In this document: one piece after another, positions 1 through 61,281 of the stretch
How positions within the stretch are numbered: position 1 is the first letter of the stretch
Layout of the letters: each line of letters opens with the position of its first letter
Virus record (IMG/VR): IMGVR_UViG_3300030098_004783
Coordinates: 1 to 61,281 of that record
From: a virus
Direction: 5' to 3' (one strand)
DNA: 61,281 nucleotides
Program-made: the position numbers and the translations under genes
Notes under the pieces: generated by a model
Seen by the model: the letters and a program-made list of their open reading frames with translations, nothing else
Database searches by the model: none
What the model was told of the DNA's origin: nothing

Positions 1-2
1 CA

Positions 3-1583
3 ATAGAATCATTTGCTGAGTGTTTACATATATTAATGTGTGGGACCGGCTTTGGTTTTAGTGTTTCGGAAAAACACGTCAACAAACTTCCAGTCGTGCC
101 TGAGCTTACTGAGGAACGGTTACCCGATTATGTGGTTCCTGATTCCAAAGAAGGTTGGGCCGACTCGGTAAAGGTGCTTATGAATGCTCTCTTTGAGGGT
201 AAACATATACACTTCGATTACTCGGAGTTAAGACCAGAAGGTTCGCGTCTCGCGACAATGGGAGGACGTTCCTCTGGTCCAGCACCACTTATAAGATTGC
301 ATCAATTTATAAGAGAAGTGTTTGGTAAAGCACAAGGAAGAAAACTTCGACCGATTGACTGTCACGATATCTGTAATCAGATAGCAGAGATAGTTGTATC
401 AGGAGGAGTTCGCAGAAGTTCTCAGATATCATTATCAGACTTAGATGATGATAAGATGAGAGACGCTAAGATATGGCCATTTCCCCTTAGACGAGCAATG
501 GCTAACAACTCAGCAGTATATGAAAGTAAACCTACAGCGGTAGAGTTCTTAAATGAATGGGCTACGTTAGCTGCCTCAGGGACAGGTGAACGTGGTATAT
601 TTAATCTTAAAGGTGCTAGAGATTCTGCACCAAAGAGAAGAAATGGAAATATGATTGAAGGAACTAACCCGTGCGGTGAAATTATGCTGAGAGACCAAGA
701 GTTCTGTAATCTTTCTGAAGTAGTAGTAAAAGAATACGATGATTTAGATACATTATTAGATAAGGTAGAGACAGCAACGTGGATGGGTGTAATACAATCC
801 GCATTTACTGACTTTCCTTACCTGAGACCTAAGTGGAAAAAGAATTGTGACGTAGAACGGCTTTTAGGCGTCAGTATGACTGGGGTATGTGATAACCTAC
901 CGGCACTGACTTCGGACGCTTTAAAGGCCCTTAAAAGCCGCGTATTGCGAATTTCTCGCAAAGCTGCTGATACATTAGGCGTTCAACATTCAAAAGCAAC
1001 CACTTGTATAAAACCAAGCGGCACAGTTAGTCAATTAGTGAACTCCGCTTCGGGAATGCATCCACGTTATTCCAGATATTACTTACGCCGGTATAGAATT
1101 GCGGCTACTGACCCTCTATTTCATATGATGAAAGACCAGGGAGTCACGTTCTATCCCGAAGTTGGACAAAAAGATGGACTCGCTACAACGTATGTTTGTG
1201 AATATCCTGTTAACTCTCCTAGTAATTGTCTTACTAGGAAAGATATCGGAGCTATAGAGCAATTGGAATTGTACAAACTAATACAAGAAAACTGGTGTGA
1301 ACACAATGCTTCTCTTACTGTATATGTTAAAGATAATGAATGGTTTGAAGTCGGTAACTGGGTATATAAAAATTGGAATATTATTAACGGTGTATCTTTT
1401 CTTCCTTATGATTCTGGTCACTACAAGTTAGCGCCATATAAGGAAATAACAGAAAAAGAATACAACGAAAGAATGGAGACATTCATTAATTCTGACTACA
1501 GTAAACTCAGTAAATATGAGACTGAAGATAATACAGAAGGTGCTAAAGAATTAGCCTGTAGTGGGGACAAATGCGATATATAA
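3..1583 (+). CDS. nrdJ: Adenosylcobalamin-dependent ribonucleotide reductase (class II), C-terminal part
   Basis: Reduces ribonucleotides to deoxyribonucleotides, supplying precursors for viral DNA synthesis in the cytoplasm. The frame is open to the left edge, so the N-terminus (roughly 200 residues by comparison with monomeric class II enzymes of about 740) lies outside the window. The ATG at 36 is internal: the upstream codons read IESFAECLHIL and join MCGTGFGFSV, the conserved N-terminal cysteine region. Counting from that Met, NPCGEI (about 211-216) carries the thiyl-radical cysteine, the Cys in EFCNLSEV (about 224) its redox partner, and the CSGDKC C-terminus is the CX4C pair that re-reduces the active site. 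These features are those of the monomeric adenosylcobalamin-dependent RTPR type. The enzyme needs coenzyme B12 from host or environment. A zinc-ribbon ORF follows directly, then the primase. Function is very likely; the exact length is unknown. Confidence 0.93.
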   Translation: MESFAECLHILMCGTGFGFSVSEKHVNKLPVVPELTEERLPDYVVPDSKEGWADSVKVLMNALFEGKHIHFDYSELRPEGSRLATMGGRSSGPAPLIRLHQFIREVFGKAQGRKLRPIDCHDICNQIAEIVVSGGVRRSSQISLSDLDDDKMRDAKIWPFPLRRAMANNSAVYESKPTAVEFLNEWATLAASGTGERGIFNLKGARDSAPKRRNGNMIEGTNPCGEIMLRDQEFCNLSEVVVKEYDDLDTLLDKVETATWMGVIQSAFTDFPYLRPKWKKNCDVERLLGVSMTGVCDNLPALTSDALKALKSRVLRISRKAADTLGVQHSKATTCIKPSGTVSQLVNSASGMHPRYSRYYLRRYRIAATDPLFHMMKDQGVTFYPEVGQKDGLATTYVCEYPVNSPSNCLTRKDIGAIEQLELYKLIQENWCEHNASLTVYVKDNEWFEVGNWVYKNWNIINGVSFLPYDSGHYKLAPYKEITEKEYNERMETFINSDYSKLSKYETEDNTEGAKELACSGDKCDI

Positions 1584-1679
1584 ATGATAAGATACCATAC
1601 CGAATGCCCACATTGCTGGAAGCGTTGCATCCTTATAAGATACGATGGAAGTTATAAATGCTGTAATTGTAACAGATAG
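1584..1679 (+). CDS. Zinc-ribbon microprotein (31 aa)
   Basis: A 31-codon ORF begins on the base after the reductase stop codon and ends just before the primase. It encodes CPHC near the N-terminus and CCNC near the C-terminus, a minimal four-cysteine zinc ribbon with a short basic stretch between. The position between two real genes with no spare space, plus the paired Cys knuckles, argues that it is translated. It is one of about ten zinc-ribbon microproteins in this genome. Such proteins usually bind nucleic acid or protein partners; the specific role is unknown. Confidence 0.6.
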   Translation: MIRYHTECPHCWKRCILIRYDGSYKCCNCNR

Positions 1680-1685
1680 GTAAAG

Positions 1686-2831
1686 ATGACAACTATTAAT
1701 CAATTAAATCTCACTTTCTGTGAGGGCGCAGATGAAATGAGATACGTTGTACCTAAAGAAAAGGAAGACGGATTCTATTTCAGTAATGATGATATACCTC
1801 TACCAGATGTAGGTAGTTGGTTGCGCTCTATTAAATATAAAGATGAGAATGCTTATTTATTCGTATTAGATATAGATGCTAAGAAGTTTGATAGGAACGT
1901 ACTTATTGCCGCACGTGGGTTGCACGATACAATAAGAAACTATCTTCACGTAGAACCAGTATTAAAAGCATCTGGTAGTAAAGGAGTACAGATTATATTT
2001 AAACTGAACTTCGATGAGAACGTTGAAGAACATATTGCTTTAAAAAATATGGAGAACTTAGCTTATACGCTATATAAAATAACTACACCTGAAGTAAGAA
2101 AGAGAATTAGATTCGACGAGAAACCTGGAATAGACTGTGCAATGTTCACAAAGAGAAGGATGCTTCGCTCATTTTGTAAACACTTAGGTTCAAATATGTT
2201 CTCCGTTCCGTACAAGTACGAAGATGATTTTAACACTGTGAAGAAAAGAATGAACTTAGAAGTACCCCTTATATCGTTCGATACATTCCCAGAAGTTCAA
2301 TATAATGATGAGTATGTTATATATGAATATACAACGTCTACTAATGATATTGGCGTACTTCTAGAAGAGCTTCCAGATTTAGACCCAGAGAATAAGAAGG
2401 TGGCCGCTGATAATAAAAAGTACCAGCGAATGCCTACGATTTTAAAACGTGTCGTCGATTGCGACCACGTTGACCACAGTCTTAAATGGCCTTTAATTAG
2501 CTATTTGCATATATGGGAACGTATGCAGCCAAAGGAAATTGCTGAGTGGCTTTGGCAATACTCAGGTTGGAAAGATTTGAGTAACGTTAAAATAACGATG
2601 TATCAAATCACGTGGACCTGTAACTGGGTTGATAAACAAGAGTGGTGGAAGCAAGATAAAAGTATAAGATACTTATTCCCACTTCCTGACTCTTTCTTAG
2701 AACCTATGTTCCAAGAACGTGCACTAAAGATTGGTTGGTCTAATCTATACCAAGAACTTCGGTATACTTTGACTCGTTATCTTTCAATGCTAGGGCTTGA
2801 ACCGTCCGAAGCGTCACAAACCGTGCAGTGA
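1686..2831 (+). CDS. Archaeo-eukaryotic primase (AEP superfamily) catalytic subunit
   Basis: Synthesises primers for viral DNA replication, presumably handing them to the family B polymerase encoded at 57626. The AEP catalytic motifs are visible: LDID at residues 61-64 (metal-binding acidic pair), SGSKGVQI at 96-103 (nucleotide-binding motif II), and a later Asp (in GIDCAMFTKRRMLRS, about 150) followed by the RRMLRS basic stretch of motif III. Motif II normally ends in His (sGxxGxH); here that position reads Gln, which is unusual. At 381 aa it is close to archaeal PriS size. No large PriL subunit is visible in the window. It follows the reductase and zinc ribbon, probably in one transcript. 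Its last 92 bases overlap the convergent HTH gene on the other strand. PrimPol-like activity is possible but not shown. Confidence 0.85.
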   Translation: MTTINQLNLTFCEGADEMRYVVPKEKEDGFYFSNDDIPLPDVGSWLRSIKYKDENAYLFVLDIDAKKFDRNVLIAARGLHDTIRNYLHVEPVLKASGSKGVQIIFKLNFDENVEEHIALKNMENLAYTLYKITTPEVRKRIRFDEKPGIDCAMFTKRRMLRSFCKHLGSNMFSVPYKYEDDFNTVKKRMNLEVPLISFDTFPEVQYNDEYVIYEYTTSTNDIGVLLEELPDLDPENKKVAADNKKYQRMPTILKRVVDCDHVDHSLKWPLISYLHIWERMQPKEIAEWLWQYSGWKDLSNVKITMYQITWTCNWVDKQEWWKQDKSIRYLFPLPDSFLEPMFQERALKIGWSNLYQELRYTLTRYLSMLGLEPSEASQTVQ

Positions 2832-3138
2832 AGTAATTCCACTCACGTCCTACTTTCGTAGTGATATTTTTATCGTTCAGATACTTTGCTATCTGTCCGT
2901 ATGTGTGACCTGTCTTTCTAAGATTCACCATATCTAAACATATCTCCCATTCCTCGGGAGTATATCCAAACATATCGCTTCTAAACGAACGTTGGCGAAC
3001 CGCGTCAGTTCCTTTCGATGTACTTCCGCTCATAAGAACTCCTTTAAAGGGGTCTCCCTTTTGTATCTTAGCAGAGCCTCTTAAGCCTACATCTTTAATC
3101 TTTTCTGTCCATTCTTCATTGGGTGTTCCGTGTACCAT
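2740..3138 (-). CDS. Small helix-turn-helix protein resembling the serine-recombinase 'recombinase' domain
   Basis: A 132-residue protein at the distal end of the leftward late operon. Residues about 75-112 (TYGQIAKYLNDKNITTKVGR then EWNYFTARFV) match the helix-turn-helix pattern found in the middle domain of large serine recombinases, where it contacts DNA. There is no catalytic serine resolvase domain, so it is not an integrase. It follows the tail hub gene with a 4-base gap. Its 3' end runs 92 bases into the convergent primase gene. It may be a DNA-binding regulator of the divergent or convergent transcripts; the function is inferred from the fold pattern only. Confidence 0.6.
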   Translation of the reverse strand: MVHGTPNEEWTEKIKDVGLRGSAKIQKGDPFKGVLMSGSTSKGTDAVRQRSFRSDMFGYTPEEWEICLDMVNLRKTGHTYGQIAKYLNDKNITTKVGREWNYFTARFVTLRTVQALALKDNESKYTEVLGID

Positions 3139-3142
3139 TTCC

Positions 3143-4201
3143 TTATCCTCCTAATGTTATTTTTCTTTCTAAGTAATCACCAAGTCTTGGTTTACGTTTA
3201 TCTAAACCGAGAACGCAAGTTATATCATCGCCCATAACTTTGATGGTTTTAGATGTAACTCTGTGATTACCTCTTATGTTCTTATCTGGTACCGAAAGAT
3301 ATACCAGACTTTCCAAACCTACGTAGAATCCTCTGCTTATGTCCACAGATATTTCTTTTTGTTCTACGTAATTTTTCATAACTGTACTTAAAGCTTCTTC
3401 ATATACTTCTGCATTTTCTGTTTTATTGCTTTGAAATGTTGTACCTACTCTTCCCATAGGTGCATTTCCATAAGTAAATGTTCCGAATGCATCATCACTA
3501 CCTATGCCTACCGCCGTTGTAGCGGGAGCTATATGATTATAGCTTAATCCTTTTATTCCATCCATATAAGATAGAGTTAATGAGCGCGAGCCAGTATCCA
3601 CGCTTTTCTTTTTTCCTAATATAATTTTATCGCCCACCATATCTACATAATATTCCAATGGGTCTTCTGGTGTTGTATCATCTACTGTTTTAGCCATAAC
3701 TTCTAAAAATATTTCATAAGGAGATTGTCCCGAAGTTCGATATCCTTTCATTGGGGTTTCAGGGGAAAAGTCACTAAAAGCAGATAAATCTATAACAGTT
3801 GATGACGTATTTACTTTATCTTTTATTATTGAAGATAAGAATTGAACTGTAGTATATCCGTCAAAATTATCTTTATCAGTTATAGCCACTGGTTCTGCGT
3901 CAGACCCAGAAAGAAATATACGTGGGTCGTAAGCCATTATAGATATACTAGTATCATTGGGGTTCATTTCTTTAACATATCCTACGAATATAGGTGAACC
4001 TTCACTGACTCCCTCTCCTAGATAGAACTCTACTTTAGAATTAAACAAATGTGCGTCTTGATATTCAGGGTCATCTATATTAATTTGCAAACTATTAATT
4101 TGATTATTACCAGGAATGTTTAAAGATACTGATTTAAATTCAGTTATATCCTTTCCTCCTATTGTTAATTTAGGAAGACTATATAAATTGCGGCCTCTCA
4201 T
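3143..4201 (-). CDS. Tail baseplate hub protein (gpD/XkdQ-like)
   Basis: A 352-residue protein with the layout of phage tail hub proteins of the late-control gpD/XkdQ family: an N-terminal beta-rich region (LTIGGKDITEFKSVSLNIPG), then EFYLG...PIFVGYVKEM, the strand pattern seen in these hubs, then a central region and a C-terminal strand-rich domain (HRVTSKTIKVMGDDITCVLG). Such proteins form the trimeric ring at the tail tip. The position is right: downstream of tape measure and other tail genes. It overlaps the preceding gene by 23 bases. Family assignment is moderate because the sequence is diverged. Confidence 0.6.
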   Translation of the reverse strand: MRGRNLYSLPKLTIGGKDITEFKSVSLNIPGNNQINSLQINIDDPEYQDAHLFNSKVEFYLGEGVSEGSPIFVGYVKEMNPNDTSISIMAYDPRIFLSGSDAEPVAITDKDNFDGYTTVQFLSSIIKDKVNTSSTVIDLSAFSDFSPETPMKGYRTSGQSPYEIFLEVMAKTVDDTTPEDPLEYYVDMVGDKIILGKKKSVDTGSRSLTLSYMDGIKGLSYNHIAPATTAVGIGSDDAFGTFTYGNAPMGRVGTTFQSNKTENAEVYEEALSTVMKNYVEQKEISVDISRGFYVGLESLVYLSVPDKNIRGNHRVTSKTIKVMGDDITCVLGLDKRKPRLGDYLERKITLGG

Positions 4202-7109
4202 CTAAGATTCCTCCCATTGATATAAGACCATCTGATAACCAAGTACCATCGTTAGCTATTTCTGCTACTGCTTCAGTTGCCATATCTACTGCCCATTTGT
4301 TACTTACCCTTCCAGTAGGAACGTCTTCGGATAGATTGGTTATCTTACCAAAGAACCTTACGTACGTACCATCTGGTCTTTGAATATCTAAGTACACTGG
4401 TGTACCTTCTTGTTGATATTTCTTTATGTTATTATAATCTGTCATACCAGAAGTAGTTGCTGTAGAATAATCGCCGAAGGCTATTCCTCCGAAACGTATG
4501 CTACCACCCTCTGACCCAATCTTACGTAGCTCAGAACGTCCTATTCTATCTGTAATGTTTATATACTTACCACGTCGGTTCCAACTAACGGATTGCGCGA
4601 TAAGGATATCATTTAAAGACACGTGAGCTGAATCAATTACTTTTATAACTTCAGAGTGACTATTATCATATGGATATATATATTTAATGTGTGGTATACC
4701 AGAAGAACCGGCATCATCTTCCCAACCAATCGTCATAAGAATAGCATACGAATCAAATGTCCACCCACTACCAGATGGTATATCTACATCAGTTGGGTCA
4801 ACCAATCCACTAGTATCGTGCTTACATTTAACCCAATCATCGGGAGCTTCAAAGACTAACGGTCCATTAACAGCTAGGGATACAAAGTCAGGGTCAGCTG
4901 CATTGCTGTGGGTTGTAGGTTTTGGAGCACGGGTATAATCAGTAAATTGTAATGCCCTAAATTTAATCTCATTTGTTAGTGGGTCTTTAACGGGATACTG
5001 TAAACTAATTCTACATCTTCCTAAGTTAAAATCCTTAAGATTAGTAGTATCTACATTTTTTAATCCAATAAACAGCCTATCAAATTTTCTTTCTGATTTA
5101 GCTATTAGTATATAATTCTTTGGAGTTTCATCTGCACTAATAACATTAGAATCAGCTAGTGTCATTATATCATTACTTACATCGTCGTTATTACCTTCAG
5201 TATCAGACCAAGTCCCACCATTATTTACAGTAACTGAGATAAGATTGCGTTCTTCTACTTCTTCGGGTAAGTTTTTAGATGAATTATTAGCTTGTGTATA
5301 ATCCGAAAATGATTCTAATTTAGAATAACTTAATTTATCATACGCGGTCTCAGTTCTGTCATCTTTAACTTGAAGTCTTAATAATCTGTAATCATCTAAG
5401 AATCTATTGTCACCACCTACTGTTCTATCATCTAATACACTGCGAACACCAACGAAATCATTATCTACATAGGGGTCGTGCGTATAAGCGTGTCGCTCTC
5501 TATAAGTATCCATTCTATTTTCAGCCGCATTGAGAGTATCAGTAGCATAATTAGTATCTCCATTCTGCACATTAAAAGAAAAATCTCCCCTATCTAACCA
5601 TAGATTAGCTCTGTTTTCAGGTATAGTTAAATTAGATGCTCTAGTTCTACTTTCAGATGCATCAATCGTAGTAAAGAAGCCTCTATCTTCAAAGATATGA
5701 TGAGGCCAACCAGTAGTTAAACTACAAATCACTGGGTCATTAGCGTGGTCATATACACCCCACCCTCCCGTATTAGCTTCCGCAGAAGGCATAGATGTTG
5801 TAGTTCTATCAATAAAGAAACCATTTTTAGTTACTGCTCTAGCACTGCCACCGGCAACTACGCCAGTAACTGCCGTTAAAAACGTGAAATGCGTAGAATC
5901 AGCAACAGCTGAAATTGTTTGGTCCCCTGTAAATGCACCACAATCTGACAATGTAACTACCTGACCAGATGGAATACCGTGAGGTGCGCTAGTGGTTACT
6001 TCACACGCTCCACCGCCCTGTGCTAAATTACTAACGGTAAATTCATTTGTTACTGTAAATCGCCCATTAAAGTTTGTAGTATCTGATATTAATATATTAG
6101 CACTATTAGCTATCGCTGTACCAGTACTTGCATAATTAATAAATACTCTATCTGTCAAACTTCCTGTAGCTTGCGTTTGACTTTGTAACTCAGGTACCGT
6201 AGTAGATTGAATACTTGCAGTATGGCAGAATCTAAGATAAACTCTTTCACCTGGATAAAGCATATTACTGGACGCATCGTTTGCCGAAGTAGCTTCCGTA
6301 CAATATTTTAATTTAGCTTCTAATATTTTCCAGACATCATATATTGCTACTGGATTGGCAGCAGATATACTATTGTATTTAGTATGTAACGTTGTTGTAC
6401 GTATTCTACCACCTACTGTTTCGTACGTAACTTCTACAGGTACGTCTTTGTGAACATCTGGGCTTACACTCTCTCCACTAAACCAAGCATAAACCATACT
6501 TGGTAAACTTCTACGGGCTAAGTTTCCTTCTATGTTAGTATTGTATATACCACTATAAACTGTCTTTCTATCTGTTTTAAGTACAGCTATTGGTGGTAAC
6601 GTTGTCGGATAAAAGAAAGGTATCTTTGTGGACGTCTGTGTATCCAAGTGTAACAATGATGTATCTTGACTTCCAGTGCCTATGTTCGATACAGTCCTTT
6701 CATCAAGTTCACCGAAGGTATTATCTGTATTACCTGTCGTATAATATTTTGACCAATATCCTTCTGTGCTTATAGCACGTACTAACGGAAAGAATTTTCC
6801 GCTTTTTGTATAAATGTGACTTACAACTCCGAAGTGTTGTGGTTTATCTAAATAAACTACCTGCGAATTTGATTTTTCTGGCGAATTGTCTTCTCCATCG
6901 TCCCAGTCTATATAAAATCCAGATACTGGTTCATTAAATTCAACTCTATACCAATACTTTCTAAATCCAACAAAGTATTGGTCATCCTCGTGACTAGATA
7001 CTTGACCTACTCCATAACTTGTTATAGATAAAGCGCTAGTATCAGACTGCGCGTTTTCTTTTGTTTCATAGACTTTAATTATATAATCAGATGATGATGA
7101 TATGCTCAT
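4179..7109 (-). CDS. Large tail/baseplate protein with N-terminal PKD-like domain
   Basis: A 976-residue virion protein in the tail section. Residues about 55-112 (GFYIDWDDGEDNSPEKSNSQ ... VSHIYTKSGKFFPLVRAIS) have the WDDG...H.Y...G.F.V pattern of PKD beta-sandwich domains, which mediate protein or glycan contacts on surface proteins. The remainder is Ser/Thr/Asp-rich and beta-rich with no enzyme motif. A C-terminal segment (PVYLDIQRPDGTYVRFFGKITNLSEDVPTGR without gaps in the protein) resembles the strand-rich hub-type domains of tail-tip proteins. It starts within an ATGA overlap with the 1541-aa LamG protein and overlaps the hub gene by 23 bases, so these are probably made together. The role is likely tail tip or baseplate; the exact function is unknown. 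Confidence 0.55.
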   Translation of the reverse strand: MSISSSSDYIIKVYETKENAQSDTSALSITSYGVGQVSSHEDDQYFVGFRKYWYRVEFNEPVSGFYIDWDDGEDNSPEKSNSQVVYLDKPQHFGVVSHIYTKSGKFFPLVRAISTEGYWSKYYTTGNTDNTFGELDERTVSNIGTGSQDTSLLHLDTQTSTKIPFFYPTTLPPIAVLKTDRKTVYSGIYNTNIEGNLARRSLPSMVYAWFSGESVSPDVHKDVPVEVTYETVGGRIRTTTLHTKYNSISAANPVAIYDVWKILEAKLKYCTEATSANDASSNMLYPGERVYLRFCHTASIQSTTVPELQSQTQATGSLTDRVFINYASTGTAIANSANILISDTTNFNGRFTVTNEFTVSNLAQGGGACEVTTSAPHGIPSGQVVTLSDCGAFTGDQTISAVADSTHFTFLTAVTGVVAGGSARAVTKNGFFIDRTTTSMPSAEANTGGWGVYDHANDPVICSLTTGWPHHIFEDRGFFTTIDASESRTRASNLTIPENRANLWLDRGDFSFNVQNGDTNYATDTLNAAENRMDTYRERHAYTHDPYVDNDFVGVRSVLDDRTVGGDNRFLDDYRLLRLQVKDDRTETAYDKLSYSKLESFSDYTQANNSSKNLPEEVEERNLISVTVNNGGTWSDTEGNNDDVSNDIMTLADSNVISADETPKNYILIAKSERKFDRLFIGLKNVDTTNLKDFNLGRCRISLQYPVKDPLTNEIKFRALQFTDYTRAPKPTTHSNAADPDFVSLAVNGPLVFEAPDDWVKCKHDTSGLVDPTDVDIPSGSGWTFDSYAILMTIGWEDDAGSSGIPHIKYIYPYDNSHSEVIKVIDSAHVSLNDILIAQSVSWNRRGKYINITDRIGRSELRKIGSEGGSIRFGGIAFGDYSTATTSGMTDYNNIKKYQQEGTPVYLDIQRPDGTYVRFFGKITNLSEDVPTGRVSNKWAVDMATEAVAEIANDGTWLSDGLISMGGILDERPQFI

Positions 7110-10100
7110 AGTTCAACTCCTGCTTTGTGTATTGTTACCGTTGTCGAAGATGCTACTTCATCTATACTAGTTCCTCTAATGTTATGATAATCTTTAACAA
7201 ATAATCTAGCATAATATGATATTGGTTTTCCGTTACTATCAATATCAGAAACTGGTTTAGTCCATAAAAAGGTACCATCTGCTGGGTTGATAGGGTAGAT
7301 AGTATGCGGATAATAGACAAATTCCTCCATTTTTCCATCATATGATTCATTCCATCCCGAACTACTGCCTAAATGCCATACCCATCCAACACCACCTTCA
7401 TCGTAACTTCCTACTATCCTCGCTCCCGTTTTCCATCGAGTAGTTGAACCCGCGGCCAAAACCTTTCCACTTTGGTCTTCTAATTTTCCATTCAGAAATA
7501 GCTTACAATTTCCGTGGGTTAAATCTTTATCAAACGTTACTATTATATTTGTTGGAATTCCATTCAAAGGAGCAACTGAATGACTAGTTAATTCTACATA
7601 AGCATCGGCAACTAATTTACTATAATAAAATCTAGCGATTATTTTACCATCGCTATTCATTGCTATATCTACTCCACCCTTCCATCCACCGGTTTCGAGT
7701 ATACCACAATCGATATCAGGATATTTATCTGGTCTTATATGTATTACATATGATGATTGAGCGGAATTAATACTTCCAGATGCATCATTACTTCCACTTG
7801 AGCCAGGACGGAATATATATAATCTATCATTAACGCCGCTTCTAAAGTTATGGCACCAACCAGATAATCCTTCTGGGTCTAAAAATTTAGTATAATCATT
7901 TATACTACCACCCTGGTGAGTTCCTTTAGTGGTCGTCGTTGATGGATTAAATGCAGCAGGAGAAGATAACTTATCTAATCTTGTATATCCATATTGATAT
8001 GTTTTATTATTAAAATAATCAATCACATCCCCTTCGCTGTCATCAGTGCTAGGCGGCCAATTCATAAAAGTATTTTCTGTGCTAGGTAATGGTCTCCACA
8101 TAGGAACGTGTAAAGATGATTTATGATATTGATGAGTTGGCGGCTCGGTATCGATAATTAAAAATCCATACCAGGCATCTTCATCTGCACATTTCCATCT
8201 AAATTCTGGATAGAATGGGTTAGAATCGCTAGGGGATACATTAAAATCTGATACAGTAGGTAATCTATCTTCATAAATTGCTAAAGCAAATGGTTTTTTA
8301 GTATTGATGTGTCCAGTAGATACTATTTTATCATCGTTTTCTGAAGTTGCTATTGTCATAGAAGAAGAATTTAAAGGATTAGCAGAAGCTAATACTGTAG
8401 TTAAAACATCTCCTTCTTTAAGTTTATCTTCGTTAATTATAGGCGAAGTATCAAATACTAACCATTTATTTAAATCATCTAAATTATCTTCGACTACAAC
8501 TTGAGTAATATAACCTCCAGATGGATTATCATCTGACATTATTCCATTTCCATAATCTGTTTGAGTTTCTATAGATGAATTGTCAGGGTCAGGATTTAAA
8601 TTTCTTCGTTTTAAATAGGTACCCGCATCTGTGAACTTTGTTTCATTAAATGTTGCGCCATAAGACGTAGAATCTGGCAAAGATAAGCCCTGATTAATAG
8701 AAGTGATACTTCCGTATGTTCTTGAAATTCCTGGAATTCCTTCTGTTGCGCTAGTATTTCTAACTTCTAATACTAACCAATATTTTAATGGAGAAATAAA
8801 TAATCTATGATAAAATTCCTCTGTGCATAAGTCAGTCGTTCCATTTTGAGCTTTAGTTAAATCATTATTAAATTTAATCATATCTCCATTTCTTTCTATA
8901 ACTTTTACAATTTTTCCGAACTTATTAGTTGGATATGTAGTATAATCTTGATAAAATGTTTCAGTAAATGCTACTGCATCTATTCCTGCTCTTCCGAATT
9001 TATATATTACATATTCAGTATCATCTGCAAGATTAAAAATCGTGGGATTATCTACTTTTAACCACCCTTCTTTAGCATCAGATATATCTAATACTCTAGC
9101 AGATGCAAAAATATTTTCTCTTTTAGCAGGTATACATTGAGCTCCATCTAAGTCATTTCCTAAATTAACAGTAGATGAATTAAAATCAAAAATAAGCCCG
9201 CCTTTCTGTGAGAATAATTCTATTTGTGAAGTTCCCTTAAAATCAAAACCTCTATTTGCTACTGCTCCATATGTGCTTAATCCTTTATTGACATAAGGCC
9301 AGCCAGCAGCAGCATTTGTAGGACTTCCACTTTCATATGTAAAGAAAGAATGAGAAGCTTGACATCCAATACGCTCGTCCCAAGCGTTACTAGTAAATCC
9401 AGCTCTAATTGCTATATCACTGGAAGTATGATATATATCGTCTAGTGTAGATGAGTTATATCCAATATTACTAAACCATAAATTTGTAGTTCCACCCGAT
9501 GCTAATTTATCAAATTCGCCTGGGTCATCAAAACCAAGAGATATATAATTATTATTATAAAAAGTTGGATTTGCAGCTATTTCATCTCCAAATTCGCTCA
9601 TATCATCTGCTGAATATATATACGATTTATTAGATTCAATATTAATAGTTGATAATCCAGTATTATTTTCTGTAACTGTAGCGTTAGTCATTAAACTATT
9701 AAATCCGTGATATTGTACATTGTCAAAATAAATAACATTTTCTGTATCGAAATCATTAGTACTTCTAAAAGCATAATCATCTGGGTCAGTACTATAATTA
9801 GCTTTTCCAGGATAATTGAAATTCCATATTGACATATACCTAGGAGCTCTCCAATCAGTCATAAATGAACTAGATTCTCGGCATTGGAGCTGCATCCACT
9901 CGCTTAATGGTTCTTGTGTTTGTGAATTTCTTAATTGAAACATTATAGTTCTAGCATAAAATTTAAATGCTATATTTATCCAAACATTCTCTTCAATTTG
10001 AGCTCCAAAATTATGTTGTGCATCAAAATGACTATTTAAATTCATCCATACAGTAGGTCCTAAAGTTTCGTGGAAACAAGCTCCATCACTGCTTATTTTA

Positions 10101-11731
10101 TTATTTAAGTTACCTGTCCAGAAACCTTCTTTACCTGCTTGAAATGGATTTAATAATGCTTCATTAAATGAATCATTTATTGGCTGTGTCGGTGTAACCA
10201 TTATTGGAGAATTTCCTATAAAATCTCTGTCCACATTTTTTCCGGCTTCATATCTATCACTTAAAGAACCAAAATCAATTGGCCATTTAGCTATAATTAC
10301 ACCCGCAGTACTTCCATATTCATTAGCGTCATTTGTAGCATTAGTTGTTCCAGATAATGTAGCTGCACCTAATGGAGAGCCAGTTCTTACCATAAATGCG
10401 TGAAAGTTTTCATTTGGCAATGGTTTAGTAGCACTGAACATAATAGCAAATCCCCTTAATATAGCACAATCTCTTACTCCAGTATAATCTAGAGCATTAT
10501 GAGTATCGTGAGCATCAGATTTAGCTCTAAAAACTGGACTTAAATTTTCTATTAAAAAGTCAGTACTAATTACTTGATTTGTGTAGCCAAGCATTCCATC
10601 TTGGAAAGTATGAAAATTGGGGGCACTGTCACTTCCCGGTGGTAAATCATCATCTCTAAGAGTTGAACTACCAGATGTATCTATAGGTAATGGCATTGGT
10701 ACTTCAAATATTGTAACGTTTTCTTGTCTATTTGTAGCTCCATAATATCCGAATTCGTCTGGTATAGTTTGACCAGTTTTTGTTGTTCCTGGTATTGCCT
10801 CAGTTGCCCACTTAGTTCTAGATTTTAAAGATTGACCACCAGTTAAAGATTTCTCACCGCTAACTGTTACAGTAGACCTGAATAAATCAACATTTGCTTC
10901 ATCTGTCATATTCTTACTACCTCTAGTATAAATATTTGTAGCAATAATATCACTAGCATCTATAGTTTCTTCTATGTCTGCAGTAACTTTAATAGTATTT
11001 GTATATTGCAAATCACCATCCTGTAAATATTGAAACCATATATCTCGTTTATCTACTCGACGACCATCTCTAGGTACCCAACTTCCAGAATCTGACCACG
11101 GATTAATTTGACCACGTCTTAATAATTTCTTTTTCTCAACAAAAATAACCCACTGACCGGGTGTTATTTCTTCTGCATAACGTTTTTTTAATTGCTGATG
11201 AGTCATTGGAAAGAAATCCGCACTTTGTGCACTATGCGCTGCATCAAGAGTTAAATATGGATTTCCATATTCTATAATTTTTTCTCCTGAGATAGTAGTT
11301 ACTCTAGAAAATGCACCTGAAAAATCTTCTGTGAGCCAAGGCTGTTCTATGTCATTAGTTGCTGAAATAATAGTGATGTCTCTTTTATTAACAGTAGTTA
11401 TAGTTCCTTCATTATCAGGACCTATATGTGTATTTGATTTCCATAAATTAAATGTAGGTAAAGATTCTTTTTTATCTAATGACACTTCGGTAGGAAAATA
11501 ATATTGTTTTAATCCAACTAATGTAGCTCCACCATCATATACACTTTTATCTGGAATAACAAAATCTGAAATATATAATTGTTCATCTACTCCTCCTTTA
11601 ATTTTTGAAGTTTCGCTATTTCCATCAAATAAATCTCCAAATGCTGTAGATAAATTTACATCGTAATAAGTGTTATTATTACCACTAATTTTTTTGTAAT
11701 ACCTATTCTTGCCTGCTCCCTTTACTGCCAT
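7106..11731 (-). CDS. Giant tail protein with C-terminal LamG-like domain (receptor-binding candidate)
   Basis: A 1541-residue protein encoded immediately after the tape measure gene, a place where phages keep central tail fibre or tip proteins. The C-terminal region (about residues 1250-1490) has the LamG/concanavalin-like pattern: GWCHNFRSG, YVIHIRPD, NGIPTNIIVTFDKD, CKLFLNGKLEDQSG and DGKMEEFVYY. This fold commonly binds glycans. A short last segment (SYYARLFVKDY...TTVTIHKAG) resembles an Fn3-like sandwich. The long N-terminal part is Asn/Ser/Thr-rich without recognised motifs. It shares the 1-base TAATG-type junction upstream and the ATGA junction downstream. Host-surface recognition is inferred from position and domain type. 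Confidence 0.55.
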   Translation of the reverse strand: MAVKGAGKNRYYKKISGNNNTYYDVNLSTAFGDLFDGNSETSKIKGGVDEQLYISDFVIPDKSVYDGGATLVGLKQYYFPTEVSLDKKESLPTFNLWKSNTHIGPDNEGTITTVNKRDITIISATNDIEQPWLTEDFSGAFSRVTTISGEKIIEYGNPYLTLDAAHSAQSADFFPMTHQQLKKRYAEEITPGQWVIFVEKKKLLRRGQINPWSDSGSWVPRDGRRVDKRDIWFQYLQDGDLQYTNTIKVTADIEETIDASDIIATNIYTRGSKNMTDEANVDLFRSTVTVSGEKSLTGGQSLKSRTKWATEAIPGTTKTGQTIPDEFGYYGATNRQENVTIFEVPMPLPIDTSGSSTLRDDDLPPGSDSAPNFHTFQDGMLGYTNQVISTDFLIENLSPVFRAKSDAHDTHNALDYTGVRDCAILRGFAIMFSATKPLPNENFHAFMVRTGSPLGAATLSGTTNATNDANEYGSTAGVIIAKWPIDFGSLSDRYEAGKNVDRDFIGNSPIMVTPTQPINDSFNEALLNPFQAGKEGFWTGNLNNKISSDGACFHETLGPTVWMNLNSHFDAQHNFGAQIEENVWINIAFKFYARTIMFQLRNSQTQEPLSEWMQLQCRESSSFMTDWRAPRYMSIWNFNYPGKANYSTDPDDYAFRSTNDFDTENVIYFDNVQYHGFNSLMTNATVTENNTGLSTINIESNKSYIYSADDMSEFGDEIAANPTFYNNNYISLGFDDPGEFDKLASGGTTNLWFSNIGYNSSTLDDIYHTSSDIAIRAGFTSNAWDERIGCQASHSFFTYESGSPTNAAAGWPYVNKGLSTYGAVANRGFDFKGTSQIELFSQKGGLIFDFNSSTVNLGNDLDGAQCIPAKRENIFASARVLDISDAKEGWLKVDNPTIFNLADDTEYVIYKFGRAGIDAVAFTETFYQDYTTYPTNKFGKIVKVIERNGDMIKFNNDLTKAQNGTTDLCTEEFYHRLFISPLKYWLVLEVRNTSATEGIPGISRTYGSITSINQGLSLPDSTSYGATFNETKFTDAGTYLKRRNLNPDPDNSSIETQTDYGNGIMSDDNPSGGYITQVVVEDNLDDLNKWLVFDTSPIINEDKLKEGDVLTTVLASANPLNSSSMTIATSENDDKIVSTGHINTKKPFALAIYEDRLPTVSDFNVSPSDSNPFYPEFRWKCADEDAWYGFLIIDTEPPTHQYHKSSLHVPMWRPLPSTENTFMNWPPSTDDSEGDVIDYFNNKTYQYGYTRLDKLSSPAAFNPSTTTTKGTHQGGSINDYTKFLDPEGLSGWCHNFRSGVNDRLYIFRPGSSGSNDASGSINSAQSSYVIHIRPDKYPDIDCGILETGGWKGGVDIAMNSDGKIIARFYYSKLVADAYVELTSHSVAPLNGIPTNIIVTFDKDLTHGNCKLFLNGKLEDQSGKVLAAGSTTRWKTGARIVGSYDEGGVGWVWHLGSSSGWNESYDGKMEEFVYYPHTIYPINPADGTFLWTKPVSDIDSNGKPISYYARLFVKDYHNIRGTSIDEVASSTTVTIHKAGVEL

Positions 11732-13695
11732 TAGAAACTACCTCTATAACTTGTCATTCTTAATGCTCTTGGTAATTCATCTGCCAACTTTTGAGCAAAA
11801 TCAGTACCATCGCGTGTATATACGTCTCCTACGTTTACTGTTATTCCACTACCCATTCCTACCATTCCTTGTGTTTTTGATATAATTTGTTCGCCGGGTT
11901 CTACGTATACTAACTGATGTCTATTTGACACCATACCCGTGTCAGCTACTGATGTATTCATTTCTGCCATTTGATTATCTCTGCTTTGTCTAAATGCCAT
12001 AGCTACTCCTGCAGATATTGCCAGACTTCCTGCAAATACTGCTGCCATTGCAGCCGGATGCGGAACTTTCCCTGCAGCTAATAATGCATTATTTATCATT
12101 AACGTAGTATTAAAAGCCATAAATGCAGCATTTAATCCCATAACAAATTGCATTAAAGGACTATCTGCGGCTCCCCACGCAATACCGGCCATAACCATAC
12201 CCATTAAAGATGTAGTTACCATCTGTATTGTTTGAGAAAGTAATTGATATTGAAGTCGTGCTCTTTCATTCATAGCTGTCCAAAATTCAACTGGTGTTGT
12301 AATAATTCTGTTATTAAGTTTTGACATCTGTACTTGCGTTAATTGTATCGATGCCGCTAATTGATTCTGACCTAATATCGCACCTTTAGTAAACATTCCC
12401 ATTAATTTAAATCCGAATGCTAGCTTTAATAATATTCCTGCAGGTCCTCCTGCTATACGAGTTAAGAAATTAAAAAATTGAAATATATCTAATATTGCAT
12501 CTCCTAAAAATCCCATCGCATTTATAAAAGAATCCGAACTTATGATAGTAGAAAAAGAAGTAAGACTCAAAACTATAGCATCAATTATACCTGGTTTTAA
12601 TTGTTGAAACATTTCTACTAATCTATCTACCATAACTGCTACTTGTTGCATAACCTCTGGTGAACGTAGGGGTGCTAAGAACTCTTGGCGAAGCTTTGCG
12701 AATATTGCGGTAAACGATTGCATTTGAACGTTCACAACGTCCATTAATGCACCTTGTGAGTTAGTAACATTTGATAACATAGTCTGATATTCATCAGCTG
12801 CACCTATTAATAAACCAAACGAACGTAACGCACGTACAGTAAACACGTCTGAGGCAGACTGAAGCATCTCTAACGTTAACTGTTCACCAGCAAACGCTGC
12901 CATAAGTGCATCAATATCTAACTTTCCATCGCGTATGATTTGGAAAGTCATACCCATACTGTTCATAAATTCTTGAAGTTCGTCAGTGTTCGTTATCATA
13001 TCCAAGAACATCTTGTTTACAGAACGTGCACTGATACCTGCTTCTAAAGCACGGTTAGATAGAACTGCCATTATAGATACTAATTGCTCAAAACTAACAC
13101 CCGACATAACTGCAGTCGAACCTGCAAATGCAAAAGCTTTTTGTAAATCACCTATATCTAAAATAGATTCTTGTGTAGCTACTTGCATAGCATCCATTAA
13201 ATCTCCGGCTTCAGTAAATTCTTTGCCAAAGGTATTTACAGCAAACACTGTCATACGAGCAGCTTCTTCGAATGCAATTCCATTAGCTTTAGATAAAGCA
13301 GTCATTGCACCAATAGAATCATTAACTTGGTCTACAGTTAACCCAGCCTTAGATAACATAACCGCACCTTGAGCAATTTCATCTCCAGATACACCAAATT
13401 GAGATGCTACTTCATTAATAGAATCAGCAAGCTCATACATTTGACTTTCCGTTACACCACCCAATGCACGAACAGTAGTTAATGCTTCTTGGAATTGATT
13501 GACTGCATTGTAGGCAACAAATGCACCCGCACCCATTGCGACAAATGAAGCAGATACTGCCATAAGAGCTGTGTCAGCTAATCTAGAACTACTTTGAATA
13601 ATTCCAGATGTAGCTGTCATTCTAGCATCTATTTGAGCTAAAGCAGCTTGCGCCTGAGCTGTATTAATATTATAATTAATATTTATTCCTGCCAT
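11731..13695 (-). CDS. Tail tape measure protein
   Basis: Sets tail length and lies in the tail lumen until DNA ejection. Residues about 65-250 (FQEALTTVRALGGVTESQMY, EVASQFGVSGDEIAQGAVML) match the TP901-type tape measure domain (PhageMin_Tail). The middle and C-terminal parts include hydrophobic helices (SLMGMVMAGIAWGAA, AAVFAGSLAISAGVAMAF) typical for these proteins, and the C-terminus carries a Gly/Val segment (GMGSGITVNVGDVY) also common in the family. At 654 aa, the rule of about 1.5 angstrom per residue would give a tail near 100 nm, implying a siphovirus-like particle. It lies two genes downstream of the G/GT chaperone pair. The assignment is secure. Confidence 0.92.
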   Translation of the reverse strand: MAGININYNINTAQAQAALAQIDARMTATSGIIQSSSRLADTALMAVSASFVAMGAGAFVAYNAVNQFQEALTTVRALGGVTESQMYELADSINEVASQFGVSGDEIAQGAVMLSKAGLTVDQVNDSIGAMTALSKANGIAFEEAARMTVFAVNTFGKEFTEAGDLMDAMQVATQESILDIGDLQKAFAFAGSTAVMSGVSFEQLVSIMAVLSNRALEAGISARSVNKMFLDMITNTDELQEFMNSMGMTFQIIRDGKLDIDALMAAFAGEQLTLEMLQSASDVFTVRALRSFGLLIGAADEYQTMLSNVTNSQGALMDVVNVQMQSFTAIFAKLRQEFLAPLRSPEVMQQVAVMVDRLVEMFQQLKPGIIDAIVLSLTSFSTIISSDSFINAMGFLGDAILDIFQFFNFLTRIAGGPAGILLKLAFGFKLMGMFTKGAILGQNQLAASIQLTQVQMSKLNNRIITTPVEFWTAMNERARLQYQLLSQTIQMVTTSLMGMVMAGIAWGAADSPLMQFVMGLNAAFMAFNTTLMINNALLAAGKVPHPAAMAAVFAGSLAISAGVAMAFRQSRDNQMAEMNTSVADTGMVSNRHQLVYVEPGEQIISKTQGMVGMGSGITVNVGDVYTRDGTDFAQKLADELPRALRMTSYRGSF

Positions 13696-15284
13696 TATCT
13701 ACTTCCTCCTACTTGAGTTCTGTGATACCCTGCTTTTGTATATAATCCTTTACGGAACTTACGTCTTCTTGCTTTTCTAGTAAATGGTACAGGACTTCCA
13801 CTTCTTGCACCTGCTAATCCCAATGACATTGCTTTTACATAAGCTATAGCTGCTCCCATATTCTTTTTACCAAAAAGTAAACCTCTAATATCAGATGCTA
13901 ACCCAATGTAGTGCCAAAACTTACTTGGAGGAACAAACCACCAAATTAAATGGTTACCGAATAATCTCCTCAATATTCCTTTCATTTCTTTATTTTTTAA
14001 CATTAGATTATCTTTATCTAAATCAAATAAAGAAAGTCTAGGCTCCCTTTTTAATCCGGCTTTGCCTCGTACTCTAGCTGCTTTTATTGCTTCAGCTTGC
14101 GCAACTGAACCTCTTAGGTATGCAGCATTAATATCTTCAAATGCCATAAATGCTTCTAATTCAGTTTCCCTATATGCTTTATCAAAATTCCTTTCGGCAT
14201 CTTCTAAATAACGATGTAAAACTAACTCTACCATTCCCATACCATTAGCAAGACCTTCTGAAATAAAGGACCTCTTTGGCATTTTAGATGTGCCCGTATC
14301 GTGATAGAATACATATGGAGTTATATAAAATGGCTCAATTACTCCTCCTATTTTCATCTGAGAATTTCTTATAGTATCTTTTGCTGCTGCAGCTTTTAAT
14401 GCAGATTGGTAATTCATTCCAGCATATGGATATGTTACTTGAGCTACCGGTGCTAATCTAGCAACAACATCCATTAAAGACGCTCCTCTCATATGAGGAG
14501 GATATGCTGTATATCCTTTTTGTGTTTTATAAGGGTCTCCAAAAAACCCAGATATACTACGTTTCTTTTGCATTTCTCGTTGCGCTTTAGTAACTCCAGG
14601 TGCAACGTGCCCAGATGCCATATAAGTACTTACTTGTTTATGTAAAACTGCATTAGCTCCGTGTGGCCAACCTGCCCATCTATATGTATAAAACTGCCAT
14701 CCATCTGGCAATTCAGCTGTGTACGTGACACCATATAAAGGTATGCCTGGATATGGAACTCTTCCACCAAATTTAGCGTATCTTCTAGTTTTTTGTTTTA
14801 TAGTTTCTGGATTTAATGCTTTCCATTTCATACGACCAGCGCGGAAATATTCTTCTTTAATCGAATCTCCAATTATACCTCCTGCGTGCTGATTGACATA
14901 TGGTACTACCATTTCTAAGTATTTTCTTAATCCAAATGTCTTATTTTTAGCCGCGTTAGCTTCTAATGCACTTAATGAAAGTCTATGAGGCATACTTTTT
15001 AAATCATTAAATACTTTATCTGGATTATTCTGAACGAAATGATTAAACGCCTTACCTTGTCTACTTAATTCATTTCTAAGTAAAGTAGTAACAGCTTGTC
15101 TACCTTGTTTTGCTGATATTTCTCTTAACCAAGTACCACTTTTAGCTTCAAAGACTTCTCTTCCTGGTTGTAATCCTAATTGTTTTGCAAATGTACCTGA
15201 TGCTGCAAACTTTCCATTTGCCAGTCTTTCGACTGGTCCTACGTCGTGTAGTGCAAATATATCGTGTGCATCTTTCAAGTCCAT
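13695..15284 (-). CDS. Putative tail morphogenesis protein between GT chaperone and tape measure
   Basis: A 529-residue basic protein. The middle contains RMKWKALNPETIKQKTRRYA and RVPYPGIPLYG, which recall the W..L...T...K....G...PL..TG pattern of phage virion-morphogenesis (gpG/tail completion) proteins. The C-terminus is strongly basic (FTRKARRRKFRKGLY). It overlaps the GT extension by one base and the tape measure by one base, so it is translationally coupled to both. A gene between GT and tape measure is not the usual lambdoid arrangement. It could be a second tail-assembly factor or a minor virion protein. The function is a low-confidence inference. Confidence 0.4.
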   Translation of the reverse strand: MDLKDAHDIFALHDVGPVERLANGKFAASGTFAKQLGLQPGREVFEAKSGTWLREISAKQGRQAVTTLLRNELSRQGKAFNHFVQNNPDKVFNDLKSMPHRLSLSALEANAAKNKTFGLRKYLEMVVPYVNQHAGGIIGDSIKEEYFRAGRMKWKALNPETIKQKTRRYAKFGGRVPYPGIPLYGVTYTAELPDGWQFYTYRWAGWPHGANAVLHKQVSTYMASGHVAPGVTKAQREMQKKRSISGFFGDPYKTQKGYTAYPPHMRGASLMDVVARLAPVAQVTYPYAGMNYQSALKAAAAKDTIRNSQMKIGGVIEPFYITPYVFYHDTGTSKMPKRSFISEGLANGMGMVELVLHRYLEDAERNFDKAYRETELEAFMAFEDINAAYLRGSVAQAEAIKAARVRGKAGLKREPRLSLFDLDKDNLMLKNKEMKGILRRLFGNHLIWWFVPPSKFWHYIGLASDIRGLLFGKKNMGAAIAYVKAMSLGLAGARSGSPVPFTRKARRRKFRKGLYTKAGYHRTQVGGSR

Positions 15285-15577
15285 TATCTTGTTTGAGCCT
15301 TTGCTTCCTCCATCGCCCTTTCTTTTTCTTCCGCTATATAAGCGTCGAACTGGTTCATAGAGATTAATACTTCGGGCGGCAATGTCATAACCGAAGGTAC
15401 ATCTCTCATTTTTATCGTATAATGTTCGATATTTGTTGCTGCGTGTGTTCCGTTCGCCTTATCCCAAGTCCACTCCGTAACTACGGGTAGTTCAAACCAG
15501 GGTTCGCTAACGACCGGCAACGACCATTCTTTCGCGAGATTTAATAAGGCTAGTTCTTGGTCGTCGTGTCTAAATTT
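15284..15577 (-). CDS. GT extension of tail assembly chaperone, reached by -1 frameshift
   Basis: This frame opens right at the slippery site (a TGA lies at 15578-15580) and runs to 15284 without a good start codon; the only early candidate is TTG at 15520. Relative to the upstream G frame it is the -1 frame. Slippage on AAATTTA would join G residues 1-114 to about 95 further residues (RHDDQELALLNLAKEWSLP...), giving a fusion near 209 aa. The T part contains LPVVTEWTWDKANGT and ends in a charged helix (AYIAEEKERAMEEAKAQ). In many tailed phages the G and GT proteins wrap the tape measure during tail assembly and are made in a fixed ratio by such frameshifting. Position, frame and site all agree. 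Confidence 0.75.
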   Translation of the reverse strand, partial: KFRHDDQELALLNLAKEWSLPVVSEPWFELPVVTEWTWDKANGTHAATNIEHYTIKMRDVPSVMTLPPEVLISMNQFDAYIAEEKERAMEEAKAQTR

Positions 15578-15912
15578 TCAGAGATTGATTTCCAGATTTC
15601 GTTTCTGTCTATTCCTAACATTTCAAAATAAAACGGTAAAATAGCAGCTCTATCTGGAGCTTCCATTATTTTTAAATCTTCTTGAAGCGCTTTCTCAGAT
15701 TCTTCTCCGAATTCTAAGCATAGCGTTTTAAGAACTTTGGCGCAGATACGAACATCTGCGTCAGCGGCTCCTTCTAAGGTAGCCGAAAAATCTTGAAGTT
15801 GTTTAATCTCTCCAATACTTGGACGTTTGAATTTAAGCTTATCCCCTGATAGGGGTAGTTGTAATTCAACCGTTGTATCTGGTTTCGTGTATTTGTCTAA
15901 TAGTTTTCCCAT
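15550..15912 (-). CDS. Tail assembly chaperone G
   Basis: A 120-residue acidic, helical protein located after the tail-tube genes and before the tape measure, the standard place for tail assembly chaperones. The sequence begins MGKLLDKYTKPDTTVELQLP and contains KFKRPSIGEIKQLQDFSA, resembling small G-type proteins. The last codons include GAA-AAT-TTA, the -1 slippery site, followed by the G-frame stop TAG at 15550-15552. It is likely translated both as G alone and as the GT fusion. Identification rests on position plus the frameshift architecture rather than on strong sequence similarity. Confidence 0.72.
   Translation of the reverse strand: MGKLLDKYTKPDTTVELQLPLSGDKLKFKRPSIGEIKQLQDFSATLEGAADADVRICAKVLKTLCLEFGEESEKALQEDLKIMEAPDRAAILPFYFEMLGIDRNEIWKSISENLDTTTKN
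15571..15577 (-). promoter_or_regulatory. Programmed -1 ribosomal frameshift heptamer (A AAT TTA)
   Basis: On the minus strand the G frame reads GAA AAT TTA GAC, so the heptamer A_AAT_TTA has the canonical X_XXY_YYZ form with three identical bases twice. The -1 frame opens exactly here because a TGA precedes it. About 4-6 bases downstream CGACGACC can pair with GGTCGTTG (8 pairs with one G-T) across a loop of about 33 bases, a candidate stimulatory structure. This is the layout of G/GT frameshift sites in tailed phages. Confidence 0.75.
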
Positions 15913-15986
15913 TCCTTTTTCCTCCTATTAATATTTTACTTAGCTTACGCTAAGAGATTGGCGAGTGTCAGTGTATTAGATTAAGT

Positions 15987-16649
15987 CTAAGTTGACCATC
16001 CAGTTGTAGTGGTTTCATCGTGAACTGCTCCACCTGTGTCGATTGCACTGCTAGCTGTATCGAATGATATGTAACGTGCATCTTCCCAAGATAATGTACC
16101 ACGTGAAGCTTGTCTGTTAGCAAAGCTTACGGTACAATTAATTTTACAGTTGTCGAAACACCAAAATAAATATTTACTTGCTGAAATTTTTTGTTGAACT
16201 ATGATTGCATAACCGCGCTCATCAGCAGCTCGTGTTGTTGCAGTGTCTAGTCCAGCGTCAAAGACTGCTTCAGTTCCAGAATTAGTATTATATCCATTTG
16301 GCATTTCCATAGCGAGAGCCCAAAGTTCATCGTGTGAAAGTAAATTATTACTAACGTTGTTACCATCGCTAGCTACAAAATCACAACTTCCTGAACCTGT
16401 TTCTTTAATTTCGATATCGTGGTCAAATACATCTGCTAAAGTCTGATATGTATCATACTCTTTTCCGTAACTTCCTATTGAAACTCCAGTTACGTTTTCT
16501 ACTTCCATCAATACTTTTGTAGTTGCGTTATCTCCTAATGCGTCTAACGCTGACTTTAGTAAAGTATTGCCGGTGTAAGACCAGTTGACTTCTACGTCGT
16601 TCTCTCTTGCAATAAATACCCTTACAGCATCCTTAATAAATGTTGCCAT
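15987..16649 (-). CDS. Tail tube protein paralogue (short form, 220 aa)
   Basis: Shares two blocks with the 422-aa protein encoded just upstream: VTGVSIGSYGKEYDTYQTLA...FDHDIEI (about residues 53-81) and SFANRQASRGTLSW near the C-terminus. The shared core and the position directly before the tail chaperone genes point to a tail-tube or tube-terminating protein. It lacks the large middle insertion of its paralogue. The pair probably arose by tandem duplication. Which of the two builds the main tube cannot be read from sequence. Confidence 0.6.
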   Translation of the reverse strand: MATFIKDAVRVFIARENDVEVNWSYTGNTLLKSALDALGDNATTKVLMEVENVTGVSIGSYGKEYDTYQTLADVFDHDIEIKETGSGSCDFVASDGNNVSNNLLSHDELWALAMEMPNGYNTNSGTEAVFDAGLDTATTRAADERGYAIIVQQKISASKYLFWCFDNCKINCTVSFANRQASRGTLSWEDARYISFDTASSAIDTGGAVHDETTTTGWST

Positions 16650-16660
16650 ATTTGTTTACC

Positions 16661-17929
16661 TCATATTGCGTCAATGGACCAATCGTTGCATTTCCAGCTA
16701 ACGCTTGCCCTTGTCGCTTGTCTGTTTGCGAAACTTGGAATGACTGAATCTAATTTCACTTTATTGAAGGTATACTTCACTCCACTTGTTTCCGCCATAT
16801 CTGTGTAGTCATAGACTACAACTTTTAAACCTTCTGTTGTTTTGAATTTTATATAGTGTATTGCTTCTGAATTTGCAACCTTTGCTGCCCCTCCTAAAGC
16901 GGTCGTGCTTGTAGCTCTAGACCAATATGCACCATCGTCACTTGTTGTTGCTGCGCCAGTGTCAATTCTTAATTGCGCATCTCCTCCACCAGTTACTCCA
17001 CTTCTGTGAACTCTAATCCAATAGTAGTCTCCTATTGTCATACCAGTCCACGTAGCTGGTGCTGATTCTACTTTCCATTTAGTTGCTGCGTTATATGTGT
17101 TGTGGTCAACTGTTATTGAAAGATTACCTGCACCACTTAATACAGTATCTGAAGGAACACCTTCTATCTTATATGATACTCCACTTCCTATTGCAACTGG
17201 AAGTGCTGCAAATGTAACACGTGTTGCACTAGCAGTTGAATCCGTTATAGTTCTTACTGCTCCTTTATTGGGACCACTTAAGATTGTTAATGTGCCACCA
17301 ACCCAAGAATCATCTGCTTGTGTTAATACACCAGCATCAACTAATGTAGTTGTACTTCCTCCCGAAGATGCAGCTGCCGTAGATACTCCTACATTTAACT
17401 CGTTATAAATAGTAGCAAGTATTGTATTACTTTGACCTGCGCTACCACCAGTGTATTTCCACGCGAATGCGGCACTATCAATAGTTTCAGCCATTGCTCT
17501 AAATCTAATCCAAACGCAGTCATTGGTAGCATCGAAATCAGTAAATGCATCACCTTCTCCAACTCTTCTATACTTAGTCATAAATCTAGTTCCAGTATAG
17601 TCTCCTTGGTTATCTGGGTTAGTAAAATCCTCATCCGTTGCTACTATTGAATCTGTAGTAGCATCAGTAGTCATATCTAAGTTCATAAAACCAAATGGCA
17701 ATTGCATCATTTCTTTAAACTTCTGTGCACCACTGTCAGCATCATCGGCTACAAAGTCAAAGCTTCCACTAGCTTCTTCTGTAATCTCAATATCGTGGTC
17801 AAAGGCATCGTGTAATGTTTGATATGTATCGAACACCTTTCCCATACTACCTATACTGACTCCAGTTAAATGAGACACGTCGTGTCCATTGAATTCTGTT
17901 CTAACTCTTTTTCCTAAGAAATTTGCCAT
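16661..17929 (-). CDS. Major tail tube protein candidate with inserted domain (422 aa)
   Basis: The N-terminal block (LTGVSIGSMGKVFDTYQTLH, then FDHDIEITEEASGSFDFVA, residues about 21-61) and the C-terminal block (SFANRQATRASVSW) match the 220-aa paralogue at 15987. Between them lies an extra region of some 200-250 residues rich in Thr, Ser, Ala and Gly with beta-strand character, reminiscent of surface-exposed insertions in tail tube proteins. The gene sits 11 bases upstream of the paralogue. The family call is from position and duplication, not from a named motif. Confidence 0.6.
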   Translation of the reverse strand: MANFLGKRVRTEFNGHDVSHLTGVSIGSMGKVFDTYQTLHDAFDHDIEITEEASGSFDFVADDADSGAQKFKEMMQLPFGFMNLDMTTDATTDSIVATDEDFTNPDNQGDYTGTRFMTKYRRVGEGDAFTDFDATNDCVWIRFRAMAETIDSAAFAWKYTGGSAGQSNTILATIYNELNVGVSTAAASSGGSTTTLVDAGVLTQADDSWVGGTLTILSGPNKGAVRTITDSTASATRVTFAALPVAIGSGVSYKIEGVPSDTVLSGAGNLSITVDHNTYNAATKWKVESAPATWTGMTIGDYYWIRVHRSGVTGGGDAQLRIDTGAATTSDDGAYWSRATSTTALGGAAKVANSEAIHYIKFKTTEGLKVVVYDYTDMAETSGVKYTFNKVKLDSVIPSFANRQATRASVSWKCNDWSIDAI

Positions 17930-17935
17930 ATTTAT

Positions 17936-18409
17936 CTATCCTGTTGCATCTATGTACGTAACTGACATACCTAAAGCTCCCCTATATAGAAACTCATCTT
18001 CGCCTATAGGAACTTGTGCGGCCGTTTCTCCGACTGTTGTATTAAATTCCATAACATCAACATTTGAGAACGTCATATCATTCAAAGTTTTCTGAAGCTT
18101 ATCAAGGGCATAATTGACTAAACGTTTTCTAGTAAGGGCTGTTCCTCCGACCGTTATTGAATTAAATTCGTTAACGTTCACCTGGAATACAAAGTCCGAA
18201 CTAAACATTCTAGTACCGTCCATAAAATAATCTACGGGCGTACTTTCGTTGCCATATATAATATTTGGAACGTCATATTCAAAATCTGCGTCTTCATCTT
18301 CATCATTTTCTGCGCTAAAGATAGTGAAGTTAGGTTGAATAAAACTACTCTCTGCATTAAGAGCCGTCTTAATATCGTCCTCAACTGTCTCTATCATCGA
18401 GATTGTCAT
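17936..18409 (-). CDS. Tail terminator/completion protein candidate
   Basis: A 157-residue protein encoded between the connector-like gene and the tail tube genes. That slot usually holds the tail terminator, which caps the tube and joins it to the head. The N-terminus (SMIETVEDDIKTALNAE) and the later RKRLVNYALDKLQKTLNDM followed by a strand-rich end fit the alpha/beta layout of terminators. It overlaps the upstream gene by one base. The call is positional. Confidence 0.45.
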   Translation of the reverse strand: MTISMIETVEDDIKTALNAESSFIQPNFTIFSAENDEDEDADFEYDVPNIIYGNESTPVDYFMDGTRMFSSDFVFQVNVNEFNSITVGGTALTRKRLVNYALDKLQKTLNDMTFSNVDVMEFNTTVGETAAQVPIGEDEFLYRGALGMSVTYIDATG

Positions 18410-18852
18410 TATGTTCCGCCTACGGTCGTTGTTGAAGAGCCGTCACTGTCTCTTCCTATTGTGTGCATATACGGTTTACTACGTACGTCTGTTCCCCTAG
18501 GTATATATAAGTCACGTTCTTTAATGAACTCTACCTTAGTTGGGTCTTGCATATGCATCACCTCATATCCTCCCTGCATAAATCTGTGCCATTCTAACAT
18601 ACCCGTATCTTTCCACATTTTGTTTCTGTGTACTTTTTGGTATGCAAGAGCGGTTGCAAGGTGAGAAATTGCCTCATCCGAGAGGTATGTTCCTGTAGTG
18701 TGTGAAGTAATAGTTAGCGATGTATCCATTATCTCATTGTACATAGCCAAAGCTAAAGCTTCCATCTTGTCAGTAAAATCAGAATCACTGATAGTTCCTG
18801 ACGCAATGCTTGATAAATCTCTGAACCGTACTAATATTGTGTCTGCTGCCAT
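18409..18852 (-). CDS. Head-tail connector/adaptor candidate
   Basis: A 147-residue protein. The N-terminal half is helical (DFTDKMEALALAMYNEIMDT, then DEAISHLATALAYQKVHRNK), similar in character to gp6/gp15-type adaptor proteins that dock to the portal. The C-terminal half is Gly/Thr-rich. It overlaps both neighbours by one base (terminator candidate downstream, small protein upstream). Assigned by position and helical profile only. Confidence 0.42.
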   Translation of the reverse strand: MAADTILVRFRDLSSIASGTISDSDFTDKMEALALAMYNEIMDTSLTITSHTTGTYLSDEAISHLATALAYQKVHRNKMWKDTGMLEWHRFMQGGYEVMHMQDPTKVEFIKERDLYIPRGTDVRSKPYMHTIGRDSDGSSTTTVGGT

Positions 18853-19046
18853 TATTTCTTACTCTCTATAAATTTCATACCTTCACTAGCGTGCCATATA
18901 GTCCTATCGCCATTGTCGTGTATTATTACATATAAAGACGAAGTTCTATCTATATAAACCTTTCCATACTCTATATCTTCAGAGTACTTAGGTTTCTTTA
19001 CCATTCCACTTCCTAATTCTATAAATTCTTCCAAATCCAATTTCAT
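18852..19046 (-). CDS. Small acidic protein of unknown function (64 aa)
   Basis: The start is placed at 19046 because AAAGGAGG sits 6-7 bases upstream and the ATG overlaps the TGA of the preceding ORF (ATGA). A start at 19076 would add ten residues and bury this Shine-Dalgarno inside the gene. The sequence begins MKLDLEEFIELGSGMVKKPK and contains SLYVIIHDNGDRTIWHAS. No family is recognised. It lies in the head-tail joining section. Confidence 0.6.
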   Translation of the reverse strand: MKLDLEEFIELGSGMVKKPKYSEDIEYGKVYIDRTSSLYVIIHDNGDRTIWHASEGMKFIESKK

Positions 19047-19222
19047 TTTAATGCCTCCTTTAGCATTTCTTTCCATTTACTTTCTGTTACTTCTGTATCC
19101 CACCATTTAGCATTAAAGGAATCATCCTCTTCCATCTGTAATCTAATGCCAACCTTTACTCTTCGGTGAGTACCTCCTGGTACATTTTGTAACTTCAATA
19201 TTCTTTGCTTTATTGTCGTCAT
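19043..19222 (-). CDS. Small protein of unknown function (59 aa)
   Basis: A short ORF bounded by ATGA overlaps on both sides: its ATG overlaps the stop of the 1561-aa gene and its TGA overlaps the ATG of the next gene. This double coupling is the main evidence that it is translated. It begins MTTIKQRILKLQNVPGGTHR and ends in a charged helix (WDTEVTESKWKEMLKEALK). The function is unknown. Confidence 0.6.
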   Translation of the reverse strand: MTTIKQRILKLQNVPGGTHRRVKVGIRLQMEEDDSFNAKWWDTEVTESKWKEMLKEALK

Positions 19223-22200
19223 AGGTCCATCTCCAAGTAGTGTGTCGTGTCGTGGAATCCAGTATCCACGAATTCCGTGTTATCAAGTATATCACCACTG
19301 TCGAAAGGAGTAAAGTCTCCTACGTGTATATCTCCACCATATCCAGCTGTCTGTACCCAAGTACCATCATTATCAAATACTCCTTGTACATATAAATCCA
19401 TCGCGTCGGATACTCTAATAGTAGCTCCACTGAAAACATTAAAGGTATCACATACCTTATTGTCTTCGTTCATTGTTAATATTCCTGTACGTAATTTAAC
19501 ATCTGCATCGGAATCAAATTCATTCGTAACTGTACTGTAAGTTAATGCACCACTTCCTGCACATATCTCATATAGATTTGTAGTATCATCGTGTGTCTTA
19601 CTAACTATATGTCCTGATGCATTTACTGAAACACTTGTAATATCAAAATTAGAATTTTGAAATTCTAATTTACAAGAATCTGCTGTTATTTCCGCTTGGT
19701 CATAGCTTCCACTAATTACAATATTATCGAATGAAGAATGTGCTGTGCTAAACTTCGGTCCATATGCATTACTACCCGGTGGGGATGAAAATGTATTATT
19801 GGTAAATGAGGATAATGTATTGCTTGCTTTATGCCAAACTGGCCAAAAATTAGTTTTCCAATTTGTAAATGTACAATTATCTATATCCCAAGTATCGCCA
19901 GTACTAGTATTTCTAATACTTTCAAATTTGTCGAATGTAGTATAATCTGCTGTAATATTCATACTAGTATTTGCGTCCCAATAATTACTTGGCGTACCAC
20001 CAGCTGAACTTGTTATTGTATTAGGGTCTCCTGAAGTTCCGCTTGAAGTTAGCGTTCCTACTGAACTACCGAAACCACATCCAGCAACATCTGTGAACGT
20101 TAGAGTAGTACCAGCATCTAATTGTAGTGCCCCTCCTGCCTTAACGTCTATTAATTTAGCTGTTATATTATTTCCATTAGAATCAAAAGTATTAGTTCCA
20201 CCAGATGATTCTATTCTCAATTCATCTGTAAATGTTATATTCCCTTGAGATATTGCTTGAATATCACTATTTGATGTAAGAAACAATGATTTTATTGTTA
20301 AATTTTTGTCGGTAGATGATGATGATGGGAAATTCATTGTACCACTTGAGCTATTCTGATAAATATACCATCTATAAATATCATTAAATGCAATAGCTCC
20401 TTTACCAGAAGCTACCAATACGTTACCAAACGTTCTTCCTATTTGTATCATTTCATTTGTATTTGAAACTAACCTACCCGACTTTTGTTCGATAGTATGA
20501 TAAATTAATGTAGTTGAATTGCCTCCGTTTATGTCTTTTAATGTTATAAGGTTTGAATCTCCGCCTGTTTCTATTTCAAATTTGTATAAATTTAAAGAGT
20601 CTTTATGATAAATATATTTATTTGTGCCTGTCATCTTTAAAGTAGATTCGTCATAGTCGAATGTTCCTGCTCCTGCCCAAGCTGGGTCTCCTGCAAATGT
20701 TCCGTTATTGGATTCTGCCGATAAATCTTCTACATCAGTTCCGCTTGGTGCTGCATTGTCTGTTCCTTCATTAAACTCATACCATAATTTAGCATTGCCG
20801 TCAGTAAATCCGTTTGGATTACTACTTACGTGATAATTATCAGCAGCCATTGCTGTCCAATCCTTAAACATCATATTACGAATTTGACCTACTGATAATG
20901 CTTCAGCCCAAACTGATACTCTTCCTATAGTTCCAAAGAAAGGAGCGGAACCATCGTGTCCTTCAGAGCCTATTGCCATTTGTGTATTATTAGTTTCAAT
21001 AGTTTCAGTCCAAGCTACCTGCCCATCAAGTTTACCATCTAAATAAACTGACATTAAATCATTATCAGCATCAACAACTCCTGCGATGTGATGCCACTTA
21101 TTATCAACAGTTAATACTGTGTTTCCCTCTAACATAGTATAAGCTGGTGAACCGTCAGCAGATGCAATAGTTAAGTCAATCCTTTCAGCATTAGATATAC
21201 CAAGGAGATAACCATCAGAATATCTACCTTTTGATATAATTCTCTGATAATCACCTACTGCACTTAATTTAATCCATCCTTCAAGCGTAAGATTTGTAGA
21301 AATGTCTAAACTACTGTGGTCAGGTATAGTAATCCAATCCCCAGTTCCATCAAGCGTTACTGCACTCTTACCAATAAGACCACCACTGGTAGTAAAATCT
21401 CCTGCTACTGTGATTGTATCGTCTGTTGCATCTAATGTTCCACCTGTTGCTATTGTAAGATTATTACATTTGTTAGCTGTGTTGTGTTGACTACGGAAAG
21501 AAGAACCCACAATTATATTTCCAGCCCAATATCCACTTTCTGTCCAATCAAGTTGCGTTGAACCATTATTTACAAATATATTACTTGTTGCATCACCAAC
21601 AAAATCACCATCACCAAAACTTTGGTCAGTATTTGCAGAACCTTGACCTGTAATTATTAAATTGGCTCCAGCTTCTTCATCAGAAACACCACCTATTGAA
21701 AATTGACTGGCAATTAACATAGCGCCAGCGCCACCATAATTTGTAGTTCCATCATTGTCAAAATGTCCAGAACATTCCATCCTCTGTCCATTCAAATCTA
21801 AAATATCTCCACTACCTACTGTAAATGCATCAAACTCACAATCTCCTGTAAGTTTTACTCTATCATTACTTCCTTCAAGTGTTATGTCAAATTGAAAATC
21901 ACAGTTCTTAAGCTGAGCATTAGAATTATTATGATAGCCCCATTGGAAATTACTACTATTAGTATTTGTAACTATAATTGGATGTGTTTCTAATACACCT
22001 GCAAGTGTTGCAGTTTGTCCATCTCCTGCATAAAACCAAAATTGCTTATCTCCAGTATTCATATTGTTAATAAGTTTAGGATAACTTGATTCAGGGTTTG
22101 TTGCAGTTCCCATTGTCAATGTTTTGTTTGCCCAAATATAACAATGTGAAGCTCCTGCATCTAACTGCAATTGCCTTTCAATAGTTTCATCTTTATAAAA

Positions 22201-23904
22201 TCGTAATTGACCTCCTGCTTGTTGCCAATTGTAAAACGTAAAAGCAACGCTACTTGATTGATTTACATATATACTGTCAAGTCCTCTAACAGTTCCATTA
22301 TTGTGAGTAAATGCTCCTGCATTATCAATGTTTGCTGCTAAATCTAAATTACCTCTTGGTGCTGACAAAGTTCCCTCTGCTTCTATCGTAAGTGTTCCGT
22401 CAAGGTCAAGAGTGCCGTTTACCCAAGCAAGGCTTACCCCAGTTCCATCTGCATCCGTTCCAGTGCCGTAATCCCCTATTGCTGCTGTTGCCCCAGTTCC
22501 TTCATCTATCTTCCACCAATGGTCTGGTGTTACATTAAAAGAACCTGAATAGAGTGAAGCTACTTGGTCTGCTGACAATGCTTGTTTAAACATTTTAATA
22601 TCACGCAATCCTCCATCCCATCTTTGGTCGCCTCCTTTTGTATAATTATCTCCTATTATTAAATTATGTGAATTACTGCCTATTGCACTTCCTGAAAAAG
22701 TAGTATCTTCTACATTTAAAACTCCATCAACGTAAATTCTGCCTGTTCCTGAACCTGTAGAATCATAAGTAAACACAACGTGCTGCCAAGACCCATAAGT
22801 TACACTTCCTGTTGTTGCAACTAAAGCATTATCATTAACATATATATAATAATAATCATTACTTCCTCTATTTATTGCCAAAGAATAAGCTGAGTCATAT
22901 TTTTTATCAATTATGCGTTGTGTAGAGTCTCCTGAATCTGTTGCTTTCACCCAAGCTGAAATAGTCAATGCATCCATCCCATCTAAAGAAGCTGCATCAG
23001 CAACTTCAATATAATCTGCATCACCATCAAAATCAGGATAACTCAGTGACAAACCCTCTACCTTTCCTTGTGTTACTGTAAACGTCCCATCTGTCGTTGT
23101 GCTATTATCATATACATCTACATAGTATTCGTCAGTATGAATATTAGATGCAACAATACTTGTCGGTGTTAAATCTAAATCTGTAGCATCTCCAAAATCT
23201 TCTCCTAAATTAGAAGAATCTATTGTAGTGCTGTTTAATTTCCACCAATGTTGTAAATTATCTATGTCTGAAGTGGTTGCATTAATTTTACTTGACAATT
23301 TTAAAACTTCTGCATCTGTAAGTGTGTCTGAGTAATATCTTACGTCTGCAATATATCCATCAAACATCGACCTTACTCCTGCGTTATCGTGCAATGCTCC
23401 AACAACAACGTGGTCTAATTTACTGTCTGTCATATCTCCAAACCAATCACCGTTGTTACTTCCACTTGCTACAACTACAGTTTCTTCAATACCGTCAATA
23501 TACATTTTAATTGCAGTTCCAGTGCTTCCTACTGCAATGTGATGCCAATTACCATCATCTGTTATTGCATTTGTGCTTTTTAAATCATAAACAACAGAAC
23601 TATCCATACATTTAATGTATAGTTTACCATCAGAATTAAAAAATGTCCTTATATAATAATTACCAGTTGCTTCATCTGTAGCAGAAAACCAATGTTGTTG
23701 AGTTCCTCGATTCCAATCGTCAGACCTAACCCAAGCGGTAATAAATCCAGCAGTATCAGTTGTTCTAAAATCTGCTGTTGAATTTTTAAGATAATCTGCA
23801 CTTCCGTCTAATTCTAAAGCAGCGTCAAGATTTACATCAACGTCTGCTGTTCCAAGATTTCCTTCTATTATTCCGCCCGTGCCTGTAATATTGATTGTTC
23901 CCAT
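19219..23904 (-). CDS. Giant LamG/beta-solenoid virion protein (1561 aa)
   Basis: Contains three LamG-type concanavalin domains, each with the signature FDG/LDG..DY...WV ... W.H.....G....YVDG: about residues 28-220, 290-480 and 850-1030 (for example NWHHIAVGSTGTAIKMYIDG and NKWHHIAGVVDADNDLMSVY). The regions between and after them are Gly/Asn/Thr-rich repeats of beta-solenoid type (NNAGAFTHNNGTVRG, IEAEGTLSA). No signal peptide or membrane segment. It is closely related in layout to the 1905-aa neighbour. LamG domains commonly bind carbohydrates, so an adsorption fibre or capsid-associated adhesin is the likely role. The position between capsid and connector genes leaves open whether it decorates head or tail. 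Confidence 0.65.
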   Translation of the reverse strand: MGTINITGTGGIIEGNLGTADVDVNLDAALELDGSADYLKNSTADFRTTDTAGFITAWVRSDDWNRGTQQHWFSATDEATGNYYIRTFFNSDGKLYIKCMDSSVVYDLKSTNAITDDGNWHHIAVGSTGTAIKMYIDGIEETVVVASGSNNGDWFGDMTDSKLDHVVVGALHDNAGVRSMFDGYIADVRYYSDTLTDAEVLKLSSKINATTSDIDNLQHWWKLNSTTIDSSNLGEDFGDATDLDLTPTSIVASNIHTDEYYVDVYDNSTTTDGTFTVTQGKVEGLSLSYPDFDGDADYIEVADAASLDGMDALTISAWVKATDSGDSTQRIIDKKYDSAYSLAINRGSNDYYYIYVNDNALVATTGSVTYGSWQHVVFTYDSTGSGTGRIYVDGVLNVEDTTFSGSAIGSNSHNLIIGDNYTKGGDQRWDGGLRDIKMFKQALSADQVASLYSGSFNVTPDHWWKIDEGTGATAAIGDYGTGTDADGTGVSLAWVNGTLDLDGTLTIEAEGTLSAPRGNLDLAANIDNAGAFTHNNGTVRGLDSIYVNQSSSVAFTFYNWQQAGGQLRFYKDETIERQLQLDAGASHCYIWANKTLTMGTATNPESSYPKLINNMNTGDKQFWFYAGDGQTATLAGVLETHPIIVTNTNSSNFQWGYHNNSNAQLKNCDFQFDITLEGSNDRVKLTGDCEFDAFTVGSGDILDLNGQRMECSGHFDNDGTTNYGGAGAMLIASQFSIGGVSDEEAGANLIITGQGSANTDQSFGDGDFVGDATSNIFVNNGSTQLDWTESGYWAGNIIVGSSFRSQHNTANKCNNLTIATGGTLDATDDTITVAGDFTTSGGLIGKSAVTLDGTGDWITIPDHSSLDISTNLTLEGWIKLSAVGDYQRIISKGRYSDGYLLGISNAERIDLTIASADGSPAYTMLEGNTVLTVDNKWHHIAGVVDADNDLMSVYLDGKLDGQVAWTETIETNNTQMAIGSEGHDGSAPFFGTIGRVSVWAEALSVGQIRNMMFKDWTAMAADNYHVSSNPNGFTDGNAKLWYEFNEGTDNAAPSGTDVEDLSAESNNGTFAGDPAWAGAGTFDYDESTLKMTGTNKYIYHKDSLNLYKFEIETGGDSNLITLKDINGGNSTTLIYHTIEQKSGRLVSNTNEMIQIGRTFGNVLVASGKGAIAFNDIYRWYIYQNSSSGTMNFPSSSSTDKNLTIKSLFLTSNSDIQAISQGNITFTDELRIESSGGTNTFDSNGNNITAKLIDVKAGGALQLDAGTTLTFTDVAGCGFGSSVGTLTSSGTSGDPNTITSSAGGTPSNYWDANTSMNITADYTTFDKFESIRNTSTGDTWDIDNCTFTNWKTNFWPVWHKASNTLSSFTNNTFSSPPGSNAYGPKFSTAHSSFDNIVISGSYDQAEITADSCKLEFQNSNFDITSVSVNASGHIVSKTHDDTTNLYEICAGSGALTYSTVTNEFDSDADVKLRTGILTMNEDNKVCDTFNVFSGATIRVSDAMDLYVQGVFDNDGTWVQTAGYGGDIHVGDFTPFDSGDILDNTEFVDTGFHDTTHYLEMDL

Positions 23905-26900
23905 TAGTCTCGTGCCACCGTTCCTGCTATATTTCTAATACTGTTTACGTTATTAGCCCCATTTGATAAATTGAATGTTCCATTATTATGTATATTTACA
24001 GTTCCTAAATTGTAAATTCCAGTATCGCTTGTATCTCCAAAATATGCTCCTGAACCTCCTGAGCAAATATCAAGAATACCAAATACTGATAACTCATTTG
24101 CAGATTTAGCTCTGGAAAATCCACCTCTTTGAATATCTAAATTATTAAGTATTCTTATGTGTGCTGAAGAGCTTGAATCACCATCTTTCTGTCTTATATA
24201 ATAATCAACTGAACTCGTGTCTCCATTTATTATTACATTATAAAATGTATCGTCTCTTATATCAGAGTCACTATTTCCAGTAAATGAAACTGTTCCATTG
24301 TTGTGAGTAAATGTTCCAGTGACATTATACCAAGCATAACCATTTGTCCCACTTGTACCGTCACCTTCACCAGTAATTTCAGTAGTTCCGCTCGGTGCAA
24401 TATATGTTGCCCCATTTCCTATTGTAAGACTGTTAAACTGCCAATTTGCAGTGCATCCAGTTGAACCAAGCGTTCCTCCTTGAATATCTACATTGCCTCC
24501 TACTTCTATAGCTGTGTTTGGATAACTATCGTGAGCAAATGCCCCTCCACTTGTAATTGTTAAATCATTAGCAATATCAAATGTTTGGTCAATCACTCTT
24601 AGTTTATTATTTGTGTCTATAATTACATTATAAAATGAGTCATTAACGTCTATACTTGGTAAGCTCTCAGTTCCATCAAATGTTACAGTTCCATTATTAT
24701 GTTCAAACCTACTATTACCTGATGCTTGCATTATATATCCACTGCCATTGTTTCCAGTAAGAGTCGTAACACCCTGTGTGGCTTTAAATAAACCTCCACT
24801 ATCTATGGTTAAACTTTTAAAATTATGAGCTCCTGCGGCATCATCATCATAATTAAATGTTGTACCAGATTCAACTTGCATATGACTTGTAACTGTTAAT
24901 GTATCATCTGCATTATCAACATTAAATCTACCCTCTTTAAGTTGTAATATGTTACCTACTGTAAGAGTGCTTCCAGATTTAGGTCTCCAGTGTGTAGCTG
25001 TGCCAGATGAATCGCCGTTAATTATTAAATTATAAAATGTGTTTTCTTGTATGTGCGAATCTGTATTGTGTGTAAATTCTACAGTTCCGTTTTGGTGTGT
25101 ATATGTTCCTGATGTATGTTGCCAAGCAAAACCGCCTGTCGTCTCTGCACGAACTTTAATTTTACCTGCACCACCCTGGAATGTACCTCCTGTTATCTTA
25201 ACAGAATCGAATGTAATTTCTGAAGATGCTTGAGCTGTATCAACACAACTTAAAGCCACGGTTCCACTACTAATATCCAACCCCGGCAATAAATCTCCTG
25301 ATTTGTATTTTAAACTACCAGACGCAGCGAAATCAATAACTGCAGTAGCAGTGCCTGAATTATTAGAGGCAGTAAATGAAACTCCACCAGCTCCTACCCA
25401 AGAAGCTGAGCCTAGTGTACCATTCTCCGCTCCAGAAGCTGCTGAATCTGTAAATGTAGAACCAGAACCATCGTTACAGTGATAAACTCCAAGTAAACCA
25501 GCTGCATCGTTTGCTATTTCTGTCCACATATTGGCTCTTATTTCAGATTCGGTTCTAACATCTTCCCATATTCTAATTTCATCATAATGTAAGTAACTTG
25601 AGCCTCCCACTTCTACTGGAACATTTCCACCCGAATCACTACCTGATGGATTTGACGCAGTACTCTGACCATCGAGTTTTCCATCTACATATATTTTTAT
25701 ACCTGTGTCTTCTGACACATCGTGAGTCATTGCTATGTGATGCCATTTTCCATCGTTTATAGCAGTATTGCCGACAGCATATCTACTATCTCCTGCTGTA
25801 GAACCTGCTCTTACAGTTCCGTCAGCTAACATATGCATACCGTGTCCGTAATTATCTTTTGATATCAGTCCAATTGTACTTACATTGGATGGTGCTGAAC
25901 CATTATCGACTTTAAACCATCCCTCGAGTGTTTTATCTCCTGAATTATGATATTTAGTTGAATTGCTACCGGTACCCTTATCGTGCGGTACTGTACCTTG
26001 AGTTCCGTCTATAGCTGAGTCACCTAATACTCCACCAGATAATACTAAGTTTCCTTTTACTGTGACTGTATCAGCATCTAAATCTAAAGTAGAACTAGTT
26101 GCAGCTTGAATGTTACCCCAAGTTGCGTCTGCATCTGGGTCATATGTACCAGATAAAACAAATAAAGGCGTTGTACCATAATCTCGGTCACCAGAATGTC
26201 TCACTGTGCTTCCTCCGTTGACAACGACTCTACCTAGAGTATATGAACCACCAAGGCTAGTATTTTGGTTTTTGCTTGAACTGTTCACGTGAACTACTGT
26301 ATGTGAAGATAAGTTATTTGTTAACTCGTGTGCTAATGAACCTATCGCGTGTGAACCAGTTGTATATACTTCACCATCGGCGTCAAAGCTACTTCCTCTG
26401 CCAGTACTAGATATAGTAAAGTCACCATCTACATATATTCGTTGCCCATTTAAATCAAGATGTGCACCCTGTTGCATTGTTATAGCCTTAAATGAACAAG
26501 GACCTGTAATTTTATAAGAAGCTATATCGTGGAACTTTAATGTTGTATTAGTATTTGTAGCTGTAGCAGCTTGACTAATTGTAAAAGATGTAACTGTAGC
26601 ATTATTAACTGCTGTGACTACTGTATCTCTTGGTATACCTGTACCTGTAACAGTGTGTCCCACTTTTATAGAAGTAGTTGCATCACAAGTGACTGTAGTT
26701 TGATTTGATGTGTGATTTGTATCACACGATGCATCTTCGTGAGCGACTGCTTCTGTAACAGATGTCCAATCGTGTTGAAACGATAAATTTGCCAACTCAA
26801 CTGGGTTACCACCAGAAGGCTGATAACCTGCATTAACGTCAGAATTCTGCATCCATAAATGATTATTTAAATTACTGTTAGTGTTATGTACTGGACATTG

Positions 26901-29621
26901 ATATAGTTCACTTGCGCCCTGTATAACTGTAGAGTTACCAGTAGTACCACTTGAACCTCCAATAGAGAATCCACCACTACCTGTTATATACCCACCTGTA
27001 CGTAGTCCTGCGGACGTATCGGAAGAACCAACAAACCTTGCATCGTCATATCCCATAGTTAATGTCATTTTGTTTCCTGCTGCTCGATTTACAGTAGTTC
27101 CTATAAGCCAATTTCTGTAACCGCCCAAATTGAGAACGTTACGAACTGTTATACTTTGAAAGTAAAACCTATTCCATCCCTGGTTAGTAGTCAAATTGTA
27201 GAACTCAATAGCGTCATCACCATCACTCTGGTCACCTATATATTGTTCTTCGCTGTAACTTTGGTTATTAGGTAAACTTAATGTTACATTTCCCCAGTTA
27301 GGAATAAATGTGCCTATGTTCTTCATTGTGTAATTACCAGATACATCTAATTGGTATATATCCATATTACCATTACTTGCTGAAACTGTTCCGTTAGTTC
27401 CTATCCACAGACCGTTCGCAAATTCTAAGTTCTCATATATTAAGTCTGCTAATTCCGAAGTCGTCTCTGATAGTCCGACTAACTCAGAACCTACTGAAAC
27501 TCTTTTAACACTAACGTTTTCAAATTTACTTCTGTAAGTTCCTTGACTTTCCATAGTACCATAAGATGTACCTTGAGTAGCGTGCGTAAGTAATGCAAAC
27601 ATACGTTTAAATCCATCGGCACTTGTATCCACATTCTGTGTAGTACCACGACTAGAACCTACTGCAGTTGTCATTATTCCTTGTTTTGGACCAGAACTGT
27701 GACTTCCGTCTAAGTTAGTGAAATCACTTGTTTGCACATAAACTTCGCCACGAGTTGTAGTGAATCCTGTTTCATTTCTATAACCCGACCAACTCGAACT
27801 ATTTTGGAAGTATCCACTAGGACCACCTAGTTTTGTAAAATTAGTAGTATAAGCACTGACTAAATCTTTATCTGCGGCAAGGTCACTCCCTAAAGCAGCA
27901 GTAACTAAATAACCAGTGTCAGATACACACATCCTACTTGTAGTCATACCGTGTGAGAATATATCTTCAGTAGTACCTCCAATAGTCCACCTGTGTATTC
28001 CTGGGTTTGGTGTTTTACCAGAATATACCGTATCTACTTGGTCTGGCGTTAATGCAACTTCATACATTCTAACATCTCTAATTTTACCATCTAAAAACCA
28101 TTGTGCAGTTCCGGCGTTATTTTCAGCTCCTATATATAATGGATATGCATCATCCATAGTAAACCCGCCCATATTTCCTGAAAATGTTCCATTTTTAGCA
28201 CTATCTGATGATAATGCTATTTCTTTTCCATTAACATATAATTTCATTACTGCATTAGAAGAATCTGTGTAAGACATTGTTGCAACTACGTGTGCCCAAG
28301 GATTGGCATTATCAACAAAAGTAGCAGATTCAGCTTGTGCATATTCACTAGTTCCGTTAGCTTGATACAAATATGTTAATTTGGAATCTGTCCCAACATA
28401 AAACAAAACTCTATCATTGCCACCATTAAATGCTCCTACAATAGTATTATTGGCTGTTGGGTCACCATCATCCAATCTAATCCAAGCAGACCACGAATGT
28501 GAAAGTCTTAACTGAGCTTGTGGAACTGTAGCAAATTTAATAAGTTCGTCAGAACCATCTAAGTCTAAACAAGATGCTGTTAGTGCTTCTAATTTACCTG
28601 AAGTTACATTGAAATTACCATTGACATAAAATGCAGAAGCATTATATATGTCTGTACCAGTACTATGTGAAGCTATTGTAGTTTGGTCTATACCTCTTCT
28701 TACTGTTAAGTCATTTGAAGATATACCAGAAACATACATCTTTTCACTTCCTATTTGTATAATTTGACCGGTGTGGAATTTAGTACCATCTTGAACAGTT
28801 AGTGTAACATCAGTCACGCTAGCAGTAAATGAACCATCGTTTGTATTAGTTCCTATGTCTCTGGTTTCATCACTCGATGGTATAACTTCAATAGCAAATT
28901 GTCCATAAGTTCTAGCTGTTCCTGTAACTGAAGGCGTACCGCCTCCTCCTCCTTGATTACTAGTTGCATTATTAATTAAAGGATAATGACCATCTGGCGT
29001 GCCTGCGCCTATAGTATCTTTGTGTATTCCTATCCTAGAAGATGCTATTGCTACTTGTGTAGCATTTAATACAGCATCGTAAATCATAACATCAGCAATG
29101 TATCCGTGAAAGTGACTGCCCGATGTAGCTGTGCATCCTATAAATAAGTCTTCATCTGGAGTTAAATCATTAGTAACAGAACCCTGAGAAGCAAATGACT
29201 CTCCATTCCAATATAATGTAGTTGTATTGAGAGTAGTATCGTGCACAATAGCCACGTGATGCCATTTGTCAGGATAACAAGGACCAGTGTCTAATAAATA
29301 CTGAGCACCGTCTCCCTTATCGTGATGTTGAAATCTAACTGTGTTGTCATCTCTGTGAATTAAATCCCACCGTCCACCGTCACTTCCCTTATATCCACTT
29401 AATATTTTTTGGTCAGCTGCAGATTTTGATGAATGCGCTTTAAACCAGCACATTATAGTAGTATTTCCAGAAGAATTTGTACTATTCAAATTTAAATTAG
29501 TATCTATCTTATCGTCACTTCCGTCGAAAAATAATACATCATCCATATCCATTTCAACGTTAGCATTACCAGGTGAACCACTCCATACTCCACCAGTTCC
29601 TATAAGTTTTATACTCGTCAT
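23904..29621 (-). CDS. Giant LamG/beta-solenoid virion protein (1905 aa)
   Basis: The longest protein in the window. LamG-type domains appear at about residues 28-210 (KWHHVAIVHDTTLNTTTLYW), 355-560 (WAHVVATMSYTDSSNAVMKL) and 1200-1420 (KWHHIAMTHDVSEDTGIKIY, YVDGKLDGQ). The last 450 residues carry at least three copies of a roughly 70-residue solenoid unit built around HNNGTVxFxG...FYNVIINGD (HQNGTVEFTHNTDS, HNNGTVTFDGTES, HNNGTVSFTGNSDS). The N-terminus GTGGVWSGSPGNANVEMDMD resembles GTGGIIEGNLGTADVDVNLD of the 1561-aa protein, so the two are paralogues. The role is probably glycan binding on the host surface. Confidence 0.65.
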   Translation of the reverse strand: MTSIKLIGTGGVWSGSPGNANVEMDMDDVLFFDGSDDKIDTNLNLNSTNSSGNTTIMCWFKAHSSKSAADQKILSGYKGSDGGRWDLIHRDDNTVRFQHHDKGDGAQYLLDTGPCYPDKWHHVAIVHDTTLNTTTLYWNGESFASQGSVTNDLTPDEDLFIGCTATSGSHFHGYIADVMIYDAVLNATQVAIASSRIGIHKDTIGAGTPDGHYPLINNATSNQGGGGGTPSVTGTARTYGQFAIEVIPSSDETRDIGTNTNDGSFTASVTDVTLTVQDGTKFHTGQIIQIGSEKMYVSGISSNDLTVRRGIDQTTIASHSTGTDIYNASAFYVNGNFNVTSGKLEALTASCLDLDGSDELIKFATVPQAQLRLSHSWSAWIRLDDGDPTANNTIVGAFNGGNDRVLFYVGTDSKLTYLYQANGTSEYAQAESATFVDNANPWAHVVATMSYTDSSNAVMKLYVNGKEIALSSDSAKNGTFSGNMGGFTMDDAYPLYIGAENNAGTAQWFLDGKIRDVRMYEVALTPDQVDTVYSGKTPNPGIHRWTIGGTTEDIFSHGMTTSRMCVSDTGYLVTAALGSDLAADKDLVSAYTTNFTKLGGPSGYFQNSSSWSGYRNETGFTTTRGEVYVQTSDFTNLDGSHSSGPKQGIMTTAVGSSRGTTQNVDTSADGFKRMFALLTHATQGTSYGTMESQGTYRSKFENVSVKRVSVGSELVGLSETTSELADLIYENLEFANGLWIGTNGTVSASNGNMDIYQLDVSGNYTMKNIGTFIPNWGNVTLSLPNNQSYSEEQYIGDQSDGDDAIEFYNLTTNQGWNRFYFQSITVRNVLNLGGYRNWLIGTTVNRAAGNKMTLTMGYDDARFVGSSDTSAGLRTGGYITGSGGFSIGGSSGTTGNSTVIQGASELYQCPVHNTNSNLNNHLWMQNSDVNAGYQPSGGNPVELANLSFQHDWTSVTEAVAHEDASCDTNHTSNQTTVTCDATTSIKVGHTVTGTGIPRDTVVTAVNNATVTSFTISQAATATNTNTTLKFHDIASYKITGPCSFKAITMQQGAHLDLNGQRIYVDGDFTISSTGRGSSFDADGEVYTTGSHAIGSLAHELTNNLSSHTVVHVNSSSKNQNTSLGGSYTLGRVVVNGGSTVRHSGDRDYGTTPLFVLSGTYDPDADATWGNIQAATSSTLDLDADTVTVKGNLVLSGGVLGDSAIDGTQGTVPHDKGTGSNSTKYHNSGDKTLEGWFKVDNGSAPSNVSTIGLISKDNYGHGMHMLADGTVRAGSTAGDSRYAVGNTAINDGKWHHIAMTHDVSEDTGIKIYVDGKLDGQSTASNPSGSDSGGNVPVEVGGSSYLHYDEIRIWEDVRTESEIRANMWTEIANDAAGLLGVYHCNDGSGSTFTDSAASGAENGTLGSASWVGAGGVSFTASNNSGTATAVIDFAASGSLKYKSGDLLPGLDISSGTVALSCVDTAQASSEITFDSVKITGGTFQGGAGKIKVRAETTGGFAWQHTSGTYTHQNGTVEFTHNTDSHIQENTFYNLIINGDSSGTATHWRPKSGSTLTVGNILQLKEGRFNVDNADDTLTVTSHMQVESGTTFNYDDDAAGAHNFKSLTIDSGGLFKATQGVTTLTGNNGSGYIMQASGNSRFEHNNGTVTFDGTESLPSIDVNDSFYNVIIDTNNKLRVIDQTFDIANDLTITSGGAFAHDSYPNTAIEVGGNVDIQGGTLGSTGCTANWQFNSLTIGNGATYIAPSGTTEITGEGDGTSGTNGYAWYNVTGTFTHNNGTVSFTGNSDSDIRDDTFYNVIINGDTSSVDYYIRQKDGDSSSSAHIRILNNLDIQRGGFSRAKSANELSVFGILDICSGGSGAYFGDTSDTGIYNLGTVNIHNNGTFNLSNGANNVNSIRNIAGTVARD

Positions 29622-30745
29622 TGACTATCTATCCTCCCACCATCATTAATAAGACCACCTATATTAAAAGTACCACTTGTAGCTCTTATTCTAACTTTCT
29701 CATTAGCATTTAATAAAGAAAGAGTTCCTTCTACAGTCCAAGTACCCGATGCAGTTTGATTATATCCAAATTGCATATTTTCATTCGTTGACCTGTCATA
29801 ATATTTCATATACATATTATTTCTTACCGTAAATTCATAACCATCGGCACTGAGTGGGACCAGAATTCCCTGACCACTTCCATTCTCCATAGTGAAATTA
29901 TTATTAATAGTTACAGAATTACTTTCATCTCCATATAAGGTAAGTGAACTACCACAAGAGCCTGTGCATTGCAATTCGAGATTGTATATATGAGAATCAG
30001 CAAAATTAAAGTAAGTACCGCCAGAGCCTTCATATCTGAATGTTCCATTATTATGATTCACAGTGCCATCTTTTAAATCTAAACCATAATTGTCTGCTGC
30101 TCTACTACCCTGTATTTTTGTCACATCGCTCGTTGCATTATATGTTCCTCCGCTATCTACAGTCAAAGAACGAGCTTCAACTTGCGATGTATTAGCAGTT
30201 AATGTGCCACCATTTTGTATTAATATATCTCCAGCTACATCCAAATTGTAATAACCCCCTATAACATTAGCTGTGTCGAGAGTCCCTGCTGTAACTGTTA
30301 GATTTCCAGATATAGATATATTGTTACCAAATATATGAACATTATTACCACTATTGGTTGCATCGTTAATAGTTAAATCTCGTATTCCACTACCTACATC
30401 AACAAAAGTTCTATCACCAGAAGCTCTTATTCCAGTCATTGTAATATTTAAATTTGTGATTGACCCACTATTGTTAAAATTATTATCTTGGTCACTACCT
30501 GCTAATGTCAATATATATGAAGTGTTACCGGTAAGTGTTCCGCCTGATTCTATAGAAACTTGTCCCGTTGTTACATTAGTATCCAGTGTAACAGTATCTC
30601 CATTTTGAATTACTGCTTTGTCATCTGTTGAATCTGGATTTCCCGCCGTGCCTGAACCATCTGTTGCTGTATTCCATTGGTTGCTATCTGTGAAATCCAT
30701 AGCGTTCCCTGATGTAGGGTTAGAATACCAGATGGTGGTTGCCAT
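29618..30745 (-). CDS. Beta-solenoid virion protein (375 aa)
   Basis: A pure beta-solenoid protein without LamG domains: repeated strands with turns such as NGDTVTLDTNVTTGQVSIES, IQNGGTLTANTSQVEARSLT and HNNGTFRYEGSGGTYFNFAD. It shares the HNNGT and INGD-like turns with the solenoid parts of the next two genes, so it looks like a short member of the same family. It overlaps the 1905-aa gene by ATGA and the upstream holin-like gene by one base. Probably a subunit or base of the same surface structure. Confidence 0.58.
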   Translation of the reverse strand: MATTIWYSNPTSGNAMDFTDSNQWNTATDGSGTAGNPDSTDDKAVIQNGDTVTLDTNVTTGQVSIESGGTLTGNTSYILTLAGSDQDNNFNNSGSITNLNITMTGIRASGDRTFVDVGSGIRDLTINDATNSGNNVHIFGNNISISGNLTVTAGTLDTANVIGGYYNLDVAGDILIQNGGTLTANTSQVEARSLTVDSGGTYNATSDVTKIQGSRAADNYGLDLKDGTVNHNNGTFRYEGSGGTYFNFADSHIYNLELQCTGSCGSSLTLYGDESNSVTINNNFTMENGSGQGILVPLSADGYEFTVRNNMYMKYYDRSTNENMQFGYNQTASGTWTVEGTLSLLNANEKVRIRATSGTFNIGGLINDGGRIDSQ

Positions 30746-31023
30746 TAGGCACCACCTACCGAACTTAAAATAATTTCAATCGCTGCGACTACTATTGCCG
30801 CAGTTCCACCTGTATAGCCTATAAGCTGCTGTTTTGTCAGTGCTGGTATTGTTTCTTCGAACATCTGATGATGAGCCAAGTGATTGGTCATTTCTGTGCG
30901 TAAGACTGTAGTGTCTTTTTTAACGTCTACGAAATCAGCCCTTAACTCGTGAAAGTCTTCACTAACTATCTTTAGACGTTCGTCGATTCGTATGACGCAT
31001 TCGGCCAGCTTTGAAGGTTCCAA
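30745..31023 (-). CDS. Coiled-coil protein with C-terminal membrane segment (holin/XhlA-like candidate)
   Basis: A 92-residue protein: an amphipathic charged helix (residues about 10-60, IRIDERLKIVSEDFHELRAD) followed by one C-terminal transmembrane segment (GYTGGTAAIVVAAIEIILSS). This layout resembles XhlA-type holin accessory proteins. The start is TTG at 31023, supported by GAGGT eight bases upstream; the gene overlaps its downstream neighbour by one base. Since the host presumably lacks peptidoglycan, a holin would act on the cytoplasmic membrane alone. A virion membrane-piercing role is another possibility. Confidence 0.5.
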   Translation of the reverse strand: MEPSKLAECVIRIDERLKIVSEDFHELRADFVDVKKDTTVLRTEMTNHLAHHQMFEETIPALTKQQLIGYTGGTAAIVVAAIEIILSSVGGA

Positions 31024-31033
31024 GTTAGGTACC

Positions 31034-31591
31034 TCAGGCGTATTCGCCGACTACGTATACTTTGACAATATCATCTGAATCTAAAGCACCAGCTGACTTA
31101 ACTGCTACTGCAATCATTCCACCGGTTGCGGTTAATTTAGATATATCATTAGCGCCTGCGGCGATTGTTATATCTGAACCTTCCTGTGTCCAACCATATG
31201 GTAATCCTGCTGCCGTATCCAATCTATTGTGCGTAGAAGATGTAATTGCAGCTGCTGCTGCATCTCTATCTGCTATAGTTGGTTGTGGCGGACAAGACCA
31301 TATTTGTGCTGTCAACGTATGAGTATCACCTTGATGTACGATATATACTGAGATGTTCTTATACTTATCCATTGTAAGAATGTTCTCAGATGTATCTGCA
31401 TCTGCTGATTGTGTTTGTACACTAGCATAAGGGTCTATTAATACAGAATAAGTGGAAGTTCCACCTGCTCCAATTAATTCAGTTCCTAGTGCTATCCCAT
31501 CTGATGTAGCGAAATATGCTGCTAATTCTTTAGTTCCTGACCATTTCGGTCCGAAATTTCTGCTTTTATATACTGTACAAGTTCCTGCCAT
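31034..31591 (-). CDS. Virion protein of unknown function (185 aa)
   Basis: A small-residue-rich beta protein (GTCTVYKSRNFGPKWSG, GGTSTYSVLIDPYASVQTQS, KYKNISVYIVHQGDTHTLTA) in the structural block downstream of the capsid gene. No membrane segment or catalytic motif. The composition suits a capsid or fibre-associated protein. Not recognised. Confidence 0.5.
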   Translation of the reverse strand: MAGTCTVYKSRNFGPKWSGTKELAAYFATSDGIALGTELIGAGGTSTYSVLIDPYASVQTQSADADTSENILTMDKYKNISVYIVHQGDTHTLTAQIWSCPPQPTIADRDAAAAAITSSTHNRLDTAAGLPYGWTQEGSDITIAAGANDISKLTATGGMIAVAVKSAGALDSDDIVKVYVVGEYA

Positions 31592-31617
31592 AATTATTTC
31601 CTCCCTAAATTATGTCC

Positions 31618-32070
31618 CTATTGTGTAGGGTCGTCTACTAATTTAAATGTTAACGATATGTTAGTTACGACGTTGTTACCAATGTTCGTACTATTATCTA
31701 GTAAGATGTTATCTCCTGCAGTACAATCTTCTGAACCGTCAGATTTTGCTGCTATAGCTTCGAATGCGGCTGCGCCTGCATCTAGAGCTACATCTGCACT
31801 AATATCTGTACCACCAGATAAAGCTGCTGTATCAGCAGATAACTTTTGTACTGTAACAACTCCATTAGTTCCTTCATCTCCACTTAAGTGTACTTTTCCG
31901 CTAACAAAAGTCGCTGCTTTAGGAATAGTACATACGTAATGTAATGCTCCTGTAGTAAAGTTTAACGCTCCTGTATTTACAGTAAAATAACTTGCAGTAT
32001 CGATAGCAGTTGCTAATTTCTGTCTAGCATCGTATTTATTTAATCGATTATTACTTATTTTTAATGTCAT
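31618..32070 (-). CDS. Virion protein of unknown function (150 aa)
   Basis: Encoded one step downstream of the major capsid gene. Ala/Ser/Thr/Gly-rich with strands (YFTVNTGALNFTTGALHYVC, TFVSGKVHLSGDEGTNGVVT, NVVTNISLTFKLVDD). Similar small beta proteins near capsid genes in marine phages are often minor structural proteins. AAGGAAG lies upstream of the ATG. The function is not known. Confidence 0.5.
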   Translation of the reverse strand: MTLKISNNRLNKYDARQKLATAIDTASYFTVNTGALNFTTGALHYVCTIPKAATFVSGKVHLSGDEGTNGVVTVQKLSADTAALSGGTDISADVALDAGAAAFEAIAAKSDGSEDCTAGDNILLDNSTNIGNNVVTNISLTFKLVDDPTQ

Positions 32071-32106
32071 TTGTTCTTCCTTAATATTTATTTTTTAAGG
32101 GCGTGC

Positions 32107-32147
32107 ACTATCCATTTTCGCAATGCAAGCAAAGCTAGACGGATAGT
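32107..32147 (-). other. Inverted repeat after the capsid gene
   Basis: In the 100-base gap after the major capsid stop codon, ACTATCC (32107-32113) and GGATAGT (32141-32147) form a 7-bp perfect stem around a 27-base loop that can pair further (TTTGC with GCGAA, one wobble). On the transcribed strand an A/T-rich stretch follows. It may protect the capsid mRNA end or partly terminate transcription. It is one of the few gaps in an otherwise packed operon. Confidence 0.45.
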
Positions 32148-32170
32148 ACTTCCCAAATTATTTATCTTCC

Positions 32171-33217
32171 TTAATCCCTGACTTGCAAAACGGCCATAGC
32201 TTTTGGCTCCACAATCACAGTTCCACGAGTGTAGAACATTTGATAGTGGAAGTCGTGTGTTGCGTCGTCCATATAAGAGTGGAAAGACATATTGTTGGCT
32301 TGAGGGAATTCCTTGGAGAAACTCTGATAAGTTTGTCCTGCAGGGTTGTTCCTGTCAAGTCCCATAATGTATCCATCACCAGCTGTGGTTGGGAATCCAG
32401 CAACATTCTTTAATCCGTGGAATGTAATTCCAGCGATATTAGATGCTTGGAAACCACCAAGTGGGTCGCGTACCCAATCTGCACCTACTTCTGTAATAAA
32501 TGTACTTAGTAAGTGTAAATCGCGGTATCTCATATAAACGTCGGTCATACTATAGTTATAACCATCTTGGTCTTCAAAGACTGTCTGAAGGTCTAGAATA
32601 TCCCTAACTGGGTTTGCATCAGCTTCATCCCAGAAATAGGTTGAATCCAACTTACCATTTAAGTGCCCAACAGTATCTTCTGTTCCGAAATCACTGGTAA
32701 TGTGAGACATAACGTCTGCCATACCTGTGTCGTCGGTATTTGTCATACTGAAGTCATTGGTTAAAGTTGCAACCATTTCGGAGTTGATTTGCTCAGCTAG
32801 CCAGTAAGCTACGCGTCGGCGTGTCCTTGCGAGAGGGTCTATTTTTAGTCTCTCGTGGTCGCCTCTTGCTGCTTCTGTTAACTTGAATGCAACACCTCTT
32901 GCTTGAAGAACGCCTACAGCCATCTCTAGTGGAGATACGCTTACGTAGGAGAACTCTGAGCCGTCTGCCCTTAGTGGGGCGTATTCTTTCTTCACGTCAG
33001 CACCAGCGCTGCCACGGGTTCCCGTGCCTGCACCGTCTGTTTCAATCTGGTACGAGAAAGTTGTTGCATCGACTGTTTGCTTTGGCAAAATGTCATCGAA
33101 AATCAACAAGCTGTCTAGTAATTCATCAAGGTCTCGAGCCTGGAATTCTGGTCTAAGGAAAGAATCCTTAGGCAAAACTCCAGCAAGGGTTCCGTATGGG
33201 TCGTATCTTTCTGCCAT
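32171..33217 (-). CDS. Major capsid protein (HK97 fold)
   Basis: A 348-residue protein placed after the protease/scaffold and decoration genes. It has the profile of HK97-type capsid proteins: an N-terminal arm, an E-loop-like segment (TFSYQIETDGAGTGTRGSAG), a long spine helix (VAFKLTEAARGDHERLKIDP followed by a helical segment with ARTRRRVAYWLAEQINSEMV) and a C-terminal beta part (GYIMGLDRNN, DFHYQMFYTRGTVIVEPKAM). The ending TRGTVIVEPKAMAVLQVRD resembles the P-domain strand of many capsid proteins. Gene order supports the call. Confidence 0.82.
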   Translation of the reverse strand: MAERYDPYGTLAGVLPKDSFLRPEFQARDLDELLDSLLIFDDILPKQTVDATTFSYQIETDGAGTGTRGSAGADVKKEYAPLRADGSEFSYVSVSPLEMAVGVLQARGVAFKLTEAARGDHERLKIDPLARTRRRVAYWLAEQINSEMVATLTNDFSMTNTDDTGMADVMSHITSDFGTEDTVGHLNGKLDSTYFWDEADANPVRDILDLQTVFEDQDGYNYSMTDVYMRYRDLHLLSTFITEVGADWVRDPLGGFQASNIAGITFHGLKNVAGFPTTAGDGYIMGLDRNNPAGQTYQSFSKEFPQANNMSFHSYMDDATHDFHYQMFYTRGTVIVEPKAMAVLQVRD

Positions 33218-33227
33218 ATTAAACTCC

Positions 33228-33830
33228 TTATGCCACTACTCCGTGGGAGCAGATGTCGCTCTCAGAACCTCCAGCGGCTTGTCCGACTGCACCAATACCA
33301 ATTAAGACATTTTGTGCGTCAGAGCCACCATCGTGGAATGAGAATGCTCCAGTCATAGTTGTACCGTTATCCTTCCAACCGTCTGCTGATACATCCCAAG
33401 CTACAGGTGAACCACTTGTTATAGCGGTTGACTCGCAAACTCCTCTGATAGCCATTGATACACCAGGCATTACTACAGTAGCTACGCGGTAGTAACCGCT
33501 GGTTAATCTAGCTTGATTCCAAGATGACTGTGTCGAACTTGGGATTTTGTGCCAGACTGGTTGGGATTTAACAATTCCAATCCATCCGTTGGTTGCTGCT
33601 GCTTGAGCTACTACAGGCAATCCACCACAATCATCGTAATCATTTGCAGTGCTATCGTGGATACCCACAAGGTCACCTTCTTTGATTTCTTCTCCGAGTG
33701 TGAATGAATTTTTTCCTAGTGCGCCGTTCTCGACGAATATTGAGGTACCAGATGCGACAGTAATATTACCTTCGTAAAGAATACAGGTGATTTCTAGTCC
33801 ACCACCATATAATCCTGCTTTGTCTACCAT
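33228..33830 (-). CDS. Capsid decoration/stabilisation protein candidate
   Basis: A 200-residue beta-rich protein between the scaffold and capsid genes, the usual place of head decoration proteins. The sequence pattern (VASGTSIFVENGALGKNSFT, EGDLVGIHDSTAND, YYRVATVVMPGVSMAIRGVC, SGSPVAWDVSADGW) resembles DUF2190/gpD-like small-domain decoration proteins, in which a 'GDLV' turn and a 'V..G.PV.WD' strand recur. It contains four cysteines. Moderate confidence. Confidence 0.6.
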   Translation of the reverse strand: MVDKAGLYGGGLEITCILYEGNITVASGTSIFVENGALGKNSFTLGEEIKEGDLVGIHDSTANDYDDCGGLPVVAQAAATNGWIGIVKSQPVWHKIPSSTQSSWNQARLTSGYYRVATVVMPGVSMAIRGVCESTAITSGSPVAWDVSADGWKDNGTTMTGAFSFHDGGSDAQNVLIGIGAVGQAAGGSESDICSHGVVA

Positions 33831-33849
33831 ATTTTATTTACCTCTTTTT

Positions 33850-35034
33850 CTAACTTATATATTGCTTCCACTCTTCAGGGTATTTCATTCCATTCGCTTC
33901 TGCGTGTTTAATCTTCAGACTATAATAGAGTTTATCTTCCATTCTTCCTTTGGAATCTATCCCTTCGTCTGAGCCAACCTTATCGGTTTCATTAATTACT
34001 GGAGCTTCCTCTAATCTTCGAGCGGAGCTGTCCTCAATCTGAGAGTTGAAATGGTCAGATAACTTAGCAAACGCTTTAAGCGTAGTTAAATCCAGGTTAT
34101 CAACATCCGAGTGGATGGACTCTGGTATTTTACCAAGATATATCTTTTTCAATTCTTCCTCAGCTGAGGCTTTGCTATCAACCTGATTTAGAACTTCTTC
34201 GAGACGTTTCTCGAGTTCAGCTACTTTGTCGGTAGCTTGAGTAAGTTCATCAACCGAATCCTCTTTAGGTTCTTCCTCGGTTTCAGATTTAGCTGGAGTT
34301 TCAACAGCAGGCTCGGCCTGTGCTTCAACCTCTTCTTTCTTTTCTTCTTGTTTCTCTTCTTTGACTTTTTCCTTTTCCTTTGTCATATCTATTTCTCCTG
34401 CGTATATTGGTACAGAAAATCTATCTGAAGGTTTTTCGGGTCCAACAGAATTTCCCATAGGTTCATTATCTTTCATAAGTCCTAATCCAGTAGGATTATA
34501 ATAATCAATAATGTTCTTATCTAGTACGTCTTCAGATTCAACATCTACTTCTATAGAAGGTAGTATATCTCCTCTCTTAAGTTCTCTGTTAACTTCGTCA
34601 TCATTAGTACGTACTTTAAGGTATAAACCTTTATCTATATCGTATCTAGCTTCACCAACTTCTATATCAACGCGTTTTTCACGGTTGTGGTCAATGTGAC
34701 CGTTATTTATCTTAGTCCAGGTTGGTAAAGCTGCCATATGGGCAGTTGGGTCAATGAGATATTTTTCTCCTGAGAGACCACGCAATCGTGTGTCATTCTC
34801 AGTAGCGAGTATCCAGGTCCAATCGTCTCCTCCATATAATGAAAGAACGCTGGTTTTCTTTTCACCTGCTTCTACTCTTCGAGCTCTTTTTCGTTTATCT
34901 ACAACTAATTTAGTAACTGCTGTAGCTAACTCGTCACAAGAATAGTCATTTGACTTCTTCATTTTACGCATCCAAGCTGGCATTTTGCCAGTTGCACAGC
35001 GCTTTTGTACGGGTGTTGTTACGATATCACTCAT
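33850..35034 (-). CDS. Prohead protease fused to scaffold
   Basis: A 394-residue protein upstream of the decoration and capsid genes. Residues about 105-200 (NNGHIDHNREKRVDIEVGEA, KGLYLKVRTNDDEVNRELKR, LPSIEVDVES) have the order H ... G.a.y...GL....... ..G..p S.e seen in HK97-type prohead proteases; the candidate catalytic residues are the His of GHIDH and the Ser of PSIEV. From about residue 225 it becomes a Glu/Lys-rich linker (KEKEKVKEEKQEEKKEEVEA) and coiled coil (KVAELEKRLEEVLNQVDSKA) typical of scaffolds. A fused protease-scaffold would assemble the procapsid, then cleave itself. Confidence 0.65.
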   Translation of the reverse strand: MSDIVTTPVQKRCATGKMPAWMRKMKKSNDYSCDELATAVTKLVVDKRKRARRVEAGEKKTSVLSLYGGDDWTWILATENDTRLRGLSGEKYLIDPTAHMAALPTWTKINNGHIDHNREKRVDIEVGEARYDIDKGLYLKVRTNDDEVNRELKRGDILPSIEVDVESEDVLDKNIIDYYNPTGLGLMKDNEPMGNSVGPEKPSDRFSVPIYAGEIDMTKEKEKVKEEKQEEKKEEVEAQAEPAVETPAKSETEEEPKEDSVDELTQATDKVAELEKRLEEVLNQVDSKASAEEELKKIYLGKIPESIHSDVDNLDLTTLKAFAKLSDHFNSQIEDSSARRLEEAPVINETDKVGSDEGIDSKGRMEDKLYYSLKIKHAEANGMKYPEEWKQYIS

Positions 35035-35063
35035 TTATAAATATCCATTTAGTATATGTGGAA

Positions 35064-35261
35064 CTAAACTTGTACGTCCTTTACTTTATATGCTACGACT
35101 CCGCTTGCATTAACAATTGGCTTAGCATTTCTAGGGTTTTTAATACTAGTACGAATAGGGACCATTTCATCACCACCGTCGCTAACGATGATTGTCTCAT
35201 CCTCACTTTTTGCTTGCTTTCTTTCCTTTTTTAGGTTTTTTAGTTTCGACTTTCTTGACAT
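35064..35261 (-). CDS. Small protein of unknown function (65 aa or shorter)
   Basis: Basic N-terminus (MSRKSKLKNLKKERKQAKSE) followed by a conserved-looking part (MVPIRTSIKNPRNAKPIVNA then SGVVAYKVKDVQV). The ATG at 35261 overlaps the preceding 41-aa gene by 59 bases and has a poorly spaced AAAAAGG; the in-frame ATG at 35165 would give only the 33-residue C-terminal part. The start is therefore uncertain. It lies upstream of the protease-scaffold gene. Confidence 0.45.
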   Translation of the reverse strand: MSRKSKLKNLKKERKQAKSEDETIIVSDGGDEMVPIRTSIKNPRNAKPIVNASGVVAYKVKDVQV

Positions 35262-35328
35262 CCTTTTTCACTTCCTTTTTTTCGCCAATGATTATATCTT
35301 CTCTATCATCATCGAACGTTATTTTCAT
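35203..35328 (-). CDS. Lysine-rich microprotein (41 aa)
   Basis: The ATG overlaps the TGA of the preceding 48-aa gene (ATGA) and follows AAGGAGAGG. The N-terminus is acidic (TFDDDREDIIIG) and the C-terminus a poly-basic tail (KKDVKKVETKKPKKGKKASK). The tail could bind DNA or RNA or the capsid interior. No family is recognised. Confidence 0.5.
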   Translation of the reverse strand: MKITFDDDREDIIIGEKKEVKKDVKKVETKKPKKGKKASKK

Positions 35329-35471
35329 TTTCCTCTCCTTCTTGCAGCTTTAGCCGCGTGGATTGCTCTTTCTTGTCTTTTGGCACTGGCTTTAGACTTA
35401 TGTTTACCAAGTAATCTTTTACCATTCTTAGTTCTAAGTTGATAACCTTTGCCCTTCTTCTTTACTACCAT
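35325..35471 (-). CDS. Basic phage microprotein (48 aa)
   Basis: A very basic protein (MVVKKKGKGYQLRTKNGKRL, then LGKHKSKASAKRQERAIHAA). The G.rLGkH.skasA.rQeraIhA pattern recurs in small proteins of many tailed phages and is likely nucleic-acid binding, but its role is not established. ATGA overlap with the next gene. Confidence 0.58.
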   Translation of the reverse strand: MVVKKKGKGYQLRTKNGKRLLGKHKSKASAKRQERAIHAAKAARRRGK

Positions 35472-35488
35472 ATTATACCTATTTAAAG

Positions 35489-35539
35489 TTATTCCTCAGT
35501 ACAGCAATCTGTACAGTTGCACTCTTTGTTACAGCACAT
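35489..35539 (-). CDS. Cys-rich mini-ORF (16 aa), tentative
   Basis: A 16-codon ORF with six cysteines (MCCNKECNCTDCCTEE) filling the gap between two basic-protein genes. A purine-rich stretch precedes the ATG at a long spacing. A similarly Cys-rich frame exists at 36201-36335, which is why it is listed. Translation is unproven. Confidence 0.28.
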   Translation of the reverse strand: MCCNKECNCTDCCTEE

Positions 35540-35541
35540 AT

Positions 35542-35805
35542 TTATTCTTTCTTTTCCTTTTTTGCTTTTGGTTTTGCTTTTGCCTTTGGCTTTGCCTTTG
35601 GTTTTGCCTTTGGTTTTTCTTCCTTAGGTTCTTTTTTAGGTGCCTTTGTAAGTTCTTCGATTTCTTCAGCTTCTTCTAAAGTTGGTACTCCATCGTCCAT
35701 AGCCTTTTCGACTATTTCTGCAAGTTCCCAACCAACTAACTGAGTCATTCCTCTTTCTAGCATTCCTCTAGCTTTAAGAAAATCTATCATTTCTTGTTTT
35801 TCCAT
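35542..35805 (-). CDS. Small protein with histone H1-like Lys/Pro/Ala tail (87 aa)
   Basis: The start at 35805 is chosen because AGGAG lies eight bases upstream, beyond the stop of the previous gene; a longer frame from 35865 overlaps that gene. The N-terminal half is a compact helical domain (MEKQEMIDFLKARGMLERGM, GWELAEIVEKAMDDGV). The C-terminal 35 residues alternate K, P and A (KPKAKPKAKPKAKAKPKAKK), like histone H1 tails. It may condense or bind DNA in the head, or bind scaffold; this is inference from composition. Confidence 0.55.
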   Translation of the reverse strand: MEKQEMIDFLKARGMLERGMTQLVGWELAEIVEKAMDDGVPTLEEAEEIEELTKAPKKEPKEEKPKAKPKAKPKAKAKPKAKKEKKE

Positions 35806-35815
35806 ATTTAATCTC

Positions 35816-36346
35816 CTATTTTTTACTTTCCATTTTATGTTCTTGTTCTTGCGCTTTAGCTTCAATCATTTGAGCTTGTTTCTGCATACTATCATTATAA
35901 TCAATAACAGATTGCGCTTTTATCTTATAAAATGCTGTTTTTTCTGCTTGTTCTTGTTTCCACACATCTAAAGCATCTTTAATAATTAGAAGGGCTGGCC
36001 CGCCTAATATTGCAATTAAAGTTGTATATGCTTCGATGTTTTCAAGAACATCTGAGTTATTAAGTCCCGTGTGTATAACAAAACCTGCAAACCCGACCCA
36101 CAACAATACTAATGGGACAGCAATCATAAACATAAAAATATCGTTGAAGGTTACTCCTTCTCCTTTTTCTTTACTCATTATTTCTTTCCTCCCTTTATCC
36201 TCAATTTTCGGTTTCTTTTTCCGCTTTACAATCGCATTCAAGTGTAACACAACTACATTCATTATCATTAATACAACAATCAGTGCTAACACAGCAGACA
36301 CAACCGCAACAATTTCCAACAATATTATCAACCATTCCAATATCAC
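35816..36346 (-). CDS. Membrane protein, holin-like (up to 176 aa)
   Basis: The longest form starts at GTG 36346, which overlaps the upstream stop as GTGA and has AGAGG seven bases before it. It then has an N-terminal hydrophobic helix (ILEWLIILLEIVAVVSAVLA), a basic linker, a second membrane helix (MFMIAVPLVLLWVGFAGFVI), a third (TTLIAILGGPALLI) and a charged C-terminal helix (EQAEKTAFYKIKAQSVIDYN). An internal ATG at 36175 also has a strong site (GGGAGG) and would give a 119-residue form lacking the first helix. Two start sites differing by one membrane helix recall dual-start holins. The first 140 bases also encode an alternative Cys-rich frame. Confidence 0.55.
   Translation of the reverse strand: MILEWLIILLEIVAVVSAVLALIVVLMIMNVVVLHLNAIVKRKKKPKIEDKGRKEIMSKEKGEGVTFNDIFMFMIAVPLVLLWVGFAGFVIHTGLNNSDVLENIEAYTTLIAILGGPALLIIKDALDVWKQEQAEKTAFYKIKAQSVIDYNDSMQKQAQMIEAKAQEQEHKMESKK
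36201..36335 (-). CDS. Cys-rich microprotein (44 aa), alternative frame, tentative
   Basis: An ATG-initiated 44-codon frame overlapping the 5' part of the holin-like gene. It has eleven cysteines, mostly as CC and CxC pairs (NCCGCVCCVSTDCCINDNEC, then SCVTLECDC), and a charged tail. The Cys content partly mirrors the Val/Leu codons of the overlapping membrane helix, so it may be a by-product. The nearby 16-aa ORF with similar composition is the reason to keep it as a candidate. Confidence 0.25.
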   Translation of the reverse strand: MVDNIVGNCCGCVCCVSTDCCINDNECSCVTLECDCKAEKETEN

Positions 36347-37338
36347 TCAATTTCCTCTAATCTAAAACCCAGGTCTTCACCATTAGTGTAGTAAGGCCAA
36401 TTAGTAATAAATGTAACGTATTCATAATCCCCGGTATTATTATAATCCGCATAAAAGGTAGCATAAAAATAATATACTCCTTCATATATGTTCGTAAAGT
36501 TATCCTCTATAGGATATTGTAAATCTAACCAATGTTCATCTTCAAACCATCCAGAAACATTGAAATAGTACTCATCGTAAACCATAGCATCAAAATCTAT
36601 GGTTTCATTCTCCCCTTCGAAAAAGTGACCCACATCATAATACACCAACACAGGTAAAGGGTCACCGTCGTCATCACAATTAGTATCCATATCGACATAT
36701 ATATCTAACGCATTCTCCTCTCTTGAAAAATTACCATACTGTAATCCATCCCAGAGAACCAATTGAGTATGGTTACAATGATTCTCCTCATTTTCATAAT
36801 CACAAGAGCCATCATCTTCTGTTGCTCTATCATTGTAATTATTTGCGTCAACGTCCATACAACCATACACAGTTTCATTAGTCTGTGTTTCGTTATTTGT
36901 TCCGTTTTGATTTAGGTACTGACATCTTCCATTATCGTGAGTTGCCTGTGAATCATAGTTCGTGGCACTCGCGTCAGTACATCCGTACTTAACTGGCGGG
37001 GGAAACTGACAACTGCCATTGTCAAAATCGGCATCTTGTTTAAAGTTGATTGCCGTAGGGTCTGTACACCCCCCTTTCAACATTGGTTCGTCTTCTTCCC
37101 CGAAGAATTCACGGAACATATCAACATCAACGTTACCACTTCCAAACATAGCTAAAATAAAGACAGTCAAAATAGAACCTATTTTTTGTCCTAACTTTGT
37201 CTCCCCTATCTTATCGGCAGTCTTGCCTATTTGTTCGAATACTCCCTCTTCATCGGGTTTTCGTGGTCCACTGAGTCCTAAAGCTTCTCTTTCTTCTTGA
37301 GAAATTACGCTTATTGCTCCGTAATCATCTTTTGCCAT
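36343..37338 (-). CDS. Membrane-anchored surface protein with three GCTD repeats
   Basis: A 331-residue protein with one membrane segment (about residues 53-67, GSILTVFILAMFGSG) and then three tandem copies, each about 23 residues, of the motif GC-D--A-N(Y/F)...A..D(D/N)G.C.(Y/F): residues about 90-112, 119-141 and 159-181. This motif is common in secreted proteins of marine bacteria and Marine Group II archaea. The rest is acidic, aromatic and beta-rich with many N-x-S/T sequons (NGT, NET, NHT, NFS, NVS, NFT, NNT), compatible with archaeal N-glycosylation. The cytoplasmic N-terminus would be about 50 residues. It may be a virion surface protein or act at the host envelope during late infection. 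Probably host-derived. Confidence 0.6.
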   Translation of the reverse strand: MAKDDYGAISVISQEEREALGLSGPRKPDEEGVFEQIGKTADKIGETKLGQKIGSILTVFILAMFGSGNVDVDMFREFFGEEDEPMLKGGCTDPTAINFKQDADFDNGSCQFPPPVKYGCTDASATNYDSQATHDNGRCQYLNQNGTNNETQTNETVYGCMDVDANNYNDRATEDDGSCDYENEENHCNHTQLVLWDGLQYGNFSREENALDIYVDMDTNCDDDGDPLPVLVYYDVGHFFEGENETIDFDAMVYDEYYFNVSGWFEDEHWLDLQYPIEDNFTNIYEGVYYFYATFYADYNNTGDYEYVTFITNWPYYTNGEDLGFRLEEIE

Positions 37339-37350
37339 TTTTTATTTAAT

Positions 37351-37818
37351 TTAAGTTGATGCTACAAAAACTTCTAAATCACAAGCAGCTGTATCTGCGA
37401 GAGCTGTTATGTTTACTAAATCTTCTAACGCTAATGAAAGCGCTGAACCTGAAGCATCCATTGTATCGACAACTCCTCCTGAGATATCACCATTATAGAT
37501 AAAGGATTGTCCTTTGTCTAGTTTAACTGCAAATTCGTGATTTCCTTCACTCTTAAAAGTTAATACAACGTGATTTGTATCATCTAAATTAGTTATTCTA
37601 ATATACTTAACTGTAGATTCTACGAATGTTCCTGCAGCTACTGCAGTGCTCATTGCGACTATTTCTACTTCTGAAGCTGGTACGTTTACTATTCTTTTTG
37701 ATACTTCAGCAATACTTGCTAAAGATAAAGTATTAGTAGCGCCCTGGTTCATTCCATTTAGATTAATACTTTCAGTTATCGTTACGGTCATTGTAGCGGC
37801 TGTTATTGTACTTGCCAT
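37351..37818 (-). CDS. Virion structural protein, beta-rich (155 aa)
   Basis: Begins MASTITAATMTVTITESINL and contains RIVNVPASEVEIVAM, TVKYIRITNLDDTNHVVLTF and AVKLDKGQSFIYNGD: regular strands of a jelly-roll-like small virion protein often found in marine phages near the portal. No membrane segment. Likely a head or appendage component; the exact position is unknown. Confidence 0.5.
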   Translation of the reverse strand: MASTITAATMTVTITESINLNGMNQGATNTLSLASIAEVSKRIVNVPASEVEIVAMSTAVAAGTFVESTVKYIRITNLDDTNHVVLTFKSEGNHEFAVKLDKGQSFIYNGDISGGVVDTMDASGSALSLALEDLVNITALADTAACDLEVFVAST

Positions 37819-37858
37819 TATTTCTTACCTCTTTTTTTCTTTTCCCTTTCCTTCATAA

Positions 37859-37990
37859 CTAATATCGCTTTCCCGATTTAGTTCTTGGATATTTATTTTT
37901 TTTACCTTTTTTCATATCGCTATCTTTCATTAAACTGCCGTCTGGCATATAGTGATATCCTTTAGGTGCCTTTTTTCCATCCTTTGCCAT
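37859..37990 (-). CDS. Small conserved phage protein (43 aa)
   Basis: The start codon overlaps the portal stop (TAATG) and follows GAGAGGAAG. The sequence contains GYHYMPDGSLMKDSDM, a motif that recurs in short proteins beside portal or capsid genes of tailed phages, and a basic C-terminus (KKGKKNKYPRTKSGKRY). Probably a virion protein; the function is unknown. Confidence 0.6.
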   Translation of the reverse strand: MAKDGKKAPKGYHYMPDGSLMKDSDMKKGKKNKYPRTKSGKRY

Positions 37991-39423
37991 TATTGTTCTT
38001 CCTCTCTAGTTCTTTTATCAGATGAATCATCATTGCTGGTGTCAGATTTGAAATTAGCTCCTTTGCCAAATCCTCCTTCACCTCCTATGTTCACCATAGA
38101 TATATCATTATAATAAGTAGCACCATCATCAATAATAGACATTTGTTCTAATAGTTTCTCTCTTGTTATAACGTTCTTTTCAAATAATTGTAACCATATT
38201 TCAGGTTCATAATATTTTTTGAATACTAAGCGACACGGTTGGTCAGTTATATCAGGGAATATTTGGGTTTCGAAAAACCTTGCAACTGCCCTCCTGTATC
38301 GTTCTATTTGTCTTTCTGCTCTTATTTCCTGTCGGGAGATAATTGATTTATTAGCGCCCGATTGTTCGATTAATCCTATAGAAAATAAGTAATTCATTAG
38401 GAGAGCAGATATAACAGGCTCTAGATGTCCCATAACTTCTAATACTCGACTGTCTCTAGAACCAGCGCCGGTTGTTCCCATATAACCGACCTCGTGATGA
38501 TTATCAATCGCCACGACTCCTTGAGTAGCCGAAGATATTTTATCGTAGGCCTTAGCGAGATTCTCTAATGCTGTCTTTTTGTCATTCTCAGAATCGAGAC
38601 CACTTAAGTCAGCACTAATAACTTTAAGGTTATTAGAATTCATCTTAATAGATGCGAGAATGTCTCTATTGACACCCTTTAAAGCTTTGATAACGTGAAA
38701 GCTAGAACGACCAAATGGTATGCCGTAAGGCGACCTTGCATCACGTTTTATACGGCACAAGGCTATTTGCTCGTTTCTATAATCACCGAAGTCGTTTATT
38801 CTCCAGGTTCTCATATTTACCAAAAATCTAGAGTCTGAAGCGACAGAAACCTGTAAAAATTGAGTATCTTCTACCTCATTCACCTTTGCACCTAAGCTAG
38901 ATGAATAAGTTTGCGTTTGACCTGCTATACTAGAAGGCATCTGCGATTCGTTACCCAAACGATTTGCGGGCTTGTTAGATGCAACCTTTTTCTTATTTGC
39001 CATCGTATCGAGACGTAAAAGACGGCCATTCATAGCCTTAAGTTGCGTCAATTGTCCATCAGACCAGTATTTCTTTAATGCACCTGTACCCTCCCGTACG
39101 ACATTAAGACCCATCATCTCAATCTCGTCGTATGCTAGTGGGTCAACATTTTCAAAGAATTCACGAACCTGTTCGGCTCCTTCACCAACAAATTGATAAT
39201 CAGTGAATAATTCTCCAACCACGTAATCAACTAAAAAGGAGAACCACTCATTTTCTTGGTATTCCAGAAGATAGTGGTCGTAAAATTTAGTAACTTCTTT
39301 ATCTCTGTAGTCCCCTATGCTTGTATCGTATACATCAAAGGTTTCTGAAGAATCAGTCAGTGGACTGTCTGAGGATGAAAACCATCCTCCAAAAAATGGT
39401 GATTTATTGTTATCTTCTGTCAT
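37990..39423 (-). CDS. Portal protein
   Basis: The ring through which DNA is packaged and ejected. At 477 aa it has the portal pattern: N-terminal wing helices (YYQ-like segment LLEYQENEWFSFLVDYVVGE), the region WRINDFGDYRNEQIALCRIK, a stem-type segment (PYGIPFGRSSFHVIKALKGV, NRDILASIKMNS) and C-terminal helices (SRQEIRAERQIERYRRAVAR FFETQ region). It is encoded two genes after the large terminase. The C-terminal tail is polar and disordered (GANFKSDTSNDDSSDKRTRE). Confidence 0.85.
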   Translation of the reverse strand: MTEDNNKSPFFGGWFSSSDSPLTDSSETFDVYDTSIGDYRDKEVTKFYDHYLLEYQENEWFSFLVDYVVGELFTDYQFVGEGAEQVREFFENVDPLAYDEIEMMGLNVVREGTGALKKYWSDGQLTQLKAMNGRLLRLDTMANKKKVASNKPANRLGNESQMPSSIAGQTQTYSSSLGAKVNEVEDTQFLQVSVASDSRFLVNMRTWRINDFGDYRNEQIALCRIKRDARSPYGIPFGRSSFHVIKALKGVNRDILASIKMNSNNLKVISADLSGLDSENDKKTALENLAKAYDKISSATQGVVAIDNHHEVGYMGTTGAGSRDSRVLEVMGHLEPVISALLMNYLFSIGLIEQSGANKSIISRQEIRAERQIERYRRAVARFFETQIFPDITDQPCRLVFKKYYEPEIWLQLFEKNVITREKLLEQMSIIDDGATYYNDISMVNIGGEGGFGKGANFKSDTSNDDSSDKRTREEEQ

Positions 39424-39439
39424 AGCGACTCTCCATTAT

Positions 39440-39757
39440 TTAAATTTGGAACAAATCTCCAGTATCTTCGTATAAAGCGGGATTCTCCAAATAAGGGCGA
39501 CGTTTATCTACCCAAATGATACATCCTTTTTTACCTACGTACGTAATATCATATCCGTACTTCTTTGCGTACGTTGCCAGAGCCCAGTGGCTTTCGCCGA
39601 AGTATTGGAAGCCTTTTATGATACGATGTAACGTTCCTAAAGGTATTCCAAGTTCATCTGCGAACACTCTGTAGCTTTGTTTCTTACTTTGGTTTCTATA
39701 ACACCAATTTAAGATGGCAATGCAATCATTCTCTAAATTTCCTCCGTAAAAGCTCAT
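39440..39757 (-). CDS. HTH DNA-binding protein between terminase and portal
   Basis: A 105-residue protein with a helix-turn-helix of the form YRVFADELGIPLGTLHRIIK (about residues 29-48) followed by a small C-terminal domain (YGYDITYVGKKGCIIWVDKR). ATGA-type overlap with the terminase gene. It could be a small terminase subunit or a late regulator. The gene at 41878 is a rival candidate for small terminase. Confidence 0.5.
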   Translation of the reverse strand: MSFYGGNLENDCIAILNWCYRNQSKKQSYRVFADELGIPLGTLHRIIKGFQYFGESHWALATYAKKYGYDITYVGKKGCIIWVDKRRPYLENPALYEDTGDLFQI

Positions 39758-41460
39758 AATTTCAATTTTGACGCTGCAAATCCTAAAAAAGGTGGACTTA
39801 CATCTTTTGATAGATGTAGAAGGGCTAGTCCCATACTATCGAGTAAATCAATAGTTCCACCTACAGGTTCTTTGAACTTTAAATAGTTAGAAGTGCCCTG
39901 GACCTTCTGAACTACTACTCCATCGTGCTCAAGAAGGAATTTTGTATAGAAAGGTTCGAGTTTTGGTACTTTCAGACGTCCGTCCATTATAATTTTACGA
40001 TAATTTTGTAACATATCGTGCTTATATGGTCCTGTCATCCAAACACCAAGTACTTCTTTCTTAGCTGCTGTTTCATTGGAGTATATCTTCACCGAAGGTA
40101 TTCTCCTAGGTTCTTTAGTTAAATCTGCTGTTATTTGTATACCTACTGCAGTAGCATCGGGGTAAATGCGGACTATCTTACCTTTATACGCGTGATATAT
40201 ACGCTTTATACGTTCTATAATAGGGTCATAGTCTCTTGTGCCTGATTCTGGGGGTGTGGGGGGTATTTCTTCCCAAAATACTAGACGTGCACGGTCCCCA
40301 GATACCTCAAACACCGTTATTTGCGTAGGATTTAACAATAATCCGTAGTCAATCCCCATAATATACTCTCGACCGGCCTCGGGATTGATATTTAACTCCC
40401 AAGTCTCCGTTGCACACTCCTGAAGAAACAGTTTAGGGAAGAATTTACCTGCAGATTTAGGGAATTCACCCATATTTTCCGCAACAAAGTCCTCATTAAG
40501 CATACAACACTTGTTACACTTCCATCCATCTATCTCTGCGTCTTCTGTTAATTCGCGCGGGGCACATAGTCCCTTCTTTAACACCCACTGACAGGGAATA
40601 TTTAGACGTTTAAAGCGGTTTTTTATATAGCTACGAGTAATCGCGCCTTGTTTTATGGCATCCCACACGTCAATGTGGTGAGTTCCGTACTCTTCTGGCT
40701 CATTCAAGTAGGCTTCCCATTCAATTTCTAACTCTGGGTTAGCTACAGTCTTTGGGGTTCCTACCATTATCATCTTCTTTTCAGTGTAAGTATCGGCCAT
40801 CATATCGTCAATAACTGTAGTTCTGACCTCTTTTGTAACTAATTCTATCTCGTCAACGATGAAAAGAGACCCCTTATTACCTCTTTTACTGTCTGCTTTC
40901 TGCGATTGCGCTAAATTACTAGCTACAACCTCTGATTCATTGAACCCAAAGCGGATATATTCCTTACCATAGGTACCTCTTTGTCCCATTTTAGCGCTGG
41001 GCTGCACATATGTCTCCATTAAGTAGTCGCAACGCTTTAAAGCCTTCCATATGTCCTCCATAATGAAAAGCTGGTCCTGGGTAGGAGCAAAAATTACTGC
41101 TCTAGTAGTCGCCTCTTTGCACATCTTCCAAAGAATATATGCACTGAGAACTGCACTTTTACCTATTTTACGAGGTTCAATAAATAAATTGACCTCTCTA
41201 GTCTCAAAAATAGCCACAGCCTCGCTCTGCCAAGGGGCAGGAAACATAGGCTTACGGTTATCAAGTCTCACATAAGCTACACAAAATATGTCAAAATCAA
41301 GCAATACACGCCTGTGAAACTCCTCATCTGTTGAAGATGACTCCGCAACATCTACGAACCTCTTAAATATCTCGTAATTGTGGTTAAATCGTATGTCTGT
41401 AGCGGAATCTTCCTCTAAAGTCTTCTTGGCTTCTACGAGAACTGTCGCCAAATCGAACAT
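39754..41460 (-). CDS. terL: Terminase large subunit
   Basis: ATP-driven motor and nuclease that packages DNA into proheads. Walker A EPRKIGKS (95-102), Walker B LFIVDE (199-204), coupling motif VGTP (233-236), and nuclease acidic residues in MGIDYGLLLNPTQITVF (Asp371), YPDATAVG (Asp435) and TIDLLDSMGLAL (near 548). Between the two domains, Cys299, Cys315, Cys318 and Cys319 look like a small zinc knuckle, an uncommon insertion. The length of 568 is typical. It overlaps the membrane-protein gene upstream by one base and the HTH gene downstream by four. Confidence 0.95.
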   Translation of the reverse strand: MFDLATVLVEAKKTLEEDSATDIRFNHNYEIFKRFVDVAESSSTDEEFHRRVLLDFDIFCVAYVRLDNRKPMFPAPWQSEAVAIFETREVNLFIEPRKIGKSAVLSAYILWKMCKEATTRAVIFAPTQDQLFIMEDIWKALKRCDYLMETYVQPSAKMGQRGTYGKEYIRFGFNESEVVASNLAQSQKADSKRGNKGSLFIVDEIELVTKEVRTTVIDDMMADTYTEKKMIMVGTPKTVANPELEIEWEAYLNEPEEYGTHHIDVWDAIKQGAITRSYIKNRFKRLNIPCQWVLKKGLCAPRELTEDAEIDGWKCNKCCMLNEDFVAENMGEFPKSAGKFFPKLFLQECATETWELNINPEAGREYIMGIDYGLLLNPTQITVFEVSGDRARLVFWEEIPPTPPESGTRDYDPIIERIKRIYHAYKGKIVRIYPDATAVGIQITADLTKEPRRIPSVKIYSNETAAKKEVLGVWMTGPYKHDMLQNYRKIIMDGRLKVPKLEPFYTKFLLEHDGVVVQKVQGTSNYLKFKEPVGGTIDLLDSMGLALLHLSKDVSPPFLGFAASKLKL

Positions 41461-41888
41461 TATGCTTCTTTAGCTAAATCTCGTATAAGTTTCTTAACGG
41501 TGCCCTGAGCTTTCTTTTCCGTGTGGTCAAAATTGCTTAGGATAACCTGTACTAGAATTTCATTCTTCAGATGCTTCTCAGCCTCTGTAGAAAGCTTTTC
41601 TCGCATTTTGGGCGTTAGGTTCTTTTCAATAAGTTCCATTATCTCTGCTTCGTGCTTACTTAAAAGCTTAGACGCATAAACATCTACGAACATCTTGAAA
41701 GCAGGAACTTTGTAGTAAGCTACAGCCCCTGCACCAACGACTACCAAAAGAAGACCTATAAGTACTGGCGAACCTATGAGAACGTCAAGGAGTCCCTCTA
41801 GCATACCTTCAGAATCAGTTCCTGAAGTCATATTTCCTGTCTCATTGGTTGCAGTCACGTTACTATCTGCTGTTGTATTATTTGTCAT
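41460..41888 (-). CDS. Single-span membrane protein with N-glycosylation sequons (142 aa)
   Basis: The N-terminal 30 residues carry four N-x-T sites (NNT/NTT, NVT, NET, NMT), then one strong membrane helix (SPVLIGLLLVVVGAGAVAYY, about 40-59), then a charged helical C-terminal domain (KHEAEIMELIEKNLTPKMRE). The predicted topology is N-terminus outside, C-terminus inside. Such an N-terminus suggests exposure at an archaeal surface with N-glycosylation. It lies between the small-terminase candidate and TerL; it could be a holin-type or envelope-interacting protein. Function unknown. Confidence 0.55.
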   Translation of the reverse strand: MTNNTTADSNVTATNETGNMTSGTDSEGMLEGLLDVLIGSPVLIGLLLVVVGAGAVAYYKVPAFKMFVDVYASKLLSKHEAEIMELIEKNLTPKMREKLSTEAEKHLKNEILVQVILSNFDHTEKKAQGTVKKLIRDLAKEA

Positions 41889-42345
41889 TTTCTTCTACCT
41901 CTATGTCTATTATTTCTGGTTGTTTCTTCCACGTTACGTCTAAGTCACCATCTTCGCCTTTAAGCTCCTTTAGAAGGTCTCTAGCAGCTCCAATACTGTC
42001 CTGTACTATAGTGGTATTACGTGCACGTTGTAAGTAATTGAGTACGTACTCATTCATTTTTCGCATACGTTCGTTAGTCGTTTCAAAATTAAGAAGTTCG
42101 TCTATGCTCTTATCATACGACCAAGAATCATAACGTTCTAATTGCATTAACATTGCAGCAACGCGGCTGGTTTCGATAATGTTCAAAGATAAGCCAGGGT
42201 CCTGGTCAAGTTCGCATAAGTAAAACTTATAGCGCTCATAATCTTCAGGAACTTGTTTAATTTTCTCTACTAACGACAATGGATTGTCCATTGTAAGTGC
42301 GTTAACAATCTTGTACTTTTTCAAACCGTGCTCTTTGTTAGGCAT
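41878..42345 (-). CDS. First gene of the late operon; small terminase candidate
   Basis: A 155-residue helical, acidic-tailed protein (MPNKEHGLKKYKIVNALTMD; C-terminus PEIIDIEVEEND). The ATG at 42345 is preferred over 42354 because it lies 34 bases from the first base of a TATA box, matching the leaderless spacing at 45446. A small terminase is expected just ahead of TerL, and the helical middle (LERYDSWSYDKSIDELLNFE, RMRKMNEYVLNYLQRARNTT) would suit its oligomerisation domain, but no HTH is evident. The HTH gene at 39440 is the alternative. Confidence 0.48.
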   Translation of the reverse strand: MPNKEHGLKKYKIVNALTMDNPLSLVEKIKQVPEDYERYKFYLCELDQDPGLSLNIIETSRVAAMLMQLERYDSWSYDKSIDELLNFETTNERMRKMNEYVLNYLQRARNTTIVQDSIGAARDLLKELKGEDGDLDVTWKKQPEIIDIEVEENDK

Positions 42346-42370
42346 AGCTACCATATATATATATTTGGAA

Positions 42371-42379
42371 CTATATAAG
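42371..42379 (-). promoter_or_regulatory. TATA box of the leftward late operon
   Basis: Minus-strand CTTATATAG preceded by a purine-containing BRE-like stretch. Its first base lies 34 bases from the ATG at 42345 and 25 from the ATG at 42354, so transcription should start near or at the first codon. This appears to be the only clear promoter for the nearly 40-kb leftward gene block. Confidence 0.55.
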
Positions 42380-42600
42380 TCTATTGGTATATGTCCTATT
42401 ATATCTATCTCATATGTTTGTTATCTATACAAAACAGGTTTGAAAATTTTTACTCGCCTCTGAACTCACCTATGTACGTGAAATGAAGGTTATCGAGGAC
42501 CGATGGAACGCGGGCATAACAAGAAGAGTATCAACAAATTTTTTGCTAAGTGGGTTTTGTTTCCCTCACAGAAACCCACGTTCTAAGCACGGATTAAGTT

Positions 42601-42614
42601 AAAATCTTTATAAG
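42601..42614 (+). promoter_or_regulatory. Archaeal promoter (BRE plus TATA) of the rightward early genes
   Basis: AAAATCTTTATAAG contains the TATA box CTTTATAAG. Transcription should begin about 25-34 bases downstream (around 42632-42640), leaving a leader of roughly 135-140 bases before the first gene. The region 42382-42600 otherwise shows no gene; one inverted repeat there (GTGGGTTT near 42551 and AAACCCAC near 42573) could be an operator. Confidence 0.55.
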
Positions 42615-42629
42615 CAGTTAGCTACTGTG

Positions 42630-42770
42630 GATATAGCGAAAGCAGATGGCCCCATTCGGAGAATGGAGCAGTAAGTAAAGGGCATCAAAATGAGTCCCTC
42701 GAACACGGCCATACCCTCAGACCAAAAATGATTAAAGACATTGGGCTTTCGACTATAGAACGGAGGAAAA
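42630..42770 (+). ncRNA. Structured leader RNA or small RNA (candidate)
   Basis: About 140 bases lie between the promoter and the gene at 42775. They can fold as a compact junction: ATGGCC (42646-42651) pairs with GGCCAT (42707-42712), enclosing an adjacent hairpin CCATTC-GGA-GAATGG (42652-42666) and a second hairpin GGGCAT...ATG...CCC (42680-42698). A GC-GAAA-GC mini-loop precedes it. The outer helix and first hairpin are contiguous and could stack. CGGAGG precedes the ATG. It could be a regulatory leader or an independent RNA. Confidence 0.4.
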
Positions 42771-42774
42771 CCAT

Positions 42775-43182
42775 ATGACCAAAAGTCTACAAGCAGAAGT
42801 CAAGAAGTTAACTAAAGAACTTAATATTCTTAAGGGAAAAGTTAACAATCTTGAGGGACACGTTGAAGCTCACGGTAAGACCCTTGAGGGGGACTTTATG
42901 AGAGCTGACAAAAACGTGAAGAAGAGAGGCCGTAAAAGTAAGAAGTCATCGTCTAAAAAACGTGTGATGGATACTGATGGCCTCTACTGTTGCACTAAGT
43001 GTAAGTTAGATGATTATTCATCTGACAAGTGGAAGAAGAAATTCGTTGGTAATATTCGAGTCTTTAGGGGCAAGAATTCCAAAAAGAATGCTTCAGAACA
43101 TCACTCTTTGCAAAAGGGCGCTGGCAAAGTCGGACATACAGCCAAACTGTATTCCACTGTGTTGGCCAAGCAGAAGAAATAA
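42775..43182 (+). CDS. Basic coiled-coil protein with Cys cluster (135 aa)
   Basis: First gene of the rightward unit, with CGGAGG nine bases upstream of the ATG. Residues 1-40 form a heptad coiled coil (LQAEVKKLTKELNILKGKVN NLEGHVE region), then a strongly basic stretch (KKRGRKSKKSSSKKR), then YCCTKCKLDD with three cysteines and a basic C-terminus. It is likely to bind nucleic acid; an early regulator is plausible from its position. No family is recognised. Confidence 0.6.
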   Translation: MTKSLQAEVKKLTKELNILKGKVNNLEGHVEAHGKTLEGDFMRADKNVKKRGRKSKKSSSKKRVMDTDGLYCCTKCKLDDYSSDKWKKKFVGNIRVFRGKNSKKNASEHHSLQKGAGKVGHTAKLYSTVLAKQKK

Positions 43183-43347
43183 ATAAGTAATTATTTGTTT
43201 CCATAAGTCAAGCCTGTGAAACTAACAACATCCCCATATCAGAAATGATTAACTGAGGATGAGGCACGGTATCCTGAGGCAAGATGTAAAACTGCCTCAC
43301 ATCCGCTCATAGTCTTATGCTCCGGCATAGACGGGTAGGAAAAAAAA
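43183..43347 (+). ncRNA. Structured intergenic RNA with alternative pairings and UNCG hairpin (candidate)
   Basis: A 165-base gap. An A/T hairpin (AAATAA-GTAA-TTATTT) follows the upstream stop. Then TGAGGCA occurs twice (43260-43266 and 43275-43281), and both copies are complementary to TGCCTCA (43293-43299), so two mutually exclusive stems are possible. Last comes GTC-T-TATGC, loop TCCG, GCATA-GAC (43312-43332), a hairpin with a UNCG-type tetraloop. The next gene starts 16 bases later. The architecture resembles a regulatory leader; no known class is matched. Confidence 0.38.
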
Positions 43348-43527
43348 ATGTCAGAAGAAACAACATTTTGTCCTATATGTGGTAGTGAAAAAATATCACG
43401 TTTAGGAGGGCTTGATTCAGTTGGATTTTATTTCGATAAATTCCAATGTAGGACCTGTGGCTATAAGATGGAGGGCCACAAAGTGTATCTATCCTCGATA
43501 GATATAGAGACGGAGTTGATAAAATGA
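43348..43527 (+). CDS. Zinc-ribbon protein (59 aa)
   Basis: Encodes FCPICG (residues 7-12) and QCRTCGY (33-39), two CxxC knuckles about 25 residues apart, as in transcription-factor type zinc ribbons (TFIIB, TFS, RPB9). ATGA overlap with the next gene shows coupling. It may interact with host RNA polymerase or nucleic acid; this is inference from the fold. Confidence 0.62.
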   Translation: MSEETTFCPICGSEKISRLGGLDSVGFYFDKFQCRTCGYKMEGHKVYLSSIDIETELIK

Positions 43528-43760
43528 AAAGAGGACTAAGAAAATATGTATTACCTGACGGCAAAGTATATTATCTAAACAATGATTACAAGACCGGCGG
43601 AAAATACGAAACCAAAAATGGAAGACCAATATACGATGTTCTTCACAGATTCGAGGACGGAAAGAATGTAGAATACTTCAAAAAGGCCAAAGAAGTGACT
43701 GCTTGGAGAACATTCAACGTGAAAGACATCAAGGGCAAACTATTGGAGTTAGACGAATGA
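43524..43760 (+). CDS. Protein of unknown function (78 aa)
   Basis: Starts inside the stop of the zinc-ribbon gene (ATGA) and ends overlapping the next start. Basic N-terminus and strand-rich middle (KYVLPDGKVYYLNNDYKTGG, KYETKNGRPIYDVLHRFEDG). The coupled starts and normal composition support translation. Not recognised. Confidence 0.58.
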   Translation: MKRGLRKYVLPDGKVYYLNNDYKTGGKYETKNGRPIYDVLHRFEDGKNVEYFKKAKEVTAWRTFNVKDIKGKLLELDE

Positions 43761-43933
43761 GAAGAAGACATATGCCTAGGCCAGTGATACCACATACTAT
43801 GAAAGCTCAACAGCAGACAGTATGTGGTTGGAATCTATCTGCACACGAATATGCTGCCACTCAGAATAGAAAGTGGCGACACGTGAACTGCAAGAGATGC
43901 TTGGATATGAGAGACAAAGGGGGTGAAGACTAG
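43757..43933 (+). CDS. Phage-type zinc finger protein (58 aa)
   Basis: The start at 43757 is chosen for the ATGA overlap with the previous stop. It contains VCGW and WRHVNCKRCLD; the pattern CG...H...A......W..V.C..CL is common in small zinc finger proteins of tailed phages. It is the last gene before the compositional shift of the accessory island. Confidence 0.6.
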   Translation: MRRRHMPRPVIPHTMKAQQQTVCGWNLSAHEYAATQNRKWRHVNCKRCLDMRDKGGED

Positions 43934-43966
43934 GTAGGCCATCGGGCCCTCCGTTCTGTAGTTACT

Positions 43967-43975
43967 TATTTTTAT
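43967..43975 (+). terminator. T-rich terminator candidate
   Basis: TTATTTTTA follows the zinc finger gene by about 33 bases; archaeal terminators are typically short oligo-T tracts. A weak GGCC...GGCC stem lies upstream. The sequence TTTTATCCATA here (43970-43980) recurs at 44897-44907 after the next gene, as part of a duplicated cassette. Confidence 0.38.
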
Positions 43976-44108
43976 CCATAGCCTATTGCACACCCACTCG
44001 CGCGCCCGCGCGCCTGCGCGCAGGGCCTTGACGATAAAAAGTCTCCTACGTGAGACCTCCCGCACACTTGCGTCAGGAACTCGCATTCGGGAATCACTCC
44101 AAGCTCAC

Positions 44109-44165
44109 GGAGGTGTAGACACACGTGGCCTTGACGTCGTCTATTCCAAAGCTTTATATAGAACC
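44109..44165 (+). promoter_or_regulatory. Duplicated promoter cassette, copy 1
   Basis: A 57-base segment that recurs at 45369-45425 with only about eight differences. It ends in TCCAAAGCTTTATATAGAACC: a BRE-like CCAAAG joined to the TATA box CTTTATATAG. From the TATA box to the expected start site is about 25-30 bases, placing transcription close to the GTG codons at 44175-44190. The 130 bases before it are CpG-rich (CGCGCGCCTGCGCGC type) and hold a small hairpin GTCTC-CTACGT-GAGAC. Confidence 0.62.
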
Positions 44166-44183
44166 GTCGTTTCTGTGCTGACG

Positions 44184-44807
44184 GTGACAAATGTGAAAAC
44201 GAACACAGACACACAGAAGCTTGAGCACATACCTACACGTATGCTCAAAGCCGAGCTTGAACGTCGTGATAACGGCAGAACATACGCAGACGTATACGAA
44301 CGTTGCGGAGTTAGTGACGAGCATAAAGACCTGTTCGACGAGGTCGTATATGCGATATGCACAGAGGGAAAGACCATCACGGAGGTTTCCACACCTACCC
44401 GTGCAGGGTTCATACACGGTAATGCGAAGAATTGGGTTCGCAACGCAGGAAACCTACGTGGGTTCAGGGAACTTTGTGGTTCCCACACACCTACGGATTC
44501 GACCACATTCGAAGCACAACCTATGTCCGTGCCTGAGAACGTATGCAGAACCTACCTCGAGTCACGTAGGAAGGCAGGAAACGGCTTTACGACCACAATG
44601 ACGATGGTCGAGACAGGCACGTATAAGGGCAATCCCTTTGGGATTGTGCAGAATACGAACAGCAAACGCTGGGTTATCGGACAGGTGACTAAGCTCGACA
44701 AGGTCGTAGCCATACCTATGACACGTGGAGCCTACAAAAACGTAGACAAGGAGACCAAAGGTCAACGTATGGTATGCGAAATACCTGTGTTCGACCCTCA
44801 AGGTTAA
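44184..44807 (+). CDS. Island protein of unknown function (207 aa)
   Basis: The frame stays open from 43986, but the promoter at 44152-44160 lies inside that extension, so a start near the transcription start is preferred: GTG at 44184 (GTG at 44175 or 44190 also possible), probably leaderless. The N-terminal half looks helical (KLEHIPTRMLKAELERRDNG, VSDEHKDLFDEVVYAICTEG); the C-terminal half is beta-rich (YKGNPFGIVQNTNSKRWVIG, KLDKVVAIPMTRG). CGT/ACG-rich codon use differs from the structural genes. No family is recognised. Confidence 0.55.
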   Translation: MTNVKTNTDTQKLEHIPTRMLKAELERRDNGRTYADVYERCGVSDEHKDLFDEVVYAICTEGKTITEVSTPTRAGFIHGNAKNWVRNAGNLRGFRELCGSHTPTDSTTFEAQPMSVPENVCRTYLESRRKAGNGFTTTMTMVETGTYKGNPFGIVQNTNSKRWVIGQVTKLDKVVAIPMTRGAYKNVDKETKGQRMVCEIPVFDPQG

Positions 44808-44875
44808 GCACACACACCTAACTACCTGAGCACGTAGGGAAACTGCTCACTACGTTCATAGACGTGCGTAGGGGC

Positions 44876-44900
44876 GGGGCGAAGCCCCTTATTATCTTTT
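44876..44900 (+). terminator. Hairpin terminator after the first island gene
   Basis: GGGGC-GAA-GCCCC forms a 5-bp GC stem with a 3-base loop, followed at once by TTATTATCTTTT. The stem-plus-T-tract arrangement 70 bases after the stop codon fits a terminator. Confidence 0.55.
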
Positions 44901-45368
44901 ATCCATACGTGCGTAGGGTGTCACACGCGCCTACGCGCGTAGATTTCATCATCAGCAGGGCCTACGTGCGTATACGTGCGTATGTGAACGTAAAGAGGCT
45001 CTCTCGTCTACGTGCGTATACGTATGTATGCGAACGTTAGTGCTGGGGGTCAGATGTTCTTATACGTGCGGACGGATATTAGAGAGAATAAGTGCTGTTG
45101 CTGATACGTATACGTATATTACGTATGTATATACATATATGAACATATACGAACATCTACGTATAAGAACATCTACGAACGTATGAGAGAGAGAGGGGCT
45201 ATACACATACGTATGAGAACATAGAACATATATGTATATATATATACGTAGAAGTATGTCCTCTAATAACACAGATGCTATGTGTTTATAGCGTGGGTCT
45301 CGTGCGTGTGTGTCGCGGGTGTGACGTGCGGGTGATGTGGGGGTGTGTGTGGGGGTGTGTCACGGGTC
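44901..45368 (+). repeat. Repeat-rich non-coding block in the accessory island
   Basis: About 470 bases without a credible gene. It holds a 30-base direct repeat CTACGTGCGTATACGTRYGT... at 44962-44991 and 45008-45037; a 16-bp perfect inverted repeat (AGATGTTCTTATACGT at 45052-45067, its complement at 45159-45174); several GAACATMTAC units (45141-45180); and long alternating pyrimidine-purine tracts (TACGTGCGTATACGTGCGTA, ACATATATGTATATATATAT). The right part is G/T-rich. Possible roles are a replication origin, a regulatory site or a structured RNA. The block interrupts the second copy of the duplicated cassette. Confidence 0.6.
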
Positions 45369-45425
45369 GGAGGTGTAGACACACACGGCTTCAACATCCT
45401 CTATTCCAAAGCTTTATATAGAACC
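45369..45425 (+). promoter_or_regulatory. Duplicated promoter cassette, copy 2
   Basis: Second copy of the 57-base promoter segment, with the same BRE/TATA (CCAAAGCTTTATATAG). The ATG at 45446 lies 34 bases from the first base of the TATA box and there is no Shine-Dalgarno in the short gap, pointing to a leaderless transcript. Confidence 0.65.
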
Positions 45426-45445
45426 CCAACTCTGAGCTTGGTAAG

Positions 45446-45910
45446 ATGTTTCGAAGTGAAGCGTTGAGGGATATCTCATCCCCGTGTGAGCAAGTCGGTG
45501 ACACTCTCCCTGAGTGTGCACGGGCTACGGCAGGGTCTCCTCACCCTGTCCGCCCATTCAGTTGGGCAATCGCCGAACAATACGCATTGTCTACGGATGA
45601 TGTGTTAGCGTGGCGAAGTGCGTGGTGTTCGTATAGGAATGCGTATAACCACGAAGAACCAGCCGTGCCAAACGAGGAGTTGGCAACGTATTCACGTGAG
45701 TCCCCATATCACGTGCAACATATACGTATGGCAGGAAAGTATGCGGATTCGATGGGCAACTATCACAAGGCCTACGCAAGTGACAGGACATCGAACCCAC
45801 TTGACCTCACAAACGCATCACTACGTGACTTCACGATAGCGATGGCGAAGGATGATAAGGCAGGTATCCTACGTGCCTTTGAGTATGCAGGATGGGACAC
45901 AAAGGAGTGA
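45446..45910 (+). CDS. Island protein of unknown function (154 aa)
   Basis: First gene after promoter copy 2; probably leaderless. The sequence is helical (PFSWAIAEQYALSTDDVLAW, SLRDFTIAMAKDDKAGILRA) with aromatic and histidine residues in the middle (SPYHVQHIRMAGKYADSMGN). No motif is recognised. It ends five bases before the next gene, which has its own AAGGAG. Confidence 0.55.
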   Translation: MFRSEALRDISSPCEQVGDTLPECARATAGSPHPVRPFSWAIAEQYALSTDDVLAWRSAWCSYRNAYNHEEPAVPNEELATYSRESPYHVQHIRMAGKYADSMGNYHKAYASDRTSNPLDLTNASLRDFTIAMAKDDKAGILRAFEYAGWDTKE

Positions 45911-45914
45911 AAAT

Positions 45915-46214
45915 ATGAACACAAACACAGACATAGATATGAGCATAGATGACGACTTCTACGGAGACGTAGATTTAACACAGGAAGAACGTGATATGAT
46001 ATACGAGGACAGCCTCGTAGGACGTGCGTATGATGAGCATCAGGATTGGAAGGATGAAGAATCCCTACGTGAGTTCTGCAAACCATACGTAAATTGGGCA
46101 AACGATTGGCACAACACAGGCAAGGCTTGGCTACACAATACACGTATGCAAGTTCGTGCCGACAAAGTGAACGAAGCAAAGGCCATACGCAAGTTATTCG
46201 GATGTGACCTATGA
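45915..46214 (+). CDS. Acidic island protein of unknown function (99 aa)
   Basis: The start at 45915 is set by AAGGAGTG eight bases upstream, beyond the previous stop; the frame extends further left but into that gene. The N-terminus is very acidic (NTDIDMSIDDDFYGDVDLTQ), the C-terminal half helical and more basic (NTRMQVRADKVNEAKAIRKL). It could be a DNA mimic or interaction protein by charge, but this is speculation. ATGA overlap downstream. Confidence 0.55.
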   Translation: MNTNTDIDMSIDDDFYGDVDLTQEERDMIYEDSLVGRAYDEHQDWKDEESLREFCKPYVNWANDWHNTGKAWLHNTRMQVRADKVNEAKAIRKLFGCDL

Positions 46215-46426
46215 GCTGGATTGAGGTCACCGTGCGTTTGCACGAAGATGAGGTGAAGCTACTTCCTATGTGCCTGACTGACGATGGCACGTATGAGGGA
46301 ACATTGGCGAACGGTATAATCGCACAGGTTATACGTGGGGCTAAGAAGGTGAACCCCAAAGGAGAGCTTGTGTATTCATACGTATACGATAGGGTCTACG
46401 AACATCTGGAGGATGAGAAAGAATGA
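46211..46426 (+). CDS. Island protein of unknown function (71 aa)
   Basis: Coupled by ATGA overlaps to both neighbours. Beta-rich (SWIEVTVRLHEDEVKLLPMC, GTYEGTLANGIIAQVIRGAK) with an acidic C-terminus. Coupling and codon use support translation. No family is recognised. Confidence 0.55.
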   Translation: MSWIEVTVRLHEDEVKLLPMCLTDDGTYEGTLANGIIAQVIRGAKKVNPKGELVYSYVYDRVYEHLEDEKE

Positions 46427-46596
46427 GCAGACGTAGGTCAGGTGCACGGACACCATACGAGAACTACGAGCTACCCAAGTCCAGCGAGAAGGGGGAACCC
46501 TTCATCGATTGGAACGAAGTCATCAAAAACGTGCGATTAAACCCACGTGGGAAACCTGTGCGTGTGATACGCAAAAAGAAGGGGGCCAAAAATTGA
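46423..46596 (+). CDS. Basic island microprotein (57 aa)
   Basis: Starts in an ATGA overlap with the previous stop. Arg/Lys-rich at both ends (MSRRRSGARTPYENYELPKS ... PVRVIRKKKGAKN) with a central FIDWNEVIKNVRLNPRG. Possibly nucleic-acid binding by charge. It is followed by a strong hairpin. Confidence 0.55.
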   Translation: MSRRRSGARTPYENYELPKSSEKGEPFIDWNEVIKNVRLNPRGKPVRVIRKKKGAKN

Positions 46597-46611
46597 GATG
46601 TTTACGGTTAA

Positions 46612-46643
46612 TTCAAACCTCTTCACAAAGTGAAGAGTTTGAA
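46612..46643 (+). other. Long hairpin before the amidoligase gene
   Basis: CTCTTCAC-AAA-GTGAAGAG is a perfect 8-bp stem with a 3-base loop, extended after a one-base bulge by TTCAAA/TTTGAA to 14 pairs. It sits 30 bases before the amidoligase start and 15 after the previous stop. It could attenuate or separate the two transcripts, or bind a dimeric regulator as DNA. Confidence 0.55.
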
Positions 46644-46673
46644 TGAACCTAACCAAAACCAAATGGAGAAAAT

Positions 46674-47987
46674 ATGGAATCAGAAAACGAAACCGATGAC
46701 ATCATTTGTGATGTCTGCCGTGACTCACCAGCTACTGCTGTGGAATGTCTCGAAGGCACAGATACTGACATATGTGACTGCTGTCTCGATGAACTACCTA
46801 CGGATGAGTGGAGTGGTGAGCTTGTCAGAGAAATCGTAGCCCACGTAGATGGCTACGGTGTAGGACGGGATACACTTGACGATGAGTGTTTCACCTGTGA
46901 TTGGAGTGGGGAGTATGGATTCAATGAGAATGCAGTTGAACTCACCTGCGGAGACATCGTTAATCGTGAGTATTACAGCGATGAGCTGTTCTACTGTCAC
47001 GATTGTGATTATCGAGGACATATCGATGATGCACAATGGATAGACCAGATTGAAGCATACGTATGTGATGACTGTTCGTGTGAACATAGGCACAGAGCTG
47101 ACCGTTGGCACAACAGATTCGCAAAGATTGTTTCCAATACGTTCAGTAAGTTCCCTGTCCGCAATTACGTGGGCATTGAGTTCGAAGCTGAAGAGGGAGA
47201 ACCTATACGTGATGTGATACCATCTGCCCTGTATAACAAAATCGCAGAGGCTAAAGACGATGGTTCTCTGAACTATGGCACGGAGTATGTGACACACCCA
47301 ATGCGTGGTGATGACATAGCTAACACGATAGATGAGATGTGCGATATGTTCGCATCAAATGGTTGGACATTAGGAACCAACGTAGGTTGGCACTTCCATT
47401 ATGATATGGACAGCTTGAGCATCAACCGTCAGAAGAACGTATGGAAGGCTATGCAGAGATTTGATAACCTAATACGTATGTCTGATGACTTCGGATATTT
47501 CAGAGATATGCAGAGGTCGTATGCCACAGGATGGACAGAACAATACGTAGCTTGGGCATCACAATGGGCGATGGATAAGAAGCGTGACTATGATTACAAC
47601 GCACATAGGAGACAGGCAACACGTGGCTCTGAGATGGGTAGATATGCGTGGCTTAATTGGTCTCCGATGGGGAACATAGATAATAAACGTGTAGAGATAC
47701 GATTGTATAGACCTATTACATACAGACGTAATTACACAGACGCTACAAGCTGGTCACGTAGTGCATACTCATCAGTAGCACAGGACTACAAACTATTCAT
47801 TCAATTTTGGAATGAGTTTATACGCAAGTCTGCGTATCGACCACGTTCGTTGAGATTCAGAGATGATGCACACGGACTGATTGATATGACAGAATTTGCA
47901 GGACAATTTTCACCAGAGGTGAAGGATTGGTTGATTACAAACCACAATACACATATAACACGACAGGAGGTGATAAACAATGTGTGA
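46674..47987 (+). CDS. Amidoligase-family protein with N-terminal zinc-binding region
   Basis: The 437-residue protein has two parts. Residues 1-140 hold CxxC-type pairs (CDVC 12-15, CDCC 34-37, CFTC 72-75, CHDC 108-111, CDDC 131-134), a multi-zinc region. Residues 160-370 match the putative amidoligase family (Amidoligase_2, glutamine-synthetase-like COOH-NH2 ligases): YVGIEFEAE (165-173), KDDGSLNYGTEYVTHPMRG (194-212), TNVGWHFHYDM (235-245) and RYAWLNWSP...RVEIRLYRPI (323-348), the E.E / D.S..G.E.V / G.H.H / RY..N....E.R set of that family. Such enzymes are predicted to form amide bonds using ATP. The next gene encodes a glutamine amidotransferase that would supply ammonia. The substrate is unknown; the zinc region may select a protein or nucleic acid target. 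It begins 30 bases after a hairpin and overlaps the next gene by eight bases. Confidence 0.75.
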   Translation: MESENETDDIICDVCRDSPATAVECLEGTDTDICDCCLDELPTDEWSGELVREIVAHVDGYGVGRDTLDDECFTCDWSGEYGFNENAVELTCGDIVNREYYSDELFYCHDCDYRGHIDDAQWIDQIEAYVCDDCSCEHRHRADRWHNRFAKIVSNTFSKFPVRNYVGIEFEAEEGEPIRDVIPSALYNKIAEAKDDGSLNYGTEYVTHPMRGDDIANTIDEMCDMFASNGWTLGTNVGWHFHYDMDSLSINRQKNVWKAMQRFDNLIRMSDDFGYFRDMQRSYATGWTEQYVAWASQWAMDKKRDYDYNAHRRQATRGSEMGRYAWLNWSPMGNIDNKRVEIRLYRPITYRRNYTDATSWSRSAYSSVAQDYKLFIQFWNEFIRKSAYRPRSLRFRDDAHGLIDMTEFAGQFSPEVKDWLITNHNTHITRQEVINNV

Positions 47988-49248
47988 GATACAATTCGTA
48001 ATGAGCGATACGTTGGGCAATGACAACGTTAATAACTTCATTGAAATGTTGAGTAAAGGTTCTAGGTCGAACGATGACGCAACAGGTATATTCAGTAGTT
48101 CATACCAATGGAAAGTTGGTAAGGCCTACGAGGATTTGAAAGATAAGAAAGATGACAGCATCAGACACGTGCTGTCCGCACTCCCAAGCAATTGGCTCGT
48201 GGGTCACAATAGACTTGCGACACAGGGTAGTGAGACTAATAACGAGAACAATCATCCGTTCTCGAATGATACTTGCACGATAGTGCATAATGGTATCATA
48301 GGTAATGACGATACGTTGAAGGCACAGTATGGCTTCGACTATAAAGCAGAGACAGATAGTGCGATAGTCCCTGCGTTAATTGACCATTACATACGTGATG
48401 GTAAGGATGAGATAGACGCTATCAAAGAAAGTGCAGAAGAACTAACAGGTTCGTATTCGATATTTGTATTTATGCACAGCACACAGAACCTATACTACCT
48501 CAAAAATAATTCGACATCATTTTATATGATGAAAACTCTCGATGCAAACGATAACGTAAGCATCTATGGTAGCACATCCAAGTCAAGCTTGGAGGATATG
48601 TCGTATATAAAAAGCGATGGACTGTTTGGTTCCGACCTATTTAAAGCACGACACATAACTACACCAGAGGGTGGTGTTATATATCACGTAGTATATAAAG
48701 GAGATAACGGAATGGATATTGTTAATGCAGGTGAATTTACACCTCAATCCTACGTATATAAAGGAGGAACTACGTATTACGGTAGGGGTGCCTACTCTTA
48801 TGGTGGTAATACATACTATGATTGGGATTCACTCGATGATACAGATTACGTAGGAGATAGCTGTTCGCTATCGAAGAATGAAACCAAACGTAAGGAACGT
48901 GCAGAATCTTCGGAAGCTATGAACGAGATACTAAAGGAGTTCGATACTAACGTAGATGATGTGTTCGAAGGAGTAGTGACTGACATAGAAAACTTCTGCG
49001 TATACGATGAGGATATAATATTTAGTGGACAATTCACGAATGATATTATGGATGCGGTATCTACGTATTCAAGTAGACATCAACAGATAGTTCTACGTGA
49101 CGTTCCTACTATGTATGGAACTTACTTGGAAAATTATTTAGATGCAACTGCGTGGATATCTACGGATGATGTAGGTAAAGGCGAGGACATTAGCAACTAT
49201 ACAGTTAAATACCAAGCACTTGTTAAGTATATAGAGGACAACCAATGA
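47980..49248 (+). CDS. Class II glutamine amidotransferase (Ntn hydrolase)
   Basis: Releases ammonia from glutamine. The protein starts MCEIQF, so Cys2 becomes the N-terminal nucleophile after Met removal. Further family marks: RSNDDATGIF (29-38), GHNRLATQG (75-83, as in GHTRWATHG), NHPF (91-94), IVHNGIIGN (101-109), ETDSAI (124-129) and GSYSIFVF (near 152). The domain covers residues 1-200; the C-terminal 220 residues (with GYYGRGAYSYGG-like Gly/Tyr stretch and FDTNVDDVFEGVVTDIENFC) are not recognised and are not the GlmS isomerase. The eight-base overlap with the amidoligase gene suggests the two work together. It ends in an ATGA overlap with the next gene. Confidence 0.82.
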   Translation: MCEIQFVMSDTLGNDNVNNFIEMLSKGSRSNDDATGIFSSSYQWKVGKAYEDLKDKKDDSIRHVLSALPSNWLVGHNRLATQGSETNNENNHPFSNDTCTIVHNGIIGNDDTLKAQYGFDYKAETDSAIVPALIDHYIRDGKDEIDAIKESAEELTGSYSIFVFMHSTQNLYYLKNNSTSFYMMKTLDANDNVSIYGSTSKSSLEDMSYIKSDGLFGSDLFKARHITTPEGGVIYHVVYKGDNGMDIVNAGEFTPQSYVYKGGTTYYGRGAYSYGGNTYYDWDSLDDTDYVGDSCSLSKNETKRKERAESSEAMNEILKEFDTNVDDVFEGVVTDIENFCVYDEDIIFSGQFTNDIMDAVSTYSSRHQQIVLRDVPTMYGTYLENYLDATAWISTDDVGKGEDISNYTVKYQALVKYIEDNQ

Positions 49249-49925
49249 AAACGTTAGCACTTAATCCTGATAAAAACGCAGACGATAACATATCAGACGC
49301 AGTCGATTTCTTTACACGACATTGTCACGGTGAGAAAGAACTTACCGGATTATTTGCATTCGAAGATAGAGACCCATACGCACTATACCATCCACGATGG
49401 AATGGTAGACCACTATTACCTGAGAAATTAGCGTCAGCTATTGATAGGTGGTGTGATAAAGGTAAAGGATGGGCGATACTACATAGCCGTTCATACCCAC
49501 GTGGAACTAATTCACGTAGAGAACGTATGCCGTTGAGGTTATCTACTTACCAATACTTCTTTCACATAGGTGGATATGGTAGCCAATCATTGTGGAATGA
49601 AGTGCAACGTTCACGTAGAGTAAAGAGGCCAACTAATATGGCGGTATATAATGCGTGGATACAATCACAAATATCAGATGATTTTCTTAACAGATGGAGA
49701 GACTATCACAACTTAAGCGATGAGGGTAATGAACGCACACGTTCATTCTGTTCATTCGTATGGGATAATGGTATGATAAAGAAATACAATATGTATGAAG
49801 ATGATTACGAGGATAATAGTCCGACACGATATAAGGTGTATAGTGTAGAGGGATACGACAATGATAACACATTGACTTATCGCCCTGCGTTTACTATGCA
49901 ACCAGAATGGGATGGTGTGCAATAA
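49245..49925 (+). CDS. Unknown protein in the amidoligase cluster (226 aa)
   Basis: ATGA overlap with the amidotransferase gene and TAATG overlap with the next. The sequence is rich in Arg, Tyr and Trp (DRWCDKGKGWAILHSRSYPR, NRWRDYHNLSDEGNERTRSF). The middle segment WAILHSRSYPRGTNSR recalls the GHNRLAT block of class II amidotransferases, so it may be a degenerate relative, but the N-terminal Cys is absent. Its coupling makes it a likely third component of the module. Confidence 0.55.
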   Translation: MKTLALNPDKNADDNISDAVDFFTRHCHGEKELTGLFAFEDRDPYALYHPRWNGRPLLPEKLASAIDRWCDKGKGWAILHSRSYPRGTNSRRERMPLRLSTYQYFFHIGGYGSQSLWNEVQRSRRVKRPTNMAVYNAWIQSQISDDFLNRWRDYHNLSDEGNERTRSFCSFVWDNGMIKKYNMYEDDYEDNSPTRYKVYSVEGYDNDNTLTYRPAFTMQPEWDGVQ

Positions 49926-50461
49926 TGGGTGCGTATCCATTTAGTCAGGCAGTCAAATGGCCTGAACATATGTGCGAACATTGTAGTAATATAATCGGCC
50001 CTGTCGATGTGTTCGGTAATAATCCAGACGATAATAAATGCGAGGGTGCGGGTATGAAACTGAAACCACAATGGGGTGGTAAACTCGAAGGACAGGCAGA
50101 TGATGACCCTACGCAACACGCATTCATAGATATATCATATGGTATACGTGACCATACAGACTCTGAGAAATTTAGAAAGTTCGTTATGGAAACTAAACGT
50201 ATGGCTGTTCCTATGTGTGAACTTGGTAAACAATTACCAAAGATACACGTGCAAAGACAGTCAGACTGTGAGTATCCAGAGATTAGAAAGAAGATGGATA
50301 TGGATGGAGTCCCACGTATGGTGGACATAGAAGGACATAAATTCTGCGGACATTGTCACGTCAAGCAGACGTATCAGGGCTACGCAGATTACTCGTGGCG
50401 TTCGACAGCAGAGACCTGCACGAACCCTGATTGTATAATGAACGGAGGTAAAGAACAATGA
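49925..50461 (+). CDS. Zinc-binding protein in the amidoligase cluster (178 aa)
   Basis: The start at 49925 is chosen for the TAATG overlap with the previous stop. It has two Cys clusters: MCEHCSN near residue 17, and FCGHCHVK ... TCTNPDC near the C-terminus, each able to bind zinc. The middle contains RKFVMETKRMAVPMCELGKQ and a basic region. No enzyme motif is seen. ATGA overlap with the next gene. Confidence 0.55.
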   Translation: MGAYPFSQAVKWPEHMCEHCSNIIGPVDVFGNNPDDNKCEGAGMKLKPQWGGKLEGQADDDPTQHAFIDISYGIRDHTDSEKFRKFVMETKRMAVPMCELGKQLPKIHVQRQSDCEYPEIRKKMDMDGVPRMVDIEGHKFCGHCHVKQTYQGYADYSWRSTAETCTNPDCIMNGGKEQ

Positions 50462-50601
50462 GTAAACACACAGATGAACTGCTTGAAGCAGTTCAGGAGA
50501 TATCCGCAATCATTTACTATCAGTCGAATTTAAAAGAGCAGGATAGATGGTTAGCAGATATAATGGAGAAAGGTATATGGCTCCCAGAGGATGACGACTG
50601 A
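50458..50601 (+). CDS. Small helical protein (47 aa)
   Basis: Starts in an ATGA overlap and ends in TGATG with the next gene. Mostly helical and acidic (TDELLEAVQEISAIIYYQSN, WLADIMEKGIWLPEDDD). Coupling is the main evidence for translation. Function unknown. Confidence 0.5.
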   Translation: MSKHTDELLEAVQEISAIIYYQSNLKEQDRWLADIMEKGIWLPEDDD

Positions 50602-50735
50602 TGGAAGATATATGCGATTTCATTGACGGTAGTGGCATAGTAGAATGTCCAGATTGCGGTGAGGTAGTAGAGACCGTAGACGAAGATAAGTGTCCTTACT
50701 GTCACAATGGAAAATATATGTATGGAGATATATAA
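50601..50735 (+). CDS. Zinc-ribbon microprotein (44 aa)
   Basis: Shares a base with the previous stop (TGATG). ECPDCGEVVE and DKCPYCHNG form two CxxC knuckles 12 residues apart, a rubredoxin-like zinc ribbon. The next gene begins on the base after its stop. Likely an interaction or nucleic-acid-binding module. Confidence 0.6.
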   Translation: MEDICDFIDGSGIVECPDCGEVVETVDEDKCPYCHNGKYMYGDI

Positions 50736-51083
50736 ATGAAACAAAACAAAATATTAACAGAGTTTCTCGATATGATAGACGAAGCCCATAAGATAGAGGC
50801 ATCTAACATAGACATAAAGAAGATACTCTCACCTGCACAGTTCAGGCAATTTACAGAAATGGAAGAGGTTATTAACAATATGTTTTCAGCTAATAACCTA
50901 CACGAAGGCATACGTAAGACAATAGACGGTGCCAAGCTAAACAATACGCAACAGATAAACGTATTGATTATGCTAAAAATATTTGAAACATTCATCGGTG
51001 CGATGAAGGAGGCTGGTATACAACCCGATACAAGCAGTAGCAATTATGATTTGCCTACTGACTTCGGTGACTTGTATGCCTAA
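50736..51083 (+). CDS. Helical protein of unknown function (115 aa)
   Basis: Begins directly after the zinc-ribbon stop, with AUGGAGAUAU-type purines just upstream. Almost wholly helical (ILTEFLDMIDEAHKIEASNI, TEMEEVINNMFSANNLHEGI, NVLIMLKIFETFIGAMKEAG). No motif is recognised. A long hairpin follows its stop. Confidence 0.58.
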   Translation: MKQNKILTEFLDMIDEAHKIEASNIDIKKILSPAQFRQFTEMEEVINNMFSANNLHEGIRKTIDGAKLNNTQQINVLIMLKIFETFIGAMKEAGIQPDTSSSNYDLPTDFGDLYA

Positions 51084-51084
51084 A

Positions 51085-51130
51085 ACACACATAGTAGGTA
51101 AGTTAGTAAACGTACTTACCTACTCTGTGT
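51085..51130 (+). terminator. Long hairpin after the helical protein gene
   Basis: AGTAGGTAAG (51093-51102) and CTTACCTACT (51115-51124) form a perfect 10-bp stem with a 12-base loop; flanking ACACA and TGTGT can extend it. It starts two bases after a stop codon. There is no T-tract, so it may be an RNA-processing or attenuation element rather than a classic terminator. Confidence 0.5.
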
Positions 51131-51161
51131 GGTGATACAAAAAATTAAAGGAGAATTAAAA

Positions 51162-51494
51162 ATGACAAACAACAGATTTAGTAGAATGTCCTCACGTAGT
51201 GGGGGTAATGATAGCTCCGCCAAATCAGGCGGGAACGTTAAGTATAACGTAATTAAGAGTGAACGTGTGGATTGGGAACCAAATAACTTTTTGGAAATAT
51301 CCCACAAGTCATACGATGCTAAGGGTGAGAACTCTGGTAGTGGTGAGTTTTACTCACTATCACGTGGCTACTACGCAACCGGCAACGGTGACGTAGATGA
51401 AGGCACACCTATATACCAGAAGAACCTTACGCTTCCAGCTGACGATAAGTTCCTCGATAGCTTCATCGGTGCATTAGATAAGATATTTTCTTAG
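51162..51494 (+). CDS. Possible single-strand DNA-binding-like protein (110 aa)
   Basis: The start at 51162 follows AAAGGAG at good spacing; the frame extends further left without such a site. A flexible Ser/Gly/Asn-rich N-terminus (SRMSSRSGGNDSSAKSGG) precedes a beta domain (NFLEISHKSYDAKGE, GEFYSLSRGYYATGNG, IYQKNLTLPADDKFLDSFIG). The order of strands then a final helix recalls PC4-like single-strand DNA-binding domains, but similarity is weak. It is preceded by a hairpin and probably marks a new translation unit. Confidence 0.45.
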   Translation: MTNNRFSRMSSRSGGNDSSAKSGGNVKYNVIKSERVDWEPNNFLEISHKSYDAKGENSGSGEFYSLSRGYYATGNGDVDEGTPIYQKNLTLPADDKFLDSFIGALDKIFS

Positions 51495-51502
51495 GTGCAT
51501 AG

Positions 51503-51667
51503 ATGAGAAGCAAAGATGTTCGCACAGGTATGGTTCACGAGATGCATAGTATAACTACTGCATATGAGAACCTACGCACAGTAATGAGTAAGCCTTCACC
51601 TATGAGTAGGTGGAGTGAGGTTAAGGATGCTCTTGAGCGTCTATCATCTGCTATTTACGGACAGTGA
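51503..51667 (+). CDS. Small protein of unknown function (54 aa)
   Basis: An ORF between two supported genes with the same codon style (CGC, CGT, ACG). Mostly helical (VRTGMVHEMHSITTAYENLR, SRWSEVKDALERLSSAIYGQ). GGTG before the ATG is a weak site. It contains six methionines in 54 residues. Function unknown. Confidence 0.45.
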   Translation: MRSKDVRTGMVHEMHSITTAYENLRTVMSKPSPMSRWSEVKDALERLSSAIYGQ

Positions 51668-51739
51668 ATACGTAGATAAATACACCCTTGCAATACACGT
51701 AGGATATTGTATCTTAGTATCAATAGTGGTGTTATCAAT

Positions 51740-51967
51740 ATGAGATATCATATAGCTTATTCAAATCAGATACGTTTGAAGGATGGCCGAGTACTCACGT
51801 ACGATGACGTTGAACTTCACGAAGAGACACACGAGTACGACGTAGGCACGAGAGAGAAACACAATACACCACGTAAGGGTGATGAGCTGGAGTATCTCGA
51901 AGATTTTATGTCAGGCAACTTTGTTGTCATCCTCGAGAAAGGAGACGTAGAACAATTAAGTGATTAA
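51740..51967 (+). CDS. Small island protein (75 aa)
   Basis: The ATG at 51740 is preferred over an upstream TTG at 51707. The sequence is beta-rich and charged (IAYSNQIRLKDGRVLTYDDV, ELHEETHEYDVGTREKHNTP) with a C-terminal GNFVVILEKGDVEQLSD. The stop overlaps the next GTG start. Not recognised. The 70 bases before it hold no clear promoter. Confidence 0.5.
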   Translation: MRYHIAYSNQIRLKDGRVLTYDDVELHEETHEYDVGTREKHNTPRKGDELEYLEDFMSGNFVVILEKGDVEQLSD

Positions 51968-52607
51968 GGTGAACCGATTACATATACGATACGAGCCGAG
52001 AGTAGGCACTAAGTCTGGAGGGGGATACAATAACACTTCCTCTGGACTGCACGAAGTGAGGCACGTAGATGATGTAGTTGAGTTTGTATTTCTTAATGAA
52101 ATATACGTGAGGTTCGGTAGCGTTGATTCACTCAACGTCTACCCTCACCCACCTTATGATGATGACCTACGCAACCACGATGTATCTGAATTACAGATGG
52201 TAGCGGACAATAGGTTCGCACGTGTCATCGACAATCTTTTTAGAAAAGAATGTATTGATGACAACAACATACACGAGTATGTATTTAGAATTTACAGACG
52301 ACCTACGTATGGTCGAACTGATATACCTGCGTATTGGGATATAACTATACGTGAGCATAATATCGATTTGCCACGTTACGCACATAGCCCTGCTCCTACG
52401 GAGATGTACGTAGGTGAGTTCAAGGATACGTGGACTGACGAACAACGTGAGGTTGTGCGTGAGTTCCGTGCGTACGCTGTGAGTTTCCCGCGTTCGCTGA
52501 CTGAGAATCAATTCATCGAGTTCTATATGCAACGGATAAAAGATAGCCCTTCCCGCGCCGATGCTCGTAGAATATGGAAACATAGGGCAGAAATGGGATT
52601 AGTATAA
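51960..52607 (+). CDS. Last island protein, unknown function (215 aa)
   Basis: Starts with GTG inside the end of the previous gene (AAGTGATTAAGG). Residues 1-75 look like a beta domain (VRHVDDVVEFVFLNEIYVRF, GSVDSLNVYPHPPYDDDL); the rest includes VFRIYRRPTYGRTDIPAYWD and a helical C-terminus with SRADARRIWKHRAEMG. CGT-rich codon use ends with this gene; the next gene returns to A/T-rich codons. Confidence 0.52.
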   Translation: MIKVNRLHIRYEPRVGTKSGGGYNNTSSGLHEVRHVDDVVEFVFLNEIYVRFGSVDSLNVYPHPPYDDDLRNHDVSELQMVADNRFARVIDNLFRKECIDDNNIHEYVFRIYRRPTYGRTDIPAYWDITIREHNIDLPRYAHSPAPTEMYVGEFKDTWTDEQREVVREFRAYAVSFPRSLTENQFIEFYMQRIKDSPSRADARRIWKHRAEMGLV

Positions 52608-52609
52608 CA

Positions 52610-53053
52610 ATGGTAAATACAAAAAAAGATGTAAAGTTTGGCCTTAAAAAAGAAGAGGAAGCTATTAAATGCTTCTCTGACAATGCTCCCAAAGGTAAAT
52701 GGAATGAATTTAAAAAGATGAATGAGTTTAATCACTTCGATTATTGTGCTCATTCTGCTGACCGTAAGCGTTCTGCGTTCGTAGAGATTAAATCTCGACG
52801 TAATGCTAAGGACGCGTATGAGGACACTATGGTGCCCTCTGTAAAGATTGAGAAGGCTTTAAACCTGATTCGTTTAGGACATAAAGTTTATTTTGTATTC
52901 AATTTTACTGACGGTATATTCTTTATTGACCTCGAAAAGGCCACCGTACGCTTTGGAAAAAGCGCACGTACAGATAGAGGTGCATTGGAATTAGGACACT
53001 ACGCATTTATACGCGTAGATTTATTAACAAAAATAGGAGAAAAAAATGAGTAA
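52610..53053 (+). CDS. PD-(D/E)XK nuclease-like protein (147 aa)
   Basis: First gene of the replication block. HFDYCAHSADRKRSAFVEIK gives Asp44 and Glu59-x-Lys61, the PD-(D/E)XK core (D then E-x-K after about 15 residues), with an N-terminal Glu-rich helix (KKEEEAIKCF) that may add a metal ligand. The later segment NLIRLGHKVYFVFNFTDGIF fits the following strand. Such small enzymes are often replication- or repair-linked endonucleases. It overlaps the next gene by eight bases. Confidence 0.65.
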   Translation: MVNTKKDVKFGLKKEEEAIKCFSDNAPKGKWNEFKKMNEFNHFDYCAHSADRKRSAFVEIKSRRNAKDAYEDTMVPSVKIEKALNLIRLGHKVYFVFNFTDGIFFIDLEKATVRFGKSARTDRGALELGHYAFIRVDLLTKIGEKNE

Positions 53054-53438
53054 TGTAACAGCAAGAAAATATAAAGAGTTAGAAAGCCGAATCGAAACAA
53101 TCGAAAAGTGGCTAGATGAAAAGACCGACGTCTTAACGCAACTTGGTATGTTAGAAAACTACAGCTTCCTGATAAAAGCAGTTAGAGAATACGTTGAAAG
53201 ACAAGAACAAATGGGACAACAAATGCAACATATGCAAGGACAGTTCCAGACTAACATTGCTTCTGTAGAAGAGTTTATGAAAGACAACAAACTCGAAAAG
53301 AAATGGGAAAAATTCTTAGATAAGAAACAAAAAGAAGCTGAAGAAGAAATGAAAAAGCAACAAGCTATGGCGGAAGGTCCAGATATAAAAAGCGCAAGTG
53401 AAATTATAGCAGAACAGCGGGGAATGACTAAGGAGTAG
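53046..53438 (+). CDS. Coiled-coil protein of unknown function (130 aa)
   Basis: Long heptad-type helices (KYKELESRIETIEKWLDEKT; then MGQQMQHMQGQFQTNIASVE; then KKWEKFLDKKQKEAEEEMKK) with a polar tail ending EIIAEQRGMTKE. Located between the nuclease and the AAA+ ATPase genes, so possibly a replisome accessory or loader. AAAATAGGAGAAAAAA precedes the ATG. Confidence 0.58.
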   Translation: MSNVTARKYKELESRIETIEKWLDEKTDVLTQLGMLENYSFLIKAVREYVERQEQMGQQMQHMQGQFQTNIASVEEFMKDNKLEKKWEKFLDKKQKEAEEEMKKQQAMAEGPDIKSASEIIAEQRGMTKE

Positions 53439-53441
53439 ATT

Positions 53442-53537
53442 ATGTGGCAAATCTCTGATATAGGTAGCTGTATAGAATGTACAGAATACACAGCTATAGA
53501 TGAATACAATACTTGTGAAATATGTAGTATATTATGA
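53442..53537 (+). CDS. Zinc-ribbon microprotein (31 aa)
   Basis: Follows AAGGAG; encodes CIECTEY and CEICSIL, two CxxC knuckles 12 residues apart. The final TGA overlaps the ATG of the AAA+ gene (ATGA). Very short, yet with both Cys pairs and coupled translation. Confidence 0.55.
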   Translation: MWQISDIGSCIECTEYTAIDEYNTCEICSIL

Positions 53538-54883
53538 TTCAAAAACGAAAGAGTAATCTCAATGACTTACACCGATACTTCGAAAGTTGTTTTGTGTTAG
53601 GTAAAAGAGACCCTATATTAGAAAACCACGAAACTCGTATACTCGCCTTATTATTATGGGCGATTGCTGGTAAATCAGTATGTATTAGAGGTGAGTCTGG
53701 CAGTGCTAAAACTAAAATATTAAACGCAGTAACTGCATTGATATATGGTGACGAAGGACTCGCGGGACGCAATCCCAGTGTTTTATGGTTGAATTCATCT
53801 TCAGCCAAAGGACATCTTACTGAGGATAGTGCTCACGTTATAACACAATCTAAGCGTTGTGTTATTCCTGAGCTACAAAATATATTGACATCTCAAAATC
53901 TAGAAGCTATGATTAAGCTTTGGATGGAAGACCGTCCGTATATATACAGTAAGAACGAAATGGGTAGACGTACTGTCAGGATAATACTTGACCCTAAACC
54001 AATATTGACGAACCTTGCCGATGGAAACGAAAGTTTACCACAGCTCCCTGTTGAAATGAGACGTAGAGTAATAAGTTTGCCTACGTTCTCTAGTAAGGAG
54101 TTAAACGAAAAAGTTCACCATCTAAAGGCAGTAAGTCGTATGTTACCAGACGATAAGCTAGTGAAATTATCACGTATAGAAACCAGTGGCTTAAAAAATC
54201 AAATAAAAGAAGCTATGGGATTAGATAAACGTGTTATAAATCCAGGAGCAGACGTCATACGTACGACTATACCAGCAATATATACAATGTCAAACACATT
54301 CATAGATTATTACTTTGATGTTATAGAAGCAGTTACTAAGTTTCACCATAGAGAAAGAGCACAGGATTTGGATTATATTTATTCGACTCCTGCGGACAAT
54401 TTCATTGGTTTCTTATTGGCCGGTAGTATCTTCAGAGATATGTCAATAGGAATCAATCCGATTGGGAAAGAAATTATAGATTTCGTACCAAAAGCGGAAG
54501 TGTGGGGAGATTTAGTAACAGAAAGCGAGTCAGATGCAGTTCATATAGACGAAATCACTGACCACCTTTCAACAAAAGGAATAAACCGAACTAAGAAAAT
54601 GATTGAATATACAATGGAACGTTTAGTTGATACTAATTTTGTAAGGAGATTAAATAAAACAAACAAGTATTATAGAACGCAGGACTTTGATTTTAGTAGG
54701 TCAGTAGATTGGAAGGGTTTAGTAGATGCTTGTATAACGAATATGGAGAGTAATTCACCACATATTGCAGAAGAATATAAGAAGGATGATTTACATATGT
54801 ATACAGACCCATTTACAGGCGAACATAAGAATATACCTATGACATTACAAGTATATGGAGGACATATAGATGAAGGAGTATGA
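53534..54883 (+). CDS. AAA+ ATPase with C-terminal winged helix (replicative helicase or loader candidate)
   Basis: Walker A IRGESGSAKTKIL (residues 51-63). The usual acidic Walker B is not obvious: the best candidate is CVIPELQNI (109-117), giving only Pro-Glu in place of Asp-Glu. Arginine-rich segments RTVRII and PVEMRRRVISLP could hold a sensor or finger Arg. Residues about 330-400 form a winged helix (HIDEITDHLSTKGINRTKKM, ERLVDTNFVRRLNKTNKYYR). MCM helicases combine AAA+ and a C-terminal winged helix, and no other helicase is seen, so this may unwind viral DNA; an MCM N-terminal domain is absent. Alternative: a helicase loader or packaging-type ATPase. Located upstream of nuclease and polymerase genes. 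Confidence 0.6.
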   Translation: MIQKRKSNLNDLHRYFESCFVLGKRDPILENHETRILALLLWAIAGKSVCIRGESGSAKTKILNAVTALIYGDEGLAGRNPSVLWLNSSSAKGHLTEDSAHVITQSKRCVIPELQNILTSQNLEAMIKLWMEDRPYIYSKNEMGRRTVRIILDPKPILTNLADGNESLPQLPVEMRRRVISLPTFSSKELNEKVHHLKAVSRMLPDDKLVKLSRIETSGLKNQIKEAMGLDKRVINPGADVIRTTIPAIYTMSNTFIDYYFDVIEAVTKFHHRERAQDLDYIYSTPADNFIGFLLAGSIFRDMSIGINPIGKEIIDFVPKAEVWGDLVTESESDAVHIDEITDHLSTKGINRTKKMIEYTMERLVDTNFVRRLNKTNKYYRTQDFDFSRSVDWKGLVDACITNMESNSPHIAEEYKKDDLHMYTDPFTGEHKNIPMTLQVYGGHIDEGV

Positions 54884-55004
54884 TGGTAGATGCCAATACT
54901 GTTTAGATTGGCCACAAGAATGCGATTGTAGACCAAACCTAATACAAGGGGGACTATTTTATAAGAATAGTTACTGGCCTATAAGGGAGATAGACCCACG
55001 ATGA
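54870..55004 (+). CDS. Small Cys-pair protein (44 aa)
   Basis: The ATG lies 14 bases inside the end of the AAA+ gene; its TGA overlaps the next ATG. It contains RCQYCLDWPQECDC, a CxxC...CxC arrangement, and an aromatic C-terminus (FYKNSYWPIREIDPR). Coupling to the next gene supports it. Possibly zinc-binding. Confidence 0.48.
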   Translation: MKEYDGRCQYCLDWPQECDCRPNLIQGGLFYKNSYWPIREIDPR

Positions 55005-55234
55005 TAACATACTGCAAAGGATACAAGCATCCAGACGATATAAAGGTATGTATAAATGACCACGTTATAACATTTAAAGAAGTAGCAGAAGTGATTATAC
55101 AACTGATAAAAAATGAAGACAATATATATCCGAAACCCAGATTTAGAGGAGGAGATATGTTAATTGATTTTTTAAATGAATGTATGGAAATGAGAGATGT
55201 TCCTGATGAATTATTAAGGAAGTATAAATTATGA
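55001..55234 (+). CDS. Small acidic helical protein (77 aa)
   Basis: ATGA overlap on both sides. The helical middle (FKEVAEVIIQLIKNEDNIYP) and acidic C-terminal helix (DFLNECMEMRDVPDELLRKY) suggest a compact domain. Not recognised. Confidence 0.55.
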   Translation: MITYCKGYKHPDDIKVCINDHVITFKEVAEVIIQLIKNEDNIYPKPRFRGGDMLIDFLNECMEMRDVPDELLRKYKL

Positions 55235-55326
55235 GTGATATCATACCATTAGAAATTCCTTTAAATAGTCAGATACGAGTATATATACTATGTGGCATAG
55301 TTAATATAATATGGAGGGTAATATGA
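55231..55326 (+). CDS. Hydrophobic microprotein (31 aa)
   Basis: Starts in an ATGA overlap and ends in one. About 20 residues are hydrophobic (RVYILCGIVNIIWRVI), possibly a membrane segment or leader-like peptide. Coupling is the only positive evidence beyond openness. Confidence 0.42.
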   Translation: MSDIIPLEIPLNSQIRVYILCGIVNIIWRVI

Positions 55327-55436
55327 ATTGTACCTTATGTAAATGGAAACTATCACCACAGTATGTTAGATACCGAGATGTCAATGGTAATCCCTATTGT
55401 AGGGAATGTTATATACAGATAGGAGGAATACTGTGA
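55323..55436 (+). CDS. Zinc-ribbon microprotein (37 aa)
   Basis: ATGA overlap with the hydrophobic ORF and GTGA overlap with the next gene. MNCTLCKW and YCRECY form two CxxC knuckles 20 residues apart. It also carries GGAGG for the following GTG start near its 3' end. Confidence 0.55.
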   Translation: MNCTLCKWKLSPQYVRYRDVNGNPYCRECYIQIGGIL

Positions 55437-55606
55437 TAATAATAGAAGATTTGATATGGCACCTTGAATCTTTAAATGAAGATTTAGAAGATAAAGGTCT
55501 AGAAGTTACTATTGACTTCTTAAGATATATGAGAAGAAACATAGCAGGTAGAGGAACTTTATCAGGTTTTCTATCAGCAGATGAGTATAGGGAGATAAAA
55601 ATATGA
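55433..55606 (+). CDS. Small protein, unknown function (57 aa)
   Basis: The start is the GTG at 55433 (GTGA overlap, AGGAGG six bases upstream) rather than the upstream ATG at 55406, which overlaps the zinc-ribbon gene. Helical (IEDLIWHLESLNEDLEDKGL, FLRYMRRNIAGRGTLSGFLS). The pattern xWHLEsLNEDleDKGLEVti looks like a regulator or adaptor, but no family is named. ATGA overlap with the isoprenoid synthase-like gene. Confidence 0.55.
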   Translation: MIIIEDLIWHLESLNEDLEDKGLEVTIDFLRYMRRNIAGRGTLSGFLSADEYREIKI

Positions 55607-56208
55607 AAGAGATAATGGAAAAGTACAGCACGACATTCTTTGAATGTGTACAAGAATGGCCCAAAGAAATTAGAGAAGATATATATAAACTATATGCTTA
55701 TCTGAGGGTCATAGACGAAATGGTAGAAGGTGATGCTGATTGGAACGACTTTAAAAAATGGAGAAAGATAATAGAACAATTCTACGAAGTGTGTGATAGA
55801 CACGAGTTCGAGGGACAGTGGCTTATAGATTTTCACCAAGCTATGCTGACTGATTTAAAAACTAAAGAACACACAACTACATCTATGATAGAATATTGTA
55901 AAGGGTCGGGTGAATCGGTTGGACTAATGGTTTCAAGAATACTAGGATGTTCACCAGCTGGTGATGAATACGCTAGAGCATTAGGTAGAGCATACCAAAT
56001 AATAAATTTCGTGAGAGATTACGACGACGATGTATCTAAAGGTTATCACTATATTGGTGAAGACAAAAACTTCTACATTCGTATGTTTATTAACGAGCTA
56101 ACGTTTGCTTCTACAGGTTTACAGTTTATACCTAAACACTTACGTGGACCAATAGTCGAGGCGAACAAAAAATATCTACAGGTGGCAGATGATAATAAAG
56201 GGTTTTAG
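55603..56208 (+). CDS. Squalene/phytoene-synthase-like protein (head-to-head prenyl transferase family)
   Basis: Family members join two C15 or C20 prenyl diphosphates head to head (squalene, phytoene) at a membrane. Visible: KLYAYLRVIDEMVEGD (residues 29-44) corresponds to the YAF.R.iDDivD motif with first acidic cluster D38...E42/D44; SMIEYCKGSGESVGLMVSRI (94-113) to the Y....AG.VG.M region; YARALGRAYQIINFVRDYDD (123-142) followed by DVSKGYHYI to the LG.A.Q..NilRD...D...GR.Y motif with the second acidic cluster D139/D141-D143. At 201 aa it is about 80 residues shorter than usual (roughly 280-350), mainly at the C-terminus. The catalytic residues seem kept, so activity is plausible but unproven. 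Substrate and product cannot be read. It is coupled to its neighbours in a replication operon with no other lipid gene. An altered host lipid or pigment route, or a changed function, are both possible. Confidence 0.75.
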   Translation: MKEIMEKYSTTFFECVQEWPKEIREDIYKLYAYLRVIDEMVEGDADWNDFKKWRKIIEQFYEVCDRHEFEGQWLIDFHQAMLTDLKTKEHTTTSMIEYCKGSGESVGLMVSRILGCSPAGDEYARALGRAYQIINFVRDYDDDVSKGYHYIGEDKNFYIRMFINELTFASTGLQFIPKHLRGPIVEANKKYLQVADDNKGF

Positions 56209-56518
56209 AGTAAATGAACCACGCAAACCAGCTGAGATATATGTCTGCAACTGTGTACACGGACATTACAATTGTACGTGCGATGGAAAAGGAGGAAAGA
56301 GAATGAACGATTTTGAAAAGTTTAAAGCAATATTAGAAATAATGGAATTTCATTTAAATGAAGAACGATTAGGAGAAACTATAATCAGTAAATGGGTAGA
56401 TGAATTAAATGCTAGTTTACAAATGTATCACGATATGGCAAATATAAATGCTGGTAACGTGATAGGTAAAACTAAAATTCAAGACGACCCATATTACGGT
56501 AGAGAAGGACCTAAATGA
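56189..56518 (+). CDS. Small protein with Cys/His cluster (up to 109 aa)
   Basis: The longest start (ATG 56189, after GGTGG) gives an N-terminal YVCNCVHGHYNCTCDGKGGK cluster that could bind zinc, followed by a helical part (NDFEKFKAILEIMEFHLNEE). An internal ATG at 56303 has a very strong AAGGAGG site and would give only the 71-residue helical part; in that case a 30-codon ORF at 56214-56306, coupled by ATGA, could fill the gap. The Cys/His spacing favours the long form. Confidence 0.5.
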   Translation: MIIKGFRVNEPRKPAEIYVCNCVHGHYNCTCDGKGGKRMNDFEKFKAILEIMEFHLNEERLGETIISKWVDELNASLQMYHDMANINAGNVIGKTKIQDDPYYGREGPK

Positions 56519-56598
56519 TGTATTTTAATGAAGCCGAATGGATTATCATCCTATCAGTAGGAATGGCAATCCTTCTCGCGTGGGCGACATTACTATGA
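56515..56598 (+). CDS. Single-span membrane microprotein (27 aa)
   Basis: ATGA overlaps on both sides. MMYFNEAEW followed by IIILSVGMAILLAWATLL: nearly the whole chain is one hydrophobic helix. It may anchor or modulate a membrane complex. Coupling supports translation. Confidence 0.5.
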   Translation: MMYFNEAEWIIILSVGMAILLAWATLL

Positions 56599-56741
56599 CT
56601 TGGTATCCAGAAGGCTCTACGCTATGTCCATACTGTTATGCAGTGTGCACTTTAGTGTTTAAGAGTATAGATAAAAGTATATACGAATGTTTAAAATGCA
56701 AAAGAGAAACAATAGTTAGTCACGAGGAGGTTGATTGGTAA
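56595..56741 (+). CDS. Zinc-ribbon microprotein (48 aa)
   Basis: The start at 56595 is fixed by ATGA overlap with the membrane microprotein. TLCPYCYAVC and YECLKCKRE form two CxxC knuckles 18 residues apart. The stop overlaps the ATG of the Cas4-like gene (TAATG), and its last codons carry GAGGAGG for that gene. Confidence 0.6.
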   Translation: MTWYPEGSTLCPYCYAVCTLVFKSIDKSIYECLKCKRETIVSHEEVDW

Positions 56742-57622
56742 TGAAAATAGAAGAATTTGATAAAATAAAAGAACTCTACGATGTGAGTATTATGGAATTA
56801 TCTAAAGAGGATAATGAATCTCTCTTTAAATATCTCGATGAACCTTCACAATGGAAGAGTAATAGAAAGAGGCGTACATTTTACGCTTCTGATGCAACAC
56901 GTTGTGAACGTCAGTTGTTTTATTCGGTATCTGGAAAGCCAGAAACGAATCCATCAATTGGACCGAAGCAATTAAAGATATTCGCATTGGGAGATGCTAT
57001 ACACGAAGGTATATCAGATAGATATAGACAAGTGGATGGATGGAAATTCTACGAAGAAGCTCCCGGTGAGATACATATACCAAAGAGAGATGACCACGAA
57101 GGTGATTTCTTACTACACTATAGAGTGGATGGTATATTAAAAAGAAAGTTTGGTGAAGAAAAACTACTTGGTATAGATACCGATAGTATGATTACTGAAT
57201 TTAAAAGTAGTGCTGACTTCCCATATACAACAGGAAAGAACAAAAAAGGTGATATATACTGGTTCGGAGCCAAAGATGTGCCTAAGTACGACCACTTTGC
57301 ACAGCTCCAATTAGGTATGTACGGCGAAAGTGTTAAATATGGAGTATTGCATTACTATAATAAGAACAACAGCGAAGAGGCGGTACACGTCCTCAAGCTG
57401 AATGAAACGTTCGTCCACGGACTTATTGAAAGGATGTGGGATATTATGGACAGGATAGCTCGAGGAGAGTTACCCGAACGTCCATATGAAGCCTATCCAA
57501 ATAAAGGTAAGACGGCTTTACAGAAGACTAAGAAGATGGGAGATACCATATTCAAGTCGGATTGGCACTGTCTTTACTGTAATTATTCGGATATGTGTTG
57601 GGGATTGAACGGAGCGGAGTAG
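56741..57622 (+). CDS. Cas4/RecB-family PD-(D/E)XK nuclease with Cys cluster
   Basis: The start at 56741 (TAATG overlap, GAGGAGG upstream) gives 293 aa. Core residues: His88 (GDAIHEG), Asp130 (HYRVDGIL), Glu153-x-Lys155 (ITEFKSS), and Q..Y in HFAQLQLGMY (188-194). Four cysteines, Cys55 (RCERQLFY) and Cys277/280/286 (HCLYCNYSDMC), match the iron-sulfur cluster of Cas4 and AddB-type nucleases. Such proteins process DNA ends during replication and recombination. No CRISPR array or cas1/2 is present, so a replication role next to the polymerase is more likely than adaptation. Four bases separate it from the polymerase gene. Confidence 0.85.
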   Translation: MKIEEFDKIKELYDVSIMELSKEDNESLFKYLDEPSQWKSNRKRRTFYASDATRCERQLFYSVSGKPETNPSIGPKQLKIFALGDAIHEGISDRYRQVDGWKFYEEAPGEIHIPKRDDHEGDFLLHYRVDGILKRKFGEEKLLGIDTDSMITEFKSSADFPYTTGKNKKGDIYWFGAKDVPKYDHFAQLQLGMYGESVKYGVLHYYNKNNSEEAVHVLKLNETFVHGLIERMWDIMDRIARGELPERPYEAYPNKGKTALQKTKKMGDTIFKSDWHCLYCNYSDMCWGLNGAE

Positions 57623-57625
57623 GAA

Positions 57626-59878
57626 ATGCGAACAAAAGTATTCTTGTTAAATGTAGATTATTTTACTGACCCAGTGTCAGATGAGCCCATACTTAGATTG
57701 TATGGTAAAACTGAACACGGCGAAACTAAAGTATTCTTTCAAGAAGGCTTTCGGCCGTATTTCTACTTAGCACGCCCTTCTCCACACGACCGTCGTTTAC
57801 TTACGATGGCTGGTGCAGAAATAGGAGAGAACGTAGAATTAGAACACTATCAAGAAAAGTATGATTGTGTTCGAGTATACTTGAGGCACCCTAAACATAT
57901 GCCTCGTCTTAGAGAGAAGTTGATAAACAGAGGAAGAACAGTTTTTAGTGCAGATATACTGTATCAGCTTAGATATCTTTATGACAAGGATGTAGGACCA
58001 TTTGTAGAAGTCGAACACGATAAGTATAAGAACGTATTAGATATCGAGAGATGTGAATCATTCGATGTTAATCTAGACGTATTAACTTTTGATATTGAAT
58101 GTAGTCTGCGTACTAAAGATATGTACTGCATAGCCGCGCAATTAAACGACAATGCTGGCGTAGTATTTACTAACGCTAACGGCGAAGCTAGAATGATAGA
58201 GGATTTCGTCGAATACATACAAGCAGTAGACCCCGATATAATAACCGGTTACAATAGTAATGGGTTTGATATTCCAGTAATAATGAGAAAAGCGAAATCT
58301 TTAAATGTAGATTTCGGTATTGGAAGAGAAGGGGACGAACCTTGGATGCGTGAAGATAACAAGCGAAGAATTAAATCTTGGTTCGTATCAGGAAGAATAT
58401 TCGTTGACACTTGGCAACAAGTTAAACAGGAACTCAAGCCTATTCAGGAATCACTTGGGTTCGTGGGTGAACTTCTGGGAGTCGGGTCTAAAGACAATGT
58501 TGATGCATCTCGCATAGAAGAAGAATGGAAAAACAGACGTCTTTCTGTAATTAAATATTGCAAGAAGGATGTCAAAGTTACCTATGACGTTTTTATGCAC
58601 GATAAGATAGCATCTATTTCTAAAGCTATGGCTTTGAGCATTGCGAGTGACCTACCCCTAGAACATTCGTTTGCCCCCGTTACTTCTCGTATCGTCGATT
58701 CCCTACTCATCAGACGTTTCGATAAGAAAGGTTTTGCTGTTCCTCAGAATACTTGGAACAACAAAGCTAAGAAAATAAAAGGAGCGACCGTCTTTGAGGT
58801 TTTCGAACCCGGTATTTATCACAATGTGGGTATATTTGATTTTAAATCTATGTATCCAAGTGTTATGATAAAGAACAATATTTGTCCAACAACATTTACA
58901 AAAACGGAAACCAATGATAGCGTTCGCTCCCCCCTCGGGGTTTATTTTATGTTGGACAAAGAGTCAATCGTTCCTAAGATTCTTAAGAGTCTTTGGGAAT
59001 GGAGAGATGAAACTAAACTCAAGATAGAAAAGAATGGCGATTACTTTGATAGACTACAATATAGTATCAAGGTTCTTATGAATTCTTTTTATGGAGTTAT
59101 GGCTAGTGATTTCTATAGATTTACTAACCCGTCGATAGGTGGTAGTATTACTGCCTTTGCTAGACTAGGCATACAAAATGTAAACGACGAGTTGGCCGCC
59201 CGGGATTACACAGTCATATATGGTGATACAGACAGTGTTTTCGTACAACTTAAGGATGAAGACCCACACGTATTAGCCAAAGAACTATCGGCTCGTGGAT
59301 TAGAAATGGAACTAGAAAAAATTCTAAGTACATTTTTTACACACGGAGCTAAAAAACGATACGCTGCTATGGTAGAATGGCCGAAAGAAGAATTCTACGT
59401 TAAAGGTTATGAGTTAAAAAGAGGAGATTCCTTTAAGATACAGAGAGAAGTATTAGAACAATCTCTGCGTCTTATATTAAAAGATAAACCAGATGATGCT
59501 CTTAAGTTAGTAACTGAAGCAGTAAGAAAAATAAAGAACGAGGAAATTGAATTAGAAGATTTAATAGTAACCAAGAGTGTTAAATCTCCAAGCGAATATG
59601 TAAACCCTGATTCAAATGCAGGGGTGCAGGCGGCCGCTAAACTTCAAGCCCGAGGATATCCTTGGTTGCCAGGCACGAAGATAAGTTGGGTTGTATCTAA
59701 CTCTAAGCAGACACCAATGGAAGTAGAACCTTACATAGAAACCACAGATATGAAAGTAAAATATGATAGGGACTATTACGCTGACCGTTTGGTTAGAACT
59801 ATGTCAGATATAGCTGGCGTCTTTGACTGGGATGATATGGGATTAAGGAGTGGAACTAAACAATTAAAATTGTTCTAA
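57626..59878 (+). CDS. polB: Family B DNA polymerase
   Basis: Replicates the viral genome. The 3'-5' exonuclease is complete: DIE (156-158), YNSNGFD (209-215) and YCKKD (311-315). Polymerase motifs: A, DFKSMYPSV (405-413); B, KVLMNSFYG (482-490); C, YGDTDS (532-537). The Met in SMYPS replaces the usual Leu. There is no TPR2 insertion of protein-primed enzymes, so it should use primers from the viral primase. The last five residues, QLKLF, look like a clamp-binding peptide, implying use of a PCNA not encoded in the window. Length 750 aa is typical. Confidence 0.96.
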   Translation: MRTKVFLLNVDYFTDPVSDEPILRLYGKTEHGETKVFFQEGFRPYFYLARPSPHDRRLLTMAGAEIGENVELEHYQEKYDCVRVYLRHPKHMPRLREKLINRGRTVFSADILYQLRYLYDKDVGPFVEVEHDKYKNVLDIERCESFDVNLDVLTFDIECSLRTKDMYCIAAQLNDNAGVVFTNANGEARMIEDFVEYIQAVDPDIITGYNSNGFDIPVIMRKAKSLNVDFGIGREGDEPWMREDNKRRIKSWFVSGRIFVDTWQQVKQELKPIQESLGFVGELLGVGSKDNVDASRIEEEWKNRRLSVIKYCKKDVKVTYDVFMHDKIASISKAMALSIASDLPLEHSFAPVTSRIVDSLLIRRFDKKGFAVPQNTWNNKAKKIKGATVFEVFEPGIYHNVGIFDFKSMYPSVMIKNNICPTTFTKTETNDSVRSPLGVYFMLDKESIVPKILKSLWEWRDETKLKIEKNGDYFDRLQYSIKVLMNSFYGVMASDFYRFTNPSIGGSITAFARLGIQNVNDELAARDYTVIYGDTDSVFVQLKDEDPHVLAKELSARGLEMELEKILSTFFTHGAKKRYAAMVEWPKEEFYVKGYELKRGDSFKIQREVLEQSLRLILKDKPDDALKLVTEAVRKIKNEEIELEDLIVTKSVKSPSEYVNPDSNAGVQAAAKLQARGYPWLPGTKISWVVSNSKQTPMEVEPYIETTDMKVKYDRDYYADRLVRTMSDIAGVFDWDDMGLRSGTKQLKLF

Positions 59879-59894
59879 ATATAGAAGGTGCTAT

Positions 59895-60320
59895 ATGAGA
59901 AAGAAAAAACCAAGAGCCCCACCAAAAAATCGTACACGTTACGAAGGTGAGCTCGTTAAAATAGTAGGGACTAAACGTCCCGATTGCTATGTCTCGCCAT
60001 CTGGTAATACACAGGGTTGGGATGTATTTATAGTACATAAATTTGGAAAGAAATTCATACCAATTGAGGTGAAGACTTCAAGCACCACATCTAATATTAA
60101 CTTAGCATATAATCCAAGAGTTAAGAAACAATATGAAAAATATGACGGTATATGGAGACGACATAAAATAGTTACTTGGTATGCGTTTAGAAAAATAACG
60201 CGTGGACCAACAAGAAAAGAAAGAAAGTGGCGTTTTATACCTATATCAAATATAAATCAAATGGTATTGTCTTACGATGATGGATTGACACTAAAAGAAT
60301 TTACGGAGGTAATTTTATAA
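59895..60320 (+). CDS. Holliday junction resolvase-like nuclease (Hjc-like)
   Basis: A 141-residue basic protein. RYEGELVKIVG (Glu17/Glu19), GWDVFIVHKF (Asp43) and FIPIEVKTSS (Glu58-x-Lys60) follow the archaeal Hjc order E ... GxD ... ExK. Archaeal Hjc is a dimer of about 130-residue chains that cuts four-way junctions. Located after the polymerase; it would resolve recombination or replication branches before packaging. AGAAGGTGCT lies upstream. The C-terminal half is more diverged. Confidence 0.72.
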   Translation: MRKKKPRAPPKNRTRYEGELVKIVGTKRPDCYVSPSGNTQGWDVFIVHKFGKKFIPIEVKTSSTTSNINLAYNPRVKKQYEKYDGIWRRHKIVTWYAFRKITRGPTRKERKWRFIPISNINQMVLSYDDGLTLKEFTEVIL

Positions 60321-60628
60321 TGTATAATAGATGTTATTTTTCAAAGGGTAACTTTGAAACGATGAGAGAAAAGCTAGAAGAATATGTCTCGCGACATAAA
60401 GTAGTTAGCAGAGAAGATGTTATTGATAATGTTTTCTTTGTTAATAAGCGAGGCATCAAGATGACTATGAATAATAGACAGTTGGGTTTCATAGTGAGAT
60501 ATAGTGAAAGGCAAGGCGGTGTTACTTCATTTGTTCATAGAAGAAATAAAGAACACCATTATTATCTAACAACTGTAGATAATATGAAACAATTTGTAGG
60601 AGATGATTGGATTGGAAGAAGAAAATGA
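60320..60628 (+). CDS. Small protein with possible winged-helix region (102 aa)
   Basis: Follows ACGGAGG and overlaps the resolvase gene by one base. MREKLEEYVSRHKVVSREDV suggests a helical start, then NNRQLGFIVRYSERQGGVTS and HHYYLTTVDNMKQFVG; the order helix-helix-helix-wing resembles winged-helix DNA-binding domains (a 'Y...R.GGV' turn). Evidence is weak beyond this. Confidence 0.52.
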   Translation: MYNRCYFSKGNFETMREKLEEYVSRHKVVSREDVIDNVFFVNKRGIKMTMNNRQLGFIVRYSERQGGVTSFVHRRNKEHHYYLTTVDNMKQFVGDDWIGRRK

Positions 60629-60629
60629 A

Positions 60630-60887
60630 ATGACTGGTGTTACACCAGATATGTTAGCAAACCATACAAATATGCAGGGAGATGTATCAGACCAAAAGAA
60701 ACATTTCGCTGAAATATCATTTGATGGTTTTAGAATCTGTCTAAGCACATCCGAGGAAATGCCATTAATAGATTTCAATGATGAACTATTAAGGTTTTGG
60801 GCTCGGTTAGATGAGTTTATGATGGAAAAGCAAAATGAAAGAAGAAAGACCTCGCGAAAGAAGGGGCAACAGAACCATTACGGTTAG
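60630..60887 (+). CDS. Small protein of unknown function (85 aa)
   Basis: The start at 60630 avoids overlap with the previous gene; ATG 60603 would add nine acidic residues but has GGAG too close. It contains KKHFAEISFDGFRICLSTSE and a helical, basic C-terminus (DELLRFWARLDEFMMEKQNE, RRKTSRKKGQQ). No family is recognised. Confidence 0.5.
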   Translation: MTGVTPDMLANHTNMQGDVSDQKKHFAEISFDGFRICLSTSEEMPLIDFNDELLRFWARLDEFMMEKQNERRKTSRKKGQQNHYG

Positions 60888-60895
60888 GAGAAAAT

Positions 60896-61276
60896 ATGAG
60901 AAGAGACGAAGATTATTTACAAGATTTAATTGAATCAATGTTTGGACTAAATAATATTATGTACAATAGTGTACCTAAATATAAACCTAGGAAAGACGCG
61001 GCTAATAGAAATGTCGAAGTTGATTCGACTGGCGACGCTGTTAATATAACGATGGATTTGCCAGGTGTAGAGCTAGCAGATATCAACTTAGAAGTTGATG
61101 AATTTAATGTAGTAATAACCGCTAAGAACGGTATAAGAAACTACAAGTTTAATAGGACATTTAAGTTTTCTTTAGATGCGAACAAAGCTAAAGCAACATT
61201 TAAGAATGGAGTATTAAACGTATCAGTGGAGAAGGTTGCCAAACCTGATATGAAAAAGGTTACAATAGAAGGCTGA
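60896..61276 (+). CDS. Small heat-shock protein (Hsp20/alpha-crystallin)
   Basis: A 126-residue chaperone. The alpha-crystallin domain runs from about residue 40: VEVDSTGDAVNITMDLPGVE, then LADINLEVDEFNVVITAKNG, and ends with the signature AKATFKNGVLNVSVEK (A.FKNGVL.V..PK type), followed by a short C-terminal tail. TTAGGAG precedes the ATG. Holds unfolded proteins without ATP; in a virus it may support assembly or protect replication proteins. Hsp20 genes occur in several large marine phages. Confidence 0.9.
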   Translation: MRRDEDYLQDLIESMFGLNNIMYNSVPKYKPRKDAANRNVEVDSTGDAVNITMDLPGVELADINLEVDEFNVVITAKNGIRNYKFNRTFKFSLDANKAKATFKNGVLNVSVEKVAKPDMKKVTIEG

Positions 61277-61281
61277 TACAA

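Follow-up and report, generated by a model that had tools for sequence, protein, structure and literature searches.

The locus described here raises the question of what an amidoligase and a glutamine amidotransferase might modify in a virus whose host is likely archaeal. Pairs of this kind are common in phages, and the bacterial cell wall has been suggested as their target in the literature. In the 61,281-nt stretch of viral DNA analyzed here (IMG/VR record IMGVR_UViG_3300030098_004783, hereafter the window), the two genes form part of a four-gene cassette (AL1, GAT, G3 and G4) that looks like a machine for putting ammonia onto a target, a kit already known in bacterial viruses. The features of the locus are as follows:

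46606-46649, + strand: leader hairpin of 44 nt (GGTT...AACC) with 19 pairs, an AAA triloop, one bulge and one mismatch
46674-47987, + strand: AL1, with a Cys-rich N-terminal region (~residues 12-134) and an amidoligase (GS-like COOH-NH2 ligase) domain from ~residue 160
47980-49248, + strand: GAT, a complete class II (Ntn) glutamine amidotransferase with a Cys2 nucleophile and an extra C-terminal region
49245-49925, + strand: G3, a probable pseudo-amidotransferase lacking Cys2, based on a Foldseek search with its model
49925-50461, + strand: G4, a small Cys-rich protein with two CxxC motifs, its order conserved in close relatives

All four genes lie on the + strand in a compact series of consecutive overlaps. 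The GAT start codon (ATG at 47980) precedes the end of the AL1 stop codon at 47987, giving an overlap of 8 nt, while GAT and G3 overlap by 4 nt (ATGA at 49245) and G3 and G4 by 1 nt (TAATG at 49925). A sequence-only reading of the window had described an amidoligase gene overlapping an Ntn amidotransferase gene and followed by a coupled third gene, and the 8-nt and 4-nt overlaps confirm this; its three-gene set was nonetheless incomplete, as the unit also takes in a coupled fourth gene (49925-50461) and the hairpin upstream (46606-46649). It had also put forward 49245-49925 for comparison with Ntn amidotransferases, but this is the third gene, and the actual amidotransferase is encoded at 47980-49248. 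Across five genome pairs purifying selection acts on each of the four genes, with dN/dS values of 0.11-0.26 for AL1, GAT and G4 and 0.33-0.45 for G3, and the cassette is therefore no chance arrangement. No family match was found for G4 (49907-50461) in Pfam and PHROG scans, and a PADLOC scan of nine window proteins returned no defence match.

GAT matches the Pfam families GATase_6 (E = 3.3e-10) and GATase_7 (E = 9.2e-8), phrog_4736 across residues 1-327, and the glutaminase domain of E. coli GlmS (phmmer, E = 7.7e-8). The residues characteristic of class II (Ntn) enzymes, C2, R78, H103-N104-G105 and D126, are conserved in 5/5 aligned rows, and the earlier identification of an N-terminal-nucleophile glutamine amidotransferase is upheld by these family matches, the GlmS alignment and the retained Cys2 and HNG motif. 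Genes such as this are often named as GlmS-like aminosugar enzymes, and the GlmS proteins are the best characterised relatives of GAT, but such a function is scarcely credible here: the match covers the glutaminase domain alone, the C-terminal isomerase domains that GlmS membership entails are absent, and the score of 74.6 bits falls far below the NCBIfam cut-off of 381.

AL1 is an amidoligase of the GS-like COOH-NH2 ligase superfamily. In the proposed comparison of 46674-47987 with PF12224 (Amidoligase_2), the curated cut-off was passed at 25.9 versus 22 bits (E = 1.1e-5), a marginal membership, with PF12224 absent in Pfam searches from the AL1 orthologues of two close relatives (L002 and L004) and from AL1 of the distant relative L012. 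Residues G167, E169, E171, D196-G197-S198, E204, H240, H242, N328, E341 and R343 are invariant in 8/8 aligned rows; the GxExE, DGS and E elements are presumably the acidic residues of the metal/ATP site, and the motifs expected to supply the ATP-site and carboxylate residues of a ligase are thus retained throughout. The AL1 model (mean pLDDT 48.7) is nearest to YbdK-like ligases, Dop and glutamine synthetases, at Z scores of 6.6-7.8 that are all below 8, with the next row at 4.4; a search of the PDB with the ligase sequence profile gave a single chance-level match and nothing else. By tblastn AL1 had no match in 50,697 phage records, and in 84,980 species genomes a scan limited by its short patterns returned 74 pattern stretches but no relative. 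When the second amidoligase of L012 was used as query, AL1 alone was matched in the window. CxxC motifs lie at residues 12, 34, 72, 108 and 131, and 14 Cys residues precede the catalytic domain against one after it; the N-terminal Cys motifs foreseen as multiple zinc knuckles are thus present, but zinc-ribbon-like CxxC motifs describes them better.

The leader hairpin, which ends 24 nt before the AL1 ATG, is the sole hairpin in the window with at least 14 pairs, none being found in three shuffles; its z score is -4.71. It is the most conserved stretch of the cassette, with 48 of 50 columns invariant in five genomes compared to a mean of 18.9, and its stem contains one compensatory pair change. 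An Rfam search of 46300-46900 returned no match.

The third protein, G3, is probably a pseudo-amidotransferase, judging from its predicted structure. The suggestion that it is a degenerate amidotransferase domain gains support from a Foldseek search in which ranks 1-47 were class II amidotransferases only (best E = 1.5e-4, TM 0.28-0.43), obtained with a low-confidence model (pLDDT 61.7) that resembles the GlmS, PurF and EgtC glutaminases, and from the absence of the N-terminal nucleophile Cys in 6/6 rows (MKT, MKT, MRT, MRT, MTRT and MQTY). By eye, the order of the motifs TGLF, H-x-R and F-x-H-x-GG in the window protein also parallels GAT. That G3 is instead unrelated to amidotransferases is the weaker option, improbable but with some claim to attention: profile comparison of G3 with GAT (hhalign, 5 and 12 GAT rows) was not significant, and the VIA rows fail to separate amidotransferases from other folds, with a designed protein and polymerase little-finger domains at Z 5.0-5.8 over ~80 residues versus GlmS at 4.8 over 163 residues. 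G3 had no family match in Pfam and PHROG scans and no tblastn match in the 50,697 phage records.

The same four-gene order is present in 4/4 close relatives showing all genes (L002, L004, L005 and L006), and the AL1 ligase occurs on 6/6 terminase-related contigs reaching the site. In the distant relative represented by L011 and L012, all four genes are kept, G4 in diverged form, but they are reordered, and a second amidoligase lies behind G3. An amidotransferase also stands beside the ligase in L015-L019, and in L020 the two are divergently oriented; genetic linkage of the pair, as the sequence-only reading expected, is kept in every relative reaching the site. The uncultivated viral contigs L015, L018 and L019 resemble the window in that the amidoligase carries CxxC motifs in an N-terminal fusion, with a GATase gene directly behind, but G3 and G4 were not found there by profile. 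The L018 and L019 loci adjoin apparent serine recombinases, as judged by eye. L016 and L017 have a tandem set of two ligases and as many amidotransferases, with the second ligase of L016 matching PF04107; the gene types are those of the window, but both amidotransferases keep MCG, whereas the putative second amidotransferase of the window no longer has this Cys and no second ligase turned up there. Among 32 records (31 found via GAT, plus L015, with L040 and L043 excluded), at least 10 contain PF12224, 12 PF14395 and 19 either family, whole records rather than neighbours being counted; these are lower bounds because the PF12224 search missed 5/5 close relatives known to hold AL1.

The pair itself is less novel than had been claimed, since amidoligase and GATase genes together are widespread in phages and already described in the literature, and a probable pair is present in cultivated haloviruses. 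As in the window, Amidoligase_2 (PF12224) and GATase_6 are encoded together in phages UFV-P2 and tf, the OM43 phages and ZRK32, according to published descriptions, and in UFV-P2 the two genes are reported to be close and co-directional, with a second COOH-NH2 ligase (PF14395). The window differs from these in its fused Cys-rich arm, pseudo-amidotransferase, Cys-rich G4, leader hairpin and probable archaeal host, and in that no ATP-grasp partner was found. The cultivated haloviruses phiCh1 and ChaoS9 probably carry a ligase/amidotransferase pair, on the evidence of their predicted proteins: PhiCh1_200 and ChaoS9_220, annotated as uncharacterized and with no Pfam match, contain the full ordered set of amidoligase motifs and directly precede the class II amidotransferases PhiCh1_195 and ChaoS9_215. 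They lack the Cys-rich arm, and G3 and G4 were not seen in the annotated neighbourhood. The ligase assignment derives from the ordered motifs alone, hhalign comparison with the Zn-type amidoligases being not significant (P = 0.07). After removal of redundant loci, including L063, the motif expression matched 16 of 529 frames of at least 200 aa and 0 of 10,580 shuffles, a count that is not blind, as the expression was composed after viewing the phiCh1 and ChaoS9 sequences. No biochemistry of this ligase/amidotransferase family was found in the literature surveyed.

The virus is marine, and its host is likely archaeal, as judged from its gene relatives. The only relatives of the ATPase (53534-54883) among the 50,697 phage records are eight haloarchaeal tailed-virus records, and the window PolB also has haloviral relatives. 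These favor the archaeal host that had been assumed, but other markers do not: the terminase had no match in the same phage records, the RNR is nearest to those of roseophages, and species-genome scans with AL1 and the terminase gave no host link (for the terminase, 64 pattern stretches in 84,980 genomes but no relative, short patterns limiting the scan).

The cassette is best read as a glutamine-dependent amide synthetase in which GAT supplies ammonia to AL1 and the target is most likely a protein, a reading to which a probability of roughly 0.6 is assigned. GAT would hydrolyse glutamine via its N-terminal Cys and pass ammonia to AL1 in a complex; AL1 would activate a carboxylate with ATP as an acyl-phosphate and convert it to a carboxamide; and the Cys-rich arm of AL1, together with G4, would hold or select the target. 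The inactive G3 may have stayed on as a subunit with a structural or regulatory role after duplication of a ligase/amidotransferase module, an origin made plausible by the tandem modules of L016 and L017, and the hairpin may control expression of the cassette. More tentatively, marine and haloarchaeal tailed viruses might share a peptidoglycan-independent, hairpin-controlled machine in which a Zn-armed ligase with an active and a pseudo-amidotransferase amidates a specific protein of virus or host.

Ammonia is not the sole amine that GS-like ligases can couple, which speaks against an amide synthetase. AL1 could build a peptide or small metabolite from an amino acid or amine, with GAT merely feeding glutamate or ammonia to nitrogen metabolism as part of an auxiliary metabolic cassette. 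The superfamily includes gamma-glutamyl ligases (PF04107 for the second ligase of L016, and the YbdK-like rows), an ATP-grasp ligase is often added in phage cassettes (L017; UFV-P2, PMC3890496), and the ZRK32 report (PMC10945688) proposes a role in nitrogen metabolism. This role is nevertheless unlikely here, as no ATP-grasp or other peptide-ligase match was obtained in Pfam scans of 38 distinct window proteins, a subset of the ORFs, and it is hard to see what the Cys-rich arm or G4 would do in metabolite synthesis.

A similarly low probability is given to a carboxylate of the host surface (archaeal S-layer or acidic glycan, or bacterial peptidoglycan) as a target altered to block superinfection. 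Cell-wall change for superinfection exclusion has been suggested for phiEco32 (PMC10580990, citing Iyer 2009); in phiCh1 the pair is flanked by two integrase genes close to an invertible tail-fibre segment, a site suited to lysogenic conversion, and two giant ConA/laminin-G-domain proteins are encoded in the window. Judged by their families, however, AL1 and GAT would be cytosolic, and the window scans made revealed no recognisable lysogeny gene. Amidation of a hypermodified base in DNA or a nucleotide is very improbable: archaeosine-type chemistry does involve class II amidotransferases, but the family scans of 38 distinct window proteins gave no match to 7-deazaguanine or DNA-transglycosylase families, and the DNA bases once listed among the candidate substrates thus find no support in these searches.

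That the pair occurs in a virus with a probably peptidoglycan-free host weakens the wall explanation as a general answer, and the probable presence of such a pair in phiCh1 and ChaoS9, viruses of cultivated archaea, brings the target question within reach of bench experiments. The pseudo-amidotransferase and leader hairpin open new ways to study the construction and control of such cassettes. If a protein-amidation machine is indeed encoded here, the common amidoligase/amidotransferase kits of phages would target mainly proteins and not cell walls.

The amidoligase and amidotransferase genes belong to a cassette of four genes arranged head to tail, with successive overlaps of 8, 4 and 1 nt, and a hairpin lies upstream of the first gene.

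Components of the cassette
46606-46649, leader hairpin, 44 nt, 19 pairs with an AAA triloop
46674-47987, + strand, AL1, amidoligase, 437 aa
47980-49248, + strand, GAT, class II glutamine amidotransferase, 422 aa
49245-49925, + strand, G3, 226 aa
49925-50461, + strand, G4, 178 aa

AL1 exceeds the Pfam cut-off for Amidoligase_2 (E 1.1e-5) and carries five CxxC motifs and 14 cysteines N-terminal to its catalytic domain. GAT is assigned to the class II amidotransferases by Pfam, NCBIfam and alignment to GlmS, and matches phrog_4736 (PHROGs, E 2.6e-19); G3 and G4 had no family match in Pfam or PHROGs. Residues G167, E169, E171, D196, G197, S198, G202, E204, H240, H242, N328, E341 and R343 are invariant in eight aligned ligases, namely seven AL1 rows (the window and the near-identical L011 and L012 contigs included) and a second ligase of L012; the metal-, ATP- or carboxylate-binding roles given to individual AL1 residues are presumed. 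In GAT, Cys2, Arg78, HNG 103-105 and Asp126 are kept in 5/5 rows. As the catalytic positions of both enzymes are retained, the loss of ligase active-site residues that the sequence-only reading had named as evidence against it was not seen, the motif positions being invariant in 8/8 ligases. In the L004 and L005 contigs, an in-frame ATG precedes LCEIQF at the start of the amidotransferase ORF (L004:7294-7311, L005:7292-7309), and the cysteine falls at position 2 only with translation starting at the Leu codon. Confidence in the predicted AL1 structure is low (mean pLDDT 48.7). In a VIA comparison with 104 candidate chains only, four glutamine synthetases, Dop and two predicted ligases of the YbdK type nonetheless filled the top seven rows at Z 6.6-7.8, ahead of the first unrelated hit at Z 4.4.

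Five close relatives of AL1 were found among viral contigs (61-75% identity). One of these contigs, L003, ends inside GAT, and in all four relatives with every gene visible (L002, L004, L005 and L006) the order AL1-GAT-G3-G4 is kept within a longer conserved block, bearing out the expected linkage of the pair. With the terminase as query (15 loci), so that contigs were not picked by the cassette itself, AL1 was present in 6/6 contigs able to reach the cassette site; the other nine cannot include the site, since on the upstream side of the terminase they extend for under 5.2 kb. L011 and L012, counted as a single distant lineage (terminase 73%, AL1 about 42%), have the order AL1, GAT, G4, G3, second amidoligase (PF12224, E 4.5e-15); a search of the window for a second ligase found none. 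L002 (4015-4482) and L006 (5492-5959) have an additional gene of 155 aa, placed after the upstream small gene and before the hairpin; the window, L004 and L005 lack it.

The third protein had been suggested to be a degenerate amidotransferase, and the evidence on G3 is divided. Foldseek searches of the PDB with the predicted model, which is of middling quality (pLDDT 61.7, pTM 0.61), placed class II amidotransferases (GlmS, PurF, GFAT, EgtC) at ranks 1-47 with a best E of 1.5e-4, but with low TM-scores of 0.28-0.43. The protein also lacks an N-terminal cysteine, since it begins MKT, MRT, MTRT or MQT in 6/6 relatives. Against this, VIA did not set the amidotransferases apart, scoring a designed protein and polymerase little-finger domains at Z 5.0-5.8 over ~80 residues and GlmS at Z 4.8 over 163 residues, and profile-profile comparison of G3 with GAT gave no significant match. 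A degenerate amidotransferase is the identity we favor for G3, with a probability of about 0.7. Its origin may lie in the second amidotransferase of a double module, whose partner ligase would survive in L012 but not in the window; tandem double modules of this kind occur in two other viral loci, L016 and L017, and suggest such a route.

In a wider survey, a GAT profile search retrieved 40 loci; 19 of 32 surveyed records (31 from these loci plus L015) contain PF12224 or the COOH-NH2 ligase family PF14395 somewhere in the record. The ligase is directly beside the amidotransferase in L015-L019, and the two adjoin in divergent orientation in L020. The tandem arrays of L016 and L017 comprise two ligases and two amidotransferases each: the first amidotransferase is preceded by a PF14395-type ligase and the second by another ligase. 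This second ligase has a GCS2 match in L016 and only weak ligase-family matches in L017, where the module additionally includes an ATP-grasp gene. CxxC motifs are also found N-terminally in the L015, L018 and L019 ligases, and the fused Cys-rich arm is therefore not confined to the window virus. In published phage genomes, amidoligase and glutamine amidotransferase genes are reported together in UFV-P2 (PMC3890496), phage tf (PMC3517423), OM43 phages (PMC10580990) and phage ZRK32 (PMC10945688), and for phiEco32 a cell-wall change against superinfection was suggested (Iyer et al. 2009, as cited by PMC10580990).

Among the papers listed for amidoligases of archaeal viruses, Poseidoniales and haloarchaea, none was seen to describe the pair in an archaeal virus. 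A class II amidotransferase is listed for the haloviruses phiCh1 and ChaoS9 in PMC8651126; the gene immediately before it, in ChaoS9 and in phiCh1 (corrected record), encodes an uncharacterised protein of 355-357 aa.

Halovirus proteins with amidoligase motifs, uncharacterised, directly before a class II amidotransferase
L063:1929-2996, PhiCh1_200
L062:1923-2996, ChaoS9_220

Their motifs GMExE, DASGPRE, GSHVHL and N...LTIELR stand in amidoligase order, and a motif expression, not written blind, matched 16/529 frames versus 0/10,580 shuffles; 14 of the matched frames are amidoligases by other evidence, the others being the proteins of ChaoS9 and of the viral locus L066. Proteins of this type had no significant match in Pfam or hhalign, PhiCh1_200 falls in a PHROGs family of unknown function, and the ChaoS9 paper gives the gene as uncharacterised (PMC6471424). 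From its motifs, the halovirus protein is probably a ligase not recognised earlier. The phiCh1 pair lies near an invertible tail-fibre segment. Magroviruses are reported to carry a 'GlmS' auxiliary gene (PMC10160649), which may be the amidotransferase of a comparable cassette.

The assignment of the window to an archaeal virus is plausible, and only part of the evidence favors it. The ATPase at 53534-54883 matched eight phage records, every one a haloarchaeal tailed virus, and haloviruses make up 19 of the best 20 rows for PolB, although 838 records from many hosts match overall. On the other hand, the terminase had no match in the phage collection and no relatives were found in species genomes, and the nearest relatives of the RNR are roseophages. 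Elsewhere in the window, two giant neighbors (19219-29621; 1561 and 1905 aa) contain ConA/laminin-G domains in repeated copies and are probable host-binding tail fibres. The window also encodes a squalene/phytoene synthase family protein of only 201 aa (55603-56208; PF00494, E 2.3e-24) and an HSP20 small heat-shock protein (60896-61276; PF00011, E 6e-11).

The leader hairpin is the sole hairpin of at least 14 pairs in the 61,281 bases, with none in three shuffles, and the 84-nt stretch around it has a folding z of -4.71. Across five aligned genomes (45446-52607), no other 50-column window is as well conserved as the one at the hairpin (48 invariant columns versus a mean of 18.9, sd 13.7), while synonymous sites of genes in these genomes differ, with dS up to about 2. 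The only covariation seen is in L004, where paired C-to-T and G-to-A changes preserve the loop-adjacent pair. A pattern scan of viral contigs matched five, all with AL1. A hairpin of 15 pairs with a GAA loop, unlike that of the window in sequence, stands immediately upstream of AL1 in L012; the contig has a similar hairpin about 700 bases before it and another elsewhere. Our first reading of the element is an RNA leader; a palindromic DNA site or origin is a possible alternative. A 58-nt direct repeat (44108-44165 and 45368-45425, 88% identical, 1260 bases apart) sits in a stretch full of short repeats.

The established chemistry of the amidotransferase and amidoligase families underlies our model of the cassette, in which GAT would release ammonia and AL1 would form an amide, consuming ATP. 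Target selection probably falls to the Cys-rich arm and G4, and a scaffolding or regulatory role is probable for G3. For the target, a protein is our first choice, followed by a host-surface carboxylate, a small metabolite and, last, DNA; Pfam scans of 38 distinct window proteins found no DNA-modification families. The core of the cassette is ordinary, and what is unusual is the candidate pseudo-amidotransferase, the leader hairpin and the probable archaeal setting.

Follow-up and report, generated by a model that had tools for sequence, protein, structure and literature searches.

Why does a tailed virus carry a gene of the squalene/phytoene-synthase (SQS/PSY) superfamily among its replication genes, and what would the encoded enzyme do during infection? 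The question arises from IMGVR_UViG_3300030098_004783, a 61,281-bp virus record in IMG/VR that was analysed over its full length (hereafter the window). A sequence-only reading had placed here a 201-aa SQS-like ORF with an ATG start on the + strand, tightly coupled to replication genes, and both the ORF (55603-56208) and the coupling were confirmed: the SQS gene overlaps both adjoining ORFs, the stop of a 57-aa ORF overlapping its start as ATGA, and is located between the genes for an AAA ATPase and for a Cas4-like nuclease and a family B DNA polymerase (PolB). The features of the locus are as follows.

53534..54883, + strand: AAA ATPase-like gene, upstream of the SQS gene (phrog_12057, E 1e-11; Pfam AAA matches weak)
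55034..56383, + strand: divergent segment with the 57-aa ORF and the SQS gene (windowed alignment against L015; protein identities)
55433..55606, + strand: novel 57-aa ORF adjoining the SQS gene (GTG start, upstream AGGAGG)
55603..56208, + strand: compact SQS/PSY-superfamily gene, 201 aa (ATG start; PF00494, E 2.3e-24)
55705..55728, + strand: first acidic motif, R35-xx-D38-E39-x-x-E42 (R35 and D38 unchanged across the 25 viral and 58 cellular sequences)
55894..55923, + strand: segment Y98-C-K100-G-S-G-E104-S-V-G107 (Y98, G101, E104 and G107 invariant)
56005..56031, + strand: second acidic motif, N135-F-V-R138-D139-Y-D-D-D143 (N135, R138, D139 and D143 likewise unchanged across both sets)
56044..56046, + strand: residue 148, Tyr in the window versus the GRxY arginine in 58/58 cellular sequences
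56189..56518, + strand: 109-aa ORF downstream of the SQS gene (shares 20 nt with its end)
56735..57622, + strand: Cas4-like PD-(D/E)XK nuclease (phrog_1990, E 2e-16)
57626..59878, + strand: family B DNA polymerase (PF00136, E 3e-47)

Judged by its sequence, the 201-aa product of the window gene belongs to the SQS_PSY superfamily. The profile PF00494 (cut-off 26 bits) matched residues 6-154 (profile positions 2-175 of 263) with 87 bits and E 2.3e-24; 20/20 other viral records recovered in a peptide scan also passed this cut-off, and a phmmer search against the PDB retrieved phytoene and dehydrosqualene synthases of solved structure (best E 2e-8). The AlphaFold2 model, for which 21 viral orthologues served as input, was all helical (pLDDT 90.2, pTM 0.88). 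Its best Foldseek match in the PDB was the dehydrosqualene synthase CrtM of S. aureus (TMq 0.79-0.82), the other matches being CrtM-like proteins, 5iys (a phytoene/dehydrosqualene synthase, TMq 0.81), HpnC (0.76) and YisP (0.65), followed by the SQS-fold carbazole prenyltransferase CqsB4 (E 1.4e-3, TMq 0.57-0.65). The model thus carries the predicted helical isoprenoid-synthase fold, and no unrelated helical family matched it better; that both metal sites would lie on one cavity is implied only by this global fold match. The proposal of a virus-encoded squalene/phytoene-synthase-like enzyme is therefore borne out by profile, predicted fold, motifs and conservation, while profile, predicted fold, conservation and dN/dS (see below) rule out a chance ORF or ORF artefact.

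The active site was compared across 25 viral sequences and 58 cellular relatives. Both acidic motifs and the intervening conserved segment of head-to-head synthases are present, as had been read from the sequence. Y31, R35, D38, W73, F77, M81, D84, Y98, G101, E104, G107, Q132, N135, R138, D139, D143 and Y150 do not vary in either set; Y191 is likewise fixed in the viral sequences and occurs in 97% of the cellular ones. Aligned to CrtM by phmmer and numbered by hand (Y98 aligning with CrtM Y129), the viral proteins keep the equivalents of Y41, R45, D48, Y129, Q165, N168, R171, D172 and D176, which we take to be the established catalytic residues of that enzyme. Residue 42 is Asp in 58/58 cellular and Glu in 23/25 viral sequences, and the first motif reads DNxVD in L089 and L090. 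Position 148 is occupied by Tyr or Phe in all 25 viral sequences, never by the GRxY arginine, and position 100, two residues past the catalytic Tyr, by Lys or Arg in all 25, versus Tyr in 97% of the cellular relatives. Hence a basic residue has gone at 148 and one has been gained at 100 in the viral clade; from the alignment, these may be unrelated changes inherited within that one clade.

The viral proteins are also approximately 100 aa shorter than the cellular ones (~195-205 versus ~280-300 aa) and, to our knowledge, few natural members of the superfamily may be smaller. The short C-terminus remarked on earlier is real in that the tail is missing, but it is not the whole story, as three deletions can be counted: one of ~15-20 residues follows motif I, another of ~30-40 follows motif II, and the third removes the C-terminal tail. 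This tail, with its conserved K-x-K-P, is absent in 23/25 viral sequences including the window's clade. The deepest viral sequences, L089 and L090 (220-225 aa), retain a K-x-P remnant, and the tail was therefore apparently lost inside the viral clade.

The SQS gene was detected in at least 27 viral records (i.e. the window and 26 that bear an orthologue), comprising 20 further IMG/VR contigs from the peptide scan (59-97% identity) and six from a profile search of PolB relatives, one of which is a fragment at a contig end. Comparison of the PolBs separated two lineages, a window type and an L018 type, whose polymerases are only ~22-24% identical. All five members of the window-type lineage (the window, L001, L002, L010 and L015) carry the SQS gene, as do ~22 of the ~45 contigs of the L018-type lineage, many of which are fragmentary. 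It is absent at the RecU-like site in L047, L050 and L061, where the gene that usually follows SQS directly follows the RecU-like gene, and is present in the record of L060. Nei-Gojobori pairwise dN/dS between close viral pairs was 0.01-0.12, a sign of strong constraint on the protein, and no stop codons occurred inside the viral SQS matches, which rules out a pseudogene or decaying host gene; the gene is thus not decaying and, with the metal site kept, loss of activity by decay, which had been raised from the short C-terminus, is unlikely.

No significant match to the SQS protein was found in INPHARED, no family in PHROG, and no match reaching E 1e-3 in a Foldseek search of BFVD. In the literature covered, which was incomplete, no tailed virus was reported with an SQS_PSY gene, and the family is absent from the main text of Xu et al. 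on magroviruses. The earlier statement that no standard role is known for this family in tailed viruses agrees with these searches (no prior report, no PHROG or INPHARED relative and no close BFVD match), and the viral SQS branch of this known enzyme superfamily is apparently undescribed so far.

The gene occupies at least three genomic settings: between a RecU gene and a zinc-ribbon gene; between AAA and Cas4/PolB genes, as in the window; and near MazG/c10 (L008, L011, L012 and L088). Between the window and L015, neighbouring proteins are mostly 80-90% identical, whereas the SQS proteins share just 60%, and nucleotide identity is ~34-66% across 55034-56383 versus ~71-94% in the flanks. SQS has apparently been swapped in place in the window's lineage, although the alignment would also fit faster local divergence. 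It usually behaves as a single-gene cassette that is gained, lost or swapped. Several other features of the L018-type contigs were recorded. A VWA-domain protein and a CbbQ/CobS-like AAA protein (L003:5120-7267 and L004:1152-2336) are conserved upstream in these viruses. A small zinc-ribbon-like protein whose C-terminal stretch is hydrophobic (L003:10584-10838 and orthologues) adjoins SQS in many contigs, and its gene occurs also in contigs without SQS. The 31-kb contig IMGVR_UViG_3300037195_000659 (L071 and L075) apparently holds two L018-type PolB genes in opposite orientation, which appears to be a duplication or an assembly chimera.

Eight viruses, the window among them, were found to have the 57-aa ORF, on differing backbones and always adjoining SQS or within ~0.6 kb of it; the order of the two is reversed in L008, and a MazG-cluster gene lies between them in L012. 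It has a conserved core, RRNIAGRGT, matched no known family and is predicted to form a helical hairpin (AF2 pLDDT 84). An IMG/VR scan seeded on this ORF alone, pattern-based so that divergent copies may escape it, returned SQS-bearing contigs only, and the ORF was absent from the SQS-less loci examined. Most SQS-bearing viruses are without it, so it is not generally required. A two-component enzyme, in which a pared-down subunit of SQS fold, its basic residue relocated, would work with the 57-aa helical partner on a product or prenylated target novel among SQS/PSY proteins, is a speculative and improbable reading.

In the tree, a quick ML reconstruction with long branches in which the exact position of the viral clade is unsure, 26 viral sequences formed one side of a branch (SH-aLRT 97). 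Their sister, and nearest cellular clade, consists of squalene-synthase-like proteins of archaea and candidate-phylum bacteria with 25-37% identity to the viral ones (38% over one 97-aa stretch). In a genome scan with viral motifs, members of this clade came from Thermoplasmatota, Thermoproteota, candidate-phylum bacteria and one MAG labelled Deltaproteobacteria; a two-row alignment (an L089 stretch and a hybrid row) served in a second scan solely to place peptide patterns. Many other Thermoplasmatota genomes contained distant paralogues only. Recent capture from a host was unsupported, as cellular relatives reached at most ~40% identity in the sets scanned and the viral sequences make up a single, deep clade in this long-branched tree.

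The window begins (1-1583) inside a class II ribonucleotide reductase (RNR) gene that is missing ~98 N-terminal residues, and ends (60896-61281) just past an HSP20 gene, which precedes the RNR in L002; the record therefore probably represents a circular or permuted genome that lacks only ~0.3 kb to close. At 46674-49248, genes of amidoligase-like and of class II glutamine-amidotransferase-like type follow one another, and at 43800-45300 there is a stretch of ~49% GC (versus ~38%) in which the only ORFs are short, unsupported and in frames that conflict. Terminator-like hairpins over 42000-61281 number 25, double the 11.6 of shuffled sequence, with no excess of sigma-70-like promoters.

The host was approached via PolB, TerL, capsid-gene candidates, RNR, MAG searches, Shine-Dalgarno statistics and sigma-70 scans. 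The window PolB most resembled a DNA polymerase II from a Salmonella record and the PolBs of haloviruses, the best matches of the L018-lineage TerL were halovirus HGTV-1 and a Thermus phage, and the nearest RNRs were of Roseobacter/Rhizobium (alphaproteobacterial) phages. Searches with the L018-lineage PolB came back empty from 319 Thermoplasmatota genomes, all of one order, and from 250 genomes of an ammonia-oxidiser family. Shine-Dalgarno signals were strong (GGAG in 31% of upstream regions versus 6% in shuffles) and sigma-70-like promoters showed no excess (58 found, 60 expected). An archaeal host, as implied in the earlier remarks on archaeal lipids, is plausible and seems fairly probable, mainly from the SQS clade; the PolB, TerL and RNR matches are split between archaeal and bacterial records and phages. 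PF00494 was found in 0/200 genomes of one ammonia-oxidiser family (recognised via amoA); should the host prove to be an ammonia-oxidising archaeon, the viral gene would bring in a family that those genomes lack.

Prenyl diphosphates are present in essentially every cell. We favour, at a probability of roughly 0.55, an active compact SQS/PSY-superfamily enzyme whose two acidic motifs would hold a host prenyl diphosphate (FPP or GGPP) and Mg2+ between them, so that the diphosphate is ionised. Two molecules would most likely be joined head to head, giving a presqualene-type diphosphate or a squalene/phytoene-type hydrocarbon. Prenyl diphosphate would thereby be diverted from host isoprenoid lipids and/or the membrane loaded with apolar isoprenoid during infection, diversion and a change of the membrane having been suggested earlier for this gene; here catalysis, substrate, product, benefit and host are all inferred. 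Turnover of prenyl diphosphate is argued from the kept ionisation-site residues and purifying selection, and conservation of SQS across two lineages with such distant PolBs also counts in favour of the head-to-head reading, as does HpnD as the nearest NCBIfam model; against it count the lost GRxY arginine and C-terminal tail, the missed equivalog cut-offs and the want of a companion isoprenoid gene. Neither a PF01593 oxidoreductase (CrtI/HpnE-type) nor a PF00348 prenyl synthase was found in 29 viral records, many fragmentary, and the virus would therefore depend on its host beyond the first product. Apolar polyisoprenoids are proposed as archaeal membrane regulators (PMC6770870, PMC7689154), and a benefit to the virus might come by this route.

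Other activities of the same fold have to be weighed against this. The SQS-like YisP of B. subtilis is an FPP phosphatase and not a squalene synthase (PMC8144471), and a viral enzyme of this kind would ionise FPP or GGPP and set the alcohol free, so that the host pool is depleted or the alcohol itself acts on the membrane. The shared fold (TMq 0.65) and the loss of the C-terminal part and the GRxY arginine around a kept metal site are consistent with such a phosphatase, but the match is weaker than that to CrtM (0.82) and the viruses retain the entire intervening conserved segment, so that we regard it as unlikely. Reuse of the fold to prenylate an acceptor that is not a terpenoid, be it a small molecule, a protein or a nucleic acid, is less probable still: the CqsB4 match, the basic residue at position 100 instead of 148 and the location among replication genes point in this direction, whereas the fold match is weaker than to head-to-head enzymes, no acceptor was identified and the gene neighbourhood differs between lineages.

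A catalytically dead protein that binds prenyl diphosphate or acts as a regulator would account for the ~100 missing residues and for the loss of an arginine conserved in 58/58 cellular relatives. We hold this to be improbable, as metal- and ionisation-site residues that are invariant (or Asp to Glu) across ~60%-identical viruses would be unusual in a dead enzyme. The light-related pigment suggested earlier, with the virus supplying the first step towards a carotenoid, is very improbable. Phytoene synthases belong to the superfamily and CrtB models do match, but weakly, at 26-33 bits against cut-offs of 480-550; the 29 records, many of them fragments, contained no desaturase-type or prenyl-synthase gene, and the closest relatives are other proteins than the distant paralogues found in many Thermoplasmatota genomes.

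A head-to-head enzyme acting on host FPP or GGPP thus remains our preferred reading. A viral SQS gene that is conserved and yet gained, lost and swapped suggests that marine tailed viruses tamper with host isoprenoid lipids, a form of takeover for which no earlier description was found. Such viral rewriting of isoprenoid pools would be directly testable with one purified protein and FPP or GGPP, and the small SQS would be a useful minimal scaffold of the superfamily.

Among known systems, the archaeal and candidate-phylum 'GSAEVIGLMM' squalene-synthase-like proteins (Thermoplasmatota, Thermoproteota, Saccharibacteria) have the same motif order as the viral proteins and 25-37% identity over most of their length. 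These cellular proteins have ~280-300 aa, the GRxY Arg, DxxVD and a C-terminal K-x-K-P, whereas the viral ones have ~195-205 aa (220-225 in L089/L090), Tyr148, Lys/Arg100, mostly Glu42 and no tail except for the L089/L090 remnant. HpnD (presqualene diphosphate synthase) is the best NCBIfam model (E 5e-16), yet at 58.6 bits against a cut-off of 278.6, and HpnC (squalene synthase) follows (E 6e-13), yet at 49.0 bits against 250.45; no HpnE-type oxidoreductase partner was found in the 29 viral records. The CrtB phytoene synthase differs likewise, the viral protein falling below its equivalog cut-off and the 29 records, many fragmentary, showing no companion desaturase gene, and YisP has the same predicted fold at a weaker match. 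CrtM, the best fold match, shares both metal motifs and the Y129/Q165/N168/R171 equivalents with the viral protein, but only 18-19% identity in the fold alignment, and its R181 is replaced by Tyr in a viral enzyme that lacks the tail.
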